Source: Fulvivirga ligni (lineage in GTDB: Bacteria > Bacteroidota > Bacteroidia > Cytophagales > Cyclobacteriaceae). From it: 64,000 bases of DNA. Shown here piece by piece: positions 1 through 64,000 of this stretch. Where the stretch lies: NCBI RefSeq assembly GCF_021389935.1, contig NZ_CP089979.1, positions 2,647,001-2,711,000 on the forward strand. The letters run 5' to 3'. The notes beneath the pieces were generated by a model that was not told the origin of the DNA, made no database searches, and saw only the letters and a program-made list of their open reading frames with translations. Within the stretch, counting starts at the first letter, position 1, and every line of letters starts with the position of its first letter. Position numbers and translations under genes: made by a program.

Positions 1-249
1 GATTATGGTTATACTCCCTTTGGTGCAGATAGAAAAGAAACCATAAGTAAGGAGATTGATGAATACAATGCCGCTAATAAGCAAATTACGGATGAGCTAG
101 GTGTCAAGTATTACAATATTACTGACATTTCTCGTTCAGGAGGTGAATCCTTAGTAGCATCAGATGGGCTGCATCCTTCAGGTAAACAATACAGTGAATG
201 GGTAGCCAAGATCCTGGCTGACTCAAACTTCATTAACACCTACAAATAA
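1..249 (+). CDS. SGNH/GDSL-type hydrolase, C-terminal part
   Basis: The open frame runs in from the left edge and ends at a TAA at 247-249; only the last 82 residues are visible. Near its end is DGLHPSG, which matches the block V Asp-x-x-His motif of SGNH-fold esterases and lipases, where the Asp and His complete the catalytic triad. The nucleophile Ser block and any signal peptide lie outside the window, so substrate and location cannot be judged. In Bacteroidota such proteins are often carbohydrate esterases or acylhydrolases. The family call rests on one motif and its usual position close to the C terminus. A different alpha/beta hydrolase is less likely because of the DxxHP spacing. Confidence 0.6.
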   Translation, partial: DYGYTPFGADRKETISKEIDEYNAANKQITDELGVKYYNITDISRSGGESLVASDGLHPSGKQYSEWVAKILADSNFINTYK

Positions 250-388
250 ATATCTTTCACAATCCTTTTTAAAAGGCCTTTTCTGGCTAATAATTCTTTA
301 ATTTAAAAAAATATCAGCTTAGGCTGTAACCATTTTCAAATACCTCAGTTTCCCTGCCTGAATAGAGAAACGAAAAAAGAATTATTGA

Positions 389-946
389 TTGGAGTCGATT
401 TCCGATAATGCATTGATGCTAAAAGTACAGGAGGGTGATCTCGATAAATTGGGGTTGCTATTTGAACGCTATAAAAAGGTTCTGTTCGGGTTCTTTTTTA
501 ATATGAACCACGATATGAGCCTTAGCGAAGACCTCGTGCAAAACGTTTTCGTACGGATTCTCAAATATAAGCATGGCTTTAAAGCTACAGGTGAGTTTAA
601 GGTGTGGATGTTTCATATCGCAAGAAATGTGAATATAGACAACTTCAGAAAAAACAAATTCAAACATAGCGATTCACTCGACTCGTGGGAAGATCAGGTG
701 TTGGATGAAGCCGGTAACCAAGAGATGGAAATGACTAAAATTGATGAGATGAGTCTCCTTGAAAAAGCATTGATCAAAATGGAGCCTGAAAAGAGAGAAG
801 TCATCACACTTTCCAAAATAGATGGGTTGAAATATAAGCAGATCGGGGAGTTACTAAACTGCTCAGAAGGGGCGGTAAAGGTGAAGGTTTTTAGAGCGCT
901 TCAAGATTTGAAAGAAAAATATATGCTCCTGGAGCAACGGCTATAA
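389..946 (+). CDS. ECF-type RNA polymerase sigma factor
   Basis: This 185-residue protein has the two-domain layout of an ECF sigma factor. Region 2 covers about residues 20-90 (LFERYKKVLFGFFF, then LSEDLVQNVFVRILKY). Region 4 covers about 125-180, with the helix-turn-helix around LSKIDGLKYKQIGELLNCSEGAVKVKVFRALQDLK. The frame opens at a TTG; the first ATG is codon 10 at 416, and either could be the start. It lies 11 bases upstream of a membrane protein gene and heads a four-gene run ending at 3413, the usual layout of a sigma factor with its regulator and targets. It probably directs core polymerase to a small envelope-stress or surface regulon. The signal sensed cannot be read from the sequence. 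Confidence 0.9.
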   Translation: MESISDNALMLKVQEGDLDKLGLLFERYKKVLFGFFFNMNHDMSLSEDLVQNVFVRILKYKHGFKATGEFKVWMFHIARNVNIDNFRKNKFKHSDSLDSWEDQVLDEAGNQEMEMTKIDEMSLLEKALIKMEPEKREVITLSKIDGLKYKQIGELLNCSEGAVKVKVFRALQDLKEKYMLLEQRL

Positions 947-957
947 TATTCTTAAAT

Positions 958-1737
958 ATGGAAGCTAAAGATTTAATTGAAAAATATAACACTGTAGGGC
1001 TCAATGCTGAAGAGATGAGGCGGATGGAGGATCTACTGGCCAGCGGAGCTATTGATTTAGATGATTTGAATGTAATCAATGAATTCAATCATAAGCTCGA
1101 TGGTCTTGAAATACCTGGTCCCTCTGAGGGCATGTCAGACGGGTTTTACGCTATGCTTGCCCAGGAAAAGAAGCAATCTAAAGCTTCTGGTTCATTTGAT
1201 TTGGTGCGGTGGTTTACAGTTAAACCAGCATTCAGATGGGCATATAGTTTTGGATTAGTTTTAGTCGGAGTGCTAGGAGGGTACTTTGTGAGTAGGCAAC
1301 CAACTGACAATCAGCAGCTTGATCAGTTGACTTCTGAGGTGGCAGATATGAAGGAGATGATGATGCTAACCCTCATAGATAAGGAATCTACCAGTGACAG
1401 ACTAAAGGCTGTAAATCTTACCTCTGAGATGACCAATGTGAGTCAAAAAGTGACTGATGCGCTGCTAAATACACTGGTTAAAGATGATAATGTAAATGTA
1501 AGGCTGGCGGCTATAGATGCCTTGTATCCATATGCTTCTAATCCAGAGGTTAGGAAAGGTATAATTAGGTCTATAGCAAAACAAGAATCGCCAATGGTGC
1601 AGGTGGCGCTGGCAGAAATGATGGTAAGGCTTCAGGTAAAGGGTTCTGTGAAGGAATTAGAGAATCTGGCAGGTAAGGAAACTACACCGCCGGAGGTGAA
1701 AGAAAAGCTAAAGGAAAGCATAGATATACTCATTTAG
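958..1737 (+). CDS. Membrane protein with C-terminal HEAT repeats, putative anti-sigma factor
   Basis: The protein has 259 residues. The N-terminal 90 or so residues are acidic and helical (NAEEMRRMEDLLASGAIDLDDL). One transmembrane helix lies at about residues 93-112 (RWAYSFGLVLVGVLGGYFV). The C-terminal part looks like HEAT-type repeats (VNVRLAAIDALYPYASNPEVRKGIIRSI, then VQVALAEMMVRLQVKGSVKEL). Position directly after an ECF sigma gene, with the N terminus probably in the cytoplasm, fits a membrane-bound anti-sigma factor whose HEAT region senses something outside the inner membrane. No zinc-finger (HxxxCxxC) anti-sigma motif is present, so that role is inferred from context. Another possibility is an adaptor protein unrelated to sigma control. 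Confidence 0.65.
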   Translation: MEAKDLIEKYNTVGLNAEEMRRMEDLLASGAIDLDDLNVINEFNHKLDGLEIPGPSEGMSDGFYAMLAQEKKQSKASGSFDLVRWFTVKPAFRWAYSFGLVLVGVLGGYFVSRQPTDNQQLDQLTSEVADMKEMMMLTLIDKESTSDRLKAVNLTSEMTNVSQKVTDALLNTLVKDDNVNVRLAAIDALYPYASNPEVRKGIIRSIAKQESPMVQVALAEMMVRLQVKGSVKELENLAGKETTPPEVKEKLKESIDILI

Positions 1738-1785
1738 AAACAATAACAACACTCAAATAAATAGGTAAATTAAAACAGTAATTAG

Positions 1786-2598
1786 ATGAAGAAAGGATTA
1801 TTAAGTATAGTGATTTTGGCATTGACCTGCGGGAATTTTATAGTGGCGTTGGCTCAGGATAAAGGTGAATTTGCAGTGCCATTCAGTGATCCTGCCAAGC
1901 GTGGTAAAGTGAATGTGGATATAAAAAGTGGCTTTATAGAAGTAGTGGGAACAAGCAGAAAGGACGTTATGGTTTCCTACGAAAAGAAGAATAGTCATGG
2001 TAAAAAGTCTACCGAAAGAACGGATGGCTTAAAGAGAATCTCTGCAGGCACCTTAGATCTTGAAGTAAGTGAAAATAACAACCTTATTGATATAGAATCC
2101 AGCTCATGGGGCAGTGGCGTGAATCTCAAGATTGAGGTGCCTACGAATGTAGACCTTCACGTAGAGACTTATAATGATGGTTATGTAATGATCTCTAATG
2201 TAAATGGTGAAATTGTGGCGGAGAACTATAATGGTAAAATCACAGCTGAAAATATTTCTGGCTCACTGGTGGCCGATACTTACAACGGATCTATTAATGC
2301 TACTTTCGTGAAGGTTTCTCCTGATACGCCCATGGCATTTACCACCTACAATGGCAATGTGGATCTTACTTTTCCCTCAACTGTAAAGGCTAGCTTAAAG
2401 ATGAAATCTGCTCAGGGAGAGGTTTTATCAGGTTTTGACTTCACGGTGAAGAAGAATGAGCCCATCACAAAAACTGAAAAGAAATCAGGTACTTATAAGG
2501 TGTATTTAGATGATTGGGTACGAGGCGATATCAATGGAGGAGGAGCTGAATTCATGATAAAAAATTATAATGGCGATATTTATTTAAGAAAGAAGTAA
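1786..2598 (+). CDS. Exported DUF4097-type beta-strand-repeat protein
   Basis: A signal peptide covers about residues 1-23 (ending VALAQ). Residues 30-270 consist of short repeated beta strands with a turn signature such as YNG (VETYNDGYVMISNVNGEIVAENYNGKITAENISGSLVADTYNGSINA). This is typical of DUF4097/DUF2807-type proteins, thought to form right-handed beta-helix folds in the periplasm or on the surface. The C-terminal MIKNYNGDIYLRKK repeats the same strand pattern. It follows the putative anti-sigma gene by 48 bases, so it is probably a member or target of the sigma regulon. Molecular function is unknown for the family; a structural or adhesive role is a guess. Confidence 0.75.
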   Translation: MKKGLLSIVILALTCGNFIVALAQDKGEFAVPFSDPAKRGKVNVDIKSGFIEVVGTSRKDVMVSYEKKNSHGKKSTERTDGLKRISAGTLDLEVSENNNLIDIESSSWGSGVNLKIEVPTNVDLHVETYNDGYVMISNVNGEIVAENYNGKITAENISGSLVADTYNGSINATFVKVSPDTPMAFTTYNGNVDLTFPSTVKASLKMKSAQGEVLSGFDFTVKKNEPITKTEKKSGTYKVYLDDWVRGDINGGGAEFMIKNYNGDIYLRKK

Positions 2599-2651
2599 CC
2601 ATTGCAGATTTATGGAGTACATATTAAATAAGGTCATTAACTTAAAACAAC

Positions 2652-3413
2652 ATGAAAAATTTATTTACAGCATTAATTCTAATTATTTCTCCGCTTTTTG
2701 TCACTGCACAAACGGTTAAGCTAGATAATCTTTCCAGCTTTGATAAGCTGATTATTAAAGGAGATGTGAAGGAACTTACATTTTCACCAATGGCTTTTGG
2801 AAATCAAACTTCGCTAAGCATAGAGGGAATAGAGCAGAAGAACGTTACATCGGAGGTTTCAGCAGGTACTTTAACACTTAAGGTGGAAGGTTCTGTTGAT
2901 CAGGTGAAGGTTTTTGGCAGCGCCGTTAAACGAATTGTCGGCCCGAAAGATATGGTGATTACAGGTGCAGAAACTGTAGGGGATGCCGGAAATTATGTGG
3001 TGACGAACTACACATATGGTGGTTTTGCAGATGGTATTGCGGCCTTGAACAATATGAATATTCAGATTCCTGAAATCAATATTCCTGAGATGAACTTTGA
3101 AGAATTTGAAGTGGCTATTCCTCCGATCAGCATTCCTGAAATGAATATTGATTTAGGAGAGGAGCTACATATGAGTCCTGAAGAAATGCAGGAATGGATG
3201 CAGGAAGTGCAGGAGGCAGCAATGGATGCTCAAAAGGAGGCTATGGAATGGCAGAAGGAATTTCAGCAGGAGATGCAAGAGAATGCCATGGAAAGACAGG
3301 AAGAGGCTAGAGAAGCTCAAGAGGAAGCCAAAAAAGCTCAGAAGGAATGGAAAGAGGAACAGGAGAAAATGAAATCAACTCAAAATAAATTGAAGAAAGG
3401 AAAAGAAGAATAG
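2652..3413 (+). CDS. Exported protein with acidic Met/Gln/Glu-rich coiled-coil tail
   Basis: I do not recognise this 253-residue protein. It has a signal peptide (residues 1-19, ending VTAQ) and a beta-rich N-terminal part of about 120 residues, loosely like the DUF4097-type strands of the preceding gene. A short stretch repeats Ile-Pro-Glu-hydrophobic units (IPEINIPEMNF, IPPISIPEMNI). The last 75 or so residues are a long charged helix rich in Met, Gln, Glu and Lys (MQEWMQEVQEAAMDAQKEAMEWQ), predicted by eye as coiled coil. It starts 53 bases after the previous gene and ends the sigma-factor operon. It could be a partner or processed form of the beta-helix protein. Only export and coiled coil are supported. 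Confidence 0.7.
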   Translation: MKNLFTALILIISPLFVTAQTVKLDNLSSFDKLIIKGDVKELTFSPMAFGNQTSLSIEGIEQKNVTSEVSAGTLTLKVEGSVDQVKVFGSAVKRIVGPKDMVITGAETVGDAGNYVVTNYTYGGFADGIAALNNMNIQIPEINIPEMNFEEFEVAIPPISIPEMNIDLGEELHMSPEEMQEWMQEVQEAAMDAQKEAMEWQKEFQQEMQENAMERQEEAREAQEEAKKAQKEWKEEQEKMKSTQNKLKKGKEE

Positions 3414-3417
3414 GTAT

Positions 3418-4296
3418 CTATTCTTCTTTTTTTTGTGCTGATTTAGTTCTTGCACTTTCTATTATTACGGTAGTCAAAATCAGTGCTCCACCAATAAGCG
3501 TGGAGCTTTGAGGTACCTCTTTTAAGAATAGTAACCCTAGTAAAATGCCGTAAATGGGTTGGGTTCCACTTATTATACTCACAGTGGTCACTGAGAACTT
3601 TTTGAGGTTAGTAACGAATAATGTATGACCAATAGCCGTAGTTATTAATGCTAGTGCTATTGTAGGCATCCAGGCTCCTGAGATAGTTCTGATATCGTTA
3701 AAGAAAAATACCGGCCAGAATAAACAGGCCACAATTATCACCTGATAAAACATCAGCGTAGTGCCGGCGTATCGGGATACTTTTTTCTTTAGAAGTAAGT
3801 TTCTTAAAGTATAGAAAATTGAAGATACTAAGCCGCAAATGATGCCGAGTGTAGTGTCATTCCCCAAGCTAAATTCTGGAGCCAGAAAGTAAATACCAAT
3901 TAAGACCAGAAACGCTAAAAGGATATGTGCAGGCTGAAATTTTGTTTTCAGTAGTAACGGTTCCAGGAAGGCGGTAAATACCGGATAAGTAAACAGAGAT
4001 AGCATCCCAATAGCTACATTGGAGAGCTTGAGCGCATAGAAATAAGTAATCCAGTGGGCGCCAAGTAAAATGCCTCCTATAAGTAATGCCCATCCATCAT
4101 GGGCCAGATTCACCTTCAGGCTATTCTTTTTCCAGCGGCAAAATAGATATAAAAATAAAGCTCCGAATACACATCTCCACCAGATGGTAGCTGGAGGAGG
4201 CATATTGATGTATCTTCCCAATACACCAGACGTACTCATAATGAGCATGGTAATATTGAGTATAAATAGGTTTTGTATATGTGTTTTGTCTTTCAA
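3418..4296 (-). CDS. EamA/DMT-superfamily transporter
   Basis: This 292-residue protein is hydrophobic throughout, with about ten transmembrane helices in two repeated halves of five. It opens with a typical EamA helix (NLFILNITMLIMSTSGVLGRYINM), and PIYGILLGLLFLKEVP near the C terminus matches the second repeat. Members export or exchange small metabolites such as amino acids, sugars or purines, and the substrate cannot be told from sequence. Its start overlaps the stop of the upstream EEP-family gene by 4 bases, so the two are probably co-translated. The stop lies 4 bases from the convergent sigma-operon end at 3413, leaving almost no room for a separate terminator on either side. Confidence 0.85.
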   Translation of the reverse strand: MKDKTHIQNLFILNITMLIMSTSGVLGRYINMPPPATIWWRCVFGALFLYLFCRWKKNSLKVNLAHDGWALLIGGILLGAHWITYFYALKLSNVAIGMLSLFTYPVFTAFLEPLLLKTKFQPAHILLAFLVLIGIYFLAPEFSLGNDTTLGIICGLVSSIFYTLRNLLLKKKVSRYAGTTLMFYQVIIVACLFWPVFFFNDIRTISGAWMPTIALALITTAIGHTLFVTNLKKFSVTTVSIISGTQPIYGILLGLLFLKEVPQSSTLIGGALILTTVIIESARTKSAQKKEE

Positions 4297-5210
4297 AGTG
4301 CTAAAGTTACTGTGATGGGGTAATGATCTGAGCCAACATAAGGACCAATGGTTCTATCAGCTACCGCCAAGTTTTTAGATACCAGACAATGGTCTAACGG
4401 GATCCTGAAAATCCAACCCCAACTGGGCCAGCTAGCTTGAATTCCGAAGCCATTTCTCGTATCCTCAAGATCAGAATTCTCTATCATTGATTTAAAATAT
4501 GAGGAATATGGCGTGATATTGAGATCGCCAATTACTACTAAAGAGTCAATTTTTAGCTCTGAAATACTTTTTAAATGTTGATTTCTTGATACGGCGTAAT
4601 ACTCCGAAGTGGGTGGTAGAGTATGAGTGCCTAGAACGTTGACTTCAGAGCCATTTACTGCAAATTTGCAAAGTAAAGAAGGTACTTCTGACTGATCCAA
4701 AGTTAAGGTTGTGGTGCTGCTCGGTTTTTCTTTTGAATAGATGGCTATGCCAAAAGAGTCTCCCCTCAATACAGTTTGCTTGTAGGGATAATTAACCAGC
4801 GCCACCGATAGCTTATCATGCCAGTGTTTTTGGTATTCCTCAAATACCAATACGTCAGGGTTTTCAGTGTTAATGAAATTGATAGTAGCCTGATAGTTGT
4901 GATTGGACTTTAGTAGGTTGATGCTAGTGATTTTTAAATGAGTATTAGCACCATTGCTACTTAATTTAGAAGTATGAGGTAAAACTGCTATGGCGTTGGA
5001 AATGAGGAAGATGCCGGCTATAATGGCCATTCTCTTGCCGTTAGTAAATGAGAGTACTATAACGCACAGCAAAAGGCTTAGAGCGTATTGTAGCTTGAAG
5101 TTTGTAAAAAGATCCAGCTGCCAGATCATGGACCCAAAGAAGCTAAGAAAAGTAGCCAGACAGACGATAATGGCTGCTAAAGAGAATAAAATTCTGAAAG
5201 CTTTTTTCAT
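4293..5210 (-). CDS. Endonuclease/exonuclease/phosphatase-family membrane protein
   Basis: The protein has two or three N-terminal transmembrane helices (about residues 1-75) followed by an EEP phosphodiesterase domain. Visible motifs are the Glu motif PDVLVFEEYQKHW, the Asn/Asp motif VVIGDLNITPYSS and the final GSDHYPI with the catalytic His. These residues bind Mg and cleave phosphodiester or phosphomonoester bonds. The domain probably faces the periplasm. I place the start at the ATG at 5210 (MKKAFRILFSL). The frame is open to another ATG at 5243, but that would add 11 poorly conserved residues and leave only about 18 bases to the terminator of the upstream gene. Substrate is unknown; relatives include nucleases and sphingomyelinase-like enzymes. 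Confidence 0.8.
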   Translation of the reverse strand: MKKAFRILFSLAAIIVCLATFLSFFGSMIWQLDLFTNFKLQYALSLLLCVIVLSFTNGKRMAIIAGIFLISNAIAVLPHTSKLSSNGANTHLKITSINLLKSNHNYQATINFINTENPDVLVFEEYQKHWHDKLSVALVNYPYKQTVLRGDSFGIAIYSKEKPSSTTTLTLDQSEVPSLLCKFAVNGSEVNVLGTHTLPPTSEYYAVSRNQHLKSISELKIDSLVVIGDLNITPYSSYFKSMIENSDLEDTRNGFGIQASWPSWGWIFRIPLDHCLVSKNLAVADRTIGPYVGSDHYPITVTLAL

Positions 5211-5262
5211 GGATCTTGATAATGTAGATCCAAAGAAAAGCATTTATCAGGGCATTACATAG

Positions 5263-5300
5263 AAAAAGGGTGCTGGGTCAAAGCTCCAGGCACCCTTTAG
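5263..5300 (-). terminator. Rho-independent terminator after the VOC gene
   Basis: On the minus strand an AAAGGGTGC arm and a GCACCCTTT arm (plus-strand 290-298 and 265-273 of 5000+) form a 9-pair stem with a 16-base loop, followed by a run of Ts. It sits 4 bases past the stop of the VOC-protein gene. It separates that gene from the EEP/EamA pair. Confidence 0.75.
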
Positions 5301-5303
5301 TTC

Positions 5304-5681
5304 TTAATTTATAGGAGAAGTTATCCACCAGGTGTTGCCAAAAGGATCTTTGACACCACATGAGCGACCATAATCCTGATTTGCTGGAGGCATAATACTG
5401 GTTGAGCCCAAGTCAAGAGCTTTTTGATAGGTGATATCCGAATTTTCAACCCAAATGAACATCCCTGCATTAGCTTGTTTAAATTCTTCTGTGACCTGAG
5501 CAAACATAATGGTGCTTTCGCCAACTGTCACCTCGCCGTGCATGATCGTTTCCGTGTTGTCTCTCATAACTACCATTTTTTCTTTGGCATCAAAAGTACT
5601 TTCCATGAATTTCTTAAATGCAGCTGCATCTATGACTATGAGGTAGGGCATTACGGTATTATAGCCTTCTGGTATTTTCAT
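5304..5681 (-). CDS. VOC-family (PhnB/glyoxalase-like) protein
   Basis: This 125-residue protein has the VOC (vicinal oxygen chelate) fold signature: an N-terminal strand (YNTVMPYLIVIDAAAFKKFME), the middle GEVTVGESTIMFAQ strand and the C-terminal GRSCGVKDPFGNTWWITSP motif. The DPFGNxW end is typical of PhnB-like members. The family includes dioxygenases, glyoxalase-like enzymes and antibiotic-binding proteins; this protein is too generic to assign a substrate. It lies downstream of an AraC-type regulator on the same strand, with 70 bases between, so that regulator may control it. It is followed by its own terminator. Confidence 0.8.
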   Translation of the reverse strand: MKIPEGYNTVMPYLIVIDAAAFKKFMESTFDAKEKMVVMRDNTETIMHGEVTVGESTIMFAQVTEEFKQANAGMFIWVENSDITYQKALDLGSTSIMPPANQDYGRSCGVKDPFGNTWWITSPIN

Positions 5682-5751
5682 AATTATAATGGTTTAATAT
5701 TTTGCTAAGGTCTTTCTTAGATCGGTTGTACGATTGTAAAAAAGCGACATT

Positions 5752-6570
5752 TTAAACTTCTCTATATTCAGTTCCTTCAGCGTTGCCGAAGAAGTAGGTG
5801 CTGGGATCATAGCCTGAAAACTCCTTAAAATCTTTGATGAAGTGAGATTGGTCATAATAGCCACAGTCATGTGCTAGCTCGGTAAGGCTGTTAATCCGGC
5901 CAAAAGAATTGAGGGCTTCATTAAACCTTAGGATCCTTGAATACACCTTCGGGCTAAAACCTGAGCAGGCTTTAAATTTTCGCTCAAATTGTCTTAGAGA
6001 GAGGCAGTAACGATCCGCCATATCTTTCACATTAATTTGCCCTTGGGCTCTCACCATATGATTCACCGCATCATGAATGTAGTGCGAGGAACATTGCAAT
6101 GGCAGTAATTTCTTCTCTAGAAACTGAGTGAGAAGACTTACACGATCCTCGTTAGTTCTGGCATTCATAATTCTGTCTGTGAGTTCTTCGCCTTCGGCTC
6201 CAAGTAAGGTTTGAAGGTTTACCATTTCATCACTGAGCTCATCAGAGGGTAAATTAAAAATGGCAGCTAAAGCAGGCGGATGTAGGTACACCCCGAAAAT
6301 GCCAAAGTTGCCCTCGGTATCAAATCGGTGAAATTTCTTGGTCTGAGCATGCACAAGTGCTCTATCGCATCTAGTTTTTCTGTCAGCATTAATTTCATCA
6401 AAAGGGCCTTTGTAGTGGAAGAGTATTTCCGCACCACCATCGGCCACAGACCGATAAATATAAGGCTCCGGCTGAAGGAAGTTTATTTCATACACCCAAA
6501 ACATACGTACATAACGCGCCAGTCTCTGTGGTGGGGGATAGGTTTTGTATAGTACTTGTTGGGATGGCAT
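5752..6570 (-). CDS. AraC-family transcriptional regulator
   Basis: This 272-residue protein has a C-terminal AraC double helix-turn-helix at about residues 160-265 (INVKDMADRYCLSLRQFERKFKACSGFSPKVYSRILRFNEAL, then LTELAHDCGYYDQSHFIKDFKEFSGYDPSTYF). The N-terminal 150 residues resemble the DUF6597-type sensory domain (YPPPQRLARYVRMFWVYE). It probably responds to a small molecule and regulates the VOC gene just downstream. The ligand cannot be read from the sequence. Family assignment is secure from the two helix-turn-helix motifs and the G-Y-x-D-x-S-x-F-x-x-x-F-K signature. Confidence 0.9.
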   Translation of the reverse strand: MPSQQVLYKTYPPPQRLARYVRMFWVYEINFLQPEPYIYRSVADGGAEILFHYKGPFDEINADRKTRCDRALVHAQTKKFHRFDTEGNFGIFGVYLHPPALAAIFNLPSDELSDEMVNLQTLLGAEGEELTDRIMNARTNEDRVSLLTQFLEKKLLPLQCSSHYIHDAVNHMVRAQGQINVKDMADRYCLSLRQFERKFKACSGFSPKVYSRILRFNEALNSFGRINSLTELAHDCGYYDQSHFIKDFKEFSGYDPSTYFFGNAEGTEYREV

Positions 6571-6785
6571 AAGTGTAATACTGGAAGATACAAGTTATAA
6601 TTAATTGATTCTGATAATACTTCAGCTATTTATTTATTATTATGTTAATAATGGTATTTTTTAAATAAATAAAGTTATTTTAATTTGAGCTTGATGAGTA
6701 TATTTATTGTTTGCGATACGGGTGAGTAAGCTTTTTCTTTATTCATTTTTGCTTACAATCTTTTGCAAAGTCTAAATTGAACATA

Positions 6786-9700
6786 ATGATCAATAGAATT
6801 CTCAAAGCCTTTGTTATACTTAGCTTAGGCATGATGATGCAGCCAGTTAAAGTTTTTTCTGACGTCCACATAGCACCTATCAATTTTTCAGTAGACCCTA
6901 AGGATTCGACAATTTTGGCTAATTTTCAACAGACTTTATCACAGTTAGGTTGGCCGACATTTTATGATATTAATGCTCCCGCAAGATCTTGGAGTGGTGT
7001 TACATGGTCTAGTTATTCCGAAGGGGGCCGAGCAACTTACGTGGGATTGGATGGATCTACTTTTGGATTTCAAACTGATAGCCTGCCTGAGCAAATTAAT
7101 TTATTGAAGGATTTGGATCAATTGGAAAGTTTGACCATTTCGGAAATTGGCATAACCTTTATACCCCCTCAAATTAATGAGCTTACACAGATCAAGACTT
7201 TGAGCTTAGTTTATAACAACTTAAATAGCTTGCCATCTGATATTTCCAATCTTACCAGTTTAGAGCAGGTACTTTTGAATGGTAATAAGTTCACAGACAT
7301 ACCTGATCTTTCAAGTCTTACTAGCTTAAAGTACCTCAATCTTAATAAAAATCCTATTGTTGAAAATTACACTATACCGCCCATGGAATCTTTGGAATTT
7401 CTTGGGCTTCAACAGTGTGGCTTAACTAGATTGCCCGAAACAATTAATCAGGTTCCTAATTTGAAGCAGCTGGTATTATCGTTTAACTATCAGCTGCAAT
7501 CATTTCCCAATAATCTTAATCAGCTAACTAAACTCGAACAGTTAAGTGTAAATGAGGGAAATTTAATGGAGCTGCCTGAAGCTTTCGGAAACCTTACTTC
7601 ATTGAAATTATTAGATGTTTCTAATAATAAACTAAAAAATCTACCGACCTCACTCAGCGCGCTAAACTCTTTGGAAATTATTCGTTTTCAATCAAATGAA
7701 ATAGAGACTTTTCCTTTAAGCATTGCTGGGCTACCTCATTTAAAGGAAATAAATGGTAGTAGGAATAGGATGGCTGGGGGCATTCCTTCAGAATTGTTTA
7801 CAAGATCAGATTTGAGAGTTGATCTATCTTTTAATATGCTTTCAGGGGTTATTTCCACCTCAGCAGCAAAGCCCATGCCCACCCTCTTTTTTATAAACAA
7901 TAACTCATTTACTCTCAAGGATATTAATCCGATTTATCAAAGATTAAAGAATAATAACACCAACTTTAAATTTAATCCACAAAATTTAGTAGGCGAGAAA
8001 CAGAAGTTAATTCCTCATGCGGGTTCAGAGTTGAGCCTTTCGATTAGTGCTTATACCCCATTGGCAGGAGTAACTGTAAAGTGGTACAAGACGCCAAAGT
8101 TAATTTATAATGGAGCTCCGATCCTTGTTGGAAGTGGTTTGCCTTTAGTGATAGAGAGTTTTAAACCGTTACAAGATAAAGGTATTTATTATGCCGTAAT
8201 TACGCATCCTGCGCTACCGAATTTGCAAATCGAAAGTGAGAGAACTCGAGTTGTCGGTGATAATCAAGCACCGAGAATAGTAGTGAAAAATTTTCTAGCC
8301 TTTCGAAATGATTCCGTACCAAATATAACTTTCAATGTGTCTGACGATTTTACATATCAAAAGGATCTTCTAGTAAGTATTTCAGAAACTGAGAATTTGG
8401 GCTTTGAAGTTATTGCTGAAGAAACAGCTAACATTGAAAGAAGAATTATTTTAAAAGACCCAAATTGGGTAGGAGTGGATACGGTTACTTTCACAATTAC
8501 GGACGAAGAGGGTGTATTTGCAGAAAAGAATGTAATCATTAAGGTGGCTGATGCTGAGAATAGCGGTCCAATAATTAAACCGATACCACCCATCTATCTC
8601 AATTTTGATTGGGCTTTTGAAAATGGTTCAGAAGGGCCCTGTTCTATGACATATATTTATAGCGCTACCACTATTTTAAGTCCTTTTGCTACTGATGATT
8701 TTGATATTATTGATGACTTATACTTCTCATTAGATCCCTTAGATAGTACAGAGTTTGCTAACAACGACAACATTTTCGTTACCATAAACCAGTTTGGTGA
8801 AACTAAGCAATTAGACATATTACTTTTTGCCTGTGAAGATACCACGTTGAATAAAACTGTCCATCTGATTGTGACAGACAAAGAAGGAGCAAAAAGCACT
8901 GCTCCAGTTACTATAATTTACAATCCATTAGCGCCTAATACTCCTCCAGTGGTACAGCCTATCCCAGATCAGCTGATGGTGAAAGGATCTCAAGGGTTTG
9001 CTGATTTGGATCTATCAGACTATGTGAAAGATGACTATCTTAATATCACTGATCTAAACTTTGAATTAGGAAGTGCTAGTAGTTTCAATATAGAATTTAC
9101 TGAACGTGCAGGTACAACTTACTTAATGGCTCAGCCAATGTTTTCAGATAGTAGTTACACTCAGAAAGTTGACTTTTATGTATTTGAATCTACTAACCAG
9201 AGCAGTTATTCATCATTTAGTATCACTTTCATGGTTATAGAAACTGGGTTTATTATTTCTGGCTTGGTGATAGATGAGGATAATTTACCTGTACCTGGAG
9301 TAGAAGTTCAAGGTTATACCGAAGAAGCGTTTACAGATGAAAGTGGGAAGTATGCTATAGAAGTTATACCAGGTTGGTCTGGTACCCTGACGCCTATGCT
9401 TGCTGATTATACTTTCAGTCCAGAGCAAATTGTTTTTGAAAATGTCCAGACAGATTCTTCTCTTGCAAATTTTATCGGAACCTATGTGGGTGAATATATG
9501 ATTTCTGGTACTATAAGCTTTGCCTCTAATGAGGTAGGTGTTGAGGGAGTTGTGTTAGATGGACTTATTAATGAGGATGTTATTACTGATCAGAATGGGT
9601 ATTACGAGTTTTCTGTTCCTAAAGGTTGGTCTGGCACTATCACCCCAATGTTATCAGGGTATACTTTTACACCAGGGTTCATGACCTATGAGAATGTAAA

Positions 9701-10031
9701 TGAAAATTGGAGTTTCCAGAATTATATTGCGGAGGAAGTTACCGGAGTTGATGACATTGATGCAATTCCATTCTCATTCATGCCCAATCCGGCATCGAAG
9801 TCAGTGTCCATTTATTTCAAAAAGGAAAGTATTTCTTCAGGCTCCGCTCAATTTTACATTTATGATCTCGAGGGTAGGGAGTTGAAAAAGTTTGAATTAT
9901 CCCCTGAAACGGAATTTTTGATTTGGGATGGCACTGTGGATTACGGCAACAGGATTGAGTCGGGGATGTATGTTGGAGAGCTGTATAACGGGGAAAAGGT
10001 ATTTCAATTGAAATTGCTGTGGATTTATTAA
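6786..10031 (+). CDS. Secreted leucine-rich-repeat protein with T9SS-type C terminus
   Basis: I start this at the ATG at 6786; the frame is open to a TTG at 6777. It has a signal peptide (about residues 1-25). Residues 70-330 hold roughly ten leucine-rich repeats of the L-x-x-L-x-x-L-x-L-x-x-N-x-L type. An Ig-like or PKD-like stretch and cadherin-like modules (about 390-800) follow. Two tandem carboxypeptidase-regulatory-like repeats (ISGLVIDEDNLPVPGVEVQG and ISGTISFASNEVGVEGVVL) each end in a G(W)SGT(I/L)TPML block. The last 90 residues look like a sorting domain (FMPNPASKSVSIYF). The protein is probably displayed on the surface for adhesion or binding. No enzymatic motif was seen. Confidence 0.85.
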   Translation: MINRILKAFVILSLGMMMQPVKVFSDVHIAPINFSVDPKDSTILANFQQTLSQLGWPTFYDINAPARSWSGVTWSSYSEGGRATYVGLDGSTFGFQTDSLPEQINLLKDLDQLESLTISEIGITFIPPQINELTQIKTLSLVYNNLNSLPSDISNLTSLEQVLLNGNKFTDIPDLSSLTSLKYLNLNKNPIVENYTIPPMESLEFLGLQQCGLTRLPETINQVPNLKQLVLSFNYQLQSFPNNLNQLTKLEQLSVNEGNLMELPEAFGNLTSLKLLDVSNNKLKNLPTSLSALNSLEIIRFQSNEIETFPLSIAGLPHLKEINGSRNRMAGGIPSELFTRSDLRVDLSFNMLSGVISTSAAKPMPTLFFINNNSFTLKDINPIYQRLKNNNTNFKFNPQNLVGEKQKLIPHAGSELSLSISAYTPLAGVTVKWYKTPKLIYNGAPILVGSGLPLVIESFKPLQDKGIYYAVITHPALPNLQIESERTRVVGDNQAPRIVVKNFLAFRNDSVPNITFNVSDDFTYQKDLLVSISETENLGFEVIAEETANIERRIILKDPNWVGVDTVTFTITDEEGVFAEKNVIIKVADAENSGPIIKPIPPIYLNFDWAFENGSEGPCSMTYIYSATTILSPFATDDFDIIDDLYFSLDPLDSTEFANNDNIFVTINQFGETKQLDILLFACEDTTLNKTVHLIVTDKEGAKSTAPVTIIYNPLAPNTPPVVQPIPDQLMVKGSQGFADLDLSDYVKDDYLNITDLNFELGSASSFNIEFTERAGTTYLMAQPMFSDSSYTQKVDFYVFESTNQSSYSSFSITFMVIETGFIISGLVIDEDNLPVPGVEVQGYTEEAFTDESGKYAIEVIPGWSGTLTPMLADYTFSPEQIVFENVQTDSSLANFIGTYVGEYMISGTISFASNEVGVEGVVLDGLINEDVITDQNGYYEFSVPKGWSGTITPMLSGYTFTPGFMTYENVNENWSFQNYIAEEVTGVDDIDAIPFSFMPNPASKSVSIYFKKESISSGSAQFYIYDLEGRELKKFELSPETEFLIWDGTVDYGNRIESGMYVGELYNGEKVFQLKLLWIY

Positions 10032-10057
10032 TTTAGTTGAAACTATAGAGATAAAAC

Positions 10058-10213
10058 ATGCCCAAAAAAGAATGCCCCTCCTGCGCCATGGAAATTGATG
10101 CTAAAAGTAAGCAGTGTCCCATTTGTGGGTATGAATTCCCGGCTCAGAGTAGGTGGATGCAGGTAGTAGCAATAATAATGATTTTATTAATCCTGTATTT
10201 CTGGATTTTTTAA
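10058..10213 (+). CDS. Small zinc-ribbon membrane protein
   Basis: This 51-residue reading frame starts at the ATG at 10058 and ends at a TAA at 10211-10213. It begins MPKKECPSCAMEIDAKSKQCPICGYEFP, a complete zinc ribbon with two CxxC knuckles. A single hydrophobic helix follows (VVAIIMILLILYFWIF), running to the C terminus. Small proteins of this kind (a zinc ribbon plus a C-terminal tail anchor) occur widely in Bacteroidota without a known function. It lies 26 bases after the LRR gene and before a hairpin, so it may be co-transcribed with that gene. The four cysteines in two CxxC pairs make chance unlikely. Confidence 0.7.
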   Translation: MPKKECPSCAMEIDAKSKQCPICGYEFPAQSRWMQVVAIIMILLILYFWIF

Positions 10214-10214
10214 G

Positions 10215-10250
10215 GTGTATCCCAGTGAGTTTTATTTCACGGAGATACAC
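10215..10250. terminator. Hairpin after the zinc-ribbon gene
   Basis: Arms GTGTATC (10215-10221) and GATACAC (10244-10250), extended inward by CC/GG and GTGA/TCAC, form a long hairpin 2 bases past the stop of the small gene. The T tract after it is poor (TTTATG), so termination is likely but not certain. It lies between convergent genes and could serve both. Confidence 0.5.
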
Positions 10251-10279
10251 TTTATGAAGGCTTTATGCATTTGCTTTCA

Positions 10280-13200
10280 TTAATTCTTCATTAATCTTCC
10301 CATGAAGATATTATTTCGTACATCGATGGCCTTTATAATGTATTGGCCATTATTCCAGTCTGATACATCTATCGAGGTGTAATCGCTACCTTCCGGCTGA
10401 ATGTGGTGCAGAAGTTTTCCTTGAATGCTATAAACGTACAACTCTGAAATGCCCTGGTAATCATCGTATTTATAAAAATCCTTATCAAAGGAAAGAGTTA
10501 CCGCTTTGTCTGATGGGTTAGGATACACATGAAGCTCATAAGTAGAACCTTTAGATTCAAACTTAATAGTGTTTACCAGAACATTGGTAGAAATAGCATC
10601 TTCATAATCGAAGGTGATACTAGCCACAGCTTTGATTTGTTCTCCGCCCACCAGATGGTTATGAGGCTTAATAGTGAACTTAAAGAAGCCATGACTGTCC
10701 TTTTCATTGGTGGTGCTATCAGGTAAGTAGATATTATTGAAAGACACCCTTAAAATTCCTCTTTCATCGATGTTATAAGTAAAATTATGGCTTGAATTTA
10801 CAGTTTTAAAGGTGGATTCATCAAGATACTCTGAAATCGGAAAGGATAGGTAAACCCTTGATGCATAATACGTTCCCACGTTCTGAAAGCGGATTCTGTA
10901 GGTGAGTGTTTCATTTTTACTCACAAACTTATCAGCACCTTCGCCTTCAGGTAATACTGCTATGTCATTGGGATCTATTGCGCCTACTATGCTATTGCTT
11001 TCCGTCATGGAATTATTGCTTTCATCAAGATCAGATCCTGTAGCTGTAATGCTCGAATACACTAATAGATCTTGCCCCACTGTGGTCTCAAGAGTAACTG
11101 AATCTGTGATGATAATGCTGGTTGAAGCCCCTGGTTCTATTGTTCCTAAATTGAAGGTGTATTCATTGTCGCCACTTAGGGTGTAGGGGTAATTTGCTTC
11201 ATTAATTACCACACTGGCCGGATAAGTCAATGTAATATATGAATTATAGGCTGCTTCCGTTCCCAGGTTATTATAATGTAGTACGGATTCGGCCGTAAAG
11301 CCCCTTCGCCATGCACTGGTAGTGTAGTCAATAGATAGATCATAACCATTGCTTACAGCTTGCAGAGGAATATTAATATTAGTAGAGCTACCTGTTACGG
11401 CAAAACTATTAGGACAAGATAAATTCCAGTAATTGCTCTCCACTAATAATGATATGGTATAGCTGCCATCTTTTAGGTAAAAGGCCATTTGACCATTCAT
11501 GTCAGAGGCTACAATCTTATTTTGCTCTTCGATTACCAAAGCGATATTTGCCAAAGAAGGCTCGCCGGCATCTTGAATACAGTTGTTATTGATATCATGA
11601 AAAACTACTCCTTGAACATTGCTGGCACTTTCTTCCACTATGGTGATGAATTCATTAGAAGCCTGATTTGTTACATATTGTATAATGCCGGAAGGCCATT
11701 GTACCTCTATACTGTCGATCACAGTGGCAGTGCCCAGTCCGAAATGCGATCGTAAGCTATTCTGGCTGGCAAAACCTGAAATGGGATTAACTTCTCTAAG
11801 TTGCCATGTACCATCGGTTTTTACTCTGACTTGCGCTCCAATTCCATTGGCATTACTCACCGTGCCTTCAAGTCTTATGTTAGTCCAGGTGTTATCATTC
11901 TGCTTGTTGCAATACAATCGGTCTTTCTGATCACTATGGAAGGAAAGCATTACATCTAAAAAGCCATCTTTATTGTAATCAGCCCAAGCCTGACCGTAGT
12001 TAAGTCCTAAATCAGTAGCTATTTCCTCATCAGTAACCTTGGTGAAGCTGCCAGTTCCATCATTGATGTATAAAAAGTTAGGCCCGTTGTCATTAGTTAC
12101 AAAGAGATCTAAATCCGTATCGTTATCAATATCTATCCAATTGGCTCCATGGCTATGTCCACGATCTGATACTGTAATGGAACTGGTGACTTTTGTGAAA
12201 GTACCATCAGTATTATTGGTATAAAGTGCATTGTTCTGGTTAGAAGAGTTGGTTACAAAAAGATCCATGAAGCCGTCTCCATTGTAATCACCCCAGGCGC
12301 CACCTACAGAATTGTCTGTGTCAGTAACTATGCTTCCTGTGGTAATACGCTCAAATTGAAAATTACCTATGTTTTTGAATAATGAATTTGGCTGATTGTC
12401 TCCATTTGGTATGAAAATATCTACCAAACCATCATTATTATAATCTGCTAAAAGCGGAGTTGTGGAGCGGTTGCTTACCTGACTTACTGGTGTATTCTCT
12501 ACTTTTGAAAAGGTGTTATTGCCGTTGTTTTTATAAAGGTGATGGAATCTCGTTTTAAAAAAGTTAGTTAATATCAAATCCACAAATCCATCATTATCAA
12601 AATCAGCGAAGGCGGCACCATGAAAATATTGAGGATGCACATCTATTCCGCTTGATGGTAACGCTGAAAAAGTCTCATTACCGTTGTTGATATAAATCAT
12701 ACTGGCATTCCCTGTAGCGTTAACAATGCAAACATCCAAGTCGCCATCATTATCAATATCTGCCCAGGCACTGGCTGCTGTTTTTTCTTTGCTGGTAATC
12801 CCGGAAATTGTGGTGCTGCCGAGTGAGCCGGTGTTGTTTTTAAAAATGGCATTTGCTCCTGAATTATTCTTGTCTACCACGAAAAGATCTTCCCATCCAT
12901 CATTATTGTAATCTATCCAGGCGCTATTCCAGCTGTCCGTAAATGAGTTTATTAAGCTGCCATTTCCGCATTTGTCCATGTAAACATTGCTGGTGCTACA
13001 GTCAATTATTGCAATGGTAGCTTTGTCAGAAACTACAAAAGTACCAGTAGCCTCACCTACCAGGCAATCAAATTGCCCTGCATCTGTAATAGTTGCTTGT
13101 TGTATGTTTAAATTTTTTGAAGTGGCACCTGAGATATCTACTCCGTTTTTTCTCCATTGATAATTAAGTGCACCTGCGTTAGTACTTTCTGCTACCACTG

Positions 13201-13720
13201 AAAGATTAATATTTTCGCCATCACAAACTGTTTGGCTAAGAGGTTGGGTGAGGATGGTTGGCGGCGAAACGCTGGAGTTATCAGTGCCACTATAACCACA
13301 AATTGAAAGCAATGAATCATTGACAGGATTTACGAACTCGAATGAATAGGTAGCAGCTGGAGGAAGGTTTTCGTTGTAAAAACAATACTTTACAATAGTT
13401 GTATTGCCAGATATTTCAGGAGTAGAGGCTGGTCCAGCTACTACATTCGCCAGAACATTGCCAATCCAAATTCTCCGTATGGCAGGTGGGTTTATGATTG
13501 GCTCATCGTAAATAAGCGTTATATCACCCGTTTTTGGCAAATTTTCATCAACTACAGCATATGGAGTACCAACAAAATTATCTGCTACAGGAGTACCACT
13601 TACGCCAGCGCAGCGGTTGGCCTGTCCATTTCCATTATTCCTTTTGTCAATAACTGGACAAGTTTGTCCATAAGCTATGATTCCAATAGCGAGAAATAAA
13701 ATAGTAAAAGCTGCTTTCAT
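10280..13720 (-). CDS. Secreted FG-GAP/VCBS-repeat protein with ASPIC/UnbV domain and T9SS sorting domain
   Basis: The protein has 1146 residues with a signal peptide (ending IIAYGQ). A cysteine-containing N-terminal module is followed by an Ig-like domain (about 155-245: PPTILTQPLSQTVCDGENINLSV). Roughly eight FG-GAP/VCBS repeats come next (250-610), each with a calcium-binding loop such as DYNNDGWEDLFV, DIDNDGDLDVCIV or DYNKDGFLDVML. An ASPIC/UnbV domain (about 625-690: GAQVRVKTDGTWQ, SHFGLGTATVIDSIEVQWPSG), an SdrD-B-like module (NVQGVVFHDINNNCIQDAGEPSL) and a conserved-repeat domain follow. A type A sorting signal ends the protein (VYPNPSDKAVTLSF). This is a surface or secreted beta-propeller of CRTAC1-like type, and no catalytic site was seen. 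It may bind sugars or calcium-dependent ligands. Confidence 0.88.
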   Translation of the reverse strand: MKAAFTILFLAIGIIAYGQTCPVIDKRNNGNGQANRCAGVSGTPVADNFVGTPYAVVDENLPKTGDITLIYDEPIINPPAIRRIWIGNVLANVVAGPASTPEISGNTTIVKYCFYNENLPPAATYSFEFVNPVNDSLLSICGYSGTDNSSVSPPTILTQPLSQTVCDGENINLSVVAESTNAGALNYQWRKNGVDISGATSKNLNIQQATITDAGQFDCLVGEATGTFVVSDKATIAIIDCSTSNVYMDKCGNGSLINSFTDSWNSAWIDYNNDGWEDLFVVDKNNSGANAIFKNNTGSLGSTTISGITSKEKTAASAWADIDNDGDLDVCIVNATGNASMIYINNGNETFSALPSSGIDVHPQYFHGAAFADFDNDGFVDLILTNFFKTRFHHLYKNNGNNTFSKVENTPVSQVSNRSTTPLLADYNNDGLVDIFIPNGDNQPNSLFKNIGNFQFERITTGSIVTDTDNSVGGAWGDYNGDGFMDLFVTNSSNQNNALYTNNTDGTFTKVTSSITVSDRGHSHGANWIDIDNDTDLDLFVTNDNGPNFLYINDGTGSFTKVTDEEIATDLGLNYGQAWADYNKDGFLDVMLSFHSDQKDRLYCNKQNDNTWTNIRLEGTVSNANGIGAQVRVKTDGTWQLREVNPISGFASQNSLRSHFGLGTATVIDSIEVQWPSGIIQYVTNQASNEFITIVEESASNVQGVVFHDINNNCIQDAGEPSLANIALVIEEQNKIVASDMNGQMAFYLKDGSYTISLLVESNYWNLSCPNSFAVTGSSTNINIPLQAVSNGYDLSIDYTTSAWRRGFTAESVLHYNNLGTEAAYNSYITLTYPASVVINEANYPYTLSGDNEYTFNLGTIEPGASTSIIITDSVTLETTVGQDLLVYSSITATGSDLDESNNSMTESNSIVGAIDPNDIAVLPEGEGADKFVSKNETLTYRIRFQNVGTYYASRVYLSFPISEYLDESTFKTVNSSHNFTYNIDERGILRVSFNNIYLPDSTTNEKDSHGFFKFTIKPHNHLVGGEQIKAVASITFDYEDAISTNVLVNTIKFESKGSTYELHVYPNPSDKAVTLSFDKDFYKYDDYQGISELYVYSIQGKLLHHIQPEGSDYTSIDVSDWNNGQYIIKAIDVRNNIFMGRLMKN

Positions 13721-13843
13721 CCGTCCTCAATTTTGGTCTTGAGGACGAATTCAAATGCGTTGCCAGAAATTAACTATTTGATAAGCAGTGATTTAAAAAT
13801 TGAAAAAATTCCATTGTAAGGAATAATTCCGTCAGATGTAAAT

Positions 13844-14920
13844 CTATATTTTTGGTTCTTGCTGACTCAGGCAGTGAAAAGAGCCCAAGCCCCAGATAAT
13901 ATCGAGGGAATTAATACCAATTACCTTTCTTCCTTTAAATGCTTCAGATAAGATGCTCAGCGCTTTATCATCATTCTTGTCTTGAAAGGTTGGTACAATT
14001 ACATGTTCGTTACTGATATAGAAATTTGCATATGAGGCAGGCAGGCGCATGTCCTCAAAAATGATTTCTCTAGGCATAGGTAACTCTATGATATTCAATT
14101 GTTTTCCGTCTAAAAGCCTGATTTTTTTCAGTTCTTCCAAATTCTCCTGAAGTGGCTGGTAGTTCTCGTCATTTTTATTTTCTTCAACTACCGTTACCAC
14201 TGTGTCCTCATTTACAAATCTGGTGAGATCGTCTATGTGGCCATCAGTATCATCACCCACTATGCCATCTCCTAACCATAAGATCTGATCTACACCATAA
14301 TAGTTATGAAGATATTCTTCTATCTGCCCCTGGTTTAAGTTGGGATTTCTGTTTTCATTTAGTAGGCATGAGGTGGTAGTTAAAAGCGTTCCTTTGCCAT
14401 TAAACTCAACAGAACCACCTTCCATAACGATACCTGGATGTAAAACAGGTAAATTGTAATGCTCAGCAATTTTAGTAGGAACCACATCATCCAGATCATA
14501 CGGGGGATATTTGTCTCCCCAGGCATTATAACCCCAGTCAACAATAATTTTCTTGTGTTCTGCTTTCGGGTTGATCAAAAATGCCGGCCCATGATCTCTG
14601 CACCATGCATCATTAGTAGGATGAATGAAAAATTCGACCTTACTAAGATCAGTATTGTTGTCTTGTAAATGACCAATGGCTTTAGCTTTCATTGACTCAT
14701 CACAGACGTTGATCCTTACTTTTTCACTTTCAGTAAGTACTTTAATGAAATCAGCATAAGGACTATAGATGGTTTCAATTTTGCCAGGCCATGACTCCTC
14801 TTTATGAGGCCAGCTTAGCCAGGTGGCCTCATGTGGAGCAAACTCTGCTGGAAAATAATACCCTAATTCTTTAGGTGTTTGACCCTGAAAAAGTGGCGAC
14901 GAACTGTTATTCTTCATCAA
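13844..14920 (-). CDS. aguA: Agmatine deiminase
   Basis: This 358-residue protein converts agmatine to N-carbamoylputrescine plus ammonia. The peptidyl-arginine-deiminase-type fold is shown by WCRDHGPAFLIN (Asp and His of the active site), the EGGSVEFNGKGTLLTT strand, DGHIDDLTRFV, and the C-terminal catalytic Cys in GLGSFHCLSQQEP. Length is normal for the family. Its start overlaps the end of the upstream carbamoylputrescine amidase gene by 14 bases in a different frame, so the two are translated from one message and give the two-step route to putrescine. The enzyme is expected in the cytoplasm. Confidence 0.95.
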   Translation of the reverse strand: MMKNNSSSPLFQGQTPKELGYYFPAEFAPHEATWLSWPHKEESWPGKIETIYSPYADFIKVLTESEKVRINVCDESMKAKAIGHLQDNNTDLSKVEFFIHPTNDAWCRDHGPAFLINPKAEHKKIIVDWGYNAWGDKYPPYDLDDVVPTKIAEHYNLPVLHPGIVMEGGSVEFNGKGTLLTTTSCLLNENRNPNLNQGQIEEYLHNYYGVDQILWLGDGIVGDDTDGHIDDLTRFVNEDTVVTVVEENKNDENYQPLQENLEELKKIRLLDGKQLNIIELPMPREIIFEDMRLPASYANFYISNEHVIVPTFQDKNDDKALSILSEAFKGRKVIGINSLDIIWGLGSFHCLSQQEPKI

Positions 14921-15782
14921 GAAAACGCTTAGTGATGGGTTGGTATGAATCTATTCTTCTGTCTCGCATAAATGGCCAGTGCGTACGGTATTGATCCGAT
15001 TTAGCAAGGTCAAGCTCTTGTACATGAACTTCTTCCTGATCATGAGACGCTTTGTACAGAAGTTTTCCAAAGGCATTGGTAATAAATGAACCACCCCAGA
15101 ATCTCATCTCGGCTTCGCTGCCCACCCGGTTTACAGACACTACAGGTACACCATTCGCTACAGAGTGTGAGCGCTGTATGGTTTGCCATGCTTGATATTG
15201 TTCATCATTAGTATCAATATCCTGATCCCTGTGCCATCCTATTGCGGTAGGGTAGAAGAGGATTTCTGCTCCTTTTAAGGCTGTAATTCTGGCTCCTTCA
15301 GGATACCACTGATCCCAGCATATAAGTACGCCTATGGTGGCAAATTTTGTTTTAAAGACTTTATAGCCTAAATCTCCTGGTGTGAAGTAAAACTTCTCAT
15401 AGTAACCAGGGTCATCAGGAATATGCATTTTTCTGTACTTTCCTAAGTAAGTGCCATCTGCATCTAATACGGCTGTGGTATTGTGGTAAAGACCCTGTGC
15501 TCTCTTTTCAAATAGAGAGGCAATGATCACCACGCCTAGCTCTTTAGCTACTTCAGAAAGGGCATCAGTGGATGGTCCGGGGATAGACTCTGCCAGCTTA
15601 AAGTTTTCGTAATCTTCTACATCACAGAAATATAAAGAACGAAATAGCTCTTGCAGACAAACGATTTGCGCGCCTTGTGCAGCGGCTTCTTTTACTTTTT
15701 CAATGGCCTTGGTCAAATTCTCTTCCGGTGAAGAAGAACAAGTCATTTGAACAGTACCAATTTTTACTTTTTTATCACTCAC
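14907..15782 (-). CDS. aguB: N-carbamoylputrescine amidase (nitrilase superfamily)
   Basis: This 291-residue protein hydrolyses N-carbamoylputrescine to putrescine, CO2 and ammonia. The nitrilase Glu-Lys-Cys triad is visible: Glu in LQELFRSLYFC, Lys in YRKMHIPDDPGYYEKFYFTPGD, and Cys in GVLICWDQWYPEGAR. The DQWYPE sequence and the IPDDPGYYEKFYFTPGD block are typical of AguB rather than other omega-amidases. It is first in a two-gene operon with agmatine deiminase. No recognisable operator lies in the 164 bases upstream, which also hold the terminator of the preceding minus-strand gene. Confidence 0.95.
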   Translation of the reverse strand: MSDKKVKIGTVQMTCSSSPEENLTKAIEKVKEAAAQGAQIVCLQELFRSLYFCDVEDYENFKLAESIPGPSTDALSEVAKELGVVIIASLFEKRAQGLYHNTTAVLDADGTYLGKYRKMHIPDDPGYYEKFYFTPGDLGYKVFKTKFATIGVLICWDQWYPEGARITALKGAEILFYPTAIGWHRDQDIDTNDEQYQAWQTIQRSHSVANGVPVVSVNRVGSEAEMRFWGGSFITNAFGKLLYKASHDQEEVHVQELDLAKSDQYRTHWPFMRDRRIDSYQPITKRFLDEE

Positions 15783-15906
15783 AGATTAATAATTTATTCG
15801 GGTAAATATAATGCATAAAATAATTATTACGCATACAATTTTTATACACTGAAAGTTTTAATCTGAGTGTGTGAAATAAAAGAAATTTCACATTTTTTTA
15901 GGTAAA

Positions 15907-15936
15907 CCGAGCCTCTCAAAGTCTGAGAGGGCTCGG
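15907..15936 (-). terminator. Terminator after the discoidin/peptidase gene
   Basis: CCGAGCCTCTCA at 15907-15918 pairs with TGAGAGGGCTCGG at 15924-15936, with one bulged G and a 5-base loop. It lies 10 bases past the stop of the minus-strand gene at 15947. The T-rich tail on the minus strand is short (TTTACC), so strength is uncertain. Confidence 0.65.
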
Positions 15937-15946
15937 CTTATCGATC

Positions 15947-17812
15947 TTATTGCTTTAAGAACTTACGTTTTTCAATAGAGCCATCAGACTTTTTGATTAC
16001 TAGAATGTAATAACCTTTTGGCAGGTCCTGGATATTCATTTTAGTTTCATTTAACTTATTATCTGATAGGTCTTTACTAATCACTTTTTCTGTGCCAGAG
16101 TAAATGTCTACAGCTTGTAATGTTGCTGACTCACCACTTTTAACGCTAATCTCATTGGCAGCGGGATTAGGATAGACAATGTCTGTACTTGTGCTCACGA
16201 TGTTATTGCTCAGTGAAGCTTGATATTGGTTCCATAAAGACTGCACGCCTTCACCTAATATATTTTGGCAGGCAGTATTCCATGACCAATTGCTGTAATC
16301 ACGTGCTGACTGATTGAACTTAATGGCAAAATCCGGGTCCTTATTATCGGCTATCCAATCAAGGAAAAAGCCGGATCTTGTATAGCCGTCAGTCCAGCTT
16401 CCACCAGGGCTTGGATATCGCTGTGGCGAAAAGCCATAGGTATTAATTCTTACATAATCAGCCAGACCTTCTATAAAGCCATAAAAGTCGGTTCCGGGAG
16501 TGTAGCCACCGGCATTTTTAGGCTCCCACTGATAGCCATGAGTACCCTCATGAGCTAAAATACCTCTAAGTTCAGCTTCCACAGCGCCATAGTCTTGGTT
16601 ATGACTGTTGTAATAACTCTCCATGTACCTGGAACTCACGGTAATAGAGATTTCGGGCGGACTTCCTGATTTATAGGCAACTCCATCAAAATCGCTTAAA
16701 ATCAGATTGAGTTTAGTAAAATTGACACGTGCATCCAGGTTGTCTTCATAAATTTTCTGACAAATTATAAGGGTCATTTCTCTCAAGACCTGATCCATAT
16801 TGGGCATGGCAGTGTTTACAATGTTAGAACCTGTGGTACCTGCCGCCTGGTTGTCAAATACCACAGTAGGGTAAGTGAAATATTGCCAGTCGGATAGGTC
16901 ATCAGAGACGGTTCCTAGCAATTCCCATTCTGCTAACTGAGTAGCTCCTGCGCCATTATTCACCATATTTAAGCGGTAATAGGTATAGGAGGTGCTGTTA
17001 GAAAATGAGAAAGTCTTCTTCTGAAAACGATTAGGAAAATCTATACCATTTCTGCTATCTAATGTGGTCCAGCTAGAACCATTATTGGAACCTTGAAGCG
17101 TCCAGTTTAACGGATCTCGTGCCGCAGCATCATTAGCTGAAGTAAGTGTGTAGGCTGAAACTACCGGGGATCCACTAGCCTGAAATTGCACCCATGCCGA
17201 CTGGTGAAAGGTCAGGTATTTAGTAGATGATGAATTGTCAATCAGCTTGCTAATGTCTTCATTATTAGGAGAATCAGAATACTGAGCGCTAATGGTGCCA
17301 CCTAAATTGGTGATATCAGTTTGCTCGAATGTGCCAATTAATTCTAATTCAGCTAACTGAAGGGCGCCATCCCCATTGTTTACCATATTCAACCTGAAGT
17401 AGGTGTAGGCGGTAGAGTTAGAAAACGAAAACGTCTTCTTCTGAAAACGGTTTGGGAAATCTACCCCATTTCTGCTGTCTATGGTAGTCCAGCTGGTGCC
17501 ATTATTAGAGCCTTGAAGTGTCCAGTTAAGCGGATCTCGAGCTGCAAAATCGTTAGCTGAGGTCAATGAATAACTGGTAATAACCGCTGCGGTGGTAGAT
17601 CGAAACTGCACCCAGGCGGTACCGTGAAACGTAAGAAACTTGGTGGACGATGACCCATCGATGAGGTTGCCAATAGCCTCATTGTTCGGGGAGTCTGAAT
17701 ACTGTGTGCTGATAGTGCCGGGATAATCCGTAATATCAACACTTTGTGCCACCGCTTTGGATTGAGCAAAATACAGCCCAATGCAAAGCAAAGAGAGAAT
17801 CATTTTTCTCAT
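15947..17812 (-). CDS. Secreted basic-secretory-protein-type metallopeptidase with two discoidin domains and T9SS tail
   Basis: The protein has 621 residues: signal peptide 1-23; two tandem F5/8-type C (discoidin) domains at about 25-164 and 165-302; a basic-secretory-protein domain at about 310-525; and a type A sorting domain (IVYPNPAANEISVKSG). The peptidase domain has the zinc motif HEGTHGYQWE near residue 420, which fits HExxH, and GFIEGLADYVRI supplies a probable third ligand region. Discoidin modules usually bind carbohydrate or extracellular matrix, so this is probably a surface or secreted peptidase acting on glycoprotein. The two discoidin copies are very alike, including an identical FPNRFQKKTFSFSNST stretch, pointing to a recent internal duplication. 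Confidence 0.85.
   Translation of the reverse strand: MRKMILSLLCIGLYFAQSKAVAQSVDITDYPGTISTQYSDSPNNEAIGNLIDGSSSTKFLTFHGTAWVQFRSTTAAVITSYSLTSANDFAARDPLNWTLQGSNNGTSWTTIDSRNGVDFPNRFQKKTFSFSNSTAYTYFRLNMVNNGDGALQLAELELIGTFEQTDITNLGGTISAQYSDSPNNEDISKLIDNSSSTKYLTFHQSAWVQFQASGSPVVSAYTLTSANDAAARDPLNWTLQGSNNGSSWTTLDSRNGIDFPNRFQKKTFSFSNSTSYTYYRLNMVNNGAGATQLAEWELLGTVSDDLSDWQYFTYPTVVFDNQAAGTTGSNIVNTAMPNMDQVLREMTLIICQKIYEDNLDARVNFTKLNLILSDFDGVAYKSGSPPEISITVSSRYMESYYNSHNQDYGAVEAELRGILAHEGTHGYQWEPKNAGGYTPGTDFYGFIEGLADYVRINTYGFSPQRYPSPGGSWTDGYTRSGFFLDWIADNKDPDFAIKFNQSARDYSNWSWNTACQNILGEGVQSLWNQYQASLSNNIVSTSTDIVYPNPAANEISVKSGESATLQAVDIYSGTEKVISKDLSDNKLNETKMNIQDLPKGYYILVIKKSDGSIEKRKFLKQ
16907..17740 (-). repeat. 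Tandem duplication of a discoidin domain (two copies of about 140 codons)
   Basis: Codons 25-164 and 165-302 of the peptidase gene encode two copies of the same domain. They share long identical stretches (QYSDSPNNE, RDPLNWTLQGSNNG, FPNRFQKKTFSFSNST) and clear nucleotide similarity. The unit is about 420 bases. Confidence 0.85.
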
Positions 17813-18112
17813 AATAAAATCGGTTTAGGTTTATGTAATTAACGATTATGAAGATAGTGGTTAAATGGATTCTGTCTAAATCGGGGTGTTGGATGAAGAT
17901 AAAATGAGTGTAAGAAATCGTTTGAAATTTGTCTTATCCTAAGAGAGTGTATAAGATATAGCGCTAATACGTATCAATGAAAGGTGTATTTCTTTAGCAG
18001 TGTACCTTTTGTCGTTCTCTTTATCTATTTATCGAAAATTATGTAGAGTGTAATTTCTTGCCTCAACTTAACCTGAATGGCAGACTTCTAAATGGATAAA
18101 TATTGTTAAAAT

Positions 18113-18139
18113 TAATTATGGTCAAAATGACCATAATTA
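18113..18139. promoter_or_regulatory. Palindromic operator, site A (candidate Nudix-regulator site)
   Basis: Perfect 12-base arms TAATTATGGTCA and TGACCATAATTA flank an AAA spacer. It lies 52 bases upstream of the kinase-HTH start. The inner half-sites TTATGGTCA/TGACCATAA recur with small changes at 29966, 30090 and 35734, all next to xylan-locus genes. Symmetry suggests a dimeric regulator. The Nudix-HTH protein encoded at 34983 is the obvious candidate (inference). Confidence 0.7.
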
Positions 18140-18161
18140 GAAAAAGTTATATATATTTACC

Positions 18162-18180
18162 TGACGTATAATTGACGTAA
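18162..18180 (+). promoter_or_regulatory. Two direct TGACGTA repeats, 11 bases apart
   Basis: TGACGTA occurs at 18162-18168 and at 18173-18179 (the second as TTGACGTAA), spaced by one helical turn and ending 11 bases before the kinase-HTH start codon. The same motif is clustered in front of xylB (24771-24905), so it may be the binding site of a shared regulator, possibly the kinase-HTH protein itself. Confidence 0.5.
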
Positions 18181-18190
18181 TTCTGATTTT

Positions 18191-20167
18191 ATGTATTTAC
18201 TAGGCTATGATATAGGAAGTTCTTCAGTAAAGGCAAGCTTGCTGAACGTTGAGAAAAATCAGGTGAAATGCGTGGTGCAATATCCTGATAATGAGATGGA
18301 TATTATCTCACGCAAGCACGGATGGGCAGAGCAGCAGCCGGAGCTCTGGTGGCAGAACTTTATCATCGTTACCAGAAAGCTTTTAGCAGAATCTAAAGTG
18401 CCAGCATCTCAGATAAAAGGTATCGGCATCTCTTATCAGATGCACGGGTTAGTGCTGGTAGACAAAGACTATCAGGTACTTAGACCTTCCATTATTTGGT
18501 GTGATAGCAGAGGTGTGGAGATTGGGAAAAGCGCTTTTAAAGAGATGGGACGGGAATATTGTCTCCAGAACTTATTAAACAGCCCTGGTAATTTCACTGC
18601 TTCCAGATTAAAGTGGGTTAAAGATAACGAGCCAAACATTTACCAAAGAGTACATAAATTTATGCTGCCCGGAGATTTTATTTCTTTAAAGCTCACAGGC
18701 GAAGCATATACCACCATTCCTGGATTATCAGAAGGGATTTTCTGGGATTTCAATGAGCAAAAAGTATCGTCAGAGCTCCTGAACTATTATGGACTTTCAG
18801 AAGAGCATATTTGTGATATTACCCCCACCTTTGGCATACAAGGCCAGGTAACAAAAGAAGCTGCCGCTTTATGTGGATTGAAGGCAGGTACTCCTGTGAG
18901 CTATAGAGCTGGGGATCAACCTACTAACGCATTGGCGCTGAATGTGATGCGCCCTAATGAGATAGCAGCAACCAGCGGAACCTCCGGAGTGGTGTATGGT
19001 GTGGTGGATAAACCCATTTTTGATTATAAATCACGAGTGAATTCATTTGCTCACGTCAATTATGAGCAGAATCATGATAGGATAGGGGTTTTGCTCTGCC
19101 TAAACGGTGCCGGAATTCAATACAGCTGGATGAAAAACCAGATCGCTCGTGGAGATAGGAATTATAAAGATATGGAGCGCATGGTATCTACAGTACCTAT
19201 TGGGTGTGATGGACTATGCATATTGCCCTTCGGAAACGGAGCCGAACGTATGCTGGAAAATCAGAATATCAACTCGCACATTCATAATATACAATTCAAT
19301 AGACACGATAGAGCACATTTATATAGGGCGGCTTTAGAGGGTGTTGCTTTTTCATTTGTGAGAGGCGTTAATATTCTCAAGGAAATTGGCCTTAAGGTAG
19401 ATGTAATGCGGGTGGGCAATGACAATATGTTTCAGTCTGAGGTGTTTTCTACTACCATTGCTACGCTGCTTGATTGCCAGATAGAGGTGATGGACACCAC
19501 CGCAGCAGTGGGAGCAGCTCGGGCAGCTGGCGTGGCTACAGGTGTTTATAGCTCACTTGAACAGGCTTTAGAGGGAGTAAGTGCAGATGTAGTTTATGAA
19601 CCTGAGTATGACGGAGCGGCTTGCCATAGAGCTTATAATTATTGGCAAAGCTGCTTAGATAAGGCTTTAATGCATAACGCGGCTCGTCCGGCAAATCTTA
19701 ATCTTCGAGAAGCTCTGGAAGATATGGAGCTGAAAATGGAGGAAAAAAGCAAAGAGTTGACGGCTCTTCACCTCAAAATTCAGGCTCGTGATGAGTTTTT
19801 GGAAGAACTTAAAAATGATATCAGAGATCTCCAATCGGAAAATGGCTTTGACCATTCTTATCAGCTGGATCGTATCTTGAAAAAGATTGACAATCAGATG
19901 GATAGAAGTAATCGTTGGCAGTCTTTTGAGCAACATTTTGATGTTATACATGGCGATTTTTTTAAAAACTTGAAAAGCAGTTTCCCGGGCCTTTCGGTGT
20001 CTGATGTGAAGTTGATGGCCCTTCTGAAAATGCGAATGAATACCAAGGACATTGCTGAACAGCTCAACCTCTCAGTAAGAGGGGTGGAGACCAGAAGGTA
20101 CAGGCTTCGTAAAAAGCTACAGCTGGACAGGCACCTTGCTCTGGATAACTTTGTAGAGCAGATTTAA
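18191..20167 (+). CDS. Xylulokinase homologue fused to coiled-coil and LuxR-like HTH domain; putative sugar-sensing regulator
   Basis: The protein has 658 residues. Residues 1-495 are an FGGY-family kinase closely similar to the XylB encoded at 25005. Phosphate loop DIGSSSVKASLL, substrate motif MHG (84-86), catalytic Asp242 in YRAGDQ and the TSGTSGVVYG loop are all kept, so kinase activity is possible. Residues about 500-570 form a charged coiled coil (MEEKSKELTALHLKI). Residues about 575-658 are a LuxR-like helix-turn-helix (MNTKDIAEQLNLSVRGVE, RYRLRKKL). The tail from the coil onward is homologous to the cytoplasmic part of the membrane sensor at 40285. Probably it binds xylulose or a related sugar and regulates the xylose genes. 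Its stop overlaps the convergent GH26 stop by 4 bases. Domain composition is certain; the regulatory role is inference. Confidence 0.9.
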   Translation: MYLLGYDIGSSSVKASLLNVEKNQVKCVVQYPDNEMDIISRKHGWAEQQPELWWQNFIIVTRKLLAESKVPASQIKGIGISYQMHGLVLVDKDYQVLRPSIIWCDSRGVEIGKSAFKEMGREYCLQNLLNSPGNFTASRLKWVKDNEPNIYQRVHKFMLPGDFISLKLTGEAYTTIPGLSEGIFWDFNEQKVSSELLNYYGLSEEHICDITPTFGIQGQVTKEAAALCGLKAGTPVSYRAGDQPTNALALNVMRPNEIAATSGTSGVVYGVVDKPIFDYKSRVNSFAHVNYEQNHDRIGVLLCLNGAGIQYSWMKNQIARGDRNYKDMERMVSTVPIGCDGLCILPFGNGAERMLENQNINSHIHNIQFNRHDRAHLYRAALEGVAFSFVRGVNILKEIGLKVDVMRVGNDNMFQSEVFSTTIATLLDCQIEVMDTTAAVGAARAAGVATGVYSSLEQALEGVSADVVYEPEYDGAACHRAYNYWQSCLDKALMHNAARPANLNLREALEDMELKMEEKSKELTALHLKIQARDEFLEELKNDIRDLQSENGFDHSYQLDRILKKIDNQMDRSNRWQSFEQHFDVIHGDFFKNLKSSFPGLSVSDVKLMALLKMRMNTKDIAEQLNLSVRGVETRRYRLRKKLQLDRHLALDNFVEQI

Positions 20168-21294
20168 TGGGTTTTATTCAGGTATTGGTACAAAGTGTCT
20201 GATGATAGAATAAACGTCTTTTTACTGGTTTCTTCTCTCCATTTTTTAGTGATCAATGAGCTTTTCTGCAGACGGGCATCTATCTTTTGAAAAGTAGGAT
20301 TGTCCTTCCACATAGGCTGGGACTTCCAGTAGGAGTTGATGTAACTCACCGCTTTTATCTCATCCGGATTATCATGGATGGTTTTGAACAAAGGAATAAA
20401 CCATTTTTTCCAAGCTACTTCAGCCTGTTTTGCATCAGAAAGATTTGTGGCTATAGTTTGTCCATCGAATTTAATGGTTTCGTCGCCAATGGTAGGTGTA
20501 GCCTCAGCTATGAACACTGGTTTTCCTTTTTGGCGGGCAAACTCTATCATTTTAGCTTCATCGTACCGAGCGAAGAAGGAATAGGCGCACCAGTCTACAT
20601 AGTCATCACCAGGGTACCAGGCCTCCAAATGATCCAGGCTTGATGCCCAGCCGGTAGATTGCCATACAAAAGCAACATTATTCACTTCCAAGCTATCAAA
20701 GACATCATGAATATGACGGAAAGATTTGATATAGTCCTCTCTGTTATAATGATTCCACTGATGGCCATCAAACTCATAACCTACACGTAGAAATACAGGC
20801 CTCTCGCCTTGCTTTTTGATGAATTCTGCCAAGCCAACTATTAAGTCATCATGCTCACCATTAGCAACTTGTGTCTCATGGTTTACAAAAGCCAAGCCGA
20901 TAGCCAAAGCCATATTTTTAAAGTCGGGATCAGACAATTGCATGGCTATGTTGCTAGGTCCATCACCCCAGTTATCCGTGGTATTTACGCCGTCCAGGCC
21001 TTTGTTGATGTGACCAAATGAGCTGTCTCCGGGTGAAAAATTAGTGTACATGGTAAAGCCAGCTGGTCGGTCGAAGTTGTCCAGGTAGCCATCATTATAG
21101 TTCTCCAATCCACCGATAGCGGCTAATTCCTGGCCCACAAAGAGCAAGACTTTGCCATCTTCAGGTTCGAACTTAGCTAGTTTCCTTGCGGGCTTAGTAA
21201 GACTCTTTTCAAGTTGGGGATCTGACTCTCTACTTTTTAAACAGCTCATCACAGTTAAAAGTAATATACAGATAATGAAGGGTTTCAAGGTCAT
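20164..21294 (-). CDS. GH26-type lipoprotein glycosidase, probable beta-1,3-xylanase
   Basis: The protein has 376 residues with a lipoprotein signal (lipobox LTVMSC, Cys18), so it is lipid-anchored in the outer membrane or periplasm. The catalytic region resembles the GH26 branch that contains beta-1,3-xylanases: FVGQELAAIGG at the start, acid/base Glu174 in RVGYEFDG, WYPGDDYVDWCAYSFF, and nucleophile Glu264 in VFIAEATP. The C-terminal YINSYWKSQPMW strand also matches. It is the last gene of the leftward porter-GH43-GH26 operon, one base after GH43. Xylan linkage is inferred from resemblance and from the xylose genes around it. Beta-mannanase, the other main GH26 activity, is less likely here. 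Confidence 0.8.
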   Translation of the reverse strand: MTLKPFIICILLLTVMSCLKSRESDPQLEKSLTKPARKLAKFEPEDGKVLLFVGQELAAIGGLENYNDGYLDNFDRPAGFTMYTNFSPGDSSFGHINKGLDGVNTTDNWGDGPSNIAMQLSDPDFKNMALAIGLAFVNHETQVANGEHDDLIVGLAEFIKKQGERPVFLRVGYEFDGHQWNHYNREDYIKSFRHIHDVFDSLEVNNVAFVWQSTGWASSLDHLEAWYPGDDYVDWCAYSFFARYDEAKMIEFARQKGKPVFIAEATPTIGDETIKFDGQTIATNLSDAKQAEVAWKKWFIPLFKTIHDNPDEIKAVSYINSYWKSQPMWKDNPTFQKIDARLQKSSLITKKWREETSKKTFILSSDTLYQYLNKTH

Positions 21295-21295
21295 C

Positions 21296-22882
21296 TTATT
21301 TTAATTCGGTATAATTGAAATGCTTAAAATCAGCAGCCTTGCCTTGACCTGATAGATCCTGGCAGCAAATGCCACAGAAGGCTCCCGTAAAGGCAGGTCT
21401 GTAGTGGTTGGTCTCATCACGCACATAGTCATCAGAAAGAATGCTGGCATCTAAGGCTGAACCTATTGGTTTCCAGGTATCAGCTTCTTTATAATGAAAT
21501 TGTAATCTGTCGTAATGAAGCACGCCTTTGAGGTGAATGCCCGGTGCTAATGACTCAATAGCTATTGTTTGCGACTCAGTGACCTTACTCTTGTCATAAG
21601 TGATCACTTGAATGGTCTTTTGTTGCTGATCATCGCAGGATACAGTTAAATAGTGGAAGTGATTGGTATTATAATAAAAAATAAGCCCGGCCATCTGCTG
21701 AAAGTTAACTGGGGCGAATTCCAGGTAGGTGGAGGCTTCAATTTTAAAATGTTGTATTCTCCTCGCGATCAAGCTTTGGTAGTGAAAGGAACTTAAAGAT
21801 TCTCGGCCTTTTAGCCTCAAAAATCCTGGCTTTGCCGTCAAGGTGGCCCAACTTTCTTCTATGGGAACTCTTAATGACTGAAAATGAATATCCAGCACCG
21901 GCTGATCAAAAGTCACATGATGGACACTAGGAGTAAAGTCTTGAGGTGTCTGCCCATTAGAGCTTACCAGGGATCGAGGTGTTCTTGCTCCATTTTTAAG
22001 TTGTGGCCATTGGTTGTCAGGCCAATCTATCAATTCAATGGCTGTTTCCCTACCAAGAATACATTTACCTAAGGGACTCAGTGGCCGCGCAACCAGAAAG
22101 GTAGCTAACCATTGCCCATGCTCATCCTGAATCAGATCTGCATGACCAGCTTTTTGAAGCTCAGCTTCGGGATGATGCCTGGAGGTAATGATGGGATTTT
22201 CAGGGTGAACCTCATAAGGACCTGTGATTGATTGAGAGCGAGCCACCGTAACGGCATGGCCATATTCGGTGCCACCTTCGGCCGTAATCAGGTAGTAAAA
22301 TCCATCTTTCTTATATAAATGTGGCCCTTCAGTGCAGCCAAGTTCGGTACCCTTGAAAATGGTGTGGATCGGTCCGGTCAGTCTTTTTTCAGCTTCATCA
22401 TATTCCTGAAGGGTGATACCTCCAAAAAAATGATTATTACGCTGATCCGTAATCATGGCCAAAAGCCATTTTTTGCCATCAGTATCATGGAAAAGTGAGG
22501 CATCAAAACCGGAAGAATTTAAATACACAGGATCTGACCATTCTCCTAAAATATTATCTGTTGTCACCAGATAGTTGTGGGTGTCTTTCCATTTACCGTC
22601 AAATGATCTTACGTTGCTATACACCAGGTAAAAGGTGTTATTATGATATGAAAGACAAGGCGCCCAAACGCCGCAAGAATCAGGATTTCCACGCATATCT
22701 AACTGCGAGATTCTGTTTAACGGTCTTGCTACTAACTCCCAGTTAATGAGGTCTTTTGAATAATGTATTTGCACACCAGGAAACCATTCAAAGGTGCTGG
22801 TGGCTATATAATAACCATCTTTAGTTTTAATGATAGAAGGATCAGGGTTAAATCCTCTTAAAATGGGGTTTTGTATCTGCAT
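21296..22882 (-). CDS. GH43-family glycosidase, probable cytoplasmic beta-xylosidase
   Basis: This 528-residue protein has no signal peptide, so it acts in the cytoplasm. The five-bladed GH43 propeller is shown by the catalytic base Asp14 (GFNPDPSI), pKa-modulating Asp (SGFDASLF, near 128) and general acid Glu (ELGCTEGPHLYKK, near 187). A C-terminal beta-sandwich of about 200 residues (from about 330) is typical of XynB-type beta-xylosidases. It would release xylose from imported xylo-oligosaccharides. It lies between the sugar porter (8 bases upstream) and the GH26 gene (1 base downstream), clearly in one operon. Alpha-arabinofuranosidase is the main alternative activity of the family. Confidence 0.88.
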   Translation of the reverse strand: MQIQNPILRGFNPDPSIIKTKDGYYIATSTFEWFPGVQIHYSKDLINWELVARPLNRISQLDMRGNPDSCGVWAPCLSYHNNTFYLVYSNVRSFDGKWKDTHNYLVTTDNILGEWSDPVYLNSSGFDASLFHDTDGKKWLLAMITDQRNNHFFGGITLQEYDEAEKRLTGPIHTIFKGTELGCTEGPHLYKKDGFYYLITAEGGTEYGHAVTVARSQSITGPYEVHPENPIITSRHHPEAELQKAGHADLIQDEHGQWLATFLVARPLSPLGKCILGRETAIELIDWPDNQWPQLKNGARTPRSLVSSNGQTPQDFTPSVHHVTFDQPVLDIHFQSLRVPIEESWATLTAKPGFLRLKGRESLSSFHYQSLIARRIQHFKIEASTYLEFAPVNFQQMAGLIFYYNTNHFHYLTVSCDDQQQKTIQVITYDKSKVTESQTIAIESLAPGIHLKGVLHYDRLQFHYKEADTWKPIGSALDASILSDDYVRDETNHYRPAFTGAFCGICCQDLSGQGKAADFKHFNYTELK

Positions 22883-22890
22883 TTAAAAAA

Positions 22891-24666
22891 TCAATTATCT
22901 ATTAGTTCAGCCTCTATTTCCTCCAAAGATTTGCCTTTGGTTTCTACCACATATTTCAAAACAAAAAACAAGCACAAAATCATAAAGGCTGCGAATATGA
23001 AAAAGGTGGTGGCCGAGCCCAGTTTTTCCAGTTCGTATGGAAATATGGTGGCTACCGCAAAACTTGTCAGTGCGTTCAATGAGCCTGCTACAGAAATAGC
23101 CAGTCCTCTTGATCGATTAGGAAATATCTCAGATAGAATGGCCCACATTACCGGGCCCAGCGATATGGAAAATCCAGCTATAAAACCTAAAATGCCTATT
23201 AGCACCCAATTGGCATTAATATTAATGCTGGTGCCTAAAATAACCTGCTTATATGCATCAGCAAAGCGCAGTTCTGTTACTTCATCTGCTGATAATTCCT
23301 GATTAGCTATGATGTTCTGAGCACTACTCATCTGTAGCTCTCTGCTAAAAGCTGTTTTCAAAGTGCTAAAAAAGTCGAGTTCATTCGTATAAACTTTTCC
23401 TTTTTGTCTTTCCAATACGCTGGTAATCAGTTTGATCTCGTAGTTAATGGTATTGTAAGTGTCATGCTGCACCTCAGCTATTACCTGCCCGTTTTTATAC
23501 ACCGAGGCGGCTGTCTGTATGTACACAATGCTATCTTTCTGGTAGATTTTAGGGTTGGTGGCTTTGGCCTGGGCCAATACCTCAGAATCCTTCAATGACT
23601 GCTCTAGGCTAGTGATGGTATTATCAGTAACCTTATAGGTTGCTATGTAGAAAGAATAACCTACCATTACCAGAAAAGCAGCCATGATAGATGTGCCTAT
23701 GATCAAAAGCGGCTTCCTACCCAATCTATCTATTACCAGCATCGATAATACGGTGAATACCATGAAGATAATACCTACAATTATGGCCTGAAGAAAGGCG
23801 GTGTCAGTGGCGCCTCCGGCCGTTTCAAAAATCATCGGGGCATAATAAAGTACTGCATTAATGCCGCTTACCTGTTGAAAGAAGGCAAGCGCAAGACCAA
23901 TAATCAGCACTACTTTCATTCTTCGGGAAAACACTTCTGATAGCTTAGCTTTTTTCTCTTTTTTAGTGGCTTTAAGTGTGTTCTGGATATTCTGAAATTC
24001 AATGACTGCCTGTTCATGATCTCTCACCTTATTCAGAGTGAATTTAGCCTCTTCCAAGCGACCTTTTTGGATGAGCCACCTGGGGCTTTCTGGAATGATA
24101 AATAGAAGTATGAAATATAACGCGGCAGGGAAGGCTCCTATGCCCAGCATCCATCGCCAGTTCAGGTCTGGGTCTTCTATGAACTGAAGTATGTAGTAGT
24201 TAGAAAAGTATGCTATCGATAAACCAAGTACTATATTTAATTGGTTGATAGTGACTAGCTTACCTCTATTTTCGGGAGGAGCCATTTCAGCGATATACAT
24301 AGGAGCTACTAGTATAGCTATGCCTACACCAATACCTGCAACAAATTTACAAATGATGAAAATGATAATGTGCCCCGCCAATGCTGTACCTGACGCCCCA
24401 AGCATAAATAAGAAGGCTGTAATTAATAATGCTTTCTTTCTTCCAATAGCATCGCTGATCATGCCGGCAGTTAGGTTGCCTAGAATAGATCCTAATAGAA
24501 TGGCACTGGTACTAATCCCTAGCAGCAGAGGTTGGCTGGAGATATTGAAGGTGTTTTTATAGAAGGTGATGGCCCCAGAATTAACTACGCCGTCAAAACC
24601 CAAAAGAAAGCCCCCAAGTGCTACTATAACAGATATTAATACAGGGTAGAGTTGATTTTTTTTCAT
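22891..24666 (-). CDS. Sugar porter (MFS) transporter, probable xylose:H+ symporter
   Basis: This is a sugar-porter-family major facilitator with 12 membrane helices. Signatures are the N-terminal GGFLLGFDGVVNSG, the GRKKALL loop, PESPRWLIQKGRLEEA, the QQVSGINAVLYYAP motif of helix 7, and the closing VVETKGKSLEEIEAEL. I place the start at the ATG at 24666 (MKKNQLYPVLIS). The frame is open to 24756, but that would add 30 residues unlike the family and would place a conserved regulatory-looking site inside the gene. An insertion of about 130 residues between helices 9 and 10 (about 370-500, with KDSEVLAQAKATNPKIYQKD) makes it longer than XylE. It heads the operon with GH43 and GH26. Xylose is inferred as substrate from context. 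Confidence 0.85.
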   Translation of the reverse strand: MKKNQLYPVLISVIVALGGFLLGFDGVVNSGAITFYKNTFNISSQPLLLGISTSAILLGSILGNLTAGMISDAIGRKKALLITAFLFMLGASGTALAGHIIIFIICKFVAGIGVGIAILVAPMYIAEMAPPENRGKLVTINQLNIVLGLSIAYFSNYYILQFIEDPDLNWRWMLGIGAFPAALYFILLFIIPESPRWLIQKGRLEEAKFTLNKVRDHEQAVIEFQNIQNTLKATKKEKKAKLSEVFSRRMKVVLIIGLALAFFQQVSGINAVLYYAPMIFETAGGATDTAFLQAIIVGIIFMVFTVLSMLVIDRLGRKPLLIIGTSIMAAFLVMVGYSFYIATYKVTDNTITSLEQSLKDSEVLAQAKATNPKIYQKDSIVYIQTAASVYKNGQVIAEVQHDTYNTINYEIKLITSVLERQKGKVYTNELDFFSTLKTAFSRELQMSSAQNIIANQELSADEVTELRFADAYKQVILGTSININANWVLIGILGFIAGFSISLGPVMWAILSEIFPNRSRGLAISVAGSLNALTSFAVATIFPYELEKLGSATTFFIFAAFMILCLFFVLKYVVETKGKSLEEIEAELIDN

Positions 24667-24679
24667 GAAGGCGCATTTA

Positions 24680-24694
24680 AATTCGCAAACGATT
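24680..24694. promoter_or_regulatory. LacI-operator-like site upstream of the porter gene
   Basis: AATTCGCAAACGATT here is identical to the first 15 bases of the palindrome at 43419-43440. The AAACGATT core resembles LacI/GalR-family operators. It lies 14 bases upstream of the porter ATG at 24666. The second half is degenerate here. Confidence 0.45.
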
Positions 24695-24770
24695 TCATAA
24701 AGAAAGCTATTTTGCCTAACTATCAGTAAGGTTTCACTACTGCACGAATTCGCCATAATTTATTCATTTG

Positions 24771-24905
24771 TACGTCATTACTCAATGGAAAAAGTTGCCA
24801 AAGTCTAGTTCCTGAAAATGCGGCTACGTCAACAGTACGCCACTGTATGGTAGTGAAGGGTTGTTGACGTATGAAATTGGCGTATTTATGAATTTAATTG
24901 ACGAA
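24771..24905. promoter_or_regulatory. Cluster of TTGACGTA-like motifs upstream of xylB
   Basis: Motifs read as follows: TACGTCA at 24771-24777, TACGTCAA at 24825-24832, TACGCCAC at 24836-24843, TTGACGTA at 24864-24871, TTGGCGTA at 24877-24884 and TTGACGAA at 24898-24905. The first three are on the minus strand. The same motif appears twice just before the kinase-HTH gene (18162-18180). Density far exceeds chance for a 7-8 base word, so this is a likely regulator-binding array. Confidence 0.6.
24825..24871. repeat. Nested inverted repeat in the xylB upstream region
   Basis: Perfect 10-base arms TACGTCAACA (24825-24834) and TGTTGACGTA (24862-24871) enclose a second inverted repeat, CACT/AGTG at 24841-24844 and 24852-24855. 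It could be two facing operator sites that support looping, or an RNA hairpin in a long leader. Confidence 0.65.
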
Positions 24906-25004
24906 TGGGTGAAGTATTGAAAGTAAGTGCATTCCACATGAAAAACACCAAATTTGTGAAGTTCAACTGATTAAAAAAACGATAGCAAAACAACCAATTC
25001 CCTC

Positions 25005-26498
25005 ATGAGTAAATATTTAATAGGTTTTGATATCGGTAGCTCGTCTATAAAGGCGGCGCTGGTAAACGCCGAGACACGGGAGACCGTAGGCATGGCGCAA
25101 TACCCTGATACTGAGATGGAAATACAGGCCTTGCAGGAAGGCTGGGCCGAGCAGGATCCTGAACAGTGGTGGGAGTATGTGGCCAAAGTATGTAAAAAAG
25201 TATTAGCCCAAACCGGTGTCAACGGCGCTGATGTAGAATCGATAGGTCTTTCTTATCAGATGCATGGTTTGGTGCTGGTAGATAAAGGCCAGAAAGTACT
25301 TCGTCCTTCTATTATCTGGTGCGATAGCCGCAGTGTAGATATCGGCAATGACGCTTTTGAGGGAATAGGAGAAAAAGTATGTCATACTCACTTGCTAAAT
25401 TCACCGGGTAATTTTACCGCCTCAAAACTGATGTGGGTAAAAGAAAATGAGCCTGAGGTTTATAGTAAAATACACAAGTTCATGCTTCCTGGAGATTTCA
25501 TAGCTATGAAAATGACAGGGAAGATCGTTACCACCAAATCGGGCTTGTCAGAAGGTATCCTTTGGGATTTTCAGAATAATGATATCGCTCAGATGGTGCT
25601 TGATTATTATGATATTGACCGCTCCTTAGTTCCGGAAATAGCTGATACTTTCTCAGTTCAGGGCCTCGTAACCGAGCAGTCTGCCGAAATTCTGGGCTTA
25701 AAAGCAGGAATCCCTGTTACCTACCGAGCTGGTGATCAGCCCAATAATGCCTTATCCTTACAAGTGACTAAGCCAGGGGAAATCGCAGCTACCGGCGGCA
25801 CTTCAGGCGTGGTGTACGCTGTGGTAGATCAGCCTTTATATGATGGGGCATCACGAGTAAATGGCTTTGCTCATGTTAATCATCAGTCTGATGCTCAGAG
25901 AATCGGAGTATTGCTTTGTATCAATGGAGCCGGGTCACAATACCGCTGGGTAAGACAAGTTGTGGGTGAAGATGTGAGCTATGAGAAAATGGAAGAGATG
26001 ATCAACCAGGTGCCTATTGGTGCTGATGGCCTTCGCATTGTTCCTTTTGGAAATGGAGCCGAGCGCATGTTGGAGAATCAATTTGTAGGTGCTCAGGTCA
26101 ACAATATTCAATTTAACCGCCATGGTAAAGGTCATATGTACAGAGCAGCTCTTGAAGGAGTGGCTTTTGCCTTTGTCTATGGTGTGGAGATTATAAAAAA
26201 CATGGGTATTGAGACGCATGTTATTAAAGTAGGAAATGATAATTTATTCAGATCTAAAGTGTTTTCTACTACTGTGGCCACCCTTACAGGTTGCAGAATA
26301 GAAGTAATAGAAACTACCGGTGCGGTTGGAGCGGCCAGAGGATCTGGATTAGTGACAGGGAGATATAAGGAGCTGGATGATATTTATGGCAAGGCCGAGC
26401 AGGTAGATAGCTATGAAATGAGCCCTGACAAAGACCCCTACCAGAAGGCTTATAACATCTGGAAAAAAGACTTAAAGAATTTATTAGAGAACAATTAA
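25005..26498 (+). CDS. xylB: Xylulokinase
   Basis: This 497-residue FGGY-family kinase phosphorylates D-xylulose to xylulose 5-phosphate. Motifs are the N-terminal phosphate loop FDIGSSSIKAAL, substrate motif MHG (86-88), catalytic Asp244 in YRAGDQPNN, and ATGGTSGVVYA. It is first in the rightward xylB-xylA-transketolase operon. The order xylB before xylA, with 13 bases between, is unlike E. coli's xylA-xylB. It is a close paralogue of the kinase part of the fusion at 18191 but stops at the normal length. Cytoplasmic. Confidence 0.95.
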   Translation: MSKYLIGFDIGSSSIKAALVNAETRETVGMAQYPDTEMEIQALQEGWAEQDPEQWWEYVAKVCKKVLAQTGVNGADVESIGLSYQMHGLVLVDKGQKVLRPSIIWCDSRSVDIGNDAFEGIGEKVCHTHLLNSPGNFTASKLMWVKENEPEVYSKIHKFMLPGDFIAMKMTGKIVTTKSGLSEGILWDFQNNDIAQMVLDYYDIDRSLVPEIADTFSVQGLVTEQSAEILGLKAGIPVTYRAGDQPNNALSLQVTKPGEIAATGGTSGVVYAVVDQPLYDGASRVNGFAHVNHQSDAQRIGVLLCINGAGSQYRWVRQVVGEDVSYEKMEEMINQVPIGADGLRIVPFGNGAERMLENQFVGAQVNNIQFNRHGKGHMYRAALEGVAFAFVYGVEIIKNMGIETHVIKVGNDNLFRSKVFSTTVATLTGCRIEVIETTGAVGAARGSGLVTGRYKELDDIYGKAEQVDSYEMSPDKDPYQKAYNIWKKDLKNLLENN

Positions 26499-26511
26499 AA
26501 CCTTATGAATA

Positions 26512-27846
26512 ATGAGTAATAACGTATTATTAGGAGACAAAGAATATTTTAAAGGCATAGGAAAAATACAGTTTGAGGGTAAGGAATCTGATAACCCTAT
26601 GGCTTTTAAATATTACGACGAGAATAAAGTAGTGGCCGGAAAAAGCCTGAAAGACCACTTCAGATTTGCAGTGGCTTACTGGCATACCTTCTGTGGTACA
26701 GGTGGCGATCCTTTCGGTCCTGGCACTAAAGCTTTTCCGTGGTCTACGGCTAGTGACGTAGAGCAAGAGGCTAAAGACAAATTAGACGCTGCTTTTGAGT
26801 TCATTACCAAACTTGGTGTGCCTTACTACTGCTTCCATGATTTTGATATGGCGGCTGAAGGAACCAGCTTCAAGGAGTCTGAAAGAAGGCTGCAAATAGC
26901 TTCTGATTATGCACTAGAAAAGCAAAAAGCCAGCGGTGTGAAATTATTATGGGGTACCGCTAACCTGTTTTCAAACCCAAGGTACATGAATGGAGCTTCT
27001 ACCAGCCCTGATTTTAGTGTGGTTGCTTATGCAGGTGCGCAAGTGAAAAATGCTCTGGATACAACTATCAAACTGGGTGGTGAAAACTATGTATTCTGGG
27101 GAGGTAGAGAAGGTTACATGTCTCTTCTAAACACTAATATGAAGAAAGAGCAGGATCATTTGGCTAGATTCTTACATATGGCCAAAGAGTATGCTCGTAA
27201 GCAAGGTTTCAAAGGTCAATTCTTTATTGAGCCTAAGCCCATGGAGCCTACCAAGCATCAATATGATTTCGATGCCGCTACGGTGCTAGGCTTCTTAAGA
27301 GGTTATGATCTCATGGATGATTTTAAGCTTAATTTGGAAGTGAACCATGCTACCTTGGCTCAGCACACGTTTACCCACGAACTTCAGGTGGCAGCTGATG
27401 CAGGCCTATTAGGAAGTATAGATGCTAACAGAGGTGATTATCAGAACGGCTGGGATACAGATCAATTTCCGATCAATTTATACGAACTTACTGAGGCCAT
27501 GCTGATCATTCTTGAGGCTGGTGGTTTTAAAGGAGGAGGCGTAAACTTCGATGCTAAAACACGAAGAAATTCTACTGACCTTGATGATATTTTCCATGCG
27601 CATATTGGAGGAATGGATGCCTTCGCCAGAGCACTGATCACTGCCGACAGGGTATTGGAAAACAGCAACTATAAAAAACTCAGAGCCGAAAGGTACAGCT
27701 CCTTTGATGCTGGAAAAGGCCTTGATTTTGAGCAAGGTAAACTCAGTCTGGAAGACCTATATGCTATAGCTAGCGAGGCAGGAGAGCCAAAATTAATAAG
27801 TGGCAAGCAAGAGATGTACGAAAACATTATTAATCACTATCTTTGA
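26512..27846 (+). CDS. xylA: Xylose isomerase
   Basis: This 444-residue enzyme converts D-xylose to D-xylulose. Typical class II features: the N-terminal extension ([25 protein letters not shown]), [18 protein letters not shown], the catalytic His-Asp in [11 protein letters not shown], the metal-binding [13 protein letters not shown] and [13 protein letters not shown], and [17 protein letters not shown] near the metal site. Length is standard for the family. It sits between xylB (13 bases upstream) and transketolase (32 bases downstream). Substrate assignment is firm for the family and supported by context. Confidence 0.97.
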
Positions 27847-27878
27847 GCCGAACAATTAAAAAAACCTAGCTAAATCTT

Positions 27879-29915
27879 ATGGCCAATCCAAAATTAGATA
27901 AACTATCTGCTGATAACATTAGGCTACTCTCTGTAGCAATGGTTGAAAAAGCTAATTCCGGCCACCCCGGTGGACCAATGGGAGGAGCTGATTTCATGCA
28001 TGTATTGTACAGTGAATTCTTGCAATTTGACCCAGACAATACAGAATGGCGTTGGAGAGATCGATTCTTTTTAGATCCAGGACACCTCTCTGCTATGTTA
28101 TATTCGCAGTTATACCTTTTAGGAAATTATTCTAAAGATGATGTTTCTAACTTCCGCCAATGGGGTTCTATCACACCTGGTCACCCTGAAGTGGACCACA
28201 AAAGAGGTGTAGAGAATACATCTGGTCCTTTAGGGCAAGGACATGCCATGGGTATTGGAGCAGCATTAGCTGGTAAGTTTCTAGAGGAGAGATTTGGTAG
28301 CTGGACTGATCACACCATTTATGCTTACATTTCTGATGGTGGTATTCAGGAAGAAATAAGCCAGGGTGCTGGTCGTATTGCAGGTTACTTAGGCTTAAGT
28401 AACGTGGTAATGTTCTTCGATAGCAATGATGTGCAATTAAGTACGTATACAGATGAAGTTACTTCTGAAGATACTGCTAAAAAATATGAAGCCTGGGGAT
28501 GGAACGTGACTACTATTGATGGTCATGATCATGATGCAATTAGAAAAGCGCTGAAAGATGCTAAGGCAGAAACAAAAAGACCTACATTGATCATAGGTAA
28601 AACCATCATGGGTAAAGGTGCTGTTGATGCAGATGGAAAACCTTACGAAGGTTACAGTGTACTTCACGGTAAGCCTTTAGGTGGTACTGATGCTTCTTAT
28701 GAGAAAACAGTAGAAGCTTTAGGAGGAAAAGTAGATGATCCATTTGCTATTTTCGAAGATGTTGAGGCTTACTACAAAGAGATCATAGATAGAAAAAGAG
28801 AAGAAGTAAAGTCTGTGAAAGCAGAGGAAGAAAAGTGGAAAAGTGCTAACCCTGAGTTAGCTAAGAAACTTGACTTATTCTTCAGTGGTGATATTCCTGA
28901 GATTGATTTCTCACAGATACCTCAAAAAGCGAATGTAGCTTCAAGAGATGCTTCATCTGCAGTTTTAGGTTATTTGGCTGATAAAGTTGAGAACCTAATC
29001 GTAGCTTCTGCTGACTTGGCTAACAGTGATAAAACTGATGGTTTCTTAAAGAAATCAAAAGCTTTCGGAACACATGATTATGCAGGTAACTTCATGCATG
29101 CTGGTGTATCTGAATTTACAATGGCAGCTATGGCTAACGGAATGGCCCTGCACGGTGGTATCATCCCGGTGGTAGGTACTTTCTTCATATTCTCAGATTA
29201 TCAAAAGCCTGCTTACAGACTTTCTGCACTTATGGAGCTTCCTGTAATTTATTTATGGACACATGATGCCTTCAGAGTAGGAGAGGATGGACCAACCCAC
29301 CAGCCAATAGAGCAAGAAGCTCAGCTTAGATTGTTAGAAAAACTTCGTAACCACAAAGGTGAAAGAAGTTTATTAGCTCTAAGACCTGCTGATGCTGCTG
29401 AAACTACAGTAGCTTGGGAAATGGCTTTGAAAAATAAGAAAACACCAACCGGCTTAATCTTCTCAAGACAAGGTATTAAAGACCTTATTGCGAAGGACGG
29501 TGACCGTTATTCCGAAGCTGAAAGTGCTAGAAAAGGTGCTTACAGAGTACAATCTGTAGACGGAGCTGATGTTACTTTAGTAGCTAATGGTTCTGAGGTA
29601 GCCACTTTATTCGAAGCAGCACAGCTACTTGAAAAAGACGGTGTGAAAGCGAATATCGTTTCTGTTATTTCTGAAGGTTTATTCAGAGATCAGTCTGAAG
29701 CATACCAGGCAGAAGTAATTGATGAAAATTCACCAATATTTGCCTTAACCGCAGGCCTACCAGTAACTATGGAAGGATTAGCAGGTAAGAAAGGTAAAGT
29801 ATTCGGCTTAAGCCATTTTGGTTATTCTGCACCAGCTACAACTTTAGATGAGAAGTTCGGCTTTACCGGTGAGAATATCTATAATGAAGTAAAGGCATAT
29901 TTAAAGAGCCTATAA
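27879..29915 (+). CDS. tkt: Transketolase
   Basis: This 678-residue thiamine-diphosphate enzyme exchanges two-carbon units in the non-oxidative pentose phosphate pathway, using xylulose 5-phosphate made by XylAB. Motifs are the N-terminal EKANSGHPGGPMG, the ThDP/Mg site ISDGGIQEE with SNDVQLS, FMHAGVSEFTMAAMANGMALHGG with the catalytic Glu, and THDAFRVGEDGPTHQPIE. It is full length, not a split enzyme. Codon choice looks more uniform than its neighbours, as expected of a well-expressed enzyme. It ends the xylB-xylA-tkt operon and is followed by a strong terminator. Confidence 0.96.
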   Translation: MANPKLDKLSADNIRLLSVAMVEKANSGHPGGPMGGADFMHVLYSEFLQFDPDNTEWRWRDRFFLDPGHLSAMLYSQLYLLGNYSKDDVSNFRQWGSITPGHPEVDHKRGVENTSGPLGQGHAMGIGAALAGKFLEERFGSWTDHTIYAYISDGGIQEEISQGAGRIAGYLGLSNVVMFFDSNDVQLSTYTDEVTSEDTAKKYEAWGWNVTTIDGHDHDAIRKALKDAKAETKRPTLIIGKTIMGKGAVDADGKPYEGYSVLHGKPLGGTDASYEKTVEALGGKVDDPFAIFEDVEAYYKEIIDRKREEVKSVKAEEEKWKSANPELAKKLDLFFSGDIPEIDFSQIPQKANVASRDASSAVLGYLADKVENLIVASADLANSDKTDGFLKKSKAFGTHDYAGNFMHAGVSEFTMAAMANGMALHGGIIPVVGTFFIFSDYQKPAYRLSALMELPVIYLWTHDAFRVGEDGPTHQPIEQEAQLRLLEKLRNHKGERSLLALRPADAAETTVAWEMALKNKKTPTGLIFSRQGIKDLIAKDGDRYSEAESARKGAYRVQSVDGADVTLVANGSEVATLFEAAQLLEKDGVKANIVSVISEGLFRDQSEAYQAEVIDENSPIFALTAGLPVTMEGLAGKKGKVFGLSHFGYSAPATTLDEKFGFTGENIYNEVKAYLKSL

Positions 29916-29920
29916 TTATA

Positions 29921-29950
29921 AACCCCATCAGTTCTTCTGGTGGGGTTTTC
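29921..29950 (+). terminator. Rho-independent terminator of the xylB-xylA-tkt operon
   Basis: AACCCCATCAG (29921-29931) pairs with CTGGTGGGGTT (29937-29947), with one T-G pair and a 5-base loop, followed by TTTTC. It lies 5 bases past the transketolase stop, so the SusC gene downstream needs its own promoter. Confidence 0.88.
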
Positions 29951-29965
29951 TTATGTAAAATAATG

Positions 29966-29986
29966 TTATGGTAAAATTGACTATAA
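29966..29986. promoter_or_regulatory. Palindromic operator, site B
   Basis: This 21-base site has half-sites TTATGGTAA and TGACTATAA, with an imperfect centre. It matches the core of site A at 18 of 21 positions. It lies between the transketolase terminator and the xylan-locus SusC gene. Confidence 0.6.
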
Positions 29987-30089
29987 GAAAATTTTATTGT
30001 AGCTTTAGTATCTATTAATCAATCATCTACATTAATCCTTAACCTTTAAAACCTTATGCGAAATTCTACACGCCCTTTCTTTAGATATC

Positions 30090-30110
30090 TTATGGTAAAA
30101 ATGACTATAT
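30090..30110. promoter_or_regulatory. Palindromic operator, site C
   Basis: Half-sites TTATGGTAA and TGACTATAT are arranged as at site B, 124 bases further downstream and 79 bases before the SusC start. Two copies in front of one gene suggest cooperative binding or repression by looping. Confidence 0.6.
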
Positions 30111-30189
30111 CATGAGTTTTTCTATCTTTTTTTTAAATCGAGTCATGCAATCGATTCCAACAAATTAGATTCAATTAAATCCCTTATTT

Positions 30190-33100
30190 ATGAAATACGT
30201 TTACTTACTGCTCTTATTTTCTGCGAGCTTTTCGGTGTCTGCGCAGAAGATACTCACCGGTAAAGTCACCACGCAAGATGGTGAAGCACTGGTAGGAGCA
30301 AGTGTAGTAGTGCAAGGCACTACTAATGGCACCATAACAGACTATAATGGTGATTATAGTCTCAAAGTACCTGACGGCAATGAGACCCTCGTTTTTAGTT
30401 TTATTGGTTATACTACTCAAGAGGTGAAGATAGGTGGAAGAGAAGAGGTGAATGTAGTCTTAGCCGAAGACATAGAATCTTTAAGTGAGGTTGTCATTAT
30501 TGGGTACGGAGAGCAATCTTCCAAAGAGGTATCTACTGCGGTAGCTACAGTGGACAGAAAAACCATTGAATCACTTCCTGTAGCCAGGCCAGAACAGGTG
30601 CTACAGGGAACGGCCCCTGGGGTTATTGTTCAGCAAAACTCTGGCTCGCCGGGTTCACCATTAACTGTTCGGCTTAGAGGTGTAGGCACCGCCGGTGGTT
30701 CACAGCCACTTTACCTGGTGGATGGACTACAAGTGCCTGATCTTAATTATCTTAACTCCTCTGACATCGCAGATATTTCTATTTTAAAAGATGCAGCAGC
30801 CTCTGCAATCTATGGAGCACGTGGAGGTAATGGCGTGGTACTGGTGCAAACCAGAAAAGGGAATCGTGATAAAAAGCCACAGCTGGCTTTCAGTGGCTAT
30901 TATGGCATCCAAAACCTGGCTAACAAACCTGGTCTTATGGATAGGGACCAGTATGCGGCTTATTATAATGAGTACCAGCAGCAAGCGGGCGGTACACCGC
31001 TGAGCCAAAGTGATATAACCAAACTCCCTAATACTGATTGGTATGACGAGGTGTTTGATAAGAACTCACCTATGCAGAATTATAGCGCTTCCATTTCTGG
31101 AGGGGGCGAGGCATTTTCATATTATCTGTCAGGGGGCATATTTGATCAGGTCGGAATGGTTGGAGGTGAAGAGGATAAGTCTAAATTCAACCGAAAAAAT
31201 GCCAAGTTAAAGTTCGATGTAGATGTTCTGGATAATCTAAATGTTAATGTTGGCGCAGACATAGTTCACACCAACAGAGATTATCTTTTTGAAAACCAGG
31301 CAGGTACAGGTGTGGCTATTATGAACTATATAAATGCTATTCCCGCTATTTATCCTGCCTTTGATCCGGAGAATCCCAGTGTGCCTTTTCACATGGGAGA
31401 TCTAAATAACCCAATAGTTGTCAATGGGGTTACCCTACCTGCCGTAGGAGCAGTTTTGAATCCACATGTTTCAATGCTTTTGAATAATAACAGAACCGTT
31501 TCTGATTTAAGAGTTTATAATATTGGGGCCACCTGGAATCCTTTTAAAAATGTGGAGGTAAGAACCAGCTATGCCCATTATAGTGATGAGTCTTTGGATA
31601 AGAATTTTTATCCTCAATATGACTATAGACCTATTCAAAATCTATTTAATGAAACGGCTGATTTCACCCAAACTACCTATGAAAATGCCTACTCACAGTG
31701 GGAAGGTAATCTGAAATACGACTTCATAAATCTCGAGGATCATAATTTAGATGTATTGGTAGGCTTTTCGGTGTTAACGGCAGAGGGTCGAATTGAAAGC
31801 CGTTCTGGCTCTGATTTTCTGGTGAATGATTTTGAAAAGATCAATTTTGCTTTGATAAAAGATGCCACCGCTATCATAAACCCTAAGCCATTTGCTTATG
31901 AAAGCGGACTTCTTTCCTTTTACGGACGCGTTAATTATAATTTTAAAGAAAAGTATTTATTCAGCGCCACCTTAAGAAATGATGCTTCATCCAAGTTTGG
32001 AGCGGACAATCGGTCGGGAACTTTCCCATCATTTTCTGCAGGGTGGGTACTTTCAGAAGAGTCATTCCTAAATACCAATAACTTCATCGATCTGCTGAAA
32101 CTACGTGCTAGCTGGGGTATTAACGGTAACGATAATATATCTAACTATCAGTTCAGTACCGTGGTAAATCCGAATTCAGGTCCATCTTTTGGTGGGATGA
32201 ACACCCCTGGGGTAAGTGCAGGCTTCCTGCCGAATCCTAGTGTAAAATGGGAGGAGATATCTCAAACTAACATCGGTCTAGATTTGAATGCCTTTAACAA
32301 CACCTTCGGGCTTACGCTGGACTATTATGTTAAAAATACTTCAGATATGCTGGTGCCTATAGGTACGCCACTTTATATCGGTCTTAACTCGGCTGCTGCC
32401 AATGTGGCTGATGTGAAAAACACAGGATTAGAAGTACTATTGACATATAAGAAAACCTACCAAAATGATTTTTCATGGAATGTGGGATTTAACCTGGGGT
32501 ATAATAAGAATGAGGTGACCAGCCTTGGTGAAAATGGGCGGCCATTGAATGGTGGTAATATTGGTTTCATTTTCTCAGACCCTATCACCAGAACAGATAT
32601 TGGTCAGCCTATCGCTAGTTTCTATGGATATGAGGTAGAAAGCATTGATGACAATGGCGAACTTATTTTTAGAGATACAGATGGTGAGGCCGGAATAACG
32701 CCTAACGATAAAACCTTTATTGGTAAACCGTTCCCAGACTATACCTATGGTGTAATGTTGGGAGCCTCGTACAAAGGATTTGACATTAGCGGATTCCTCT
32801 ATGGATCTCAAGGAAATGATATCTATGATGCTACGGTAAGGTTAGACGCCTCATATTCTAACAGACCCACGACTTATGTAGGAGATAACGCTCCAGGCAA
32901 TATTTTAGGTACAGGTGGAACCGGAGGCTCGCAGACAGAAGTGTCAGATTTTTATGTGAAAGATGGTTCATTTACCAAGCTCAAAACCCTCACTTTAGGT
33001 TACAATCTCCCTAAAGGTTCTCTGGAAGGAATAGGGATGTCAAACCTAAGAATTTACCTGACAGGGCAAAACCTATTTACTATCACAGATTATGATGGAG

Positions 33101-33213
33101 TGGATCCTGAAATTGGTCAGGCTTCTACGGAGTCAGTCTTAGATGTAGGTATTGATCGTGGTTTTTACCCTCAGCCGCGAGTATTCATGGTAGGCTTTCA
33201 AGCCAGGTTTTAA
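30190..33213 (+). CDS. susC: SusC/RagA-family TonB-dependent outer-membrane transporter (xylan locus)
   Basis: The protein has 1007 residues with a signal peptide (ending SVSAQ). A carboxypeptidase-regulatory-like domain (about 22-105: LTGKVTTQDGEALVGASVVVQG), a TonB-dependent receptor plug (about 110-225: SVRLRGVG-like region and the IYGARGGNGVVLVQTRKG motif) and a 22-strand barrel follow, ending in the aromatic residue F. It would import oligosaccharides across the outer membrane together with the SusD lipoprotein encoded 19 bases downstream. Operator-like sites B and C lie upstream. Substrate is inferred as xylo-oligosaccharides from the flanking GH26, GH43 and xylose genes. Confidence 0.95.
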   Translation: MKYVYLLLLFSASFSVSAQKILTGKVTTQDGEALVGASVVVQGTTNGTITDYNGDYSLKVPDGNETLVFSFIGYTTQEVKIGGREEVNVVLAEDIESLSEVVIIGYGEQSSKEVSTAVATVDRKTIESLPVARPEQVLQGTAPGVIVQQNSGSPGSPLTVRLRGVGTAGGSQPLYLVDGLQVPDLNYLNSSDIADISILKDAAASAIYGARGGNGVVLVQTRKGNRDKKPQLAFSGYYGIQNLANKPGLMDRDQYAAYYNEYQQQAGGTPLSQSDITKLPNTDWYDEVFDKNSPMQNYSASISGGGEAFSYYLSGGIFDQVGMVGGEEDKSKFNRKNAKLKFDVDVLDNLNVNVGADIVHTNRDYLFENQAGTGVAIMNYINAIPAIYPAFDPENPSVPFHMGDLNNPIVVNGVTLPAVGAVLNPHVSMLLNNNRTVSDLRVYNIGATWNPFKNVEVRTSYAHYSDESLDKNFYPQYDYRPIQNLFNETADFTQTTYENAYSQWEGNLKYDFINLEDHNLDVLVGFSVLTAEGRIESRSGSDFLVNDFEKINFALIKDATAIINPKPFAYESGLLSFYGRVNYNFKEKYLFSATLRNDASSKFGADNRSGTFPSFSAGWVLSEESFLNTNNFIDLLKLRASWGINGNDNISNYQFSTVVNPNSGPSFGGMNTPGVSAGFLPNPSVKWEEISQTNIGLDLNAFNNTFGLTLDYYVKNTSDMLVPIGTPLYIGLNSAAANVADVKNTGLEVLLTYKKTYQNDFSWNVGFNLGYNKNEVTSLGENGRPLNGGNIGFIFSDPITRTDIGQPIASFYGYEVESIDDNGELIFRDTDGEAGITPNDKTFIGKPFPDYTYGVMLGASYKGFDISGFLYGSQGNDIYDATVRLDASYSNRPTTYVGDNAPGNILGTGGTGGSQTEVSDFYVKDGSFTKLKTLTLGYNLPKGSLEGIGMSNLRIYLTGQNLFTITDYDGVDPEIGQASTESVLDVGIDRGFYPQPRVFMVGFQARF

Positions 33214-33232
33214 TGCATAACAGAAAGAAATT

Positions 33233-34855
33233 ATGATTAATATTCAACGAATAAATCGAACTCAATGGGTGCTGGTTCTGGCTCTCATAACATGGGTGAT
33301 AAGCGGCTGTGATAAAGATGAGCTACTAGAAAAAGCACCCATTACCGAACTTGACGCCGGCAAGGCACTACAAACAGAAGGCGACTATATTGCACTTACA
33401 AACTCAGTCTATGATGTACTACAGTGGCAGGTGATTAATGGAGCTCAGACTCACATGTATCCCGTAATGTTTCAGGGTATGAGAGCTGATGATTTGGTTT
33501 CTCAGTGGGATGCTTTTTGGGTGGCAGGAGCTGCTTTTGATGATTTCACCAAAATTACGCCAAGCAACCCTAGTGTCCAGGCCTTATGGACCAAGTGGTT
33601 CACCATGATTGCACGAGCCAACACAGCCATTCATTTTGTGAATCAGTTTGAAGGTTTTAGTAATGATGAATTGAAGCAAAGGCTAATAGCAGAAGCCATG
33701 TTTTTAAGGGCATTTGCTTATTTCGAACTGGTGAAAAACTTTGGAAAGGTGCCGCTAATCACTAAATACATCGAAAGCGCCAACGAGGAATTAAAGATGG
33801 AAAGAGCAGAAATCACAGTTATTTACACCCAAATAGGAGAAGATGCAATGGCAGCTGCTGAAAAGCTACCAGAAAGTTATACAGATCAATCTGACAAGGG
33901 AAGAGCTACTAAGGGTGCTGCCTACACTTTACTCGCCAAAAGCTTTTTATATCAGGAGGATTATCCAAAAGTAAAGGAATACACAGAAAAAGTAATGTCT
34001 CTGGGGTATGCTCTCGAAGAGAATTTTGCTGACAACTGGTCATTGGACAATGAATATGGTAAGGAATCTATTTTTGAAATAGGCTATGCTGACGGCTTTT
34101 CAAATATTGCTTTTGAAGGACCTGCGGCTGTCACTAATCAGGGATCAAGCTCTTATCAGATGTTTGGCTATATATTTAACGGCAGTGCTACCGGTTTTGG
34201 AAATGCAGTGCCCAGACAAGAGTTGATCAACCTTTATGAGGAAGGAGACGCCAGGAAAGATGCTACCTTCATAACTCCGGAAACGGTATTGCCAGACTTA
34301 GGAGCACAGTCATGCGGATGTCTACAGTATGATGAAAATGGAAATCTGTTATTCGGAGATGCAGGTAATGAAAGTCAGTGGGTAGGCACAGATATTTACA
34401 ATTACTTCTGGAGAAAACCAGCGGCACTGGAGTCTAAGGCTACTATGAGAAAATATCATATTTCTTCAACTACTGCCTCGTCATTGCTCAATGTGGGAAG
34501 CTCTCCTTTAAATGAAAAGATTTTCCGGTACGCAGATGTTTTACTTATGCGCGCCGAAGCAGCTGCCAGCGGAGCTGGTGGAGATGGCCAGGCAGCACTG
34601 GATGCTGTCAGAGCAAGGGCGGGTTTAGACCCGGTGCCATTAACATTAGAAAATGTGAAAATGGAAAGACGTAAGGAGCTTGCCACCGAAGGGTGGGACC
34701 GATTCACTGATTTGGTCCGCTGGGGTGATGCTGCCGATGCATTGGCTTTCAAGAATTATAACGATAACAGAGACAGATACTTACCCATACCACAGTCAGA
34801 GATTGACCTGGTAGGAGAGAGTATTTTAACGCAGAATCCGGGTTATCAGAGATAA
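33233..34855 (+). CDS. susD: SusD/RagB-family glycan-binding lipoprotein (xylan locus)
   Basis: The protein has 540 residues with a lipoprotein signal (ITWVISGCDKDE, lipidated Cys). SusD features are an early TPR-rich helical core (ALTNSVYDVLQWQVI, RLIAEAMFLRAFAYFELVKNFGKVPLI), KGAAYTLLAKSFLY, and the C-terminal FRYADVLLMRAEAAA followed by ERRKELATEGWDRFTDLVRWGDA and PIPQSEIDL. It caps the SusC barrel on the cell surface and binds the incoming glycan. It follows SusC by 19 bases and is followed by a terminator. Confidence 0.95.
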   Translation: MINIQRINRTQWVLVLALITWVISGCDKDELLEKAPITELDAGKALQTEGDYIALTNSVYDVLQWQVINGAQTHMYPVMFQGMRADDLVSQWDAFWVAGAAFDDFTKITPSNPSVQALWTKWFTMIARANTAIHFVNQFEGFSNDELKQRLIAEAMFLRAFAYFELVKNFGKVPLITKYIESANEELKMERAEITVIYTQIGEDAMAAAEKLPESYTDQSDKGRATKGAAYTLLAKSFLYQEDYPKVKEYTEKVMSLGYALEENFADNWSLDNEYGKESIFEIGYADGFSNIAFEGPAAVTNQGSSSYQMFGYIFNGSATGFGNAVPRQELINLYEEGDARKDATFITPETVLPDLGAQSCGCLQYDENGNLLFGDAGNESQWVGTDIYNYFWRKPAALESKATMRKYHISSTTASSLLNVGSSPLNEKIFRYADVLLMRAEAAASGAGGDGQAALDAVRARAGLDPVPLTLENVKMERRKELATEGWDRFTDLVRWGDAADALAFKNYNDNRDRYLPIPQSEIDLVGESILTQNPGYQR

Positions 34856-34860
34856 TATTA

Positions 34861-34891
34861 GTGGCAGGCACTTAGGTGTCTGCCACTTTTT
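34861..34891 (+). terminator. Rho-independent terminator of the xylan-locus susCD pair
   Basis: GTGGCAGGCAC (34861-34871) pairs with GTGTCTGCCAC (34876-34886), with one G-T pair and a 4-base loop, followed by TTTTTC. It lies 5 bases past the SusD stop. Confidence 0.9.
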
Positions 34892-34982
34892 CTTTTTTGC
34901 AGCGAGAAATTTACTCACAAAGGTTAAATTTGGAAATTGTTAAAGAAATAGGTTTTCTTTAAGGTACTGCTAAAAATTTGCT

Positions 34983-35678
34983 ATGGATTCTAAGGAGTTT
35001 TCTGATGAAATAATTGAAGCGCTTTCTATCGATACCGTTATTTTCGGTTTTGAAAAGGCTGAATTATATGTTTTGCTGGTAAAGCACGCTCAGGGAATAT
35101 CCAAAGGAAAATGGGCTCTTCCGGGTGGCTGGATCAAATACAATGAAAGTGTAGATGATGCTGCTTACCGTATTTTAACGGCCCAGACCTCCGTTTCCAA
35201 CATATTTCTGGAAGAACTTAAGACCTTCGGTAATGTAGATCGTTACCCTACTACCCGAGTAATAACAGTAGCCTATTACGCCTTGGTGAATAAGGAAAGC
35301 TTTAAATTAAATCCTGGAGTTAGTGTTTCAGATGTACGCTGGTTTAATGTGCATAAAGTGCCGGAACTAGCCTTTGACCACAACGATATTTTTGAATATG
35401 GTTTTGCTCATCTAAAACACAAAATTCAGCATGAACCTATTGGCTTCAACCTGCTTCCTAAAAAATTCACTCTACTGCAGATCAAAGAACTCTACGAAGC
35501 TATCCTGGAAACAGAGCTCGACAAGTCTAATTTTAGAAGGAAATTTATCAAAATGAATTTGTTAATTCCTTGTAATGAAAAGCAGAAGGATGTGGCACAC
35601 AGAGCTGCTCGCCTGTATAGATTTGACGAATCTGTCTACAACAATCTCCTGAAAAAAGGATTTGTTTTTGAAATTTAA
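34983..35678 (+). CDS. Nudix-domain winged-helix regulator (NrtR/AraR/XylR type)
   Basis: This 231-residue protein has an N-terminal Nudix-like domain (about 15-145) and a C-terminal winged helix (about 150-231: LLPKKFTLLQIKELYEAILETELDKSNFRRKFIKMN). The Nudix box keeps its glycines and first Glu (GGWIKYNE) but reads R-I-L-T-A-Q-T where catalytic enzymes have R-E-U-x-E-E. Hydrolysis is therefore unlikely, and the domain probably only binds a ligand. In Bacteroidota, Nudix-HTH proteins of this type regulate arabinose and xylose use and respond to the sugar. The best DNA target here is the palindrome found at four places in the locus. It is probably the xylose- or xylan-responsive regulator; that the ligand is xylose is inference. 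Confidence 0.88.
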   Translation: MDSKEFSDEIIEALSIDTVIFGFEKAELYVLLVKHAQGISKGKWALPGGWIKYNESVDDAAYRILTAQTSVSNIFLEELKTFGNVDRYPTTRVITVAYYALVNKESFKLNPGVSVSDVRWFNVHKVPELAFDHNDIFEYGFAHLKHKIQHEPIGFNLLPKKFTLLQIKELYEAILETELDKSNFRRKFIKMNLLIPCNEKQKDVAHRAARLYRFDESVYNNLLKKGFVFEI

Positions 35679-35733
35679 GAGCGCCCTCAGTTCTTAATTT
35701 TTAACTCTTACAGTTGGCTTAACTACGCGTATC

Positions 35734-35754
35734 TTATAGTCATTTTGACTGTAA
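35734..35754. promoter_or_regulatory. Palindromic operator, site D
   Basis: Half-sites TTATAGTCA and TGACTGTAA surround a TTT centre. It lies 53 bases before the double-GH26 gene and 56 bases after the Nudix regulator gene, so it could control the enzyme. Confidence 0.65.
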
Positions 35755-35758
35755 GATT

Positions 35759-35777
35759 CATGAAGATGGTCTTCATG
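35759..35777. repeat. Short inverted repeat before the double-GH26 gene
   Basis: Perfect 8-base arms CATGAAGA (35759-35766) and TCTTCATG (35770-35777) with a TGG spacer lie 5 bases after operator site D and 29 bases before the start codon. It may be another operator or a 5' leader hairpin. No T tract follows, so it is not a normal terminator. Confidence 0.5.
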
Positions 35778-35806
35778 TATGATGTTCAATCTAAAACGTT
35801 ACTACT

Positions 35807-38800
35807 ATGTTTAGAGTACAGTTTAAAACCAATGTACTGTTAGCAGTTTTGTGCTTATTTTTTCGGGTGGCCATAGGTCAAATTTATGATCCTGGACCGG
35901 GTAAAACCTTAAGCCTCATCGGTCAAACCTATCAAAGTGAATACACTGATTATATTTCAACCACTGGTATTACACCTGCCGGTTCTTCTCACTATGCATC
36001 ATTTTACTTGGGTAGAATTGAGCAAGGAGATGATGATCCTAATGCGCAATTCCTTGACTATGTGAGAAACAATGACCTGGTTGAATATGCTTTGGTGGCC
36101 TTGAGTATAAAAGACAATACCGCCGCTGGAGGTTATGGCCAAATGATAGATCCCGGCTGGCCACAATTTAACGCTAATGCCATTTGGGAGGCAACTGAAG
36201 ACATTGTTAATGGCCAGTGGAATAATCAAATAGATGCTTTTTCTAATATTATGAAAAGCCGAGGAGACACTAAGTTCATGCTCCGCATCGGCTATGAAGT
36301 GAGTCTTCTTTTATTTGCTAACAGGTCTGAAACATATGCTCCTGATGTGCTAAATCGCTATGCTTCTCAAGGAATAAACGCCCTGGAGAATGCGGATCAG
36401 GTCACTGAGTGGGACCTTCAGTCTTACAAGGATGCCTATAACTACATTGCAAACCGAATTAGAAATGTCAATGGCGTAACCAATGTAAATTTTGTGTATC
36501 ATCCGGTACGAGGTTACTGGGATACCTATTGGTTATATCCTGGCGATCAGTATGTTGATTGGTTTGCACTCTCTGTGTTTAATAATGATGTTTGCCTGCC
36601 CTTTGGTAACACTGCCAATTGCGCTGGAGATCCCGCTGATGGCAATCTGCTGTCTTCTTTTGATTTTGCAAGACAGAGAGGTAAGCCCTTAATGATAGCG
36701 GAATCTGCAGCTAACTCACCCGCCAATCAATCGCCTCAGGGTTTTAATGATTATCTAAGTCGGGTAGATAACCTAATTAAGTCAGAAGACATTAGAGCTT
36801 GGGTTTACATTAATTCCAACTGGTCAGAAGATAAGAATGGAGATGGTCAGCCAGACTGGGGACCAGAGTGGGGAGATTCCAGAGTTCAGAAATTTTCATC
36901 TACTTTAAGCTATTGGCAAAATTTGATGAGTGATCCACGGTACATCAACCTTAATCAAGGGGGTGGAGGTAACAGTGTGCCTCAGGTACAATGGATTAAT
37001 CCGACACCATCAGAAGGTGCTAATCTTGCGGCAGGATCATCTATTTCAGTGCAAATTTCCGCTTCTGACGCTGATGGAATTTCAAACGCAAGTCTTTCAA
37101 TTAATGGGAATTTTGTAAGGCAAGAAAACCTTGCTCCATATGAATGGGGTGCACAGGGGCAGAATGATCCCCTATTACAAAACTTAAATGCAGGTAACTA
37201 TACCTTGTCAGTGATAGTAACTGATAATCAGGGTGCTACCACTACTATTTCCAGGTCATTTGCAATAGGAAGTAATGGCGGTGGAGGAGACTGTACTTCT
37301 AGCTCTTGTCCTCCGTCACATCAGTATTTCTTATGTGGCCAATGCTGGGAAAGCCCTGCCCAGGCGGAGTCTGGTGGATGCGCAGAGACCTGCGAAAATA
37401 CCGGAGGAGACAATGGTGGAGGATCAGGCGATGATTGCACATCAACCTCATGTCCGGCAAGTCATCCATATTTACTGTGTGGGCAATGTTGGGAGAGTGC
37501 AGCACAAGCTGAATCAGGAGGATGTACTGAAACTTGTAATAATGGTTCTGGTGGAGGAGGTTCATCTAACGACCTTGTACTGTTATGGCAAAGTCCTACA
37601 CCTTCCGGATCAATAGCTGGTGGAGTTAATATCACTGCTTCTGTGGGTATTTCAGCAGGACAGACTAGCGCAGTAAGTCTTTTTGTCAATGGCTCTCTGA
37701 TTAATCAAGATGCTATTGCACCTTATCAATGGAGCTTGGGTAATCTTAATGATGGAGTCTATAACCTACAGGCTACAGCTACTGGAGCACAGGGAGAAGT
37801 AAGTATTTACAGAACCTTTACTGTTGGCAGTAATAATTCAGCAAAAATAGAAGGCAAGTTTACACCTCAAAATGGACAAACATTGCTCTGTATCGGTCAG
37901 GATTTAAAAGGACTGGCTGGTTATAGGTATGGAGATATTATGCCTCCGAGTTATGATTACAGTCTTGGTGCAGGGCAGGGGGGAATTCCGGAGCCAGGGG
38001 CGGCTGTGGCCTATATCTCTTTTTATTTATTAACCACACCGCAGATTGATAACATCAATTATGGTGCTACAGGAATGGATAATGGTGGCAATTTCACTGG
38101 GATTGATTCTGATTGGGGCGCCGGACCTTTAAATGCTGCCAGCACCGCCTTAGGGTGGGATCATTCGGCTCTAGTGCTAGCCATGTCTATTACAGAAAAC
38201 TGGGAGCAAAATGGTTTGCAGGGGATAGCTAATGGGCAGTACGAGGCAAATATTAGCAAGCTGGCCACTTTTTGTAATGCTTTCCCTAATAAAAAGATAT
38301 TCTTAAGGATCGGTTATGAGTTCGACGGTCGTTGGAATGGTACTGATCTGGCTGGTGGACTTTATCCGGCTGGTTATCATAAAACCAATGAATATAAAGC
38401 CGCGTGGAGACACATTGTAAATGGACTAAGAAGTAGAGGAGTAAGTAATGTTGCCTTTGTATGGCAGTCAAGCACCTCGCCCGTGGATGATGTTTTAGAT
38501 GCTTATTATGATCATGGTAGCAACTTTGCAGCAGCCCGTGAAAATCTAAATGATTGGTACCCTGGTGATGATTATGTGGATTGGTGCGGCATTTCATGGT
38601 TTATAGCGCCTCAGGAGGCGGATAATATCTTTGGCTTTGCAGATGTCAATGGCCTTCCTAATCAAGATGATTTGGCTGATGAGATGCTCAACTTTGCCCG
38701 ATCGCATAATAAACCGGTGATGATCGCTGAAGCCACACCACAGGGGTATGATCTTGAGATCAGCCAGTATGATCCTACTCCATCCCTGGTCTCCAGAGCT

Positions 38801-39409
38801 GCCACCGGCTGGACTTATGAGGGCGCTAAAACACTATTTACTCAGGGTATTTCTGCTGCTCAGAGTCAGTTTGCTCCTGGAACATGGTTTGAAAATATGT
38901 CTGCTCAGCAAGCATGGAACAGATGGTATGTGCCATTTCTGGACTACATTCATCAGAATGAAGATGTGATCAGAGCAGCAACCTACATCAATACAGATTG
39001 GAATGAACAAGCTAAATGGACTTATCCATACTATGAAGGCTATTGGGGAGATACCAGAATAGAGGCCAATGCTGTAATAAAGCAGAATTGGTTGAGCGAA
39101 ATTCAATCCGGCTTCTGGCTGTTAGGAAGCCCAGGAATTAACTCAAATTTAAATAGTCTATCAGTAAATGCTGTTGCCAGAAAGTCCTTTTCAGAGGAGA
39201 TAGAGGTGCTCAATGTAGCGATTTATCCAAACCCGGTAAATCATACGCTTAACATCCGTAAAGAAGGAACAGTAAAAGGAGTGATTCTTGATTTTTCAGG
39301 TCGTGAAGTAATGCATTTTTCTGGTAAGGAAATTGACGTTTCAAGCCTTGGTAAAGGAACATATTTTATCAAAATAAATCAGGAAATCGAGCGGTTCATA
39401 AAGTTATAG
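35807..39409 (+). CDS. Secreted double-GH26 enzyme with Cys-rich repeats and T9SS tail, probable beta-1,3-xylanase
   Basis: The protein has 1200 residues: signal peptide (ending VAIGQ); a first GH26-like domain (about 27-380); an Ig-like domain (about 390-490); two 35-residue Cys-rich repeats (495-529 and 543-577); a second Ig-like domain (about 588-680); a second GH26-like domain (about 683-1110); and a type A sorting domain (VAIYPNPVNHTLNI). Both catalytic domains keep their glutamates: Glu164 (RIGYEVS) and Glu299 (MIAESAAN) in the first, Glu838 (RIGYEFDGRWN) and Glu975 (MIAEATPQ) in the second. The second domain closely recalls marine beta-1,3-xylanases (WYPGDDYVDWCGISWF; YEGYWGDTRIE). The first is more divergent and may differ in activity or only bind. 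T9SS would place it on the surface or outside the cell. Confidence 0.9.
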   Translation: MFRVQFKTNVLLAVLCLFFRVAIGQIYDPGPGKTLSLIGQTYQSEYTDYISTTGITPAGSSHYASFYLGRIEQGDDDPNAQFLDYVRNNDLVEYALVALSIKDNTAAGGYGQMIDPGWPQFNANAIWEATEDIVNGQWNNQIDAFSNIMKSRGDTKFMLRIGYEVSLLLFANRSETYAPDVLNRYASQGINALENADQVTEWDLQSYKDAYNYIANRIRNVNGVTNVNFVYHPVRGYWDTYWLYPGDQYVDWFALSVFNNDVCLPFGNTANCAGDPADGNLLSSFDFARQRGKPLMIAESAANSPANQSPQGFNDYLSRVDNLIKSEDIRAWVYINSNWSEDKNGDGQPDWGPEWGDSRVQKFSSTLSYWQNLMSDPRYINLNQGGGGNSVPQVQWINPTPSEGANLAAGSSISVQISASDADGISNASLSINGNFVRQENLAPYEWGAQGQNDPLLQNLNAGNYTLSVIVTDNQGATTTISRSFAIGSNGGGGDCTSSSCPPSHQYFLCGQCWESPAQAESGGCAETCENTGGDNGGGSGDDCTSTSCPASHPYLLCGQCWESAAQAESGGCTETCNNGSGGGGSSNDLVLLWQSPTPSGSIAGGVNITASVGISAGQTSAVSLFVNGSLINQDAIAPYQWSLGNLNDGVYNLQATATGAQGEVSIYRTFTVGSNNSAKIEGKFTPQNGQTLLCIGQDLKGLAGYRYGDIMPPSYDYSLGAGQGGIPEPGAAVAYISFYLLTTPQIDNINYGATGMDNGGNFTGIDSDWGAGPLNAASTALGWDHSALVLAMSITENWEQNGLQGIANGQYEANISKLATFCNAFPNKKIFLRIGYEFDGRWNGTDLAGGLYPAGYHKTNEYKAAWRHIVNGLRSRGVSNVAFVWQSSTSPVDDVLDAYYDHGSNFAAARENLNDWYPGDDYVDWCGISWFIAPQEADNIFGFADVNGLPNQDDLADEMLNFARSHNKPVMIAEATPQGYDLEISQYDPTPSLVSRAATGWTYEGAKTLFTQGISAAQSQFAPGTWFENMSAQQAWNRWYVPFLDYIHQNEDVIRAATYINTDWNEQAKWTYPYYEGYWGDTRIEANAVIKQNWLSEIQSGFWLLGSPGINSNLNSLSVNAVARKSFSEEIEVLNVAIYPNPVNHTLNIRKEGTVKGVILDFSGREVMHFSGKEIDVSSLGKGTYFIKINQEIERFIKL
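37289..37537 (+). repeat. Tandem Cys-rich 35-codon repeats within the double-GH26 gene
   Basis: Units at 37289-37393 and 37433-37537 encode 35-residue modules that match at 29 positions. Each has six cysteines and shares LCGQCWES and AQAESGGC. Glycine-rich linkers flank each unit. Six evenly placed cysteines suggest a small disulfide-stabilised domain, possibly a carbohydrate-binding module. I do not recognise it as a known family. Confidence 0.85.
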
Positions 39410-39421
39410 CTAAACGCTTTT

Positions 39422-39448
39422 ACCGAAGGCTGTAAGGCCTTCGGTTTT
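39422..39448 (+). terminator. Rho-independent terminator of the double-GH26 gene
   Basis: ACCGAAGGC (39422-39430) pairs with GCCTTCGGT (39437-39445) around a 6-base loop, followed by TTTTTATTTT. It lies 12 bases after the gene's stop. Confidence 0.88.
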
Positions 39449-39553
39449 TATTTTCCTCTATTTCAAATGATTATAAATTATTTGAACTCACTGTAATTAC
39501 TTTTTCTGCAGAAAATGTATTTATAGCTAGTGTCTATATCAAATTTCGGTAAA

Positions 39554-40288
39554 ATGAATAGGTTTTTATTACAACAGGGCTACCTTACTTGCAATCTAAG
39601 TGAGCTTGAAAATATTAATCACAGGGTTAAAATTATGCCCGCTTTTTGTATGGTGGTTACAGCCTTGGGAATTGCTTTAAATCTGCCTGTTCTCAATTTT
39701 GGGATGCTCATTTTAGGAGTTAGCGGCTTTTTTTCAAAGAAATCTCACCCATTAGACTTATTTGTAAGTAAGGTAACTCAAGCTTTTAAAGGGGATGATT
39801 TTGTACCTTCTAATCCTCTTCCCAGGCGCATAGCATGTATTACTGGAGCTTTCTTTAACTTACTTATCGGGATAGCACTTGTGCTTGATATGTACGTGCT
39901 CAGCATTATCCTGGGTGGTATCTTAGTGGTTTTGCAGGTAATAGTCATTACTACTCACTTCTGTATGGCTAGCTGGGTTTTTGAGAAAATGTCCACCTAT
40001 TTAGAATCTACCGCTAATATTACTGTTCAAGAGGCACGAGAGCTTAGAATGAGGGGTGCTTTGCTCATTGATGTGAGAACACCGTCTGAGTATCAAAAGA
40101 AATTGATCGCTGGTGCTTTGAACATACCCTTTCAGATGCTTGATCAGCACACAGCTTTTCATAATAAGGAAGTGATTATTTACTGCAACAGTGGAATGCG
40201 ATCTAAAGAAGCTGTGAACATTATCAATTCCAGAGGTTGGGCCAAAGCTTACAACCTCGGGAATCTTAAAAATGCCATCAGTCTTTAG
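39554..40288 (+). CDS. DUF4395 membrane protein with C-terminal rhodanese domain
   Basis: The frame is open from a GTG at 39530; I use the ATG at 39554 (MNRFLLQQGYLTCNLSE). The N-terminal 145 residues hold about four membrane helices with FSKKSHPLDLFVSK and NPLPRRIACITGAFFNLLIGIAL, like DUF4395. The C-terminal 100 residues are a rhodanese domain (ARELRMRGALLIDVRTPSEYQKKLIAGALNIPFQ) with its active-site Cys in IIYCNSGMRSKEA. A single-domain rhodanese bound to the membrane suggests handling of sulfane sulfur near the inner membrane. The stop overlaps the convergent sensor gene by 4 bases. It is functionally unrelated to the loci on either side. Confidence 0.82.
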   Translation: MNRFLLQQGYLTCNLSELENINHRVKIMPAFCMVVTALGIALNLPVLNFGMLILGVSGFFSKKSHPLDLFVSKVTQAFKGDDFVPSNPLPRRIACITGAFFNLLIGIALVLDMYVLSIILGGILVVLQVIVITTHFCMASWVFEKMSTYLESTANITVQEARELRMRGALLIDVRTPSEYQKKLIAGALNIPFQMLDQHTAFHNKEVIIYCNSGMRSKEAVNIINSRGWAKAYNLGNLKNAISL

Positions 40289-43197
40289 AATTTAAGAATA
40301 AACTCCTGAAGATTGGTAGAGCGCTCTAGTTCTAACTTTTTCCTTAATCTATATCGACAAATTTCCACTCCTCTCACGGAAATGTTGAGTAAGTGTGCTA
40401 CCTCTTTGGTGGATAAATTCATTCTTAAGTAAGCACTTAACTTCATCTCTTGTGGACTCAGGTTTGGATATTCTATTTTCAATCGGTTAGTGAAATCACC
40501 ATGTACCTGATCAAAATGGAAAGAGAAGTGTTCCCAATCATCATCCTGCGAGATGTTTTTATCGATATTAGTGATGATTTTCCTTAGCTCTTTCTTCACC
40601 TCCTGATTTTTACTGCGTTTGGAAATGCCCGAGAGGTTATTTTTAATATTAGCAATAAAGCCATTTTTGTTAATCAAGTGCATAGTAGAAGTGGCCAATT
40701 CCTTGTTTTTACTCTCTATTTCCTTTGTTAAGTTTTCATTCTTCAATCTTTCGATCTCATCGGCGCTCTCTCGAGCAATGTTTTTAATTTCAGTATTCTT
40801 CCTATTAATCTCCTTCTCTTGATTTAAGGACATTGCTCTTTTCTCCTTCTTATGTTTTTTATCGAACAGGTAGAATGACACAAATAGCACAGCAATGATC
40901 AAAAGAGTATATATGATGTAGGCCAGACTCGTGCGATACCATGGCGGCAGAACAACAAATTTATAGGTCGTTATTTCACTCTCTTTGCCATAGATATTTC
41001 GAGCTTTCACATGGAAGGTGTAGGTGCCTTCATGAAGGTTAGTGTATTCCTTTTCTGTTTTTTGGGTCCAGGTACTCCAATTTTTTTCAGAATTTTCTAA
41101 CCAGTATTTGTATTCAGTTCTTTCCAATCCATCCACATAGGCGGCACTATAGGTAAATTGGATGGAGTTATTCGCATAATCAATTTCAGGAACCTCTGAT
41201 TTAGGCTGATGATCAATGATATCACCATTTTCTACATTAAAACCCTTAAAAAGCGTTCGCTCATCATCGGTGGTGATTTTCACTTCTCTTATTAGCGTTC
41301 TGTAGTTATAATTAGCCATATCCTGACCACTGGCATCATAGAGAATGAAACCTTCTTTAGCCCCATATAGGGCCTGATTGGCACTAAGAATACTGATATT
41401 TTGAAGATCATCATTCAACATGTTTTTTAGCTTGTTGAAAATATCATCCTTTACCGTGAAACCACCTGTAGGCTCATTCTTGAGAATTCCAATTTCGTCA
41501 GGGGAGAGGAAGTATATGTTCTGATAAGGATCTTCTGCCAGAGCAGTAACTATTTCATTATCAAAATAGTCTTTAAAGGTATCATCTATGATAAAGCGGT
41601 CAGTCTTTTCATCATACCTATAAATTTGATCTGTGGTGGTGAAAACCAGCCTGTTATTAATGTTAAAAACATTGATCAGAAGGTTGGAGGGTAGACCTGA
41701 ATCCTCACCATAAAATTTCACTTTCTCAACTTTATCCAATGCATCGGAAAGTGTGATGCGATATACTCCTTTATAGCCATGAGTCATCCAAATATCACCA
41801 TTATCAGCTTGTTCCATTACTCTGGAAGACTCGTTAAAACCTTCTATTTTGTTCTGGAACTCAAGTTTTCCGTTTACCTCTTTGTATAGGTTAAGGCCTT
41901 TATAATTTCCACCAATTACATAGTCAGGATGATTTTTTAGAGGTAAAAAGGTCCATGAGCCTAAAGCAGTGGATATGCTTGTGGCCTTGCTATCCTTAAT
42001 TTCAAAGGCACCTTGGTGATGCCCCAAGAGCAGGTGATTTTTGACCTTTTCAATACTATAAACCTGGCCATCTGTGTTAGGTACGAAATTGTACTCAGCA
42101 GTAGCCTGGGTTGTGATTTTCTTATGAAAAAGTCCATTGTTGGTGCCTAAATAGAGGTCATTCCCGTCGAGAAAGCCTGCATAACCTGAACCAGGCACAC
42201 CCACTTGCTCATCAATATAAGTGAGAGGCATACCAAGTTCTATGTAACTAATGCCATTGTTATGGCCAAGCCATAAGTTATTTTGCAAGTCCTCATAGAG
42301 ACATAAAACGGTTCTGTTGTTAAGCCCCTGGCCCTTATTGAGGTGAAGAATAAGCTGGCCTTGTGGAGACATAAGATACAAACCATTATTTTGTGTACCT
42401 ATGGCAAAGTTTCCGTTTCTCAATCTTATGGCACATTTAATGGAAGCATCATGAAACTCATCCATAGAACCTTCCCAAGGAGTTACGGTATGATTGTCAT
42501 AAACAAAAACACCGTTGTTTTCAGTAGCAATCCATAGGTTATTTCCTGATAGAGGAATAACGCCACTCACCTTCATGCCTTTTAACTTTTCGGCATGAGC
42601 AATGGGCACTATTTGATTATTATCAATATAAGAAAGGCCAGTTTCAAGCTGGTCTATATAAAGTTGATGATTAACAAAAAAGAAATTCTCAGGAGGGTAT
42701 TGGGGGTCAATAATATCAATTTTTCCATCCTGGTTATAGATGAATATCTGACTGAAGGTGCCGAAAATGACTCTATTGTCATCAATAAAGACCTTCCATG
42801 TTTCATCAAAATTTCGATATTCTTTAGGTAAACTGTCGGCTAAAGATGTATAGCTAAGTATTCCATTTGTTTTAGGATAGAGGTACCCAAAATCACCTTG
42901 CCCAGCCACATATATCTTGCCTTTATCATTAATAGCCAGGTGCCTGGCTTTAGTACCAGTTTTGGTAGCATACATTTCCCATTTACTACCATCATACTCC
43001 AGTACGCCAAAATTATTAGCCACGTAAATAAGTCCATACTTATTCTGAGTAATAGACCAGTTTTGAATACCCCCATTATATTCCTTGGTAGAGTAGTATC
43101 TGATGAAGGGTAAACCCAGGTTGTAATTCTGAGCAATTATCGATTTCGAGATGAAAAAGATAACAAAAAAGAGAATATATCTAAATTTCATTTTCAC
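40285..43197 (-). CDS. Membrane sensor regulator: propeller, Y_Y_Y, TM helix, coiled coil and LuxR-like HTH
   Basis: The protein has 970 residues with a signal peptide (about 1-23, ending SIIAQ). A periplasmic two-component-regulator propeller (about 30-640) carries repeated blades such as ENNGVFVYD and GTQNNGLYLMSPQG. A Y_Y_Y domain (about 660-735: YKYWLENSEKNWSTWT, GTYTFHVKARN), one transmembrane helix (about 742-764), a cytoplasmic coiled coil and a C-terminal LuxR-like HTH (STKEVAHLLNISVRGVE, RYRLRKKL) follow. There is no histidine kinase or receiver, so this is a one-protein sensor that binds DNA from the membrane. It lies upstream of, and divergent from, the laminarin-type SusC gene and is its likely regulator. 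The tail is homologous to that of the kinase fusion at 18191. Confidence 0.9.
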   Translation of the reverse strand: MKMKFRYILFFVIFFISKSIIAQNYNLGLPFIRYYSTKEYNGGIQNWSITQNKYGLIYVANNFGVLEYDGSKWEMYATKTGTKARHLAINDKGKIYVAGQGDFGYLYPKTNGILSYTSLADSLPKEYRNFDETWKVFIDDNRVIFGTFSQIFIYNQDGKIDIIDPQYPPENFFFVNHQLYIDQLETGLSYIDNNQIVPIAHAEKLKGMKVSGVIPLSGNNLWIATENNGVFVYDNHTVTPWEGSMDEFHDASIKCAIRLRNGNFAIGTQNNGLYLMSPQGQLILHLNKGQGLNNRTVLCLYEDLQNNLWLGHNNGISYIELGMPLTYIDEQVGVPGSGYAGFLDGNDLYLGTNNGLFHKKITTQATAEYNFVPNTDGQVYSIEKVKNHLLLGHHQGAFEIKDSKATSISTALGSWTFLPLKNHPDYVIGGNYKGLNLYKEVNGKLEFQNKIEGFNESSRVMEQADNGDIWMTHGYKGVYRITLSDALDKVEKVKFYGEDSGLPSNLLINVFNINNRLVFTTTDQIYRYDEKTDRFIIDDTFKDYFDNEIVTALAEDPYQNIYFLSPDEIGILKNEPTGGFTVKDDIFNKLKNMLNDDLQNISILSANQALYGAKEGFILYDASGQDMANYNYRTLIREVKITTDDERTLFKGFNVENGDIIDHQPKSEVPEIDYANNSIQFTYSAAYVDGLERTEYKYWLENSEKNWSTWTQKTEKEYTNLHEGTYTFHVKARNIYGKESEITTYKFVVLPPWYRTSLAYIIYTLLIIAVLFVSFYLFDKKHKKEKRAMSLNQEKEINRKNTEIKNIARESADEIERLKNENLTKEIESKNKELATSTMHLINKNGFIANIKNNLSGISKRSKNQEVKKELRKIITNIDKNISQDDDWEHFSFHFDQVHGDFTNRLKIEYPNLSPQEMKLSAYLRMNLSTKEVAHLLNISVRGVEICRYRLRKKLELERSTNLQEFILKF

Positions 43198-43418
43198 GGG
43201 TTCGGTTCAGGTATTAACTCATAACGTTGTTACTATGATGTATATCTTTCATAACAATGTGCATTATGTTGAAAATCAAAAATAGCTTTAAAAACAGTAA
43301 TAAAACAAATTTTTTGTCGACTTGATGAAATATAGTGCGTGTGCAATTCGGGGAGTGATGTAATTATGATGTAGTTATAATTTTGGGAATAGTAATCAAA
43401 AATACTTGTTTGCATTAG

Positions 43419-43440
43419 AATTCGCAAACGATTGCGAATT
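43419..43440. promoter_or_regulatory. LacI-operator-like palindrome upstream of the laminarin-type susC
   Basis: Perfect 9-base arms AATTCGCAA and TTGCGAATT surround an ACGA centre. It lies 30 bases before the SusC ATG. The first 15 bases recur in the xylose porter promoter (24680). A possible Bacteroidota -7 element, TAATTTTG, is at 43378-43385, though no clear -33 TTG is paired with it. No LacI-family regulator is encoded in this window. Confidence 0.6.
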
Positions 43441-43469
43441 TCAACTGATACTTAACCCTATAATACCTT

Positions 43470-46400
43470 ATGAGTATGAAGAAAATCTTACTATTTAGTT
43501 TATTAATGATCCTGACACTACTTGGCTATGGTCAAAGTAAGGTGACGGGTATGGTCAAGGATGACCAGGGTGGACCTCTGCCAGGAGTAAATGTACTGGT
43601 GAAGGGCACTACCCAGGGTGCCGTTACGGGCATAGATGGTTCCTTTACTTTAATGGTTAACGAAGATGCCATTTTAGTTTTTAGCTTTATAGGCTATGTC
43701 ACTGAAGAGGTGACTGTTGGCAGCAAGTCTTCAATAGATGTTACTATGAAGCAGGATGTACAGTCTCTTGAGGAAGTGGTAGTAGTAGGTTATGGTACTA
43801 CAACTAAGAAAGAGTTGACAGGTTCTATTGCTGCAGTTAATAGTGACGAAATTCAAGCCTTGAATCCACAGCGTTTAGAACAAGCACTACAGGGACAAGC
43901 AGCGGGGGTGAATATATCGTCTGTATCTGGCTCACCAGGTGGAGCGTTGAATATAAGAATAAGGGGACTATCAACCAATGGTAATAATAACCCATTGATA
44001 TTAGTAGATGGTGTTACATATTCTGCAGAGGGCCTCAATGCACTTAACCCATCCGATATAGAATCTATCAACGTTTTAAAGGATGCTACTGCTGGTATTT
44101 ATGGAGTTAGAGCAGCTAACGGTGTTATATTTATTACTACCAAAAAAGGGAAAGTGAATACTCCTGCTTCATTAAATTTTTCTGGTTATTATGGAATTCA
44201 GGAAACGTCTAGAAAGTTAGATGTTTTAAATGCACATGAGTATGCCGTATTAAAGAATGAAACGCTAGCTTCTGGTGGTCAGGCTCCACCATTCAATAAT
44301 ACAAATTTAGGAGAAGGTACTAATTGGCAGGATGAAGTTTTTCAAACTGCGCCCATCCAAAATTATAGCCTTTCTGCTACTGGTGGATCAGAGAAGACAA
44401 CATATGCTATTGGTGGTTCATACTTGGATCAGGAAGGTATTGTTGGTGGAGATAAGGCCAGCTTTAGAAGATATAATGCTCGTTTAAACTTTGTTACTGA
44501 ACTTGCTCCAAAGCTAAAATTGGAAAATGTTCTTTTGTTCTCAAACGAGAAAAGGAAGGCTTTGCCTGAGAATACAATAGGTTCTGTTTTGTATAATACT
44601 ATTAATGCATCTCCTGCAAGAGAAGTTTTTCAGGAAGATGGCTCATATAGCTATTTGACAGAAGTAAATGATATAATCAACCCACTGGCGCAAATTGAGA
44701 ATTCTTACAACAGATCAATTACCAATAAACTCACAGGTAAGCAAGAATTGATTTATGATATTAACAAGGATTTTAAAGCTTCAGCTCGTGCTGGTTATAA
44801 CTATGCTGTAGTTGATTCCAAAAGTTTTGCTCCACCTGTTTTCTATGGACCCGGAAAGGCTCAAAACACCTTAAGAGATGATCTAACTCCTAATGAGGTA
44901 ACTATAGCTGAAGATCTTTCTATACCGGTATATAATTCATTGAATGAAAGTAAAACTGTTTACTTTGATTACACTATTGAAGGTTTCTTAAATTATGATC
45001 ATGTATTCTCTGATGTACACGGCCTAAAAGCTACGTTAGGTTTTTCTTTATTCAGTGATGCTGGTGATAACTTATCAGGCTACGCCGTAAACGTACCTTA
45101 TGATTCTTGGGAAAATGCGGATATACAGGCCGCCAGTGGTTCTGATTTGCTACAAAAGACAAGTTCATATACCTATAGAGATCGTCTTCAATCTTATTTC
45201 ATTAGAGCAGAATATGATTACAAAGGCAAATATTTTCTTTCCGCCATTGTAAGAAGAGATGCCTCCAGCAAGTTTGGCCCTAATAAAAGAGTGGGTTATT
45301 TCCCTTCTGGGTCTGCGGCCTGGTTAGTGTCCGATGAGGACTTTTTTGAATCAAGTTTTGTTCAATTTGCCAAAGTTAGAGCCAGTTATGGTGTGACTGG
45401 AAATGATAAGATACCTGCTAATGGCTATAGAGCCCTGCTGGGTGGAGAAGGTGTTTATCCATTTGATGACCAGTTAATTGTCGGTAGAGCGATTGGTAGA
45501 ATTAATAACCCAATATTACAGTGGGAGACCAACTATCAGGCGGATTTTGGAGTTGACCTTACCCTTCTAGGTAAAGTTGATGTAACACTTGATTACTATA
45601 TTAAAACTACAAAGGACCTTTTATTTACACCGGATGTATCAGGTGTTTTAGGTTCATATGGCCCTGGTGGAGGTAGCCCGATTATCAATGGTGGGGATGT
45701 TCGAAATAGTGGATTAGAAGTGGCTATTAATTATGCCAATAACGTTTCTTCAGATTTCAGTTATAGCATTGGTTATAATATGGCTACAGTTCATAATGAG
45801 GTGCTCAGACTTCCTGATGGAGTTGAGTTTTTAGAGGGCGGAGCTTTTGGAGTTGGTGGTGAAACATCATCAAGAATGCAAGAAGGTTATCCTCTAGGAT
45901 ATTTCTTTGGTTATAAAACAGATGGTGTATATCAAAGCCAGGAAGAAGTGACTAGCAGAGGCGTGACTCAGGATGGTGCACAGGCAGGAGATTTAAGGTT
46001 CGTTGATGTAAGTGGAGATGGTAGCATCAACTTCAATAATGACTCAGATAAAACTATGATTGGCTCACCTATCCCGGATGTAACTATGGGTTTAAATTTA
46101 GGTGCTAATTACAAAGGAATAGATTTTTCTGCCAGTATATATTCATCAATTGGAAATGAAATATTAAGAAACTATGAAAGACAGCAGCCTTTATCTAACC
46201 TACTAGCCTACAGACTTGATCGCTGGACAGGGCAGGGTAGTACTAATGAGCACCCAAGATTGACCACTGAGAGTAATAAAAATAATGTAATCTCAGATTA
46301 CTATGTGGAAGATGGATCTTATGTACGACTAAGAAACATTCAGCTTGGTTATACATTGCCATCTGAACTTACCAAAAAGATTGGCGCCGAACAATTTAGA

Positions 46401-46553
46401 ATTTACGTTTCGGCCAACAATTTAATTACTCTTACCAAGTACAAAGGTTATGATCCTGATGTGAATGGCGGTGCAGGAATCGCAGGAGGAATTGACTACG
46501 GATTCTATCCTCAGCCAAGAGTTTATATGTTAGGTGTTAACTTAAAATTTTAA
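43470..46553 (+). CDS. susC: SusC/RagA-family TonB-dependent outer-membrane transporter (laminarin-type locus)
   Basis: The protein has 1027 residues (1025 if the second Met is used) with a signal peptide ending LLGYGQ. It has a carboxypeptidase-regulatory-like domain (VTGMVKDDQGGPLPGVNVLVKG), the plug motif NIRIRGLSTNGNNNPLILVDG and IYGVRAANGVIFITTKKG, and a barrel that ends in F. It is followed after 3 bases by its SusD partner. The GH16 enzyme and PKD-type binding protein downstream suggest the cargo is beta-1,3-glucan oligosaccharides. The substrate is inferred from context. Confidence 0.95.
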   Translation: MSMKKILLFSLLMILTLLGYGQSKVTGMVKDDQGGPLPGVNVLVKGTTQGAVTGIDGSFTLMVNEDAILVFSFIGYVTEEVTVGSKSSIDVTMKQDVQSLEEVVVVGYGTTTKKELTGSIAAVNSDEIQALNPQRLEQALQGQAAGVNISSVSGSPGGALNIRIRGLSTNGNNNPLILVDGVTYSAEGLNALNPSDIESINVLKDATAGIYGVRAANGVIFITTKKGKVNTPASLNFSGYYGIQETSRKLDVLNAHEYAVLKNETLASGGQAPPFNNTNLGEGTNWQDEVFQTAPIQNYSLSATGGSEKTTYAIGGSYLDQEGIVGGDKASFRRYNARLNFVTELAPKLKLENVLLFSNEKRKALPENTIGSVLYNTINASPAREVFQEDGSYSYLTEVNDIINPLAQIENSYNRSITNKLTGKQELIYDINKDFKASARAGYNYAVVDSKSFAPPVFYGPGKAQNTLRDDLTPNEVTIAEDLSIPVYNSLNESKTVYFDYTIEGFLNYDHVFSDVHGLKATLGFSLFSDAGDNLSGYAVNVPYDSWENADIQAASGSDLLQKTSSYTYRDRLQSYFIRAEYDYKGKYFLSAIVRRDASSKFGPNKRVGYFPSGSAAWLVSDEDFFESSFVQFAKVRASYGVTGNDKIPANGYRALLGGEGVYPFDDQLIVGRAIGRINNPILQWETNYQADFGVDLTLLGKVDVTLDYYIKTTKDLLFTPDVSGVLGSYGPGGGSPIINGGDVRNSGLEVAINYANNVSSDFSYSIGYNMATVHNEVLRLPDGVEFLEGGAFGVGGETSSRMQEGYPLGYFFGYKTDGVYQSQEEVTSRGVTQDGAQAGDLRFVDVSGDGSINFNNDSDKTMIGSPIPDVTMGLNLGANYKGIDFSASIYSSIGNEILRNYERQQPLSNLLAYRLDRWTGQGSTNEHPRLTTESNKNNVISDYYVEDGSYVRLRNIQLGYTLPSELTKKIGAEQFRIYVSANNLITLTKYKGYDPDVNGGAGIAGGIDYGFYPQPRVYMLGVNLKF

Positions 46554-46556
46554 ATA

Positions 46557-48032
46557 ATGAACAAGTTAAATAAACTAAAAATATTAATGGTTCTATTCGC
46601 CTTGATCATTGCAAGCTGTGATGATTATATAGAGATAGAGCCTCGTTATGTGCTTGATGCTGAAAACTATTTTCAGTCTGAAAAGGACTATGAAGATGCT
46701 TTGGTAAGTGCTTATGACCTTCTACAAACATCATATCTATCATTATGGATAGGTGAAATTGCCTCTGATAATTCAATTGCTGGAGGTGAAAGTGTCACTG
46801 ATACTCAGGGGCTACATGAAATAGATGAAATGAAGCATGGAGGGGTGAATAATGAGCTGAGAAATGTGTGGAGATTCATGTATGCAGGTATTACACGAAC
46901 CAATTATATCTTTGAAAACAAGGATAATATTGAGTTTGAAGGAAAAACCCAGATTATGGCGCAGGCTTCCTTTCTACGCGCTTACTATTATTTTGAATTA
47001 GTGAAATTCTTTGGCGATGTACCTCTTATTGTTGATAAAAGGTTAGGAATCGATGATTTATCTTCATTGCAGAGGACTCCGAAGAGTGAAGTTTATACTC
47101 AGATAGAGACAGACTTAAAATTTGCTTCGGATAATTTAGGTTGGACCGCTGCTCAAAAAGGTAGGGTTACTAAAGGTGCAGCTCTTTCTTTATTGGGGAA
47201 AGTATATCTATATGAAAACAAGTTCACAGAGGCCGCAGCTGCATTTCAAACTGTAATTGATGAAGGTCAGTATGACTTGTTCTCTGATTATTCCACTTTG
47301 TTTAGAGCAAATAATGAGAACAATTCTGAAACTGTATTTGATGTGCAGTATGTGAGCTTAGAAGGCGGTGGATACGGATGTTTAGAGTGTTTGGAGGGTA
47401 ATGCCGCTCCAGGTTTTCAAGGAATCAGAGGATATACAGGTCCAATTTATGCTGACGGTAATAGCTACAATTTGCCTACTCAAGATCTGGTGGATGAGTT
47501 TGAGGCTGGAGATCCAAGATTAGAAGCTAGTATATTAGATATAGTGGCCTTTGCCGAGGCTAGTGCAGAGCCCGTTGCATATACCGAAGGAGTTGGTGGC
47601 CATACCGGTTACTATAACAATAAATACATCAAAAGACAAGATGAACTTGGTCCCGGTGACAATGACCTTACCAGCCCTAATAACTATCGAGTGATAAGAT
47701 ATGCTGATGTTTTACTTATGGCAGCTGAGGCATATAACAGAATGCCGGGTGCTAATGATGATTTGGCCAGAACATATCTTAACGAGGTGAGAGACAGAGT
47801 GGGATTAGCAGCAGTTACTGCTTCAGGCAGTGAACTTACCGGTGCTATTTACCATGAGAGACGAGTAGAGCTTTCGGGAGAAGGACACCACTTTTTCGAT
47901 TTGGTAAGGACAAATAGAGCTGAGGCTGAAATAGATGGTTTCACAGCTCCTAAAAATAACTTGTTTCCTATTCCTCAAGATGAGATTGATTTAGCAGGTG
48001 CAGGATGGCAGCAAAATCAAGGATATAATTAA
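46557..48032 (+). CDS. susD: SusD/RagB-family glycan-binding lipoprotein (laminarin-type locus)
   Basis: The protein has 491 residues with a lipoprotein signal (LFALIIASCDD). SusD features are AQASFLRAYYYFELVKFFGDVPLI, KGAALSLLGKVYLY, the C-terminal VIRYADVLLMAAEAYNR and HERRVELSGEGHHFFDLVRT, and PIPQDEIDLAG near the end. It follows SusC by 3 bases, so translation is probably coupled. It caps the transporter on the outside of the cell and recruits glycan. Confidence 0.95.
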   Translation: MNKLNKLKILMVLFALIIASCDDYIEIEPRYVLDAENYFQSEKDYEDALVSAYDLLQTSYLSLWIGEIASDNSIAGGESVTDTQGLHEIDEMKHGGVNNELRNVWRFMYAGITRTNYIFENKDNIEFEGKTQIMAQASFLRAYYYFELVKFFGDVPLIVDKRLGIDDLSSLQRTPKSEVYTQIETDLKFASDNLGWTAAQKGRVTKGAALSLLGKVYLYENKFTEAAAAFQTVIDEGQYDLFSDYSTLFRANNENNSETVFDVQYVSLEGGGYGCLECLEGNAAPGFQGIRGYTGPIYADGNSYNLPTQDLVDEFEAGDPRLEASILDIVAFAEASAEPVAYTEGVGGHTGYYNNKYIKRQDELGPGDNDLTSPNNYRVIRYADVLLMAAEAYNRMPGANDDLARTYLNEVRDRVGLAAVTASGSELTGAIYHERRVELSGEGHHFFDLVRTNRAEAEIDGFTAPKNNLFPIPQDEIDLAGAGWQQNQGYN

Positions 48033-48053
48033 TCATTAAAAGAGAAATTGACT

Positions 48054-49928
48054 ATGAGATATATATTAAAAAAATACTGGTTATTTCTTGTTATACTCTT
48101 GCCGTTGGCTTGCCAGGAAGAGTATGAACTGGGTGATACCCCACCTGTAGAAGCTGATGCAGCTTTTACAATGACCACAGCCGAAGATAGTGACAACAAA
48201 ATCATTTTTTCTTCGGGTTCAGATAGCTTTTTGAAAATCTGGGACTTAGGTAATGGACAAACTGGAAAAGGTAATACTATCACAGGTATATATCCTGATT
48301 CGGGCACTTATGTTATAAACTTAACTGTATATAATGCGGCGGGTAGTATAAGTTCAACTCAGGAAATTTATATAGCCATGCCTGATCCTACATTACTAGA
48401 CAAACCATTATATAATTTCCTTACAGGAGGTGCTGATGCCGAAAATGGTAAAGTATGGGTTATGGATTCTACCAGTAAGAGTCACTTTGGGGTAGGTCCA
48501 AATCCTGTAGATGAAGCAGCTGGATACTTCCCTAACTATTATGATGCAGGTGCTTTAGAAAAGTCTGGCGGCGGAATGTATGATGATACTTATACCTTTA
48601 AGTTAGCGGCTTATGGGTTTGAAATGGAAACTAATGGAAATGTATATATCAACCCGGCGCAGTCAGGTGAATTCAGCGAGACTTATGAAAGTCCTGTAGG
48701 CGATTTAACTGCTAACTATAACGCACCGGAAAACTTGACTTGGAATATTGTAGAAGCTGGAGAGTTTCCAATCTTAACTATTAGTAATGGAGGGTTTCTT
48801 GGGTATTACACGGGAGTATCTACCTATCAGATCATTAGCATATCTGAAAATCAAATGTTCTTGAGATACCTGGACTCGTCCACACCTGATCTCTCATGGT
48901 ACATTAAGTTGATACAAGCTGGTTATGATGCCGGAGGTGGCGAAGGAGGAGGAGAGGAAGAGCCTGAAACCTACTCTTTGCCATTAACATTTGAAACTGA
49001 AGTGCCAACTTTTGACGTATTTGGAGGAAGTACCTATGAGGTGGTTGACAATCCAGATGCCTCAGGAATTAACACCTCTGCTAAGGTAGCTACTACCACT
49101 CATGGTGGAGAAACATGGGCAGGGTTATTTGTAAGTCTTACGGATCCATTAGATTTTTCTTCTTTAAATACCTTTAAAATTAAAGTATGGGCCCCACAAA
49201 CTGGTACATTCAGGTTAAAGTTTGAAAACGCAGCCAATGGAGATGATTTTGTGGAAATAGATCAGGATATTACGGTAGTTGAAGAATGGCAGGAATTAAG
49301 TTTTGATGTATCGGCCGTGACGTCAGATCAATATTCTAAAATAGTGATCTTCCCGGGTTGGAATGTATCAAATGCAGGTACCTTTTATTTTGACGACATG
49401 CAGTTAGTTTCTGATAACTGTGATGGGGAAACAGGAGAATCACTAGAGCCTGATCCAGGGATTAATTTCAATTTACAATCTGATGTGAGCTTTGGACAGT
49501 TTGGTAACATTGTGGCTGGTAGAGTGCCTAACCCTAATCCTTCTGGAATAAACACTAGCTGCTTTGTGAATTCTTATGAAAAATCAGCAGGTTGTGAAAC
49601 ATGGTCAGGTGTTGCTTATGGACTTGATAATGCCATTGATTTTGCATCTACCACCAAGAAAGTCTTCAAGATGAAAGTATTTGCAGTGGATCAGGTTACA
49701 GATGTAGTTTTAAGATTGGAAAAGTTACCACATCCAGATACTGAACCATCTGCAGAAAGAATCGCAACTATTTCTGGTACTGGAGCTTGGGAAGAATTAA
49801 CATTCGATTTCTCTGATATCACTGACCCGAACACCTATAAGAATTTAGTTATTTACTTCGAAAGAGGAGCAACCTGTGATGGAGACTCTTATTATTTCGA
49901 TGATCTGGTTCAGGTGGAAGCAGATTAA
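48054..49928 (+). CDS. Surface glycan-binding lipoprotein with PKD and two jelly-roll modules
   Basis: I start at the ATG at 48054; the frame is open to a TTG at 48048. It has a lipoprotein signal (LLPLACQEE). A PKD domain covers about 30-110 (IIFSSGSDSFLKIWDLGNGQTG). A beta-sandwich module follows (about 120-295), then an acidic Gly/Glu linker. Two carbohydrate-binding-type jelly rolls end the protein (about 310-460, FETEVPTFDVFGG to FYFDDMQLV; and 470-625, FNLQSDVSFGQFGN to YYFDDLVQV). Each jelly roll ends in a repeated YFDD-hydrophobic motif. It occupies the SusE/SGBP position of the locus. Proteins of this kind in marine Bacteroidota bind laminarin on the surface. No catalytic motif was seen. 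Confidence 0.8.
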   Translation: MRYILKKYWLFLVILLPLACQEEYELGDTPPVEADAAFTMTTAEDSDNKIIFSSGSDSFLKIWDLGNGQTGKGNTITGIYPDSGTYVINLTVYNAAGSISSTQEIYIAMPDPTLLDKPLYNFLTGGADAENGKVWVMDSTSKSHFGVGPNPVDEAAGYFPNYYDAGALEKSGGGMYDDTYTFKLAAYGFEMETNGNVYINPAQSGEFSETYESPVGDLTANYNAPENLTWNIVEAGEFPILTISNGGFLGYYTGVSTYQIISISENQMFLRYLDSSTPDLSWYIKLIQAGYDAGGGEGGGEEEPETYSLPLTFETEVPTFDVFGGSTYEVVDNPDASGINTSAKVATTTHGGETWAGLFVSLTDPLDFSSLNTFKIKVWAPQTGTFRLKFENAANGDDFVEIDQDITVVEEWQELSFDVSAVTSDQYSKIVIFPGWNVSNAGTFYFDDMQLVSDNCDGETGESLEPDPGINFNLQSDVSFGQFGNIVAGRVPNPNPSGINTSCFVNSYEKSAGCETWSGVAYGLDNAIDFASTTKKVFKMKVFAVDQVTDVVLRLEKLPHPDTEPSAERIATISGTGAWEELTFDFSDITDPNTYKNLVIYFERGATCDGDSYYFDDLVQVEAD

Positions 49929-49958
49929 GCATTATTTAAACCCTTTATTTAAGATTAT

Positions 49959-51050
49959 ATGAAAAATTATTTTTTAATCATATTTAGTTTAATTTTCCTT
50001 ACCGCATGCGGTGAAGATGGCGATGGGCCTGACGCAATTGCTCCTACTAATCTAATGTTAACCACTATGGTGGGAGAGAATGGCGAGGTAAGTTTTGCAG
50101 CCACCGCAGATAACGCCAATTACTTTAATTACTATTTTGGAGAGACCTCAGGTGAAACGGCTACCTATTCAGCAGATGGGAAAGCTTCCCACACATATTC
50201 TAAGTCAGGGAGCTTCACTGTGACAGTTCGGGCTCATACTAGTCAAAGTGTTTATACCTCTGAAACAGCAAATGTTACAGTAGAAGTTGAGATTGAGGTG
50301 CCAACAGATGGCTACTCGACCCCTGAAAGTTATGAGGGAATGACTCTTGTATGGAGAGACGAATTCGATGGTAACTCATTGAACGAAGATGATTGGACTT
50401 TTGAAATCGGTAATAATGGTGGATGGGGTAATAATGAGCTGGAGTATTATCAGAAGGAAAATACTACCGTGGAAGATGGTCACCTTATCATTGAAGCTAG
50501 AAAAGAATCCAAAGGTGGATTTGACTATACCTCATCGCGGATTAAAACTCAAGACAAGCAGGTGTTTAAGTATGGCCGTATTGATATAAGAGCTGCTCTT
50601 CCAAAAGGTCAAGGTATATGGCCTGCCTTGTGGATGCTTGGTAACAATATTACTGAAGTTAGCTGGCCTAAATGCGGTGAAATTGATATAATGGAAATGG
50701 TAGGAGGTTCAGTGGATAATAGAGATGCCACTGTGCATAGTACCCTTCATTGGGATTCTAATGGTCACGCTTTCACAGGAGATTCATATGAGTTATCTTC
50801 AGGATTGTTTGCTGACGAATTTCATGTATTCACACTAATATGGAACGAAAATACAATTACTTCATATGTAGATGATCAGCAGTTTTTTATAATTGATATT
50901 AAGCCTGCGGATTTAAACGAATTTCATGAAGAATTCTTTTTACTATTCAACGTAGCTGTGGGAGGTGACTGGCCTGGAAGCCCTGATGCAAGTACTGTAT
51001 TTCCACAGCGTATGGTTGTGGATTATGTGAGGGTATTTCAGGAAAATTAA
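49959..51050 (+). CDS. GH16 lipoprotein, probable endo-beta-1,3-glucanase (laminarinase)
   Basis: The protein has 363 residues with a lipoprotein signal (LIFLTACGED). A PKD-like module (about 30-105) precedes a GH16 domain (about 115-363). The catalytic motif is GEIDIMEMVG (nucleophile first Glu, acid/base second Glu), preceded by WPALWMLG and followed by HSTLHWD. The substrate side shows WGNNELEYYQKENTTVEDGHLIIEARKE, typical of laminarinase-type GH16. It would cut beta-1,3-glucan at the outer membrane. It is the last gene of the SusC-SusD-SGBP-GH16 operon and is followed by a terminator. Confidence 0.92.
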   Translation: MKNYFLIIFSLIFLTACGEDGDGPDAIAPTNLMLTTMVGENGEVSFAATADNANYFNYYFGETSGETATYSADGKASHTYSKSGSFTVTVRAHTSQSVYTSETANVTVEVEIEVPTDGYSTPESYEGMTLVWRDEFDGNSLNEDDWTFEIGNNGGWGNNELEYYQKENTTVEDGHLIIEARKESKGGFDYTSSRIKTQDKQVFKYGRIDIRAALPKGQGIWPALWMLGNNITEVSWPKCGEIDIMEMVGGSVDNRDATVHSTLHWDSNGHAFTGDSYELSSGLFADEFHVFTLIWNENTITSYVDDQQFFIIDIKPADLNEFHEEFFLLFNVAVGGDWPGSPDASTVFPQRMVVDYVRVFQEN

Positions 51051-51070
51051 TCCTAATAAATTTACATTTA

Positions 51071-51102
51071 AAAAGCCGTTTCGTCTGAAACGGCTTTTTT
51101 TG
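51071..51102 (+). terminator. Rho-independent terminator of the laminarin-type locus
   Basis: AAAAGCCGTTTC (51071-51082) and GAAACGGCTTTT (51087-51098) form a 12-pair stem with a GTCT loop and a run of Ts. It lies 21 bases past the GH16 stop. Confidence 0.95.
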
Positions 51103-51157
51103 TTTAAATTCTCACTACATTAGCATTACATTTATTTAAAACTGAAATCAAGAATCA

Positions 51158-51706
51158 ATGAAAAAGCATTTTATCATCTTAGGTTTATGTTCTATAGTTT
51201 TTGCTTGTAATCCTAAAACAGAAAAAGACTCTGATGCTACAGACTCTACCGAAACTCAGGCTACAGCTCATGAAGATGAAGTGGAGGAAGCTGGTGAAGT
51301 AAAGCTTACCGGTAATTTCGGAGAAGACATTACAGAAGAAAATGCTATTGAAATTACAGAATTAGAGGCAGCCCTGGCTGATAGTGATTCTGTGGCCGTA
51401 AAAGTAGAAGGTGACATAGTGACTACTTGTAAGAAAAAGGGTTGCTGGATGACCATGGAAGTGCCTGAGAAAGAAGATATGAGAGTTACCTTCAAGGACT
51501 ATGGTTTCTTTGTACCTACAAGCGGTGTTGAAGGAAAGCATGCCATTTTAGATGGATATGCTAAAAAGGTTACTACAGATGTAGAAACCTTAAAGCACTT
51601 CGCTAAAGATGCAGGTAAATCTCAGGAAGAGATAGATGCCATCACTGAGCCTAAAACAGAAATTACATTCGTAGCGGATGGTGTTATCATCAAGGATACT
51701 AAATAA
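51158..51706 (+). CDS. DUF4920-family lipoprotein
   Basis: The protein has 182 residues with a lipoprotein signal (SIVFACNPK), then a low-complexity acidic linker. A DUF4920 domain covers about 48-180, with VEGDIVTTCKKKGCWMTMEV, where a Cys pair (TCKKKGC) is kept, and FKDYGFFVPTSGVEGKHAILDGYAKK. DUF4920 proteins are exported or lipid-anchored and uncharacterised; the Cys pair hints at metal or redox chemistry. It stands alone between two terminated or opposed units: the laminarin terminator upstream and a convergent gene ending 1 base downstream. Confidence 0.85.
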   Translation: MKKHFIILGLCSIVFACNPKTEKDSDATDSTETQATAHEDEVEEAGEVKLTGNFGEDITEENAIEITELEAALADSDSVAVKVEGDIVTTCKKKGCWMTMEVPEKEDMRVTFKDYGFFVPTSGVEGKHAILDGYAKKVTTDVETLKHFAKDAGKSQEEIDAITEPKTEITFVADGVIIKDTK

Positions 51707-52075
51707 TCAAGGCTTATAAACATTGGAATCTTTTCCTTTAAAAAGATTCCTAAATAGCGTGCCGCTAGCGGCAGACAAGCCACCAACTAGCCCTCCTATT
51801 AAAGCTACAATAATTATTAGTTTATAATTATTAGCGGAAAATAGGGGGGCTACTTTGTTTGTAAGGTTGGAGCTGGTTTCGCTATCAATAATAAAGGCCA
51901 TTGTTCCCCAAAGCAGAAATATGGCAAGAAAGCCTGAAAGAAATGCCATCAGACCTTTCAAATTGAATATTGCTCCTGCAGCAGATGCGAGTATGGCCAG
52001 GGACCAAAATGGATAAAAGTAATTACATAAATATCCTAGTATGATTATAGAGATGGTTTGTAAGGCAAATTTCAT
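51707..52075 (-). CDS. Small membrane protein of unknown function
   Basis: I do not recognise this 122-residue protein. It has about four hydrophobic helices (near residues 4-22, 25-40, 43-63 and 85-105), a Gly-rich last helix (IIIVALIGGLVGGLSAASG), and a basic C-terminal tail (LFRNLFKGKDS). Its ATG overlaps the stop of the upstream penicillin-acylase gene by 4 bases, so the two are translated together. It may assist or anchor that enzyme, but nothing in the sequence shows how. Confidence 0.7.
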   Translation of the reverse strand: MKFALQTISIIILGYLCNYFYPFWSLAILASAAGAIFNLKGLMAFLSGFLAIFLLWGTMAFIIDSETSSNLTNKVAPLFSANNYKLIIIVALIGGLVGGLSAASGTLFRNLFKGKDSNVYKP

Positions 52076-54531
52076 TGAGCAGGATTTAGTTTTTGAGTAT
52101 ATATCATTGAATCTTCTTGATTAGAACCTTCTGTGGTGAAAACAACGGGTAGATATTCGCCGTCTCTCCAAAGAGGAATCATATTGTCATAAAGAGGGCT
52201 GCCGGGATTACCTGATTGCCCACCCGGATAAACCACATAAGCCTGAGGTGGAGAAGTCATTTCCACAATAAAGCGCTGCGATGGACCATGGTTTCTTTTC
52301 GTGCTGTTGATAGCGTCTGCTACACCGTTTACCTGAATATTATAGGTGCTAAAGCCAGCCAAACTTCCATTGAGATCTGCCAGGTGTTTTACGAAGGTTC
52401 CCTTGTAATTACCCCAGGTCATTTCCATCTTGTTGGTTTCTTTCCATGCTGCAAGTCTTTCTAATGACATTTGAAAGGAGGTGTTAATCAATTGCGTTAA
52501 GCTCTCTTTTTCATCAGTACTAACCACATCTATGAATTTATAATCAGGAAAGTTCTTAATAATGTAAGTTGTTGTGAAGTCATTAGGTGCCTGCAAAGCC
52601 ACATTAGCCTCTTTAAATTCATCCCATAGTAGTGATGTGAATTCGTACCACCAGGCTTGAAAGTAAGTAGGAGCAAAATTTTCTACCGTGTAGTTATAAT
52701 CCCAATCCTGCAAGGTTTGTAATACCTTCATTTCAGATTTATCGAGATCCTTAATTTGCATAGAGTCGAGGAACAATGGTAGTACTTCCTCGGGCAAAAT
52801 GCTGAAACTATTTACCTGCAGGTTCATCATATCCTTTGGTGTGATATTCTCCATTTTAGAGAGCTCTCTGTTAATGATCCTATTTCTATAGTGCTCATAA
52901 TTAGCATAATAGACCCAATAAGGGTATAGAGAGTCAACAGAGTTCTGATTCGCCGAGCTTACAAATTCTCTTTCAGGATTATACTGATATGGATTTTGTG
53001 TCTTCGGTATTTCTTTCTGCCACTCGTGCAACGGGTTGTTGCCATCCATGATAAATTTACCCTGCTCTTTCCATTTGGCCACATACTGTCCTTGTACCTT
53101 CAGGGCAATGTCGCCGTTGGTAGCAGCAAAAACAATGTTTTGAGGAGGAGCATCCCAGTTTTGTACGGCTTCCACATATTCATCATGATTTTTAGCTCTG
53201 TTCAAAGCTAAAAGAGCTGTTTGAACTTGAGATTGATCATGACCAATCCAGCGTAAAGCATAATTCTTTCTCTGATTATAATCACCGAAGCTCTTATCAT
53301 ATACCACAGGTCCTTGCTTTGTGTAGATTACGGTGTCATAATAAGTGTCAGCCCCTTTGATCTTTATGGCCTCAATTCTTTTCTTGGTATCCATCCATTT
53401 GTTATTATAACGATACTGATTCGCCTGACCATCCTTAAACTCAATTTTATACCAGTCTCTATGGTCTCTTGGAGCATTAGTAAAACCCCAGGCGATGTTG
53501 TCATTAAAACCAATCGTAACACCAGCAGCACCAGTCATGGTAAAACCATAGACATTTACTTCAGGAGAATGAAGTTGGATCATGAACCATAAAGAGGGTA
53601 GATTCAGGCCCAGGTGTGTATCGTTACACAATATTGGCTTTCCACTGGCAGTTTTTTTGCCAGATACTGCCCAGTTATTACTTCCATTATCGGCGTCTGG
53701 CTTGGGTAATATATTTTGGATAAGATCTTCTGGTAGATCAACAGCTGGCGTATCAACATCCATCACTGTGAAATTCCATGGGTTATCACTACCTGATGGG
53801 ATAACCGGAACTATACCTGGAAGATTTTCAGGAAACAAAAAGTTATAATCCTCTTTACCAAATAGTTGTAGAGCATTGGAGTTTTCAAAATCCTCGTCAC
53901 GTCCTGTTAGAGCATCAATCATATACTCTAGTATAAGTGCAGATTTTATCGGTTTCCATTCTTCTGGTTCATACCCCAACAGTTTGTATTCTATAGGCAA
54001 ATCCTTGTAGCTAAGCGAGTTGATATAGGCATTGACACCATCAGCATAGGCATTAACAATTTCGTTTACTTTAGGATCATTTTTCATGGTCTCATAGGTG
54101 GCCTCTGCGCCATACACCATGCCTTTTCTGCGCTGAGTACGGTCAAAATCCAAACCATTAGGCCCAATGATCTCAGATACTCTGCCTGCCGCAGCATGCG
54201 TTTGAAACTCCATCTGCCATAAACGATGCTGTGCCACTATATAGCCTTGCGCCATATATAGATCATGATTATTGGTAGCGTAGATATGAGGAACTGCGTT
54301 TTTGTCATAGGTGACGGTTACAGAATCTTTTAAACCTGGGAGGTCAATATTTGTTAGGTAGCCTAGGCTATCTTTATCAGCATTTTGCCAAAAGCCTTGT
54401 GCAGGATCCAAAAACTTGCCCAATGGAGGAATGCGGGAGCCCTTTATAGACCATTGGTTGTTTAAAGCATAAACCAAGGCCACAGTAATAACTGAAAGGA
54501 GTAGGAATTTAAATATTTTCATGACATACAA
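52072..54531 (-). CDS. Penicillin-acylase-family N-terminal-nucleophile hydrolase
   Basis: The protein has 819 residues with an N-terminal signal or anchor helix (about 1-22, with a second possible start at Met4). The family's precursor layout is visible: an alpha part (about 60-260: PHIYATNNHDLYMAQGYIVAQHRLWQME), a spacer, and a beta chain that begins at Ser284 in NGSNNWAVSGKKT after autocleavage. Met-rich FTMTGAAGVTIGFNDNIAWGFTNAPRD and the NDTHLG motif follow. The family hydrolyses amides such as acylated beta-lactams and N-acyl homoserine lactones. Substrate here is unknown. It is first in a two-gene run with the small membrane protein at 51707. Confidence 0.9.
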   Translation of the reverse strand: MYVMKIFKFLLLSVITVALVYALNNQWSIKGSRIPPLGKFLDPAQGFWQNADKDSLGYLTNIDLPGLKDSVTVTYDKNAVPHIYATNNHDLYMAQGYIVAQHRLWQMEFQTHAAAGRVSEIIGPNGLDFDRTQRRKGMVYGAEATYETMKNDPKVNEIVNAYADGVNAYINSLSYKDLPIEYKLLGYEPEEWKPIKSALILEYMIDALTGRDEDFENSNALQLFGKEDYNFLFPENLPGIVPVIPSGSDNPWNFTVMDVDTPAVDLPEDLIQNILPKPDADNGSNNWAVSGKKTASGKPILCNDTHLGLNLPSLWFMIQLHSPEVNVYGFTMTGAAGVTIGFNDNIAWGFTNAPRDHRDWYKIEFKDGQANQYRYNNKWMDTKKRIEAIKIKGADTYYDTVIYTKQGPVVYDKSFGDYNQRKNYALRWIGHDQSQVQTALLALNRAKNHDEYVEAVQNWDAPPQNIVFAATNGDIALKVQGQYVAKWKEQGKFIMDGNNPLHEWQKEIPKTQNPYQYNPEREFVSSANQNSVDSLYPYWVYYANYEHYRNRIINRELSKMENITPKDMMNLQVNSFSILPEEVLPLFLDSMQIKDLDKSEMKVLQTLQDWDYNYTVENFAPTYFQAWWYEFTSLLWDEFKEANVALQAPNDFTTTYIIKNFPDYKFIDVVSTDEKESLTQLINTSFQMSLERLAAWKETNKMEMTWGNYKGTFVKHLADLNGSLAGFSTYNIQVNGVADAINSTKRNHGPSQRFIVEMTSPPQAYVVYPGGQSGNPGSPLYDNMIPLWRDGEYLPVVFTTEGSNQEDSMIYTQKLNPAQ

Positions 54532-54652
54532 TATAAGCAGAGTGTCTCATAATACTTATTAACTTTCTAAGTTATTAAACTAATTATAAAACATAGAAAT
54601 ATTAAGGCTAACAAGAAATAATCCTGTTATATTTGATCGATTTTTTGAAAGA

Positions 54653-55201
54653 ATGGAACTTATTTTGCAAAAATATTCTCAATCGCAGATTGAAAAGGCG
54701 CGGAAAATAAAAGCATTTGTTTTTGATGTAGATGGCGTACTCACTGATGGGGGGATTATTTACACCAATTCTGGTGATGAATTGAAGGCTTTTAATGTAA
54801 AAGATGGCCAGATTATCAAGCATTTAAAGCAAGCGGGAATTATTGTAGGAGCTATAACAGGAAGAAAGTCTGAGCTAGTTGCTAGAAGATGTGAGGAATT
54901 AAAGCTTGACTTTTTTCATCAAGGTATCAAAAATAAGTTTGAGGTTTATTCAGAGATACTTTCAGAGTATCAGCTAACGGATGATCAGGTAGCCTATATT
55001 GGAGATGATATTATAGATCTAAAATTAGTAGATAGAGCAGGGCTCGGCATAGTACCGGCAGATGGTCTGGAGTATGTACAGCAAAAGGCAGATCTGGTGT
55101 CTACCAAAGCTGGCGGACAGGGAGTAATTAGAGAGGCAGCTGATTTTATTTTATCTGCCCAGGGTTTATTAGAAGGAATAGTAAAAGAATATTTAGCGTG
55201 A
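54653..55201 (+). CDS. kdsC: 3-deoxy-D-manno-octulosonate 8-phosphate phosphatase
   Basis: This 182-residue HAD-family (subclass C0-like) phosphatase removes the phosphate from KDO 8-phosphate to give KDO for lipopolysaccharide or capsule. Motif I is FVFDVDGVLTDGG, motif II lies in AITGRKSE, and motif III/IV is VAYIGDDIIDLKLV. Its length and IKHLKQAGI... layout are normal for KdsC, which lacks a cap domain and acts as a tetramer. Its stop overlaps the GTG start of kdsA by 4 bases, confirming pathway context. Confidence 0.93.
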   Translation: MELILQKYSQSQIEKARKIKAFVFDVDGVLTDGGIIYTNSGDELKAFNVKDGQIIKHLKQAGIIVGAITGRKSELVARRCEELKLDFFHQGIKNKFEVYSEILSEYQLTDDQVAYIGDDIIDLKLVDRAGLGIVPADGLEYVQQKADLVSTKAGGQGVIREAADFILSAQGLLEGIVKEYLA

Positions 55202-56043
55202 GCATAATTAAGTCAAAAGAGACGATGCAAATTACTGATAGCATCACTTTAGGAGGGGAAAATATGGTTCTATTTGCTGGACCATGTGCTGCAGAGAGTT
55301 ATGATATATGTATGGAAACCGGTGAAAAGGTGAAGTCCGTATGTTCATCATTAGGAATAGACTATGTTTTTAAAGCCTCATTTGATAAGGCCAATAGAAC
55401 TTCTGCGGGTTCTTATAGAGGTAAAGGTCTAGACAGTGGTTTGCAGATATTGCAGAGGGTGAAGAAGGATTTAAATGTTCCCGTGGTTACGGATATACAT
55501 GAATCAGCACAGGCTGAAGAGGTAGCTTCTATTGTAGATGTACTTCAAATTCCTGCTTTTCTTTGCCGTCAGACAGATCTTCTAATAGCCGCAGCTAAAA
55601 CGGGTAAGGCCATTAAGATCAAAAGAGGTCAATTTATGGCGCCTGAAGATATGAAATACGCTGTGGACAAGGTGAGGGGAGAAGGGAATAACAACGTTTG
55701 CCTCACAGAGCGTGGCGCAAGTTTTGGCTATCATAATCTGGTAGTAGATATGCGCGGCTTGCCAGTCATGAGACAGTTTTCACCTGTTGTGTTCGACGTA
55801 ACTCATAGTGTGCAGCAACCGGGTGGTGCAGGTGGCACATCGGGCGGCCAAAGAGAGTTCGCTCCATTCTTGGCCAGGGCAGCAGCGGCAGCGGGCGTAG
55901 ATGGTTTCTTCATAGAAACACACCCTGAGCCAGCCAAAGCCTTGAGTGATGGGCCAAATATGATACCGCTGAATGAAATTGAAGATTTCATAAATATGAT
56001 TAAAGAGGTATGGGCTGTTGGCCAAAAATACACTCAACTATAA
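55198..56043 (+). CDS. kdsA: 3-deoxy-D-manno-octulosonate 8-phosphate synthase
   Basis: This 281-residue enzyme condenses arabinose 5-phosphate and phosphoenolpyruvate to KDO 8-phosphate. Motifs are FAGPCAAES, VFKASFDKANRTS, VTDIHE, FLCRQTDLL, the ERGASFGYHNLVVDMRG segment, and VFDVTHSVQQPGG. It starts with GTG at 55198, overlapping kdsC by 4 bases; the first ATG is codon 10. Between VFDVTH and GFFIETHPEP the loop is the short GGAGGTSGGQREF form. The cytoplasmic product feeds outer-membrane polysaccharide. Confidence 0.95.
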   Translation: MSIIKSKETMQITDSITLGGENMVLFAGPCAAESYDICMETGEKVKSVCSSLGIDYVFKASFDKANRTSAGSYRGKGLDSGLQILQRVKKDLNVPVVTDIHESAQAEEVASIVDVLQIPAFLCRQTDLLIAAAKTGKAIKIKRGQFMAPEDMKYAVDKVRGEGNNNVCLTERGASFGYHNLVVDMRGLPVMRQFSPVVFDVTHSVQQPGGAGGTSGGQREFAPFLARAAAAAGVDGFFIETHPEPAKALSDGPNMIPLNEIEDFINMIKEVWAVGQKYTQL

Positions 56044-56080
56044 TTTTTTAACCTGAAGTATTTTAGTATAATATTTTTTC

Positions 56081-57031
56081 ATGAAAGTAATTGTTACCGG
56101 CGGAGCCGGATTTATAGGGTCAAATTTAGTAGAAGCATTACTCAATGATGATAGAGTAGAGCATGTGAGAGTTATTGATAACCTCTCGAATGGCTATTAT
56201 TCTAATATTGAAGAGTTTATAGATCATCCTAAATTTTCTTTTTATGAAGATGACATAAGGAATTATGATAGAATGGTAGAGTTGACTGAAGGTTTTGATG
56301 CTATTTCTCATCAGGCGGCCTTAGGTTCAGTGCCACGTTCCATTGAAGATCCTATGATCTCTACCGAAGTGAATATTTTGGGTACAGTGAATATATTACA
56401 TACCGCTGTTAAAAATAATATTGATAGAGTGATTTTAGCTTGTTCTTCAAGTACATATGGAGATAGCAAGGCACTTCCAAAAGTAGAAGATGTAATTGGA
56501 AACCCATTAAGTCCATATGCTATCACTAAATATGCAGTAGAACTTTATGCTGAGGTATTTAAAAAGACATACGGTCTTAATTATATAGGTTTTAGGTATT
56601 TCAACGTTTTTGGACCAAAGCAGAATCCAAAAAATCCATACGCAGCAGTAATACCTATATTTTGTGATGCATTCATCAACGGTAAAAGCCCGAAAATCAA
56701 TGGTGATGGACACACCTCCAGAGATTTCACCTATGTAGATAATGCAGTACAGGCTAATGTGAAGGCAATATTCACTGCTAAACCAGAGGCACTAAATCAG
56801 ATCTACAATGTAGCCTGTGGAGAACAAACCAGCTTAAATGAAATGGTAGATATGCTTGCAGAAATTTCAGGTAAAAAAGTAGATGTAGAGTATGGGCCAG
56901 AAAGAAAGGGAGATGTAAAACACTCTAAAGCAGACATTTCTAAGATAGAAAACTCTCTGGAGTACCAAAGTAATGTTAAATTTAAAGAAGGTCTGGCCAC
57001 GGTATACGAATGGTACCAGAGAAATATGTAA
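56081..57031 (+). CDS. NAD-dependent sugar-nucleotide epimerase (WbpP/UDP-GlcNAc 4-epimerase type)
   Basis: This 316-residue extended short-chain dehydrogenase has a Rossmann motif VTGGAGFIGSN, active-site Ser and Tyr-Lys as ACSSSTYGD and YAITKYAVE, and RYFNVFGPKQNPKNPYAAVIP. These fit UDP-N-acetylglucosamine or UDP-glucose 4-epimerases of the WbpP/TviC type. The exact sugar cannot be told. It stands between kdsA and the export genes and probably supplies a sugar precursor for the polysaccharide. Confidence 0.85.
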   Translation: MKVIVTGGAGFIGSNLVEALLNDDRVEHVRVIDNLSNGYYSNIEEFIDHPKFSFYEDDIRNYDRMVELTEGFDAISHQAALGSVPRSIEDPMISTEVNILGTVNILHTAVKNNIDRVILACSSSTYGDSKALPKVEDVIGNPLSPYAITKYAVELYAEVFKKTYGLNYIGFRYFNVFGPKQNPKNPYAAVIPIFCDAFINGKSPKINGDGHTSRDFTYVDNAVQANVKAIFTAKPEALNQIYNVACGEQTSLNEMVDMLAEISGKKVDVEYGPERKGDVKHSKADISKIENSLEYQSNVKFKEGLATVYEWYQRNM

Positions 57032-57034
57032 TTT

Positions 57035-57844
57035 ATGACAAAGTCTTCAACCCAAACCATGCGTAGATTTTTCTATTTGGCCTTATTATTAATTTTTGCT
57101 GCTTCATGCGTTCCGAATAAAAAGTTGGTATACCTTCAGCATAAGGATGAATTAAAACATTTGGATGAGATAAAGAAGGATACAGTTTTGAGAGAATATG
57201 AGCTAGCTAATTATGAGTATACTGTTCAGCCCGAAGATATATTGTTCATAAAAGTGAAGAGTTTGACAGACGAAGAATTTGATATATTCATTACAGATAA
57301 GACAACATCAGGAGGTAATCAAAATAACATGGTTCTTTCCGGATATCTGGTAGATAAATCAGGAAATATCGAATTTCCCGAAATTGGGAAAGTTAAGGTT
57401 CTAGGCCTGACCTTGCATGAAATTAAGGAACTGGTTCAAAATCTGGCATTGAGTTATCTAGACTCACCTACCGTAGAAGTACGTTTACTTAATTTTAGAG
57501 TAACTATTTTGGGAGAGGTCAATAATGAAGGAACAGTAAATACTTTTAATAATAGGACCACAATAATGGAAAGTATTGGTTTGGCTGGAGGATTGGGAGA
57601 GTTGGCAGATCGGCATAATATAAAAATTATCAGACAAGCTAGTGGCCAGACTAGTGTGATTTATGTTGATTTGCTAGATGAGAATTTAATGGATTCAGAA
57701 TATTTTTTTGTACATCAAAATGATGTCATAATTGTTCCTCCTTTAAAGCAAAGACCGTTTAGAAGATATTTTGGTCAAAATGTAAGCCTCTTTTTATCAT
57801 CGGTTTCTACATTATTGCTTGTTATCAGTTTAATCAATAATTAA
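57035..57844 (+). CDS. Wza-like polysaccharide export lipoprotein
   Basis: This 269-residue protein has a lipoprotein signal (IFAASCVPN). Residues about 55-140 form the polysaccharide export domain (YTVQPEDILFIKV, SGYLVDKSGNIEFPEIGKVKVLGLTLHEIKELV). Residues about 150-235 form an SLBB domain (RVTILGEVNNEGTVNTFNNRTTIMESIGLAGGL). A hydrophobic C-terminal helix (SLFLSSVSTLLLVISLI) inserts in the outer membrane. It forms the export channel with the Wzc-like kinase that follows 4 bases later. Confidence 0.92.
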   Translation: MTKSSTQTMRRFFYLALLLIFAASCVPNKKLVYLQHKDELKHLDEIKKDTVLREYELANYEYTVQPEDILFIKVKSLTDEEFDIFITDKTTSGGNQNNMVLSGYLVDKSGNIEFPEIGKVKVLGLTLHEIKELVQNLALSYLDSPTVEVRLLNFRVTILGEVNNEGTVNTFNNRTTIMESIGLAGGLGELADRHNIKIIRQASGQTSVIYVDLLDENLMDSEYFFVHQNDVIIVPPLKQRPFRRYFGQNVSLFLSSVSTLLLVISLINN

Positions 57845-57848
57845 TATT

Positions 57849-60236
57849 TTGAAAGACAATTTTAACAACGAGGATTTCAACTTCATTGATTCTTCACCTG
57901 AAAGAAAAAGTAATTCCATTGATTTCCGACGGATATTATTTAGAGGTCTAAAATATTGGTATTTAATAGTCCTTTCTTTATTAATTGCGGGGGCGATCGC
58001 TTATTCAATAAACAGATATGCAACGAGGATTTATACTGTTCAGGCCTCTATTTTAATTAAAGAAAATCAAGAAAACGCAGCTGGGAAACTGTTGTATAAT
58101 AACTCTTTAGTAAACACTTATAGAAACTTTTACAATGAACTTTATATCATAAAGTCTATACCATTGTTAACAGAAGTGGTTGAGAGTCTTCGAATTTATA
58201 CTACATTTTATCGAGAAGGGGAGATTAAGGTTACGGAATACTATGATTCAAAGATGCCTTTTAATTTTGAAATCGTTGATAATGAAAAGGGAGCGGCGCC
58301 TCGCGGTAAGAGCTTTGGATTTCAGATACTTGACAGCTCTTCGTTTAAGCTAGATGTATTCAATGGGGATAAAACAGTTAAGACTTTTGAAAGGGTCTCA
58401 TTTGGTGATTCGCTAAACTTTTCAGGTTATTCTTTAGTATTGCTCCGAAATGAATTTCCTCTTAATGGGTATAAAGACAAATATCTTATAGTGTCATTTA
58501 GTGACCCGGTAAAAATGGCTATTAATTATGAAAAAAAGTTAAAAACCAGGTGGGCAGAATCAGGAGCATCGGTGGTTAATTTAGAAATTAGCGGACCATC
58601 ACCTGATAAAGAGATTGATTTTATTAATGAGCTGATCCATAAGTATCAACAGTATGATTTAGGAAAAAAGAATCAGACTGCTTCTCAAACAATTCAATTT
58701 ATTGATGATCAATTACTCAATATTTCAGATTCCCTGAAATATTTTGAGGGCGAAGTTGAAAGGTTTAAAGAAAATAATGTAGTGGCAAGCCTGGAAGGAG
58801 AGTCTCTCAGGCTTTATGAAAGAGTCGAGGAGTTGGAATCTAATCTGGCAAAATTGCAACTTCAGAGAAACTATTATAAGTATCTGGTAGATTATCTTGA
58901 AAAAAAGAGTGAACTGGATCAGGTGGTACCACCATCCAGTGTTGGTATTGAAGATGTTGTAATGACTAATCTAATAAGCCAATACGTTCAGACACAAATG
59001 GAGTTACAGGTACAGATTGAACGTGAGAAAAAGGAATCATCGTTGTTTGAAAAAAAGAGAGATCAATTGGTCAAACTGCGAAATGATCTGCAGGAGAGTA
59101 TTCAAGGTACTTTAGCAGCACAGGCCATAACCGAAAAGTTTTTAAAAGGACAAATAAAAGAGGTTGATAAACAATTAGCCAAATTACCATCCTCTGAGAG
59201 GCGACTTATTACTATCCAAAGAAATTATTCTTTAAGTGAGAATTTATATATATTCTTAATGCAAAAGAGAGCTGAGGCCGGAATATCAAAGGCTTCTACC
59301 ACGTCCGATATTGTAGTGGTCAATCCACCCAGGCAAATTGGCGGAGCTATTACCCCTCGGCCTTTTCAGAATTATCTGTTAGCTATTGGTATTGGCCTGG
59401 CTTTACCTATTTTAATCTTTGTATTAATTGAGCTACTCAATAATAAGGTTCAGTCCAAAGAAGATATTCAAAAGCTTACAACTATTCCGGTTGTGGGAGG
59501 TATTGGACACAATAATTTTAAAGACAATCTTATCGTTAATATGAAACCAATGTCTGCGGTTTCGGAAGCATTTAGATCTTTACGCTCCAATTTGAATTAT
59601 TTTACTGAAGGCAGAGATAAGAATATTTTTATAGTTACCTCCTCTATTAGTGGGGAAGGAAAGACTTTTACTACCATCAACTTAGCTACTGTTTTTGCAA
59701 TAAGTGGAAAGAAAGTATTGATTGTAGGTGCTGATATGCGTAAGCCACGTCTTTTTGGCGATTTTAATTTGACCAATAATATCGGATTGAGTAATTATTT
59801 ATCTGGGCAGAATACTTTTGAAGATGTAGTTCAGGATACATTTGTTGATAATATCAGTCTGATTAGTGGTGGGCCTATCCCTCCGAACCCAAGCGAACTG
59901 TTGATGAATAACAAAATGTCCTCTTTAATTGAAAGGGCATTAAAGTCTTATGATTATATTCTTCTAGATACTCCACCAATTGGCTTGGTTACAGATGCAT
60001 TTATTTTAACAAAATTTGCGCATCATACATTATTTCTTGTAAGACAAAATTATACGCCACGGCAAGCAATAGAAACAGTCAATGAGATTTTTCTACAGAG
60101 AAAGATATCTCATATTAGTATTCTGTTTAATGACATTAAAAAGACGGGACCTGGTTACGGTTATGGCTATGGTTACGGCTATGGTTATGGCTATGGCTAT
60201 GGCCAACGAAAGGAGCATGGTTATTACCATGATTAG
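57849..60236 (+). CDS. Wzc-like polysaccharide co-polymerase and tyrosine autokinase
   Basis: The protein has 795 residues and starts with TTG at 57849. Two membrane helices (about 38-55 and 507-527) flank a periplasmic Wzz-type domain with coiled coil (about 255-440) and a GNVR-like motif. The cytoplasmic BY-kinase domain has Walker A SSISGEGKTF (near 597-606), Walker A-prime VLIVGADMRKP and Walker B YDYILLDTPP. The C-terminal tail is eight Gly-Tyr dipeptides followed by QRKEHGYYHD. Autophosphorylation of this tail normally controls polymer length and export. It follows the Wza-like gene by 4 bases and precedes the flippase. Confidence 0.93.
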   Translation: MKDNFNNEDFNFIDSSPERKSNSIDFRRILFRGLKYWYLIVLSLLIAGAIAYSINRYATRIYTVQASILIKENQENAAGKLLYNNSLVNTYRNFYNELYIIKSIPLLTEVVESLRIYTTFYREGEIKVTEYYDSKMPFNFEIVDNEKGAAPRGKSFGFQILDSSSFKLDVFNGDKTVKTFERVSFGDSLNFSGYSLVLLRNEFPLNGYKDKYLIVSFSDPVKMAINYEKKLKTRWAESGASVVNLEISGPSPDKEIDFINELIHKYQQYDLGKKNQTASQTIQFIDDQLLNISDSLKYFEGEVERFKENNVVASLEGESLRLYERVEELESNLAKLQLQRNYYKYLVDYLEKKSELDQVVPPSSVGIEDVVMTNLISQYVQTQMELQVQIEREKKESSLFEKKRDQLVKLRNDLQESIQGTLAAQAITEKFLKGQIKEVDKQLAKLPSSERRLITIQRNYSLSENLYIFLMQKRAEAGISKASTTSDIVVVNPPRQIGGAITPRPFQNYLLAIGIGLALPILIFVLIELLNNKVQSKEDIQKLTTIPVVGGIGHNNFKDNLIVNMKPMSAVSEAFRSLRSNLNYFTEGRDKNIFIVTSSISGEGKTFTTINLATVFAISGKKVLIVGADMRKPRLFGDFNLTNNIGLSNYLSGQNTFEDVVQDTFVDNISLISGGPIPPNPSELLMNNKMSSLIERALKSYDYILLDTPPIGLVTDAFILTKFAHHTLFLVRQNYTPRQAIETVNEIFLQRKISHISILFNDIKKTGPGYGYGYGYGYGYGYGYGQRKEHGYYHD
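60153..60200 (+). repeat. Eight GGYTAY hexamers encoding a Gly-Tyr tail
   Basis: Hexamers GGTTAC, GGTTAT and GGCTAT in mixed order encode (Gly-Tyr)x8 at the C terminus of the Wzc-like kinase. Length is probably variable by slippage, because the unit is a six-base near-tandem repeat. Confidence 0.9.
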
Positions 60237-60242
60237 ATTACA

Positions 60243-61685
60243 ATGGGGGTAGGAAAGGATATCTTTTCAGGTGTTGTTTGGACTACAATTCAGACCGTTA
60301 TAAATAGGGGATTCGGTTTTGTAATCAAGCTGTTTTTGGCGAGAATACTGTTTCCTGAAGATTATGGTCTGGTAGGGATGGCGACTATATTTATCGCTTT
60401 TGTTAGAGTCTTTAATGATATAGGGATAGGGGCAGCATTGATACAGCTCAAAAAGGAAAAGCTAACGGAGTTACATCTTAATACCGCATTTTGGACGGGT
60501 ATAGTTTGGTCTTTGTTGGTCTATATCATTGTAAGCTTAGGAGTTGCTCCATTTGCCGCATGGTTTTATAATGAAGAATTATTAAGATTATTCATACCTA
60601 TATTGAGTATAGGAGTGTTGGCTAGCCCTATTAATTTGGTTCATAGGGTGCAACTAACCAAAGATTTAAATTTTAAAAGACTCGCACTAATAAATAACTT
60701 AAGCAGTATTTTTTCAGGTGTTTTATCGTTAACGCTGGCTTATTTTGGTGCCGGTGTCTGGGCACTGGTATTTAATACAGTTTCTGCTTTTATTATAGCT
60801 ATGCCTCTCTATTTTAAAGCAACAGGCTGGTACCCAAAAAGAAGGTGGAGTAAAAAATGCTTTAAAGAAATTTTTGGATTTGGTGTATACACCACAGGAA
60901 CACAACTTTTTAATAAAATAACAGGACAAATAGATTACTTATTAGTGGGTAAATTTTTAGGTGCTGTATCTCTGGGACAGTACTCTTTCGCTTTTATCCT
61001 AACGGATACATTTAGAGGACAGCTTGTTGAAATTCTAAACAAAGTGATGTACCCAATATATGCAAAAATGCAAGATGATCAATCTCAAATGAATTATTAT
61101 TACCTACAGGTCGTAAGGATTAATGCTTCACTTGTTTATCCAATTATGATGTATCTACTAGTTTTTGCAAATAACCTGATCCCTTTTCTTTTCGGACAAA
61201 AGTGGAATGAGTCAATTATTTTGATACAAATTTTGACAATATCTGTTATTATACATATGCTTGTGAATTCGAATGGAACCTTAATAAGGGCCGCTGGTAA
61301 ACCAAATTTCGAACTCAAATTAGAAATGATTAAGACGGTGGTTCTATTTGTTCCAATGATTATTGCCGGAGTTTATTTTTATGGAGTAGTAGGCGTAGCA
61401 ATAGGATATACTATCGCCAAGCTATTTGCAACAATTCTTTCATTATTTTATACCCAGAAGTTATTTAATTTAGGTATTCCTTCAGTATTAAAAGCGATAA
61501 GTACACCTTTTTTAGCGTCAGGTGTACCTGCATTGTTGGCTTTTATTTGTATAACATTAACAAATAGTTTTATTTGGTCTAATGCCATATTTATAATATT
61601 CCTTGGTTTGAATTATTATTCTTTCTTCAAAAAAGATTTAGGTATAATCTTGAAGTTTCTTAAAGGGGGAAGTAAATCTTTATAA
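60243..61685 (+). CDS. Wzx/PST-type oligosaccharide flippase
   Basis: This 480-residue MOP-superfamily membrane protein has about 12-14 helices. It starts GKDIFSGVVWTTIQTVINRGFGFVIKLFLARILFPEDYGLVGMA, the usual flippase N terminus, followed by FNDIGIGAALIQLK. It flips lipid-linked repeat units across the inner membrane for the polysaccharide made by this cluster. It lies 6 bases after the Wzc-like gene. No polymerase (Wzy) gene was found in the window. Confidence 0.9.
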   Translation: MGVGKDIFSGVVWTTIQTVINRGFGFVIKLFLARILFPEDYGLVGMATIFIAFVRVFNDIGIGAALIQLKKEKLTELHLNTAFWTGIVWSLLVYIIVSLGVAPFAAWFYNEELLRLFIPILSIGVLASPINLVHRVQLTKDLNFKRLALINNLSSIFSGVLSLTLAYFGAGVWALVFNTVSAFIIAMPLYFKATGWYPKRRWSKKCFKEIFGFGVYTTGTQLFNKITGQIDYLLVGKFLGAVSLGQYSFAFILTDTFRGQLVEILNKVMYPIYAKMQDDQSQMNYYYLQVVRINASLVYPIMMYLLVFANNLIPFLFGQKWNESIILIQILTISVIIHMLVNSNGTLIRAAGKPNFELKLEMIKTVVLFVPMIIAGVYFYGVVGVAIGYTIAKLFATILSLFYTQKLFNLGIPSVLKAISTPFLASGVPALLAFICITLTNSFIWSNAIFIIFLGLNYYSFFKKDLGIILKFLKGGSKSL

Positions 61686-61705
61686 ATGCACTCACAATTA
61701 TTCTT

Positions 61706-62011
61706 ATGAGGAGTGTATCAAAAAAATACATATTTATAGTTGGTTTCACAGAAGAGACACCACAATTTTGTATGATATGATTGCCAAAATTAATAAAGTG
61801 GCTTTATGTTAAGATACCGGGGCTCAACGAATGAAAGTCAATTTTTGCAGACAATCTTTAGCTGATCTCCAGTTGGCCCAGGAAAATAGAGAGTTATGCC
61901 TCAGTATTTAAAAATATTAATGCTAAATATATTCAAAACTGGAAGAATATTAAATCTTTATTTAATCCTTATAAAAGAATGATTACTATGTTTGAGAAAG
62001 CATTTAATTAG
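61706..62011 (+). pseudogene. Decayed sulfotransferase-like gene
   Basis: Three short reading-frame pieces join into one recognisable protein remnant. The first (from ATG 61706) reads MRSVSKKYIFIVGF. One base is then missing, and a second frame continues HRRDTTILYDMIAKINKVALC to a stop. Joined, these give a line close to the PAPS-binding loop of sulfotransferases (usually F-H-R-S-G-T-T-x-L). A third piece reads YASVFKNINAKYIQNWKNIK and ends FEKAFN at a TAG at 62009-62011, resembling a sulfotransferase C terminus. The middle of the gene (about two thirds) is lost. An intact sulfotransferase gene follows. The call is by motif only. Confidence 0.55.
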
Positions 62012-62046
62012 TTTAGTTATAGTCTAAAAGATTGTTAGTTATAGAA

Positions 62047-62925
62047 ATGGATTGTAAAATCATTTACATAGTAGGAGATGGACGTTCGGGGTCAACTTTA
62101 TTGGAAAACGTTCTTCGAAATCAAAATAATACAATAAATGTTGGTGAATGTTTTAGATTTTGGGAGCGATACTATAGGAATGAAACAATTTGTGGGTGTA
62201 ATAAATTGATAGGTAATTGTGAATTGTGGACAGGGGTAGATGCAAATTTAAGAAATACCTTTGGTGATGATTATGATAGTAAAAAAGTTGAACAATCTAT
62301 TAAGAAATTTACGACATATAAATATCAAAAGCATTTTAATGAATTTGAAGTGTCAGAACAGTTAAAAGATTTAATTATTACATTTTATTCAAGCATAGCG
62401 CACATCTCTGGAGCTAATATTATAATAGATAGTTCTAAGTCTCCAGGGTGGGCTATTTTATTAAGTAGATTCATACCAGAGAACGTTTTGTTTATACATT
62501 TAGAACGAGAATTAGCATCAGTTGCTGACAGCTGGAAGAAGAAGGTAGTTCTGCCTGAATATGTATTGTCTCAAAGGTATATGCCAGTGAAATCAGACCT
62601 TAATATTATCAGAACATGGACAAGAGTGAAGGTTATGGGGCGTCGTTTAAAAGAAACAAACAACTATATTTTCCTGAGATATGAGGATTTGGTAAATAAT
62701 TTTGAGGCTGTAATTAATCATGTTCAATTGAAATATGGATTAGAAATATTTTCAGAATTAAAATGGCGTGGAAGCCATTCAATTGCGGGTAATCCGGTTC
62801 GTGATCAAATGCTGGGAAAGGATATAATTATTACCGACAAGAAAAGTAAACTGGAGCGACTGAATAAGAAACAAGTTATGCTTTTTAGACTTTGGGAGTG
62901 GGGGTGTAATCTGTTTTTGAGGTAA
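62047..62925 (+). CDS. Sulfotransferase-family protein
   Basis: I start at the ATG at 62047; the frame opens at a TTG at 62032. The 292-residue protein has the 5'-phosphosulfate loop IIYIVGDGRSGSTLLENVL near its start, a Cys-containing CGCNKLIGNCELW segment, and the 3'-phosphate region IIDSSKSPGWAILLSR. It would transfer sulfate from PAPS to a sugar of the surface polysaccharide. It lies in an AT-rich stretch after the flippase and 1 base before a glycosyltransferase gene. Confidence 0.82.
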   Translation: MDCKIIYIVGDGRSGSTLLENVLRNQNNTINVGECFRFWERYYRNETICGCNKLIGNCELWTGVDANLRNTFGDDYDSKKVEQSIKKFTTYKYQKHFNEFEVSEQLKDLIITFYSSIAHISGANIIIDSSKSPGWAILLSRFIPENVLFIHLERELASVADSWKKKVVLPEYVLSQRYMPVKSDLNIIRTWTRVKVMGRRLKETNNYIFLRYEDLVNNFEAVINHVQLKYGLEIFSELKWRGSHSIAGNPVRDQMLGKDIIITDKKSKLERLNKKQVMLFRLWEWGCNLFLR

Positions 62926-62926
62926 C

Positions 62927-63832
62927 ATGAAATTAGCTGCTTTTGTAATTACGTATAATCGACCTGATATCATTGGTAATACTATAAAATTGATCAATGA
63001 ACAAACTTTAAAACCTGATTTAGTATTAGTTGTAGATAATAGTGAATCAAATGATACTGAAAAAAACATTCGTTGCTTAGAATATAATAATATTGAATAC
63101 TTAAGAACAGGTTATAATGCAGGGCCTGCAGGAGCAGCAAAATTGGCCTTAAGAGTTTTGGCTGATAAGGGGTATGATTGGGTTTATTGGGGTGATGATG
63201 ATGATCCTCCAAGGAGTAAGAAAGTTTTTAGACGCTTGATTGATTTGATCGAAGATGCGCCTAATAAAGTTGAGGTTGGTGCAATAGGCTCAGTTGGAGG
63301 TTTTTTTAATCAATATACTGCAAGAGTTAGTAACATACGCAACGATCAGATTAACGCGAAAGGATTAACTGAAGTGGATCAGATACCAGGCGGACATAAT
63401 TTTCTTATTAATACGAGGGTTACAAAGGCTGCAATTGAACCAACAGAAAAGTTGTTTTTTGGATTTGAGGAATTGGATTTTTGCTTAAAAATAAAAAAAG
63501 CAGGCTTTAAACTCTATATAGATGGTGAAACTGTACTTAAGAATAGAATTTTGGCAGGGAATACTGCTGAGAATTATAAATGGAAATCTACATCCTTTGG
63601 AGATTCATCGAAACTGAAAAGAAATTATTATAGCATCAGAAACATGAGTTTTATTCTTTATACTAATGGATATTATCTCGGGTGCTTATATTTTTTTAAT
63701 AAAAATTTGGCGAAAGCAATGGTTGGCTTTCTTCATGGACCTAAATATGGGGTGGCAAATTTTAAAATTTTTTTTAAAGGAACTCTAGATTTTCTTTTAG
63801 GAAAATATGGGAAGCGGGATGTTGAAAGATAA
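62927..63832 (+). CDS. GT2-family glycosyltransferase
   Basis: This 301-residue GT-A enzyme starts AAFVITYNRPDIIGNTIKLINEQT, with nucleotide-sugar site VVDNSES and metal motif YWGDDDDPPRS. FFGFEELDFCLKIKKAGFKLYIDG is typical of rhamnosyl- and galactofuranosyl-type GT2 enzymes. It adds a sugar to the growing repeat unit on the cytoplasmic face of the inner membrane. The donor and linkage cannot be told. It follows the sulfotransferase by 1 base, so the two are co-transcribed. Confidence 0.88.
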   Translation: MKLAAFVITYNRPDIIGNTIKLINEQTLKPDLVLVVDNSESNDTEKNIRCLEYNNIEYLRTGYNAGPAGAAKLALRVLADKGYDWVYWGDDDDPPRSKKVFRRLIDLIEDAPNKVEVGAIGSVGGFFNQYTARVSNIRNDQINAKGLTEVDQIPGGHNFLINTRVTKAAIEPTEKLFFGFEELDFCLKIKKAGFKLYIDGETVLKNRILAGNTAENYKWKSTSFGDSSKLKRNYYSIRNMSFILYTNGYYLGCLYFFNKNLAKAMVGFLHGPKYGVANFKIFFKGTLDFLLGKYGKRDVER

Positions 63833-63865
63833 AATTTAAAATATAATTTTCATACTAGAATTAAG

Positions 63866-64000
63866 ATGAAGAAAGAATTTAAAATACTAGACTGCACATT
63901 ACGTGACGGAGGATATTACACAAACTGGGATTTCAAGTCAGATTTGGTTGAGAATTATTTTAGAGCTATGGATAAATTACCCATCGATTATCTTGAGGTT
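63866..64000 (+). CDS. Aldolase-type (HMGL-like) protein, N-terminal part
   Basis: The ATG at 63866 opens a frame that runs off the right edge. The visible 45 residues, MKKEFKILDCTLRDGGYYTNWDF onward, carry the LDCTLRDGG motif of the HMGL-like/DRE-TIM metallolyase family (4-hydroxy-2-oxovalerate aldolase and relatives). Such proteins occur in surface-polysaccharide clusters, where they may make unusual precursors. The full function lies outside the window. Confidence 0.75.
   Translation, partial: MKKEFKILDCTLRDGGYYTNWDFKSDLVENYFRAMDKLPIDYLEV

Follow-up and report, generated by a model that had tools for sequence, protein, structure and literature searches.

In the ROK family, to which NagC and Mlc belong, a sugar-kinase fold is used by transcription factors, and in trigger enzymes such as PutA, BirA and NadR a metabolic enzyme and a DNA-binding domain share one polypeptide; we know of no trigger enzyme that is an FGGY kinase. 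XylR of Firmicutes, also a ROK-family regulator, serves xylose (PMC2873477, available part). In Bacteroidota, the SusR-like or propeller regulators combine sensor domains regarded as periplasmic with a membrane span and a C-terminal coil and helix-turn-helix (HTH), and the SusR-like motifs are direct repeats (PMC3878776). The NrtR-family AraR/XylR proteins reuse a Nudix enzyme fold as a pentose sensor (PMC4666351, available part). No FGGY-HTH regulator was found in the open-licence PMC literature among the matches listed, as judged by titles and the starts of abstracts, in agreement with an initial sequence-only reading of this DNA, which knew of no described FGGY-LuxR fusion.

The protein described here, henceforth referred to as FUS, is a fusion of a xylulokinase, a coiled coil and a LuxR-type HTH (658 residues). 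It is encoded on the plus strand at 18191-20167 of the window, the whole 64,000-nucleotide stretch of the Fulvivirga ligni genome that was analysed, by an open reading frame that starts with ATG and contains no internal stop. The FGGY xylulokinase domain (residues 1-493; 18191-19669) matches Pfam FGGY_N at residues 2-247 (E 8.7e-53, 179.9 bits against a gathering threshold of 28.8) and FGGY_C at residues 259-449 (E 5.3e-11, 43.1 bits against 27). The sequence-only reading had described a full-length FGGY xylulokinase with MHG at 84-86, Asp242 and TSGTSG, running in frame into a coiled coil and LuxR-like HTH; M84-H85-G86, D242 and T261-S-G-T-S-G266 are indeed all present in the uninterrupted frame. 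Residues D7, M84-H85, D242 and T264, presumably involved in catalysis or substrate binding, are intact; in an alignment counted by eye, the counterparts of D7 and D242 in E. coli XylB (2itm) are D6 and D233, which are catalytic residues. The fold matches solved xylulokinases in Foldseek (3ifr_A, E 1.1e-35; 2itm_A, E 1.3e-34), and just 4 of 106 columns conserved in XylB deviate. FUS falls below the TIGR01312 equivalog cut-off (293.9 versus 380.25 bits), as does the tail-less XylB encoded at 25005 (309.7 bits). A family search at E up to 0.1 returned no ROK match and no Reg_prop or Y_Y_Y match, the latter representing propeller sensor domains; NUDIX and NrtR_WHD matches were likewise absent from FUS in the family search and were both found at 34983.

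The kinase is followed by a helical linker or coiled coil (residues 497-585; 19679-19945), where conservation is lowest within the protein, and by the LuxR/GerE-type HTH (residues 586-658; 19946-20164). The Pfam GerE match at residues 610-645 scores 22.0 bits, just under the gathering threshold of 23.5 (22.6 bits with the tail alone), and a profile built from 11 FUS tails matches the solved LuxR-type HTHs of EsrB (E 2.5e-5), SsrB and EvgA (E 0.0017). The predicted tail structure consists of long helices followed by an HTH resembling LuxR/NarL domains. The best 50 rows of a fold comparison are LuxR/NarL-type chains by title, with DosR at the top (Z 8.1, rmsd 2.3, 63 residues aligned), although a Z of about 8 may reflect a common arrangement; a Foldseek search with the tail fold returned nothing under E 0.1 (best E 0.12). 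Because dN/dS is saturated for most pairs, third-position counts were used instead. Nearly all HTH changes between close relatives lie at third codon positions, including where ATP-site residues of the kinase are lost, and in one pair (L017 and L092) none of 73 residues differs despite 22 third-position changes. The FUS tail is 36-39% identical to the C-terminal coil-HTH of a propeller regulator in the same window (40285-43197, minus strand) and matches BT3442_fam at E 1.6e-6, far below the family cut-off.

FUS thus differs from each described system in its combination of parts. Like the ROK regulators, it would use a sugar-kinase fold as the sensor of a sugar-gene transcription factor, but ROK proteins are a different kinase family with an N-terminal HTH, whereas FUS has an FGGY kinase, a C-terminal LuxR-type HTH and a predicted direct-repeat operator. 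It resembles PutA, BirA and NadR in carrying an enzyme domain and a putative DNA-binding domain in one chain, and differs from them in that its candidate enzyme is an FGGY kinase. Its tail is homologous to that of the SusR-like/propeller regulators, with a kinase in place of their presumed periplasmic sensor domains and membrane span, and its predicted operator has a 4-bp spacer, unlike the long spacer of the published SusR-like motifs. Reuse of an enzyme fold as a pentose sensor is shared with the NrtR-family proteins, whose domains are unrelated to FUS; the palindromes found in this analysis are unlike the FUS direct repeat.

FUS is a real, conserved fusion. An assembly error, which the sequence-only reading had named as a finding that would undo its proposal, is excluded because the genome is a single contig and many other assemblies contain full-length relatives (51-70% identity). 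The domain architecture was followed across relatives, as that reading had advised, and full-length fusions were found in 17 of 390 family genomes and, in addition, in Saprospiraceae; none of the 709 plasmid records with a match covered 80% of the fusion. Among the carriers is the sequenced Fulvivirga kasyanovii JCM 16186 (L008); another strain of this species, 48LL, is reported to grow modestly to poorly on D-xylose in defined medium (PMC12565237). In the tree the fusions form one clade separate from the neighbouring xylB; this tree includes a wrong ORF for L049 (branch >5), and the xylB tree used for the contrasts below contains no such branch. The normal-length xylB paralogue proposed at 25005 is present (25005-26498, plus strand; 56% identical to FUS), but the suggestion that FUS is a duplicate of it does not hold for any recent duplication: besides the separate clade, two genomes of the same genus as the window (G741 and G820) have xylB genes 83-84% identical to that of the window and no fusion match.

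Beside FUS, on the minus strand, lie a GH26 enzyme (20164-21294), from a family that includes beta-1,3-xylanases and mannanases (also according to the available part of PMC12125979), a GH43 protein with a beta-xylosidase C-terminal domain (21296-22882) and a XylE-like sugar porter (22891-24756), the translation of which suggests that the real start is the Met at 24666. On the plus strand, xylB is followed by xylose isomerase XylA (26512-27846), named by sequence and context, and a transketolase (27879-29915; TIGR00232 604.5 bits, missing the cut-off of 682.25).

A direct repeat of 11-bp period, TGACGTA-N4-TGACGTA, lies 11 bp before the FUS ATG (18162-18179, plus strand), contains the -7-like octamer TATAATTG, and is the predicted FUS operator. 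With up to 2 mismatches, this repeat was found before or at the start codon of 17/17 non-Saprospiraceae fusion genes examined. In the first set it was upstream on the same strand in 11/11 (the twelfth row of that table, the tail-lost L016, is outside these fusion genes); among six later FUS genomes, five score at least 24 and the sixth has CGACGTATATTTGAAGTA overlapping the ATG, as seen by eye. The Saprospiraceae fusion genes L014 and L015, and likewise L018, yielded no convincing repeat; the operons start at or beyond contig edges, and the pairs seen (14.0 and 10.5 bits in L014, 9.5 bits in L015) are all within ORFs. Across the window's own genome the repeat is not above control at up to 2 mismatches (26 sites versus 42) and is above control at up to 1 mismatch (8 versus 2). 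Five of these eight sites (TNACGTACCAATGACGTA) were rejected as FUS targets, since they sit at the termini of a repeated element with a transposase-like ORF, which we take to be IS110-like. A site at G000:C1:2108398 lies next to a Nudix paralogue.

Related arrays, predicted to be FUS sites, are present between the divergent xylB and xylE genes. Four half-sites at spacings of 11/10/11 bp (24878-24916, plus strand) precede xylB-xylA, with the -7-like box CAAATTTG 32 bp downstream (24949-24956), and four more face the XylE-GH43-GH26 genes (24738-24777, minus strand), with TTTCTTTA again 32 bp downstream (24698-24705). The repeat search returned two further half-site pairs, TGGCGTACTGTTGACGTA (24825-24842, minus strand) and TGAAGGGTTGTTGACGTA (24854-24871, plus strand). 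Both regions that the sequence-only reading had guessed as binding sites, 18113-18180 and 24771-24905, therefore hold conserved direct repeats.

The xylB promoters were scored with a matrix trained solely on the 11 FUS promoters, with a line at 15 bits. The line was reached by 9/10 xylB promoters of FUS genomes versus 0/59 of non-FUS genomes (highest 9.0; Fisher 1.8e-10, ignoring relatedness), the low FUS-genome score being that of L011 (7.6). Other periods from 8 to 15 were found in at most 1/10 FUS-genome xylB promoters. In the six later FUS genomes, three xylB promoters scored 22.0 and the remaining three 11.0-13.3, under the line, and no score above -0.2 was obtained for four xylB promoters of same-genus genomes without FUS. 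The xylB tree provides five independent contrasts, of which a mean of 4.8 were concordant and none was ever discordant (sign-test floor, p 0.0625). A half-site followed after 32 bp by NNNNTTTG was present in 13/16 FUS-genome xylB promoters versus 1/59 others, and a half-site one earlier (gap 43) in 15/16 versus 0/59. The 32-bp gap was first noticed by eye in 8 of the 16 promoters; it is also present in six of the remaining eight. In L010 and L090, the divergent promoters read TGCAGTA, 32 bp and TTGTTTTG, counted by eye. The boxes at xylB are mostly TTnnTTTG, as compared with the -7 consensus TAnnTTTG. An array ending 32 bp before such a box suggests an activator position.

Taken together, these data make FUS a likely one-component transcription factor derived from a xylulokinase, in which the FGGY domain would serve as sensor and bind D-xylulose, together with ATP where the ATP site is intact; the coiled coil would multimerise the protein and relay domain movement; and the HTH would bind head-to-tail 7-bp TGACGTA half-sites whose 11-bp spacing places them on one helix face. 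At the xylB-xylA and divergent XylE-GH43-GH26 promoters, an array of about four half-sites stops 32 bp short of the -7 box, and activation by FUS is therefore probable. In the promoter of FUS itself, the two half-sites adjoin or reach the start and may overlap the -7 box; from this we infer, more weakly, that FUS represses itself. That argument is weak because -7-like octamers (up to 1 mismatch) occur inside 15/17 FUS pairs but also inside 7/14 first pairs at xylB, and because four letters of the box (T, A, T and G) belong to the half-sites. As a candidate, the FGGY-kinase transcription factor linked to xylose genes that the sequence-only reading had proposed is supported by conserved repeats at both FUS and xylB. 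A search of 17800-31000 for structured RNA gave no Rfam match.

The same repeats could instead be the target of a different regulator that accompanies the fusion, in which case FUS would be a kinase whose tail is a passenger. Since the FUS genomes are relatives, several with xyl gene clusters in common, a linked factor could co-occur with the fusion; the propeller regulator of the window, moreover, has a homologous HTH. We nevertheless consider this unlikely. The repeat is present at FUS even in five loci (L012, L013, L017, L092 and L094) with no xylA or xylB in the surrounding stretch, and the nearly exclusive third-position changes of the HTH, also where ATP-site residues are lost, argue against a passenger. 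The propeller regulator moreover has its own predicted operator, TGATGTA-N4-TGATGTA (43356-43373, plus strand), which has the geometry of the FUS operator and adjoins this sister regulator in two genomes, the window's and FUS-less G741; G741 has the propeller regulator, yet its xylB promoter carries a weak 8.2-bit pair (second highest of the 59). A closer relative of the favoured explanation, with which its odds overlap, is that FUS acts mainly as a bifunctional trigger enzyme whose DNA binding is governed by catalysis rather than by the binding of xylulose as such. The largely intact kinase columns outside genus g68, the two Saprospiraceae genomes in which FUS is the sole xylB match, and the tail-lost L016, which keeps all 106 columns, are in keeping with it. 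Five fusions that have lost ATP-site residues nevertheless keep the HTH, and repeats persist at both FUS and xylB in the genomes concerned, so that regulation in these cases cannot depend on turnover; as a general account this version is possible but not the one we favour.

A second candidate xylose regulator of this genome, a Nudix/NrtR-type protein (34983-35678, plus strand; NUDIX, NrtR_WHD and AraR_C by Pfam), could own the sites around FUS and make FUS incidental. Its kind includes the predicted xylose regulator BtXylR (available part of PMC4666351), to which it is likened by domains, and a perfect palindrome, TAATTATGGTCA-AAA-TGACCATAATTA (18113-18139), precedes FUS, with similar sites before SusC and GH26 genes. 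This palindrome more probably belongs to the Nudix regulator and was rejected as a FUS operator: with up to 3 mismatches it occurs at 1/10 FUS promoters tested, that of the window, and at 4/69 xylB promoters (G088, G741, G061 and G066; also near xylB in G820), and in G088, G741 and G061 a Nudix gene lies beside or near xylB. Of the region 18113-18180 proposed as the FUS binding site, the direct repeat at 18162-18179 thus stands as the predicted site of FUS and the palindrome does not. That the Nudix protein is the xylose regulator to the exclusion of FUS appears very improbable, given the scarcity of the palindrome at both sets of promoters and a direct repeat that accompanies FUS and has a different sequence and geometry. 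Joint action of the two regulators is possible; with the FUS gene behind a probable Nudix palindrome, two regulators appear to be layered in Fulvivirga ligni.

The state of the kinase varies among the fusions. Outside g68, the genus of Reichenbachiella, 0-5 of the 106 columns deviate. In 5 of the 6 g68 fusions ATP-site residues are lost (D7, G263 and T264), with the sugar-site residues retained (no deviation at Q83, M84, H85 and D242) and the HTH kept, and FUS is probably a pseudokinase sensor in most g68 genomes. The earlier description of a kinase turned regulator fits these five proteins, but not clearly that of the window with its four deviating columns. We lean, by a modest degree, towards an undescribed class of transcription factor with an FGGY sugar kinase as sensor, which would have begun as a bifunctional xylulokinase activating its own pathway and repressing itself through phased direct repeats, then become a pseudokinase sensor in some lineages and lost its DNA-binding tail in one. 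As far as searched, this would be the first FGGY-kinase transcription factor and a second route from sugar kinase to regulator besides ROK, with intermediates of the transition found in living species. Related genomes appear to include a bifunctional form, a pseudokinase sensor and a form that has lost the tail, and the change from enzyme to regulator is therefore testable with existing sequences. Predicted to this precision, the operator and promoter geometry can be put to binding and reporter tests quickly. An activator that responds to xylulose through a defined operator could also be useful as a genetic part for Bacteroidota.

The tail-lost protein, in Roseivirga (L016), keeps its kinase and is the sole xylB match of its genome. 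In Saprospiraceae, FUS is probably also the xylulokinase: it is the sole xylB match in G754 and G755, and G758 has a second, partial match. The G754 locus (L014) has the gene order GH10-GH3-FUS-XylA-SSF.

The open reading frame at 18191–20167 (+) encodes the 658-residue fusion protein FUS, in which residues 1–493 are a xylulokinase-like FGGY kinase, residues 497–585 are helical and poorly conserved (27–42% identity to four relatives), and a helix-turn-helix (HTH) lies within residues 586–658. The tail profile matches solved LuxR-type HTH domains, including EsrB (E 2.5e-5). LuxR/NarL-type domains were likewise present in the 50 matches listed by VIA-align, with DosR at Z 8.1 and rmsd 2.3 over 63 aligned positions, a score that the tool's own note treats as middling. 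Foldseek alone returned no match to the tail with E <0.1. Within this genome, the propeller regulator at 40285–43197 has the tail closest to that of FUS.

The sequence-only reading, which knew of no such fusion, had proposed a search for the same architecture. Full-length fusions were indeed found beyond the window, in 17/390 sampled family genomes (E <=1e-203; 5/98 in the first sample) and in Saprospiraceae metagenome-assembled genomes (MAGs). The contig collection contained nine full-length fusion loci and one truncated at a contig end, hosted by Fulvivirga, Marinigracilibium, Roseivirga, Marinoscillum, Reichenbachiella, a Cyclobacteriaceae MAG and Saprospiraceae MAGs. Four of the 15 same-genus genomes listed carry a fusion. 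A phylum sample showed it in 1/395 genomes (E <=1e-150), that one being the window's own, and the Saprospiraceae fusion genomes were not seen in that sample. Counting each genome once gave 20 fusion genomes, one of them partial. In a tree of 56 kinase domains built by a quick method, 13 fusions grouped with the Roseivirga MAG locus L016 in a single clade (SH-aLRT 99), inside which L016 sits next to its Roseivirga sister. Behind its fusion-derived kinase, L016 retains short, frame-shifted, decayed remnants of the HTH tail (9461–9590).

A repeated TGACGTA half-site was first seen upstream of fusion genes. The same-strand pair TGACGTA-N4-TGACGTA, with <=2 mismatches, precedes 11/11 non-Saprospiraceae fusions of the first set, starting 20–149 bp before the ATG. 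A scoring matrix was built from these 11 FUS promoters, with the promoters of xylB, the tail-less xylulokinase gene, kept out of training. The xylB promoters reached >=15 bits in 9/10 FUS genomes versus 0/59 others (highest 9.0), the exception being that of L011 at 7.6 bits; other repeat periods from 8 to 15 were never found at xylB in more than 1/10 FUS genomes. The Fisher p of 1.8e-10 for this comparison is too strong because the FUS genomes are related. The xylB tree provides five independent contrasts, with a mean of 4.8 concordant and none discordant, for which the lowest possible p is 0.0625. Six FUS genomes found later served as a held-out set: five of their FUS promoters scored >=24, the sixth having a 2-mismatch pair that overlaps the ATG, and their xylB promoters scored 22.0 in three cases and 11.0–13.3 in the remaining three. 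Four same-genus xylB promoters from genomes without FUS scored <=-0.2, and G741, of the same genus and also without FUS, has a weak xylB pair (8.2 bits).

At <=1 mismatch, the window's own genome contains 8 sites versus 2 for a reversed control: one at FUS, one between xylB and XylE, one by a Nudix paralogue and five at the ends of transposase-like elements. At <=2 mismatches there was no excess (26 sites versus 42). Across 33 genomes scanned at <=1 mismatch, 16 have a site, including 10/11 of the non-Saprospiraceae full-fusion genomes with one at FUS or xylB; the fusion genome G752 has none, and G007 has sites at xylB and none at FUS. Six fusion-less genomes have one site each, none at their listed xylB, and no site was found at this threshold in the three Saprospiraceae fusion genomes or in the tail-lost genome G756. 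The locus L104 (G000:C1:2108398), with TGACGAACCTTTGACGTA between the Nudix-regulator paralogue and a 434-aa ORF, is a possible further target. At L101, L102, L103, L106 and L107, the operator is mimicked by the ends, TNACGTACCAATGACGTA, of a repeated element that carries a transposase-like ORF.

The position of the repeats suggests both activator and repressor roles for FUS. The xylB array consists of about four half-sites, and the last one is followed by 32 bp and a NNNNTTTG box in 13/16 FUS-genome promoters versus 1/59 others; a gap of 43 from the penultimate half-site to the box was found in 15/16 versus 0/59. The 32-bp rule was noticed by eye in eight of the 16 promoters and then counted. 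It was found in 6/8 of those not used for noticing (L184, L192, G889, G774, G861, G783, G873 and G886), of which L184 is a near copy of L093 and L192 and G886 show no exact fit. L097, missed by the count, has a quartet with an imperfect last half-site, 32 bp and TTTATTTG. At both L010 and L090, the divergent promoter reads TGCAGTA, 32 bp and TTGTTTTG when counted by eye; the window's XylE promoter has TGCAGTA, 32 bp and TTTCTTTA. We read the xylB array as a putative activator site, 45–85 bp before the transcription start. The Bacteroidota -7 box is TAnnTTTG, and the octamer inside the FUS pair matches it exactly in 7/17 cases and within one mismatch in 15/17, which suggests autorepression of FUS. 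The case for autorepression is less strong than that for the 32-bp rule, because the half-sites themselves supply the box's TA and TG and 7/14 first pairs at xylB also match within one mismatch (none exactly).

A related repeat, TGATGTA-N4-TGATGTA, was found at 43356–43373, in the gap that separates the propeller regulator from the neighbouring SusC gene, and an identical one lies at the equivalent place in G741; it is a possible operator of the propeller-type regulator. The two regulators, whose HTHs are homologous, thus seem to share one half-site geometry and to differ in a single base of the half-site, in support of assigning the repeats to this HTH family.

Kinase domains were compared over 106 columns conserved in >=97% of 69 XylB proteins, where individual XylB proteins, each left out in turn, showed up to 4 departures. 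FUS of the window has 4 (K139R, N245T, G256N and G438A), the fusions of L012, L013, L014, L094 and G774 have 0–1, tail-lost L016 has 0 and L009 has 5. The fusions of L017, L092, G783, G873 and G886 have 7–11, including D7E or D7Q, G263A and T264E, with G409T in four of them. We take positions 7, 263, 264 and 409 to be at the ATP and phosphate site, and catalysis looks lost in fusions of this type. G861, of the Reichenbachiella genus, has 4 departures and carries G409S, yet retains D7 and T264; the apparent loss therefore concerns 5/6 fusions of that genus. Between L017 and L092, the HTH shows 0/73 amino-acid differences against 22 third-position differences, and the kinase dN/dS is about 0.02, so both domains are under selection despite the apparent loss. 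Q83, M84, H85 and D242 show no departure in the same five fusions; from retained sugar-site residues we infer that xylulose would be the FUS signal. The fusion is the sole xylB match in two Saprospiraceae genomes, both MAGs that may be incomplete, and a third such MAG, G758, which may also be incomplete, has a second, partial match. The L014 fusion, in a Saprospiraceae MAG, adjoins xylA and a symporter.

The window locus encodes GH26, GH43, a XylE-like porter, XylB, XylA and transketolase; FUS, GH26 and GH43 are also common to L010 and L090. The NrtR-type Nudix regulator (34983–35678) has a few associated palindromes, which precede the FUS, SusC and GH26 genes (18113–18139, 29966–29986, 30090–30110 and 35734–35754). 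A stretch of G741 carries XylB, XylA, transketolase and the Nudix and propeller regulators, without FUS, GH26, GH43 or XylE. A likely Nudix palindrome was found at xylB in G741, G820, G088, G061 and G066, with a Nudix gene near xylB in the three genomes inspected (G741, G088 and G061), and at 1/10 FUS promoters, that of the window. FUS therefore seems either to have arrived at a locus that the Nudix regulator already controlled or to have been retained there. Two GH26 proteins (20164–21294 and 35807–39409) lie beside GH43 and the xylose genes, a grouping that resembles the beta-1,3-xylan loci described in PMC12125979. The porter ORF (22891–24756) was matched in two stretches split by a long insert, and its start is probably over-long. 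The ORF at 15947–17812 encodes a secreted peptidase of the BSP type, which carries two F5/8 type C domains together with a T9SS sorting tail.
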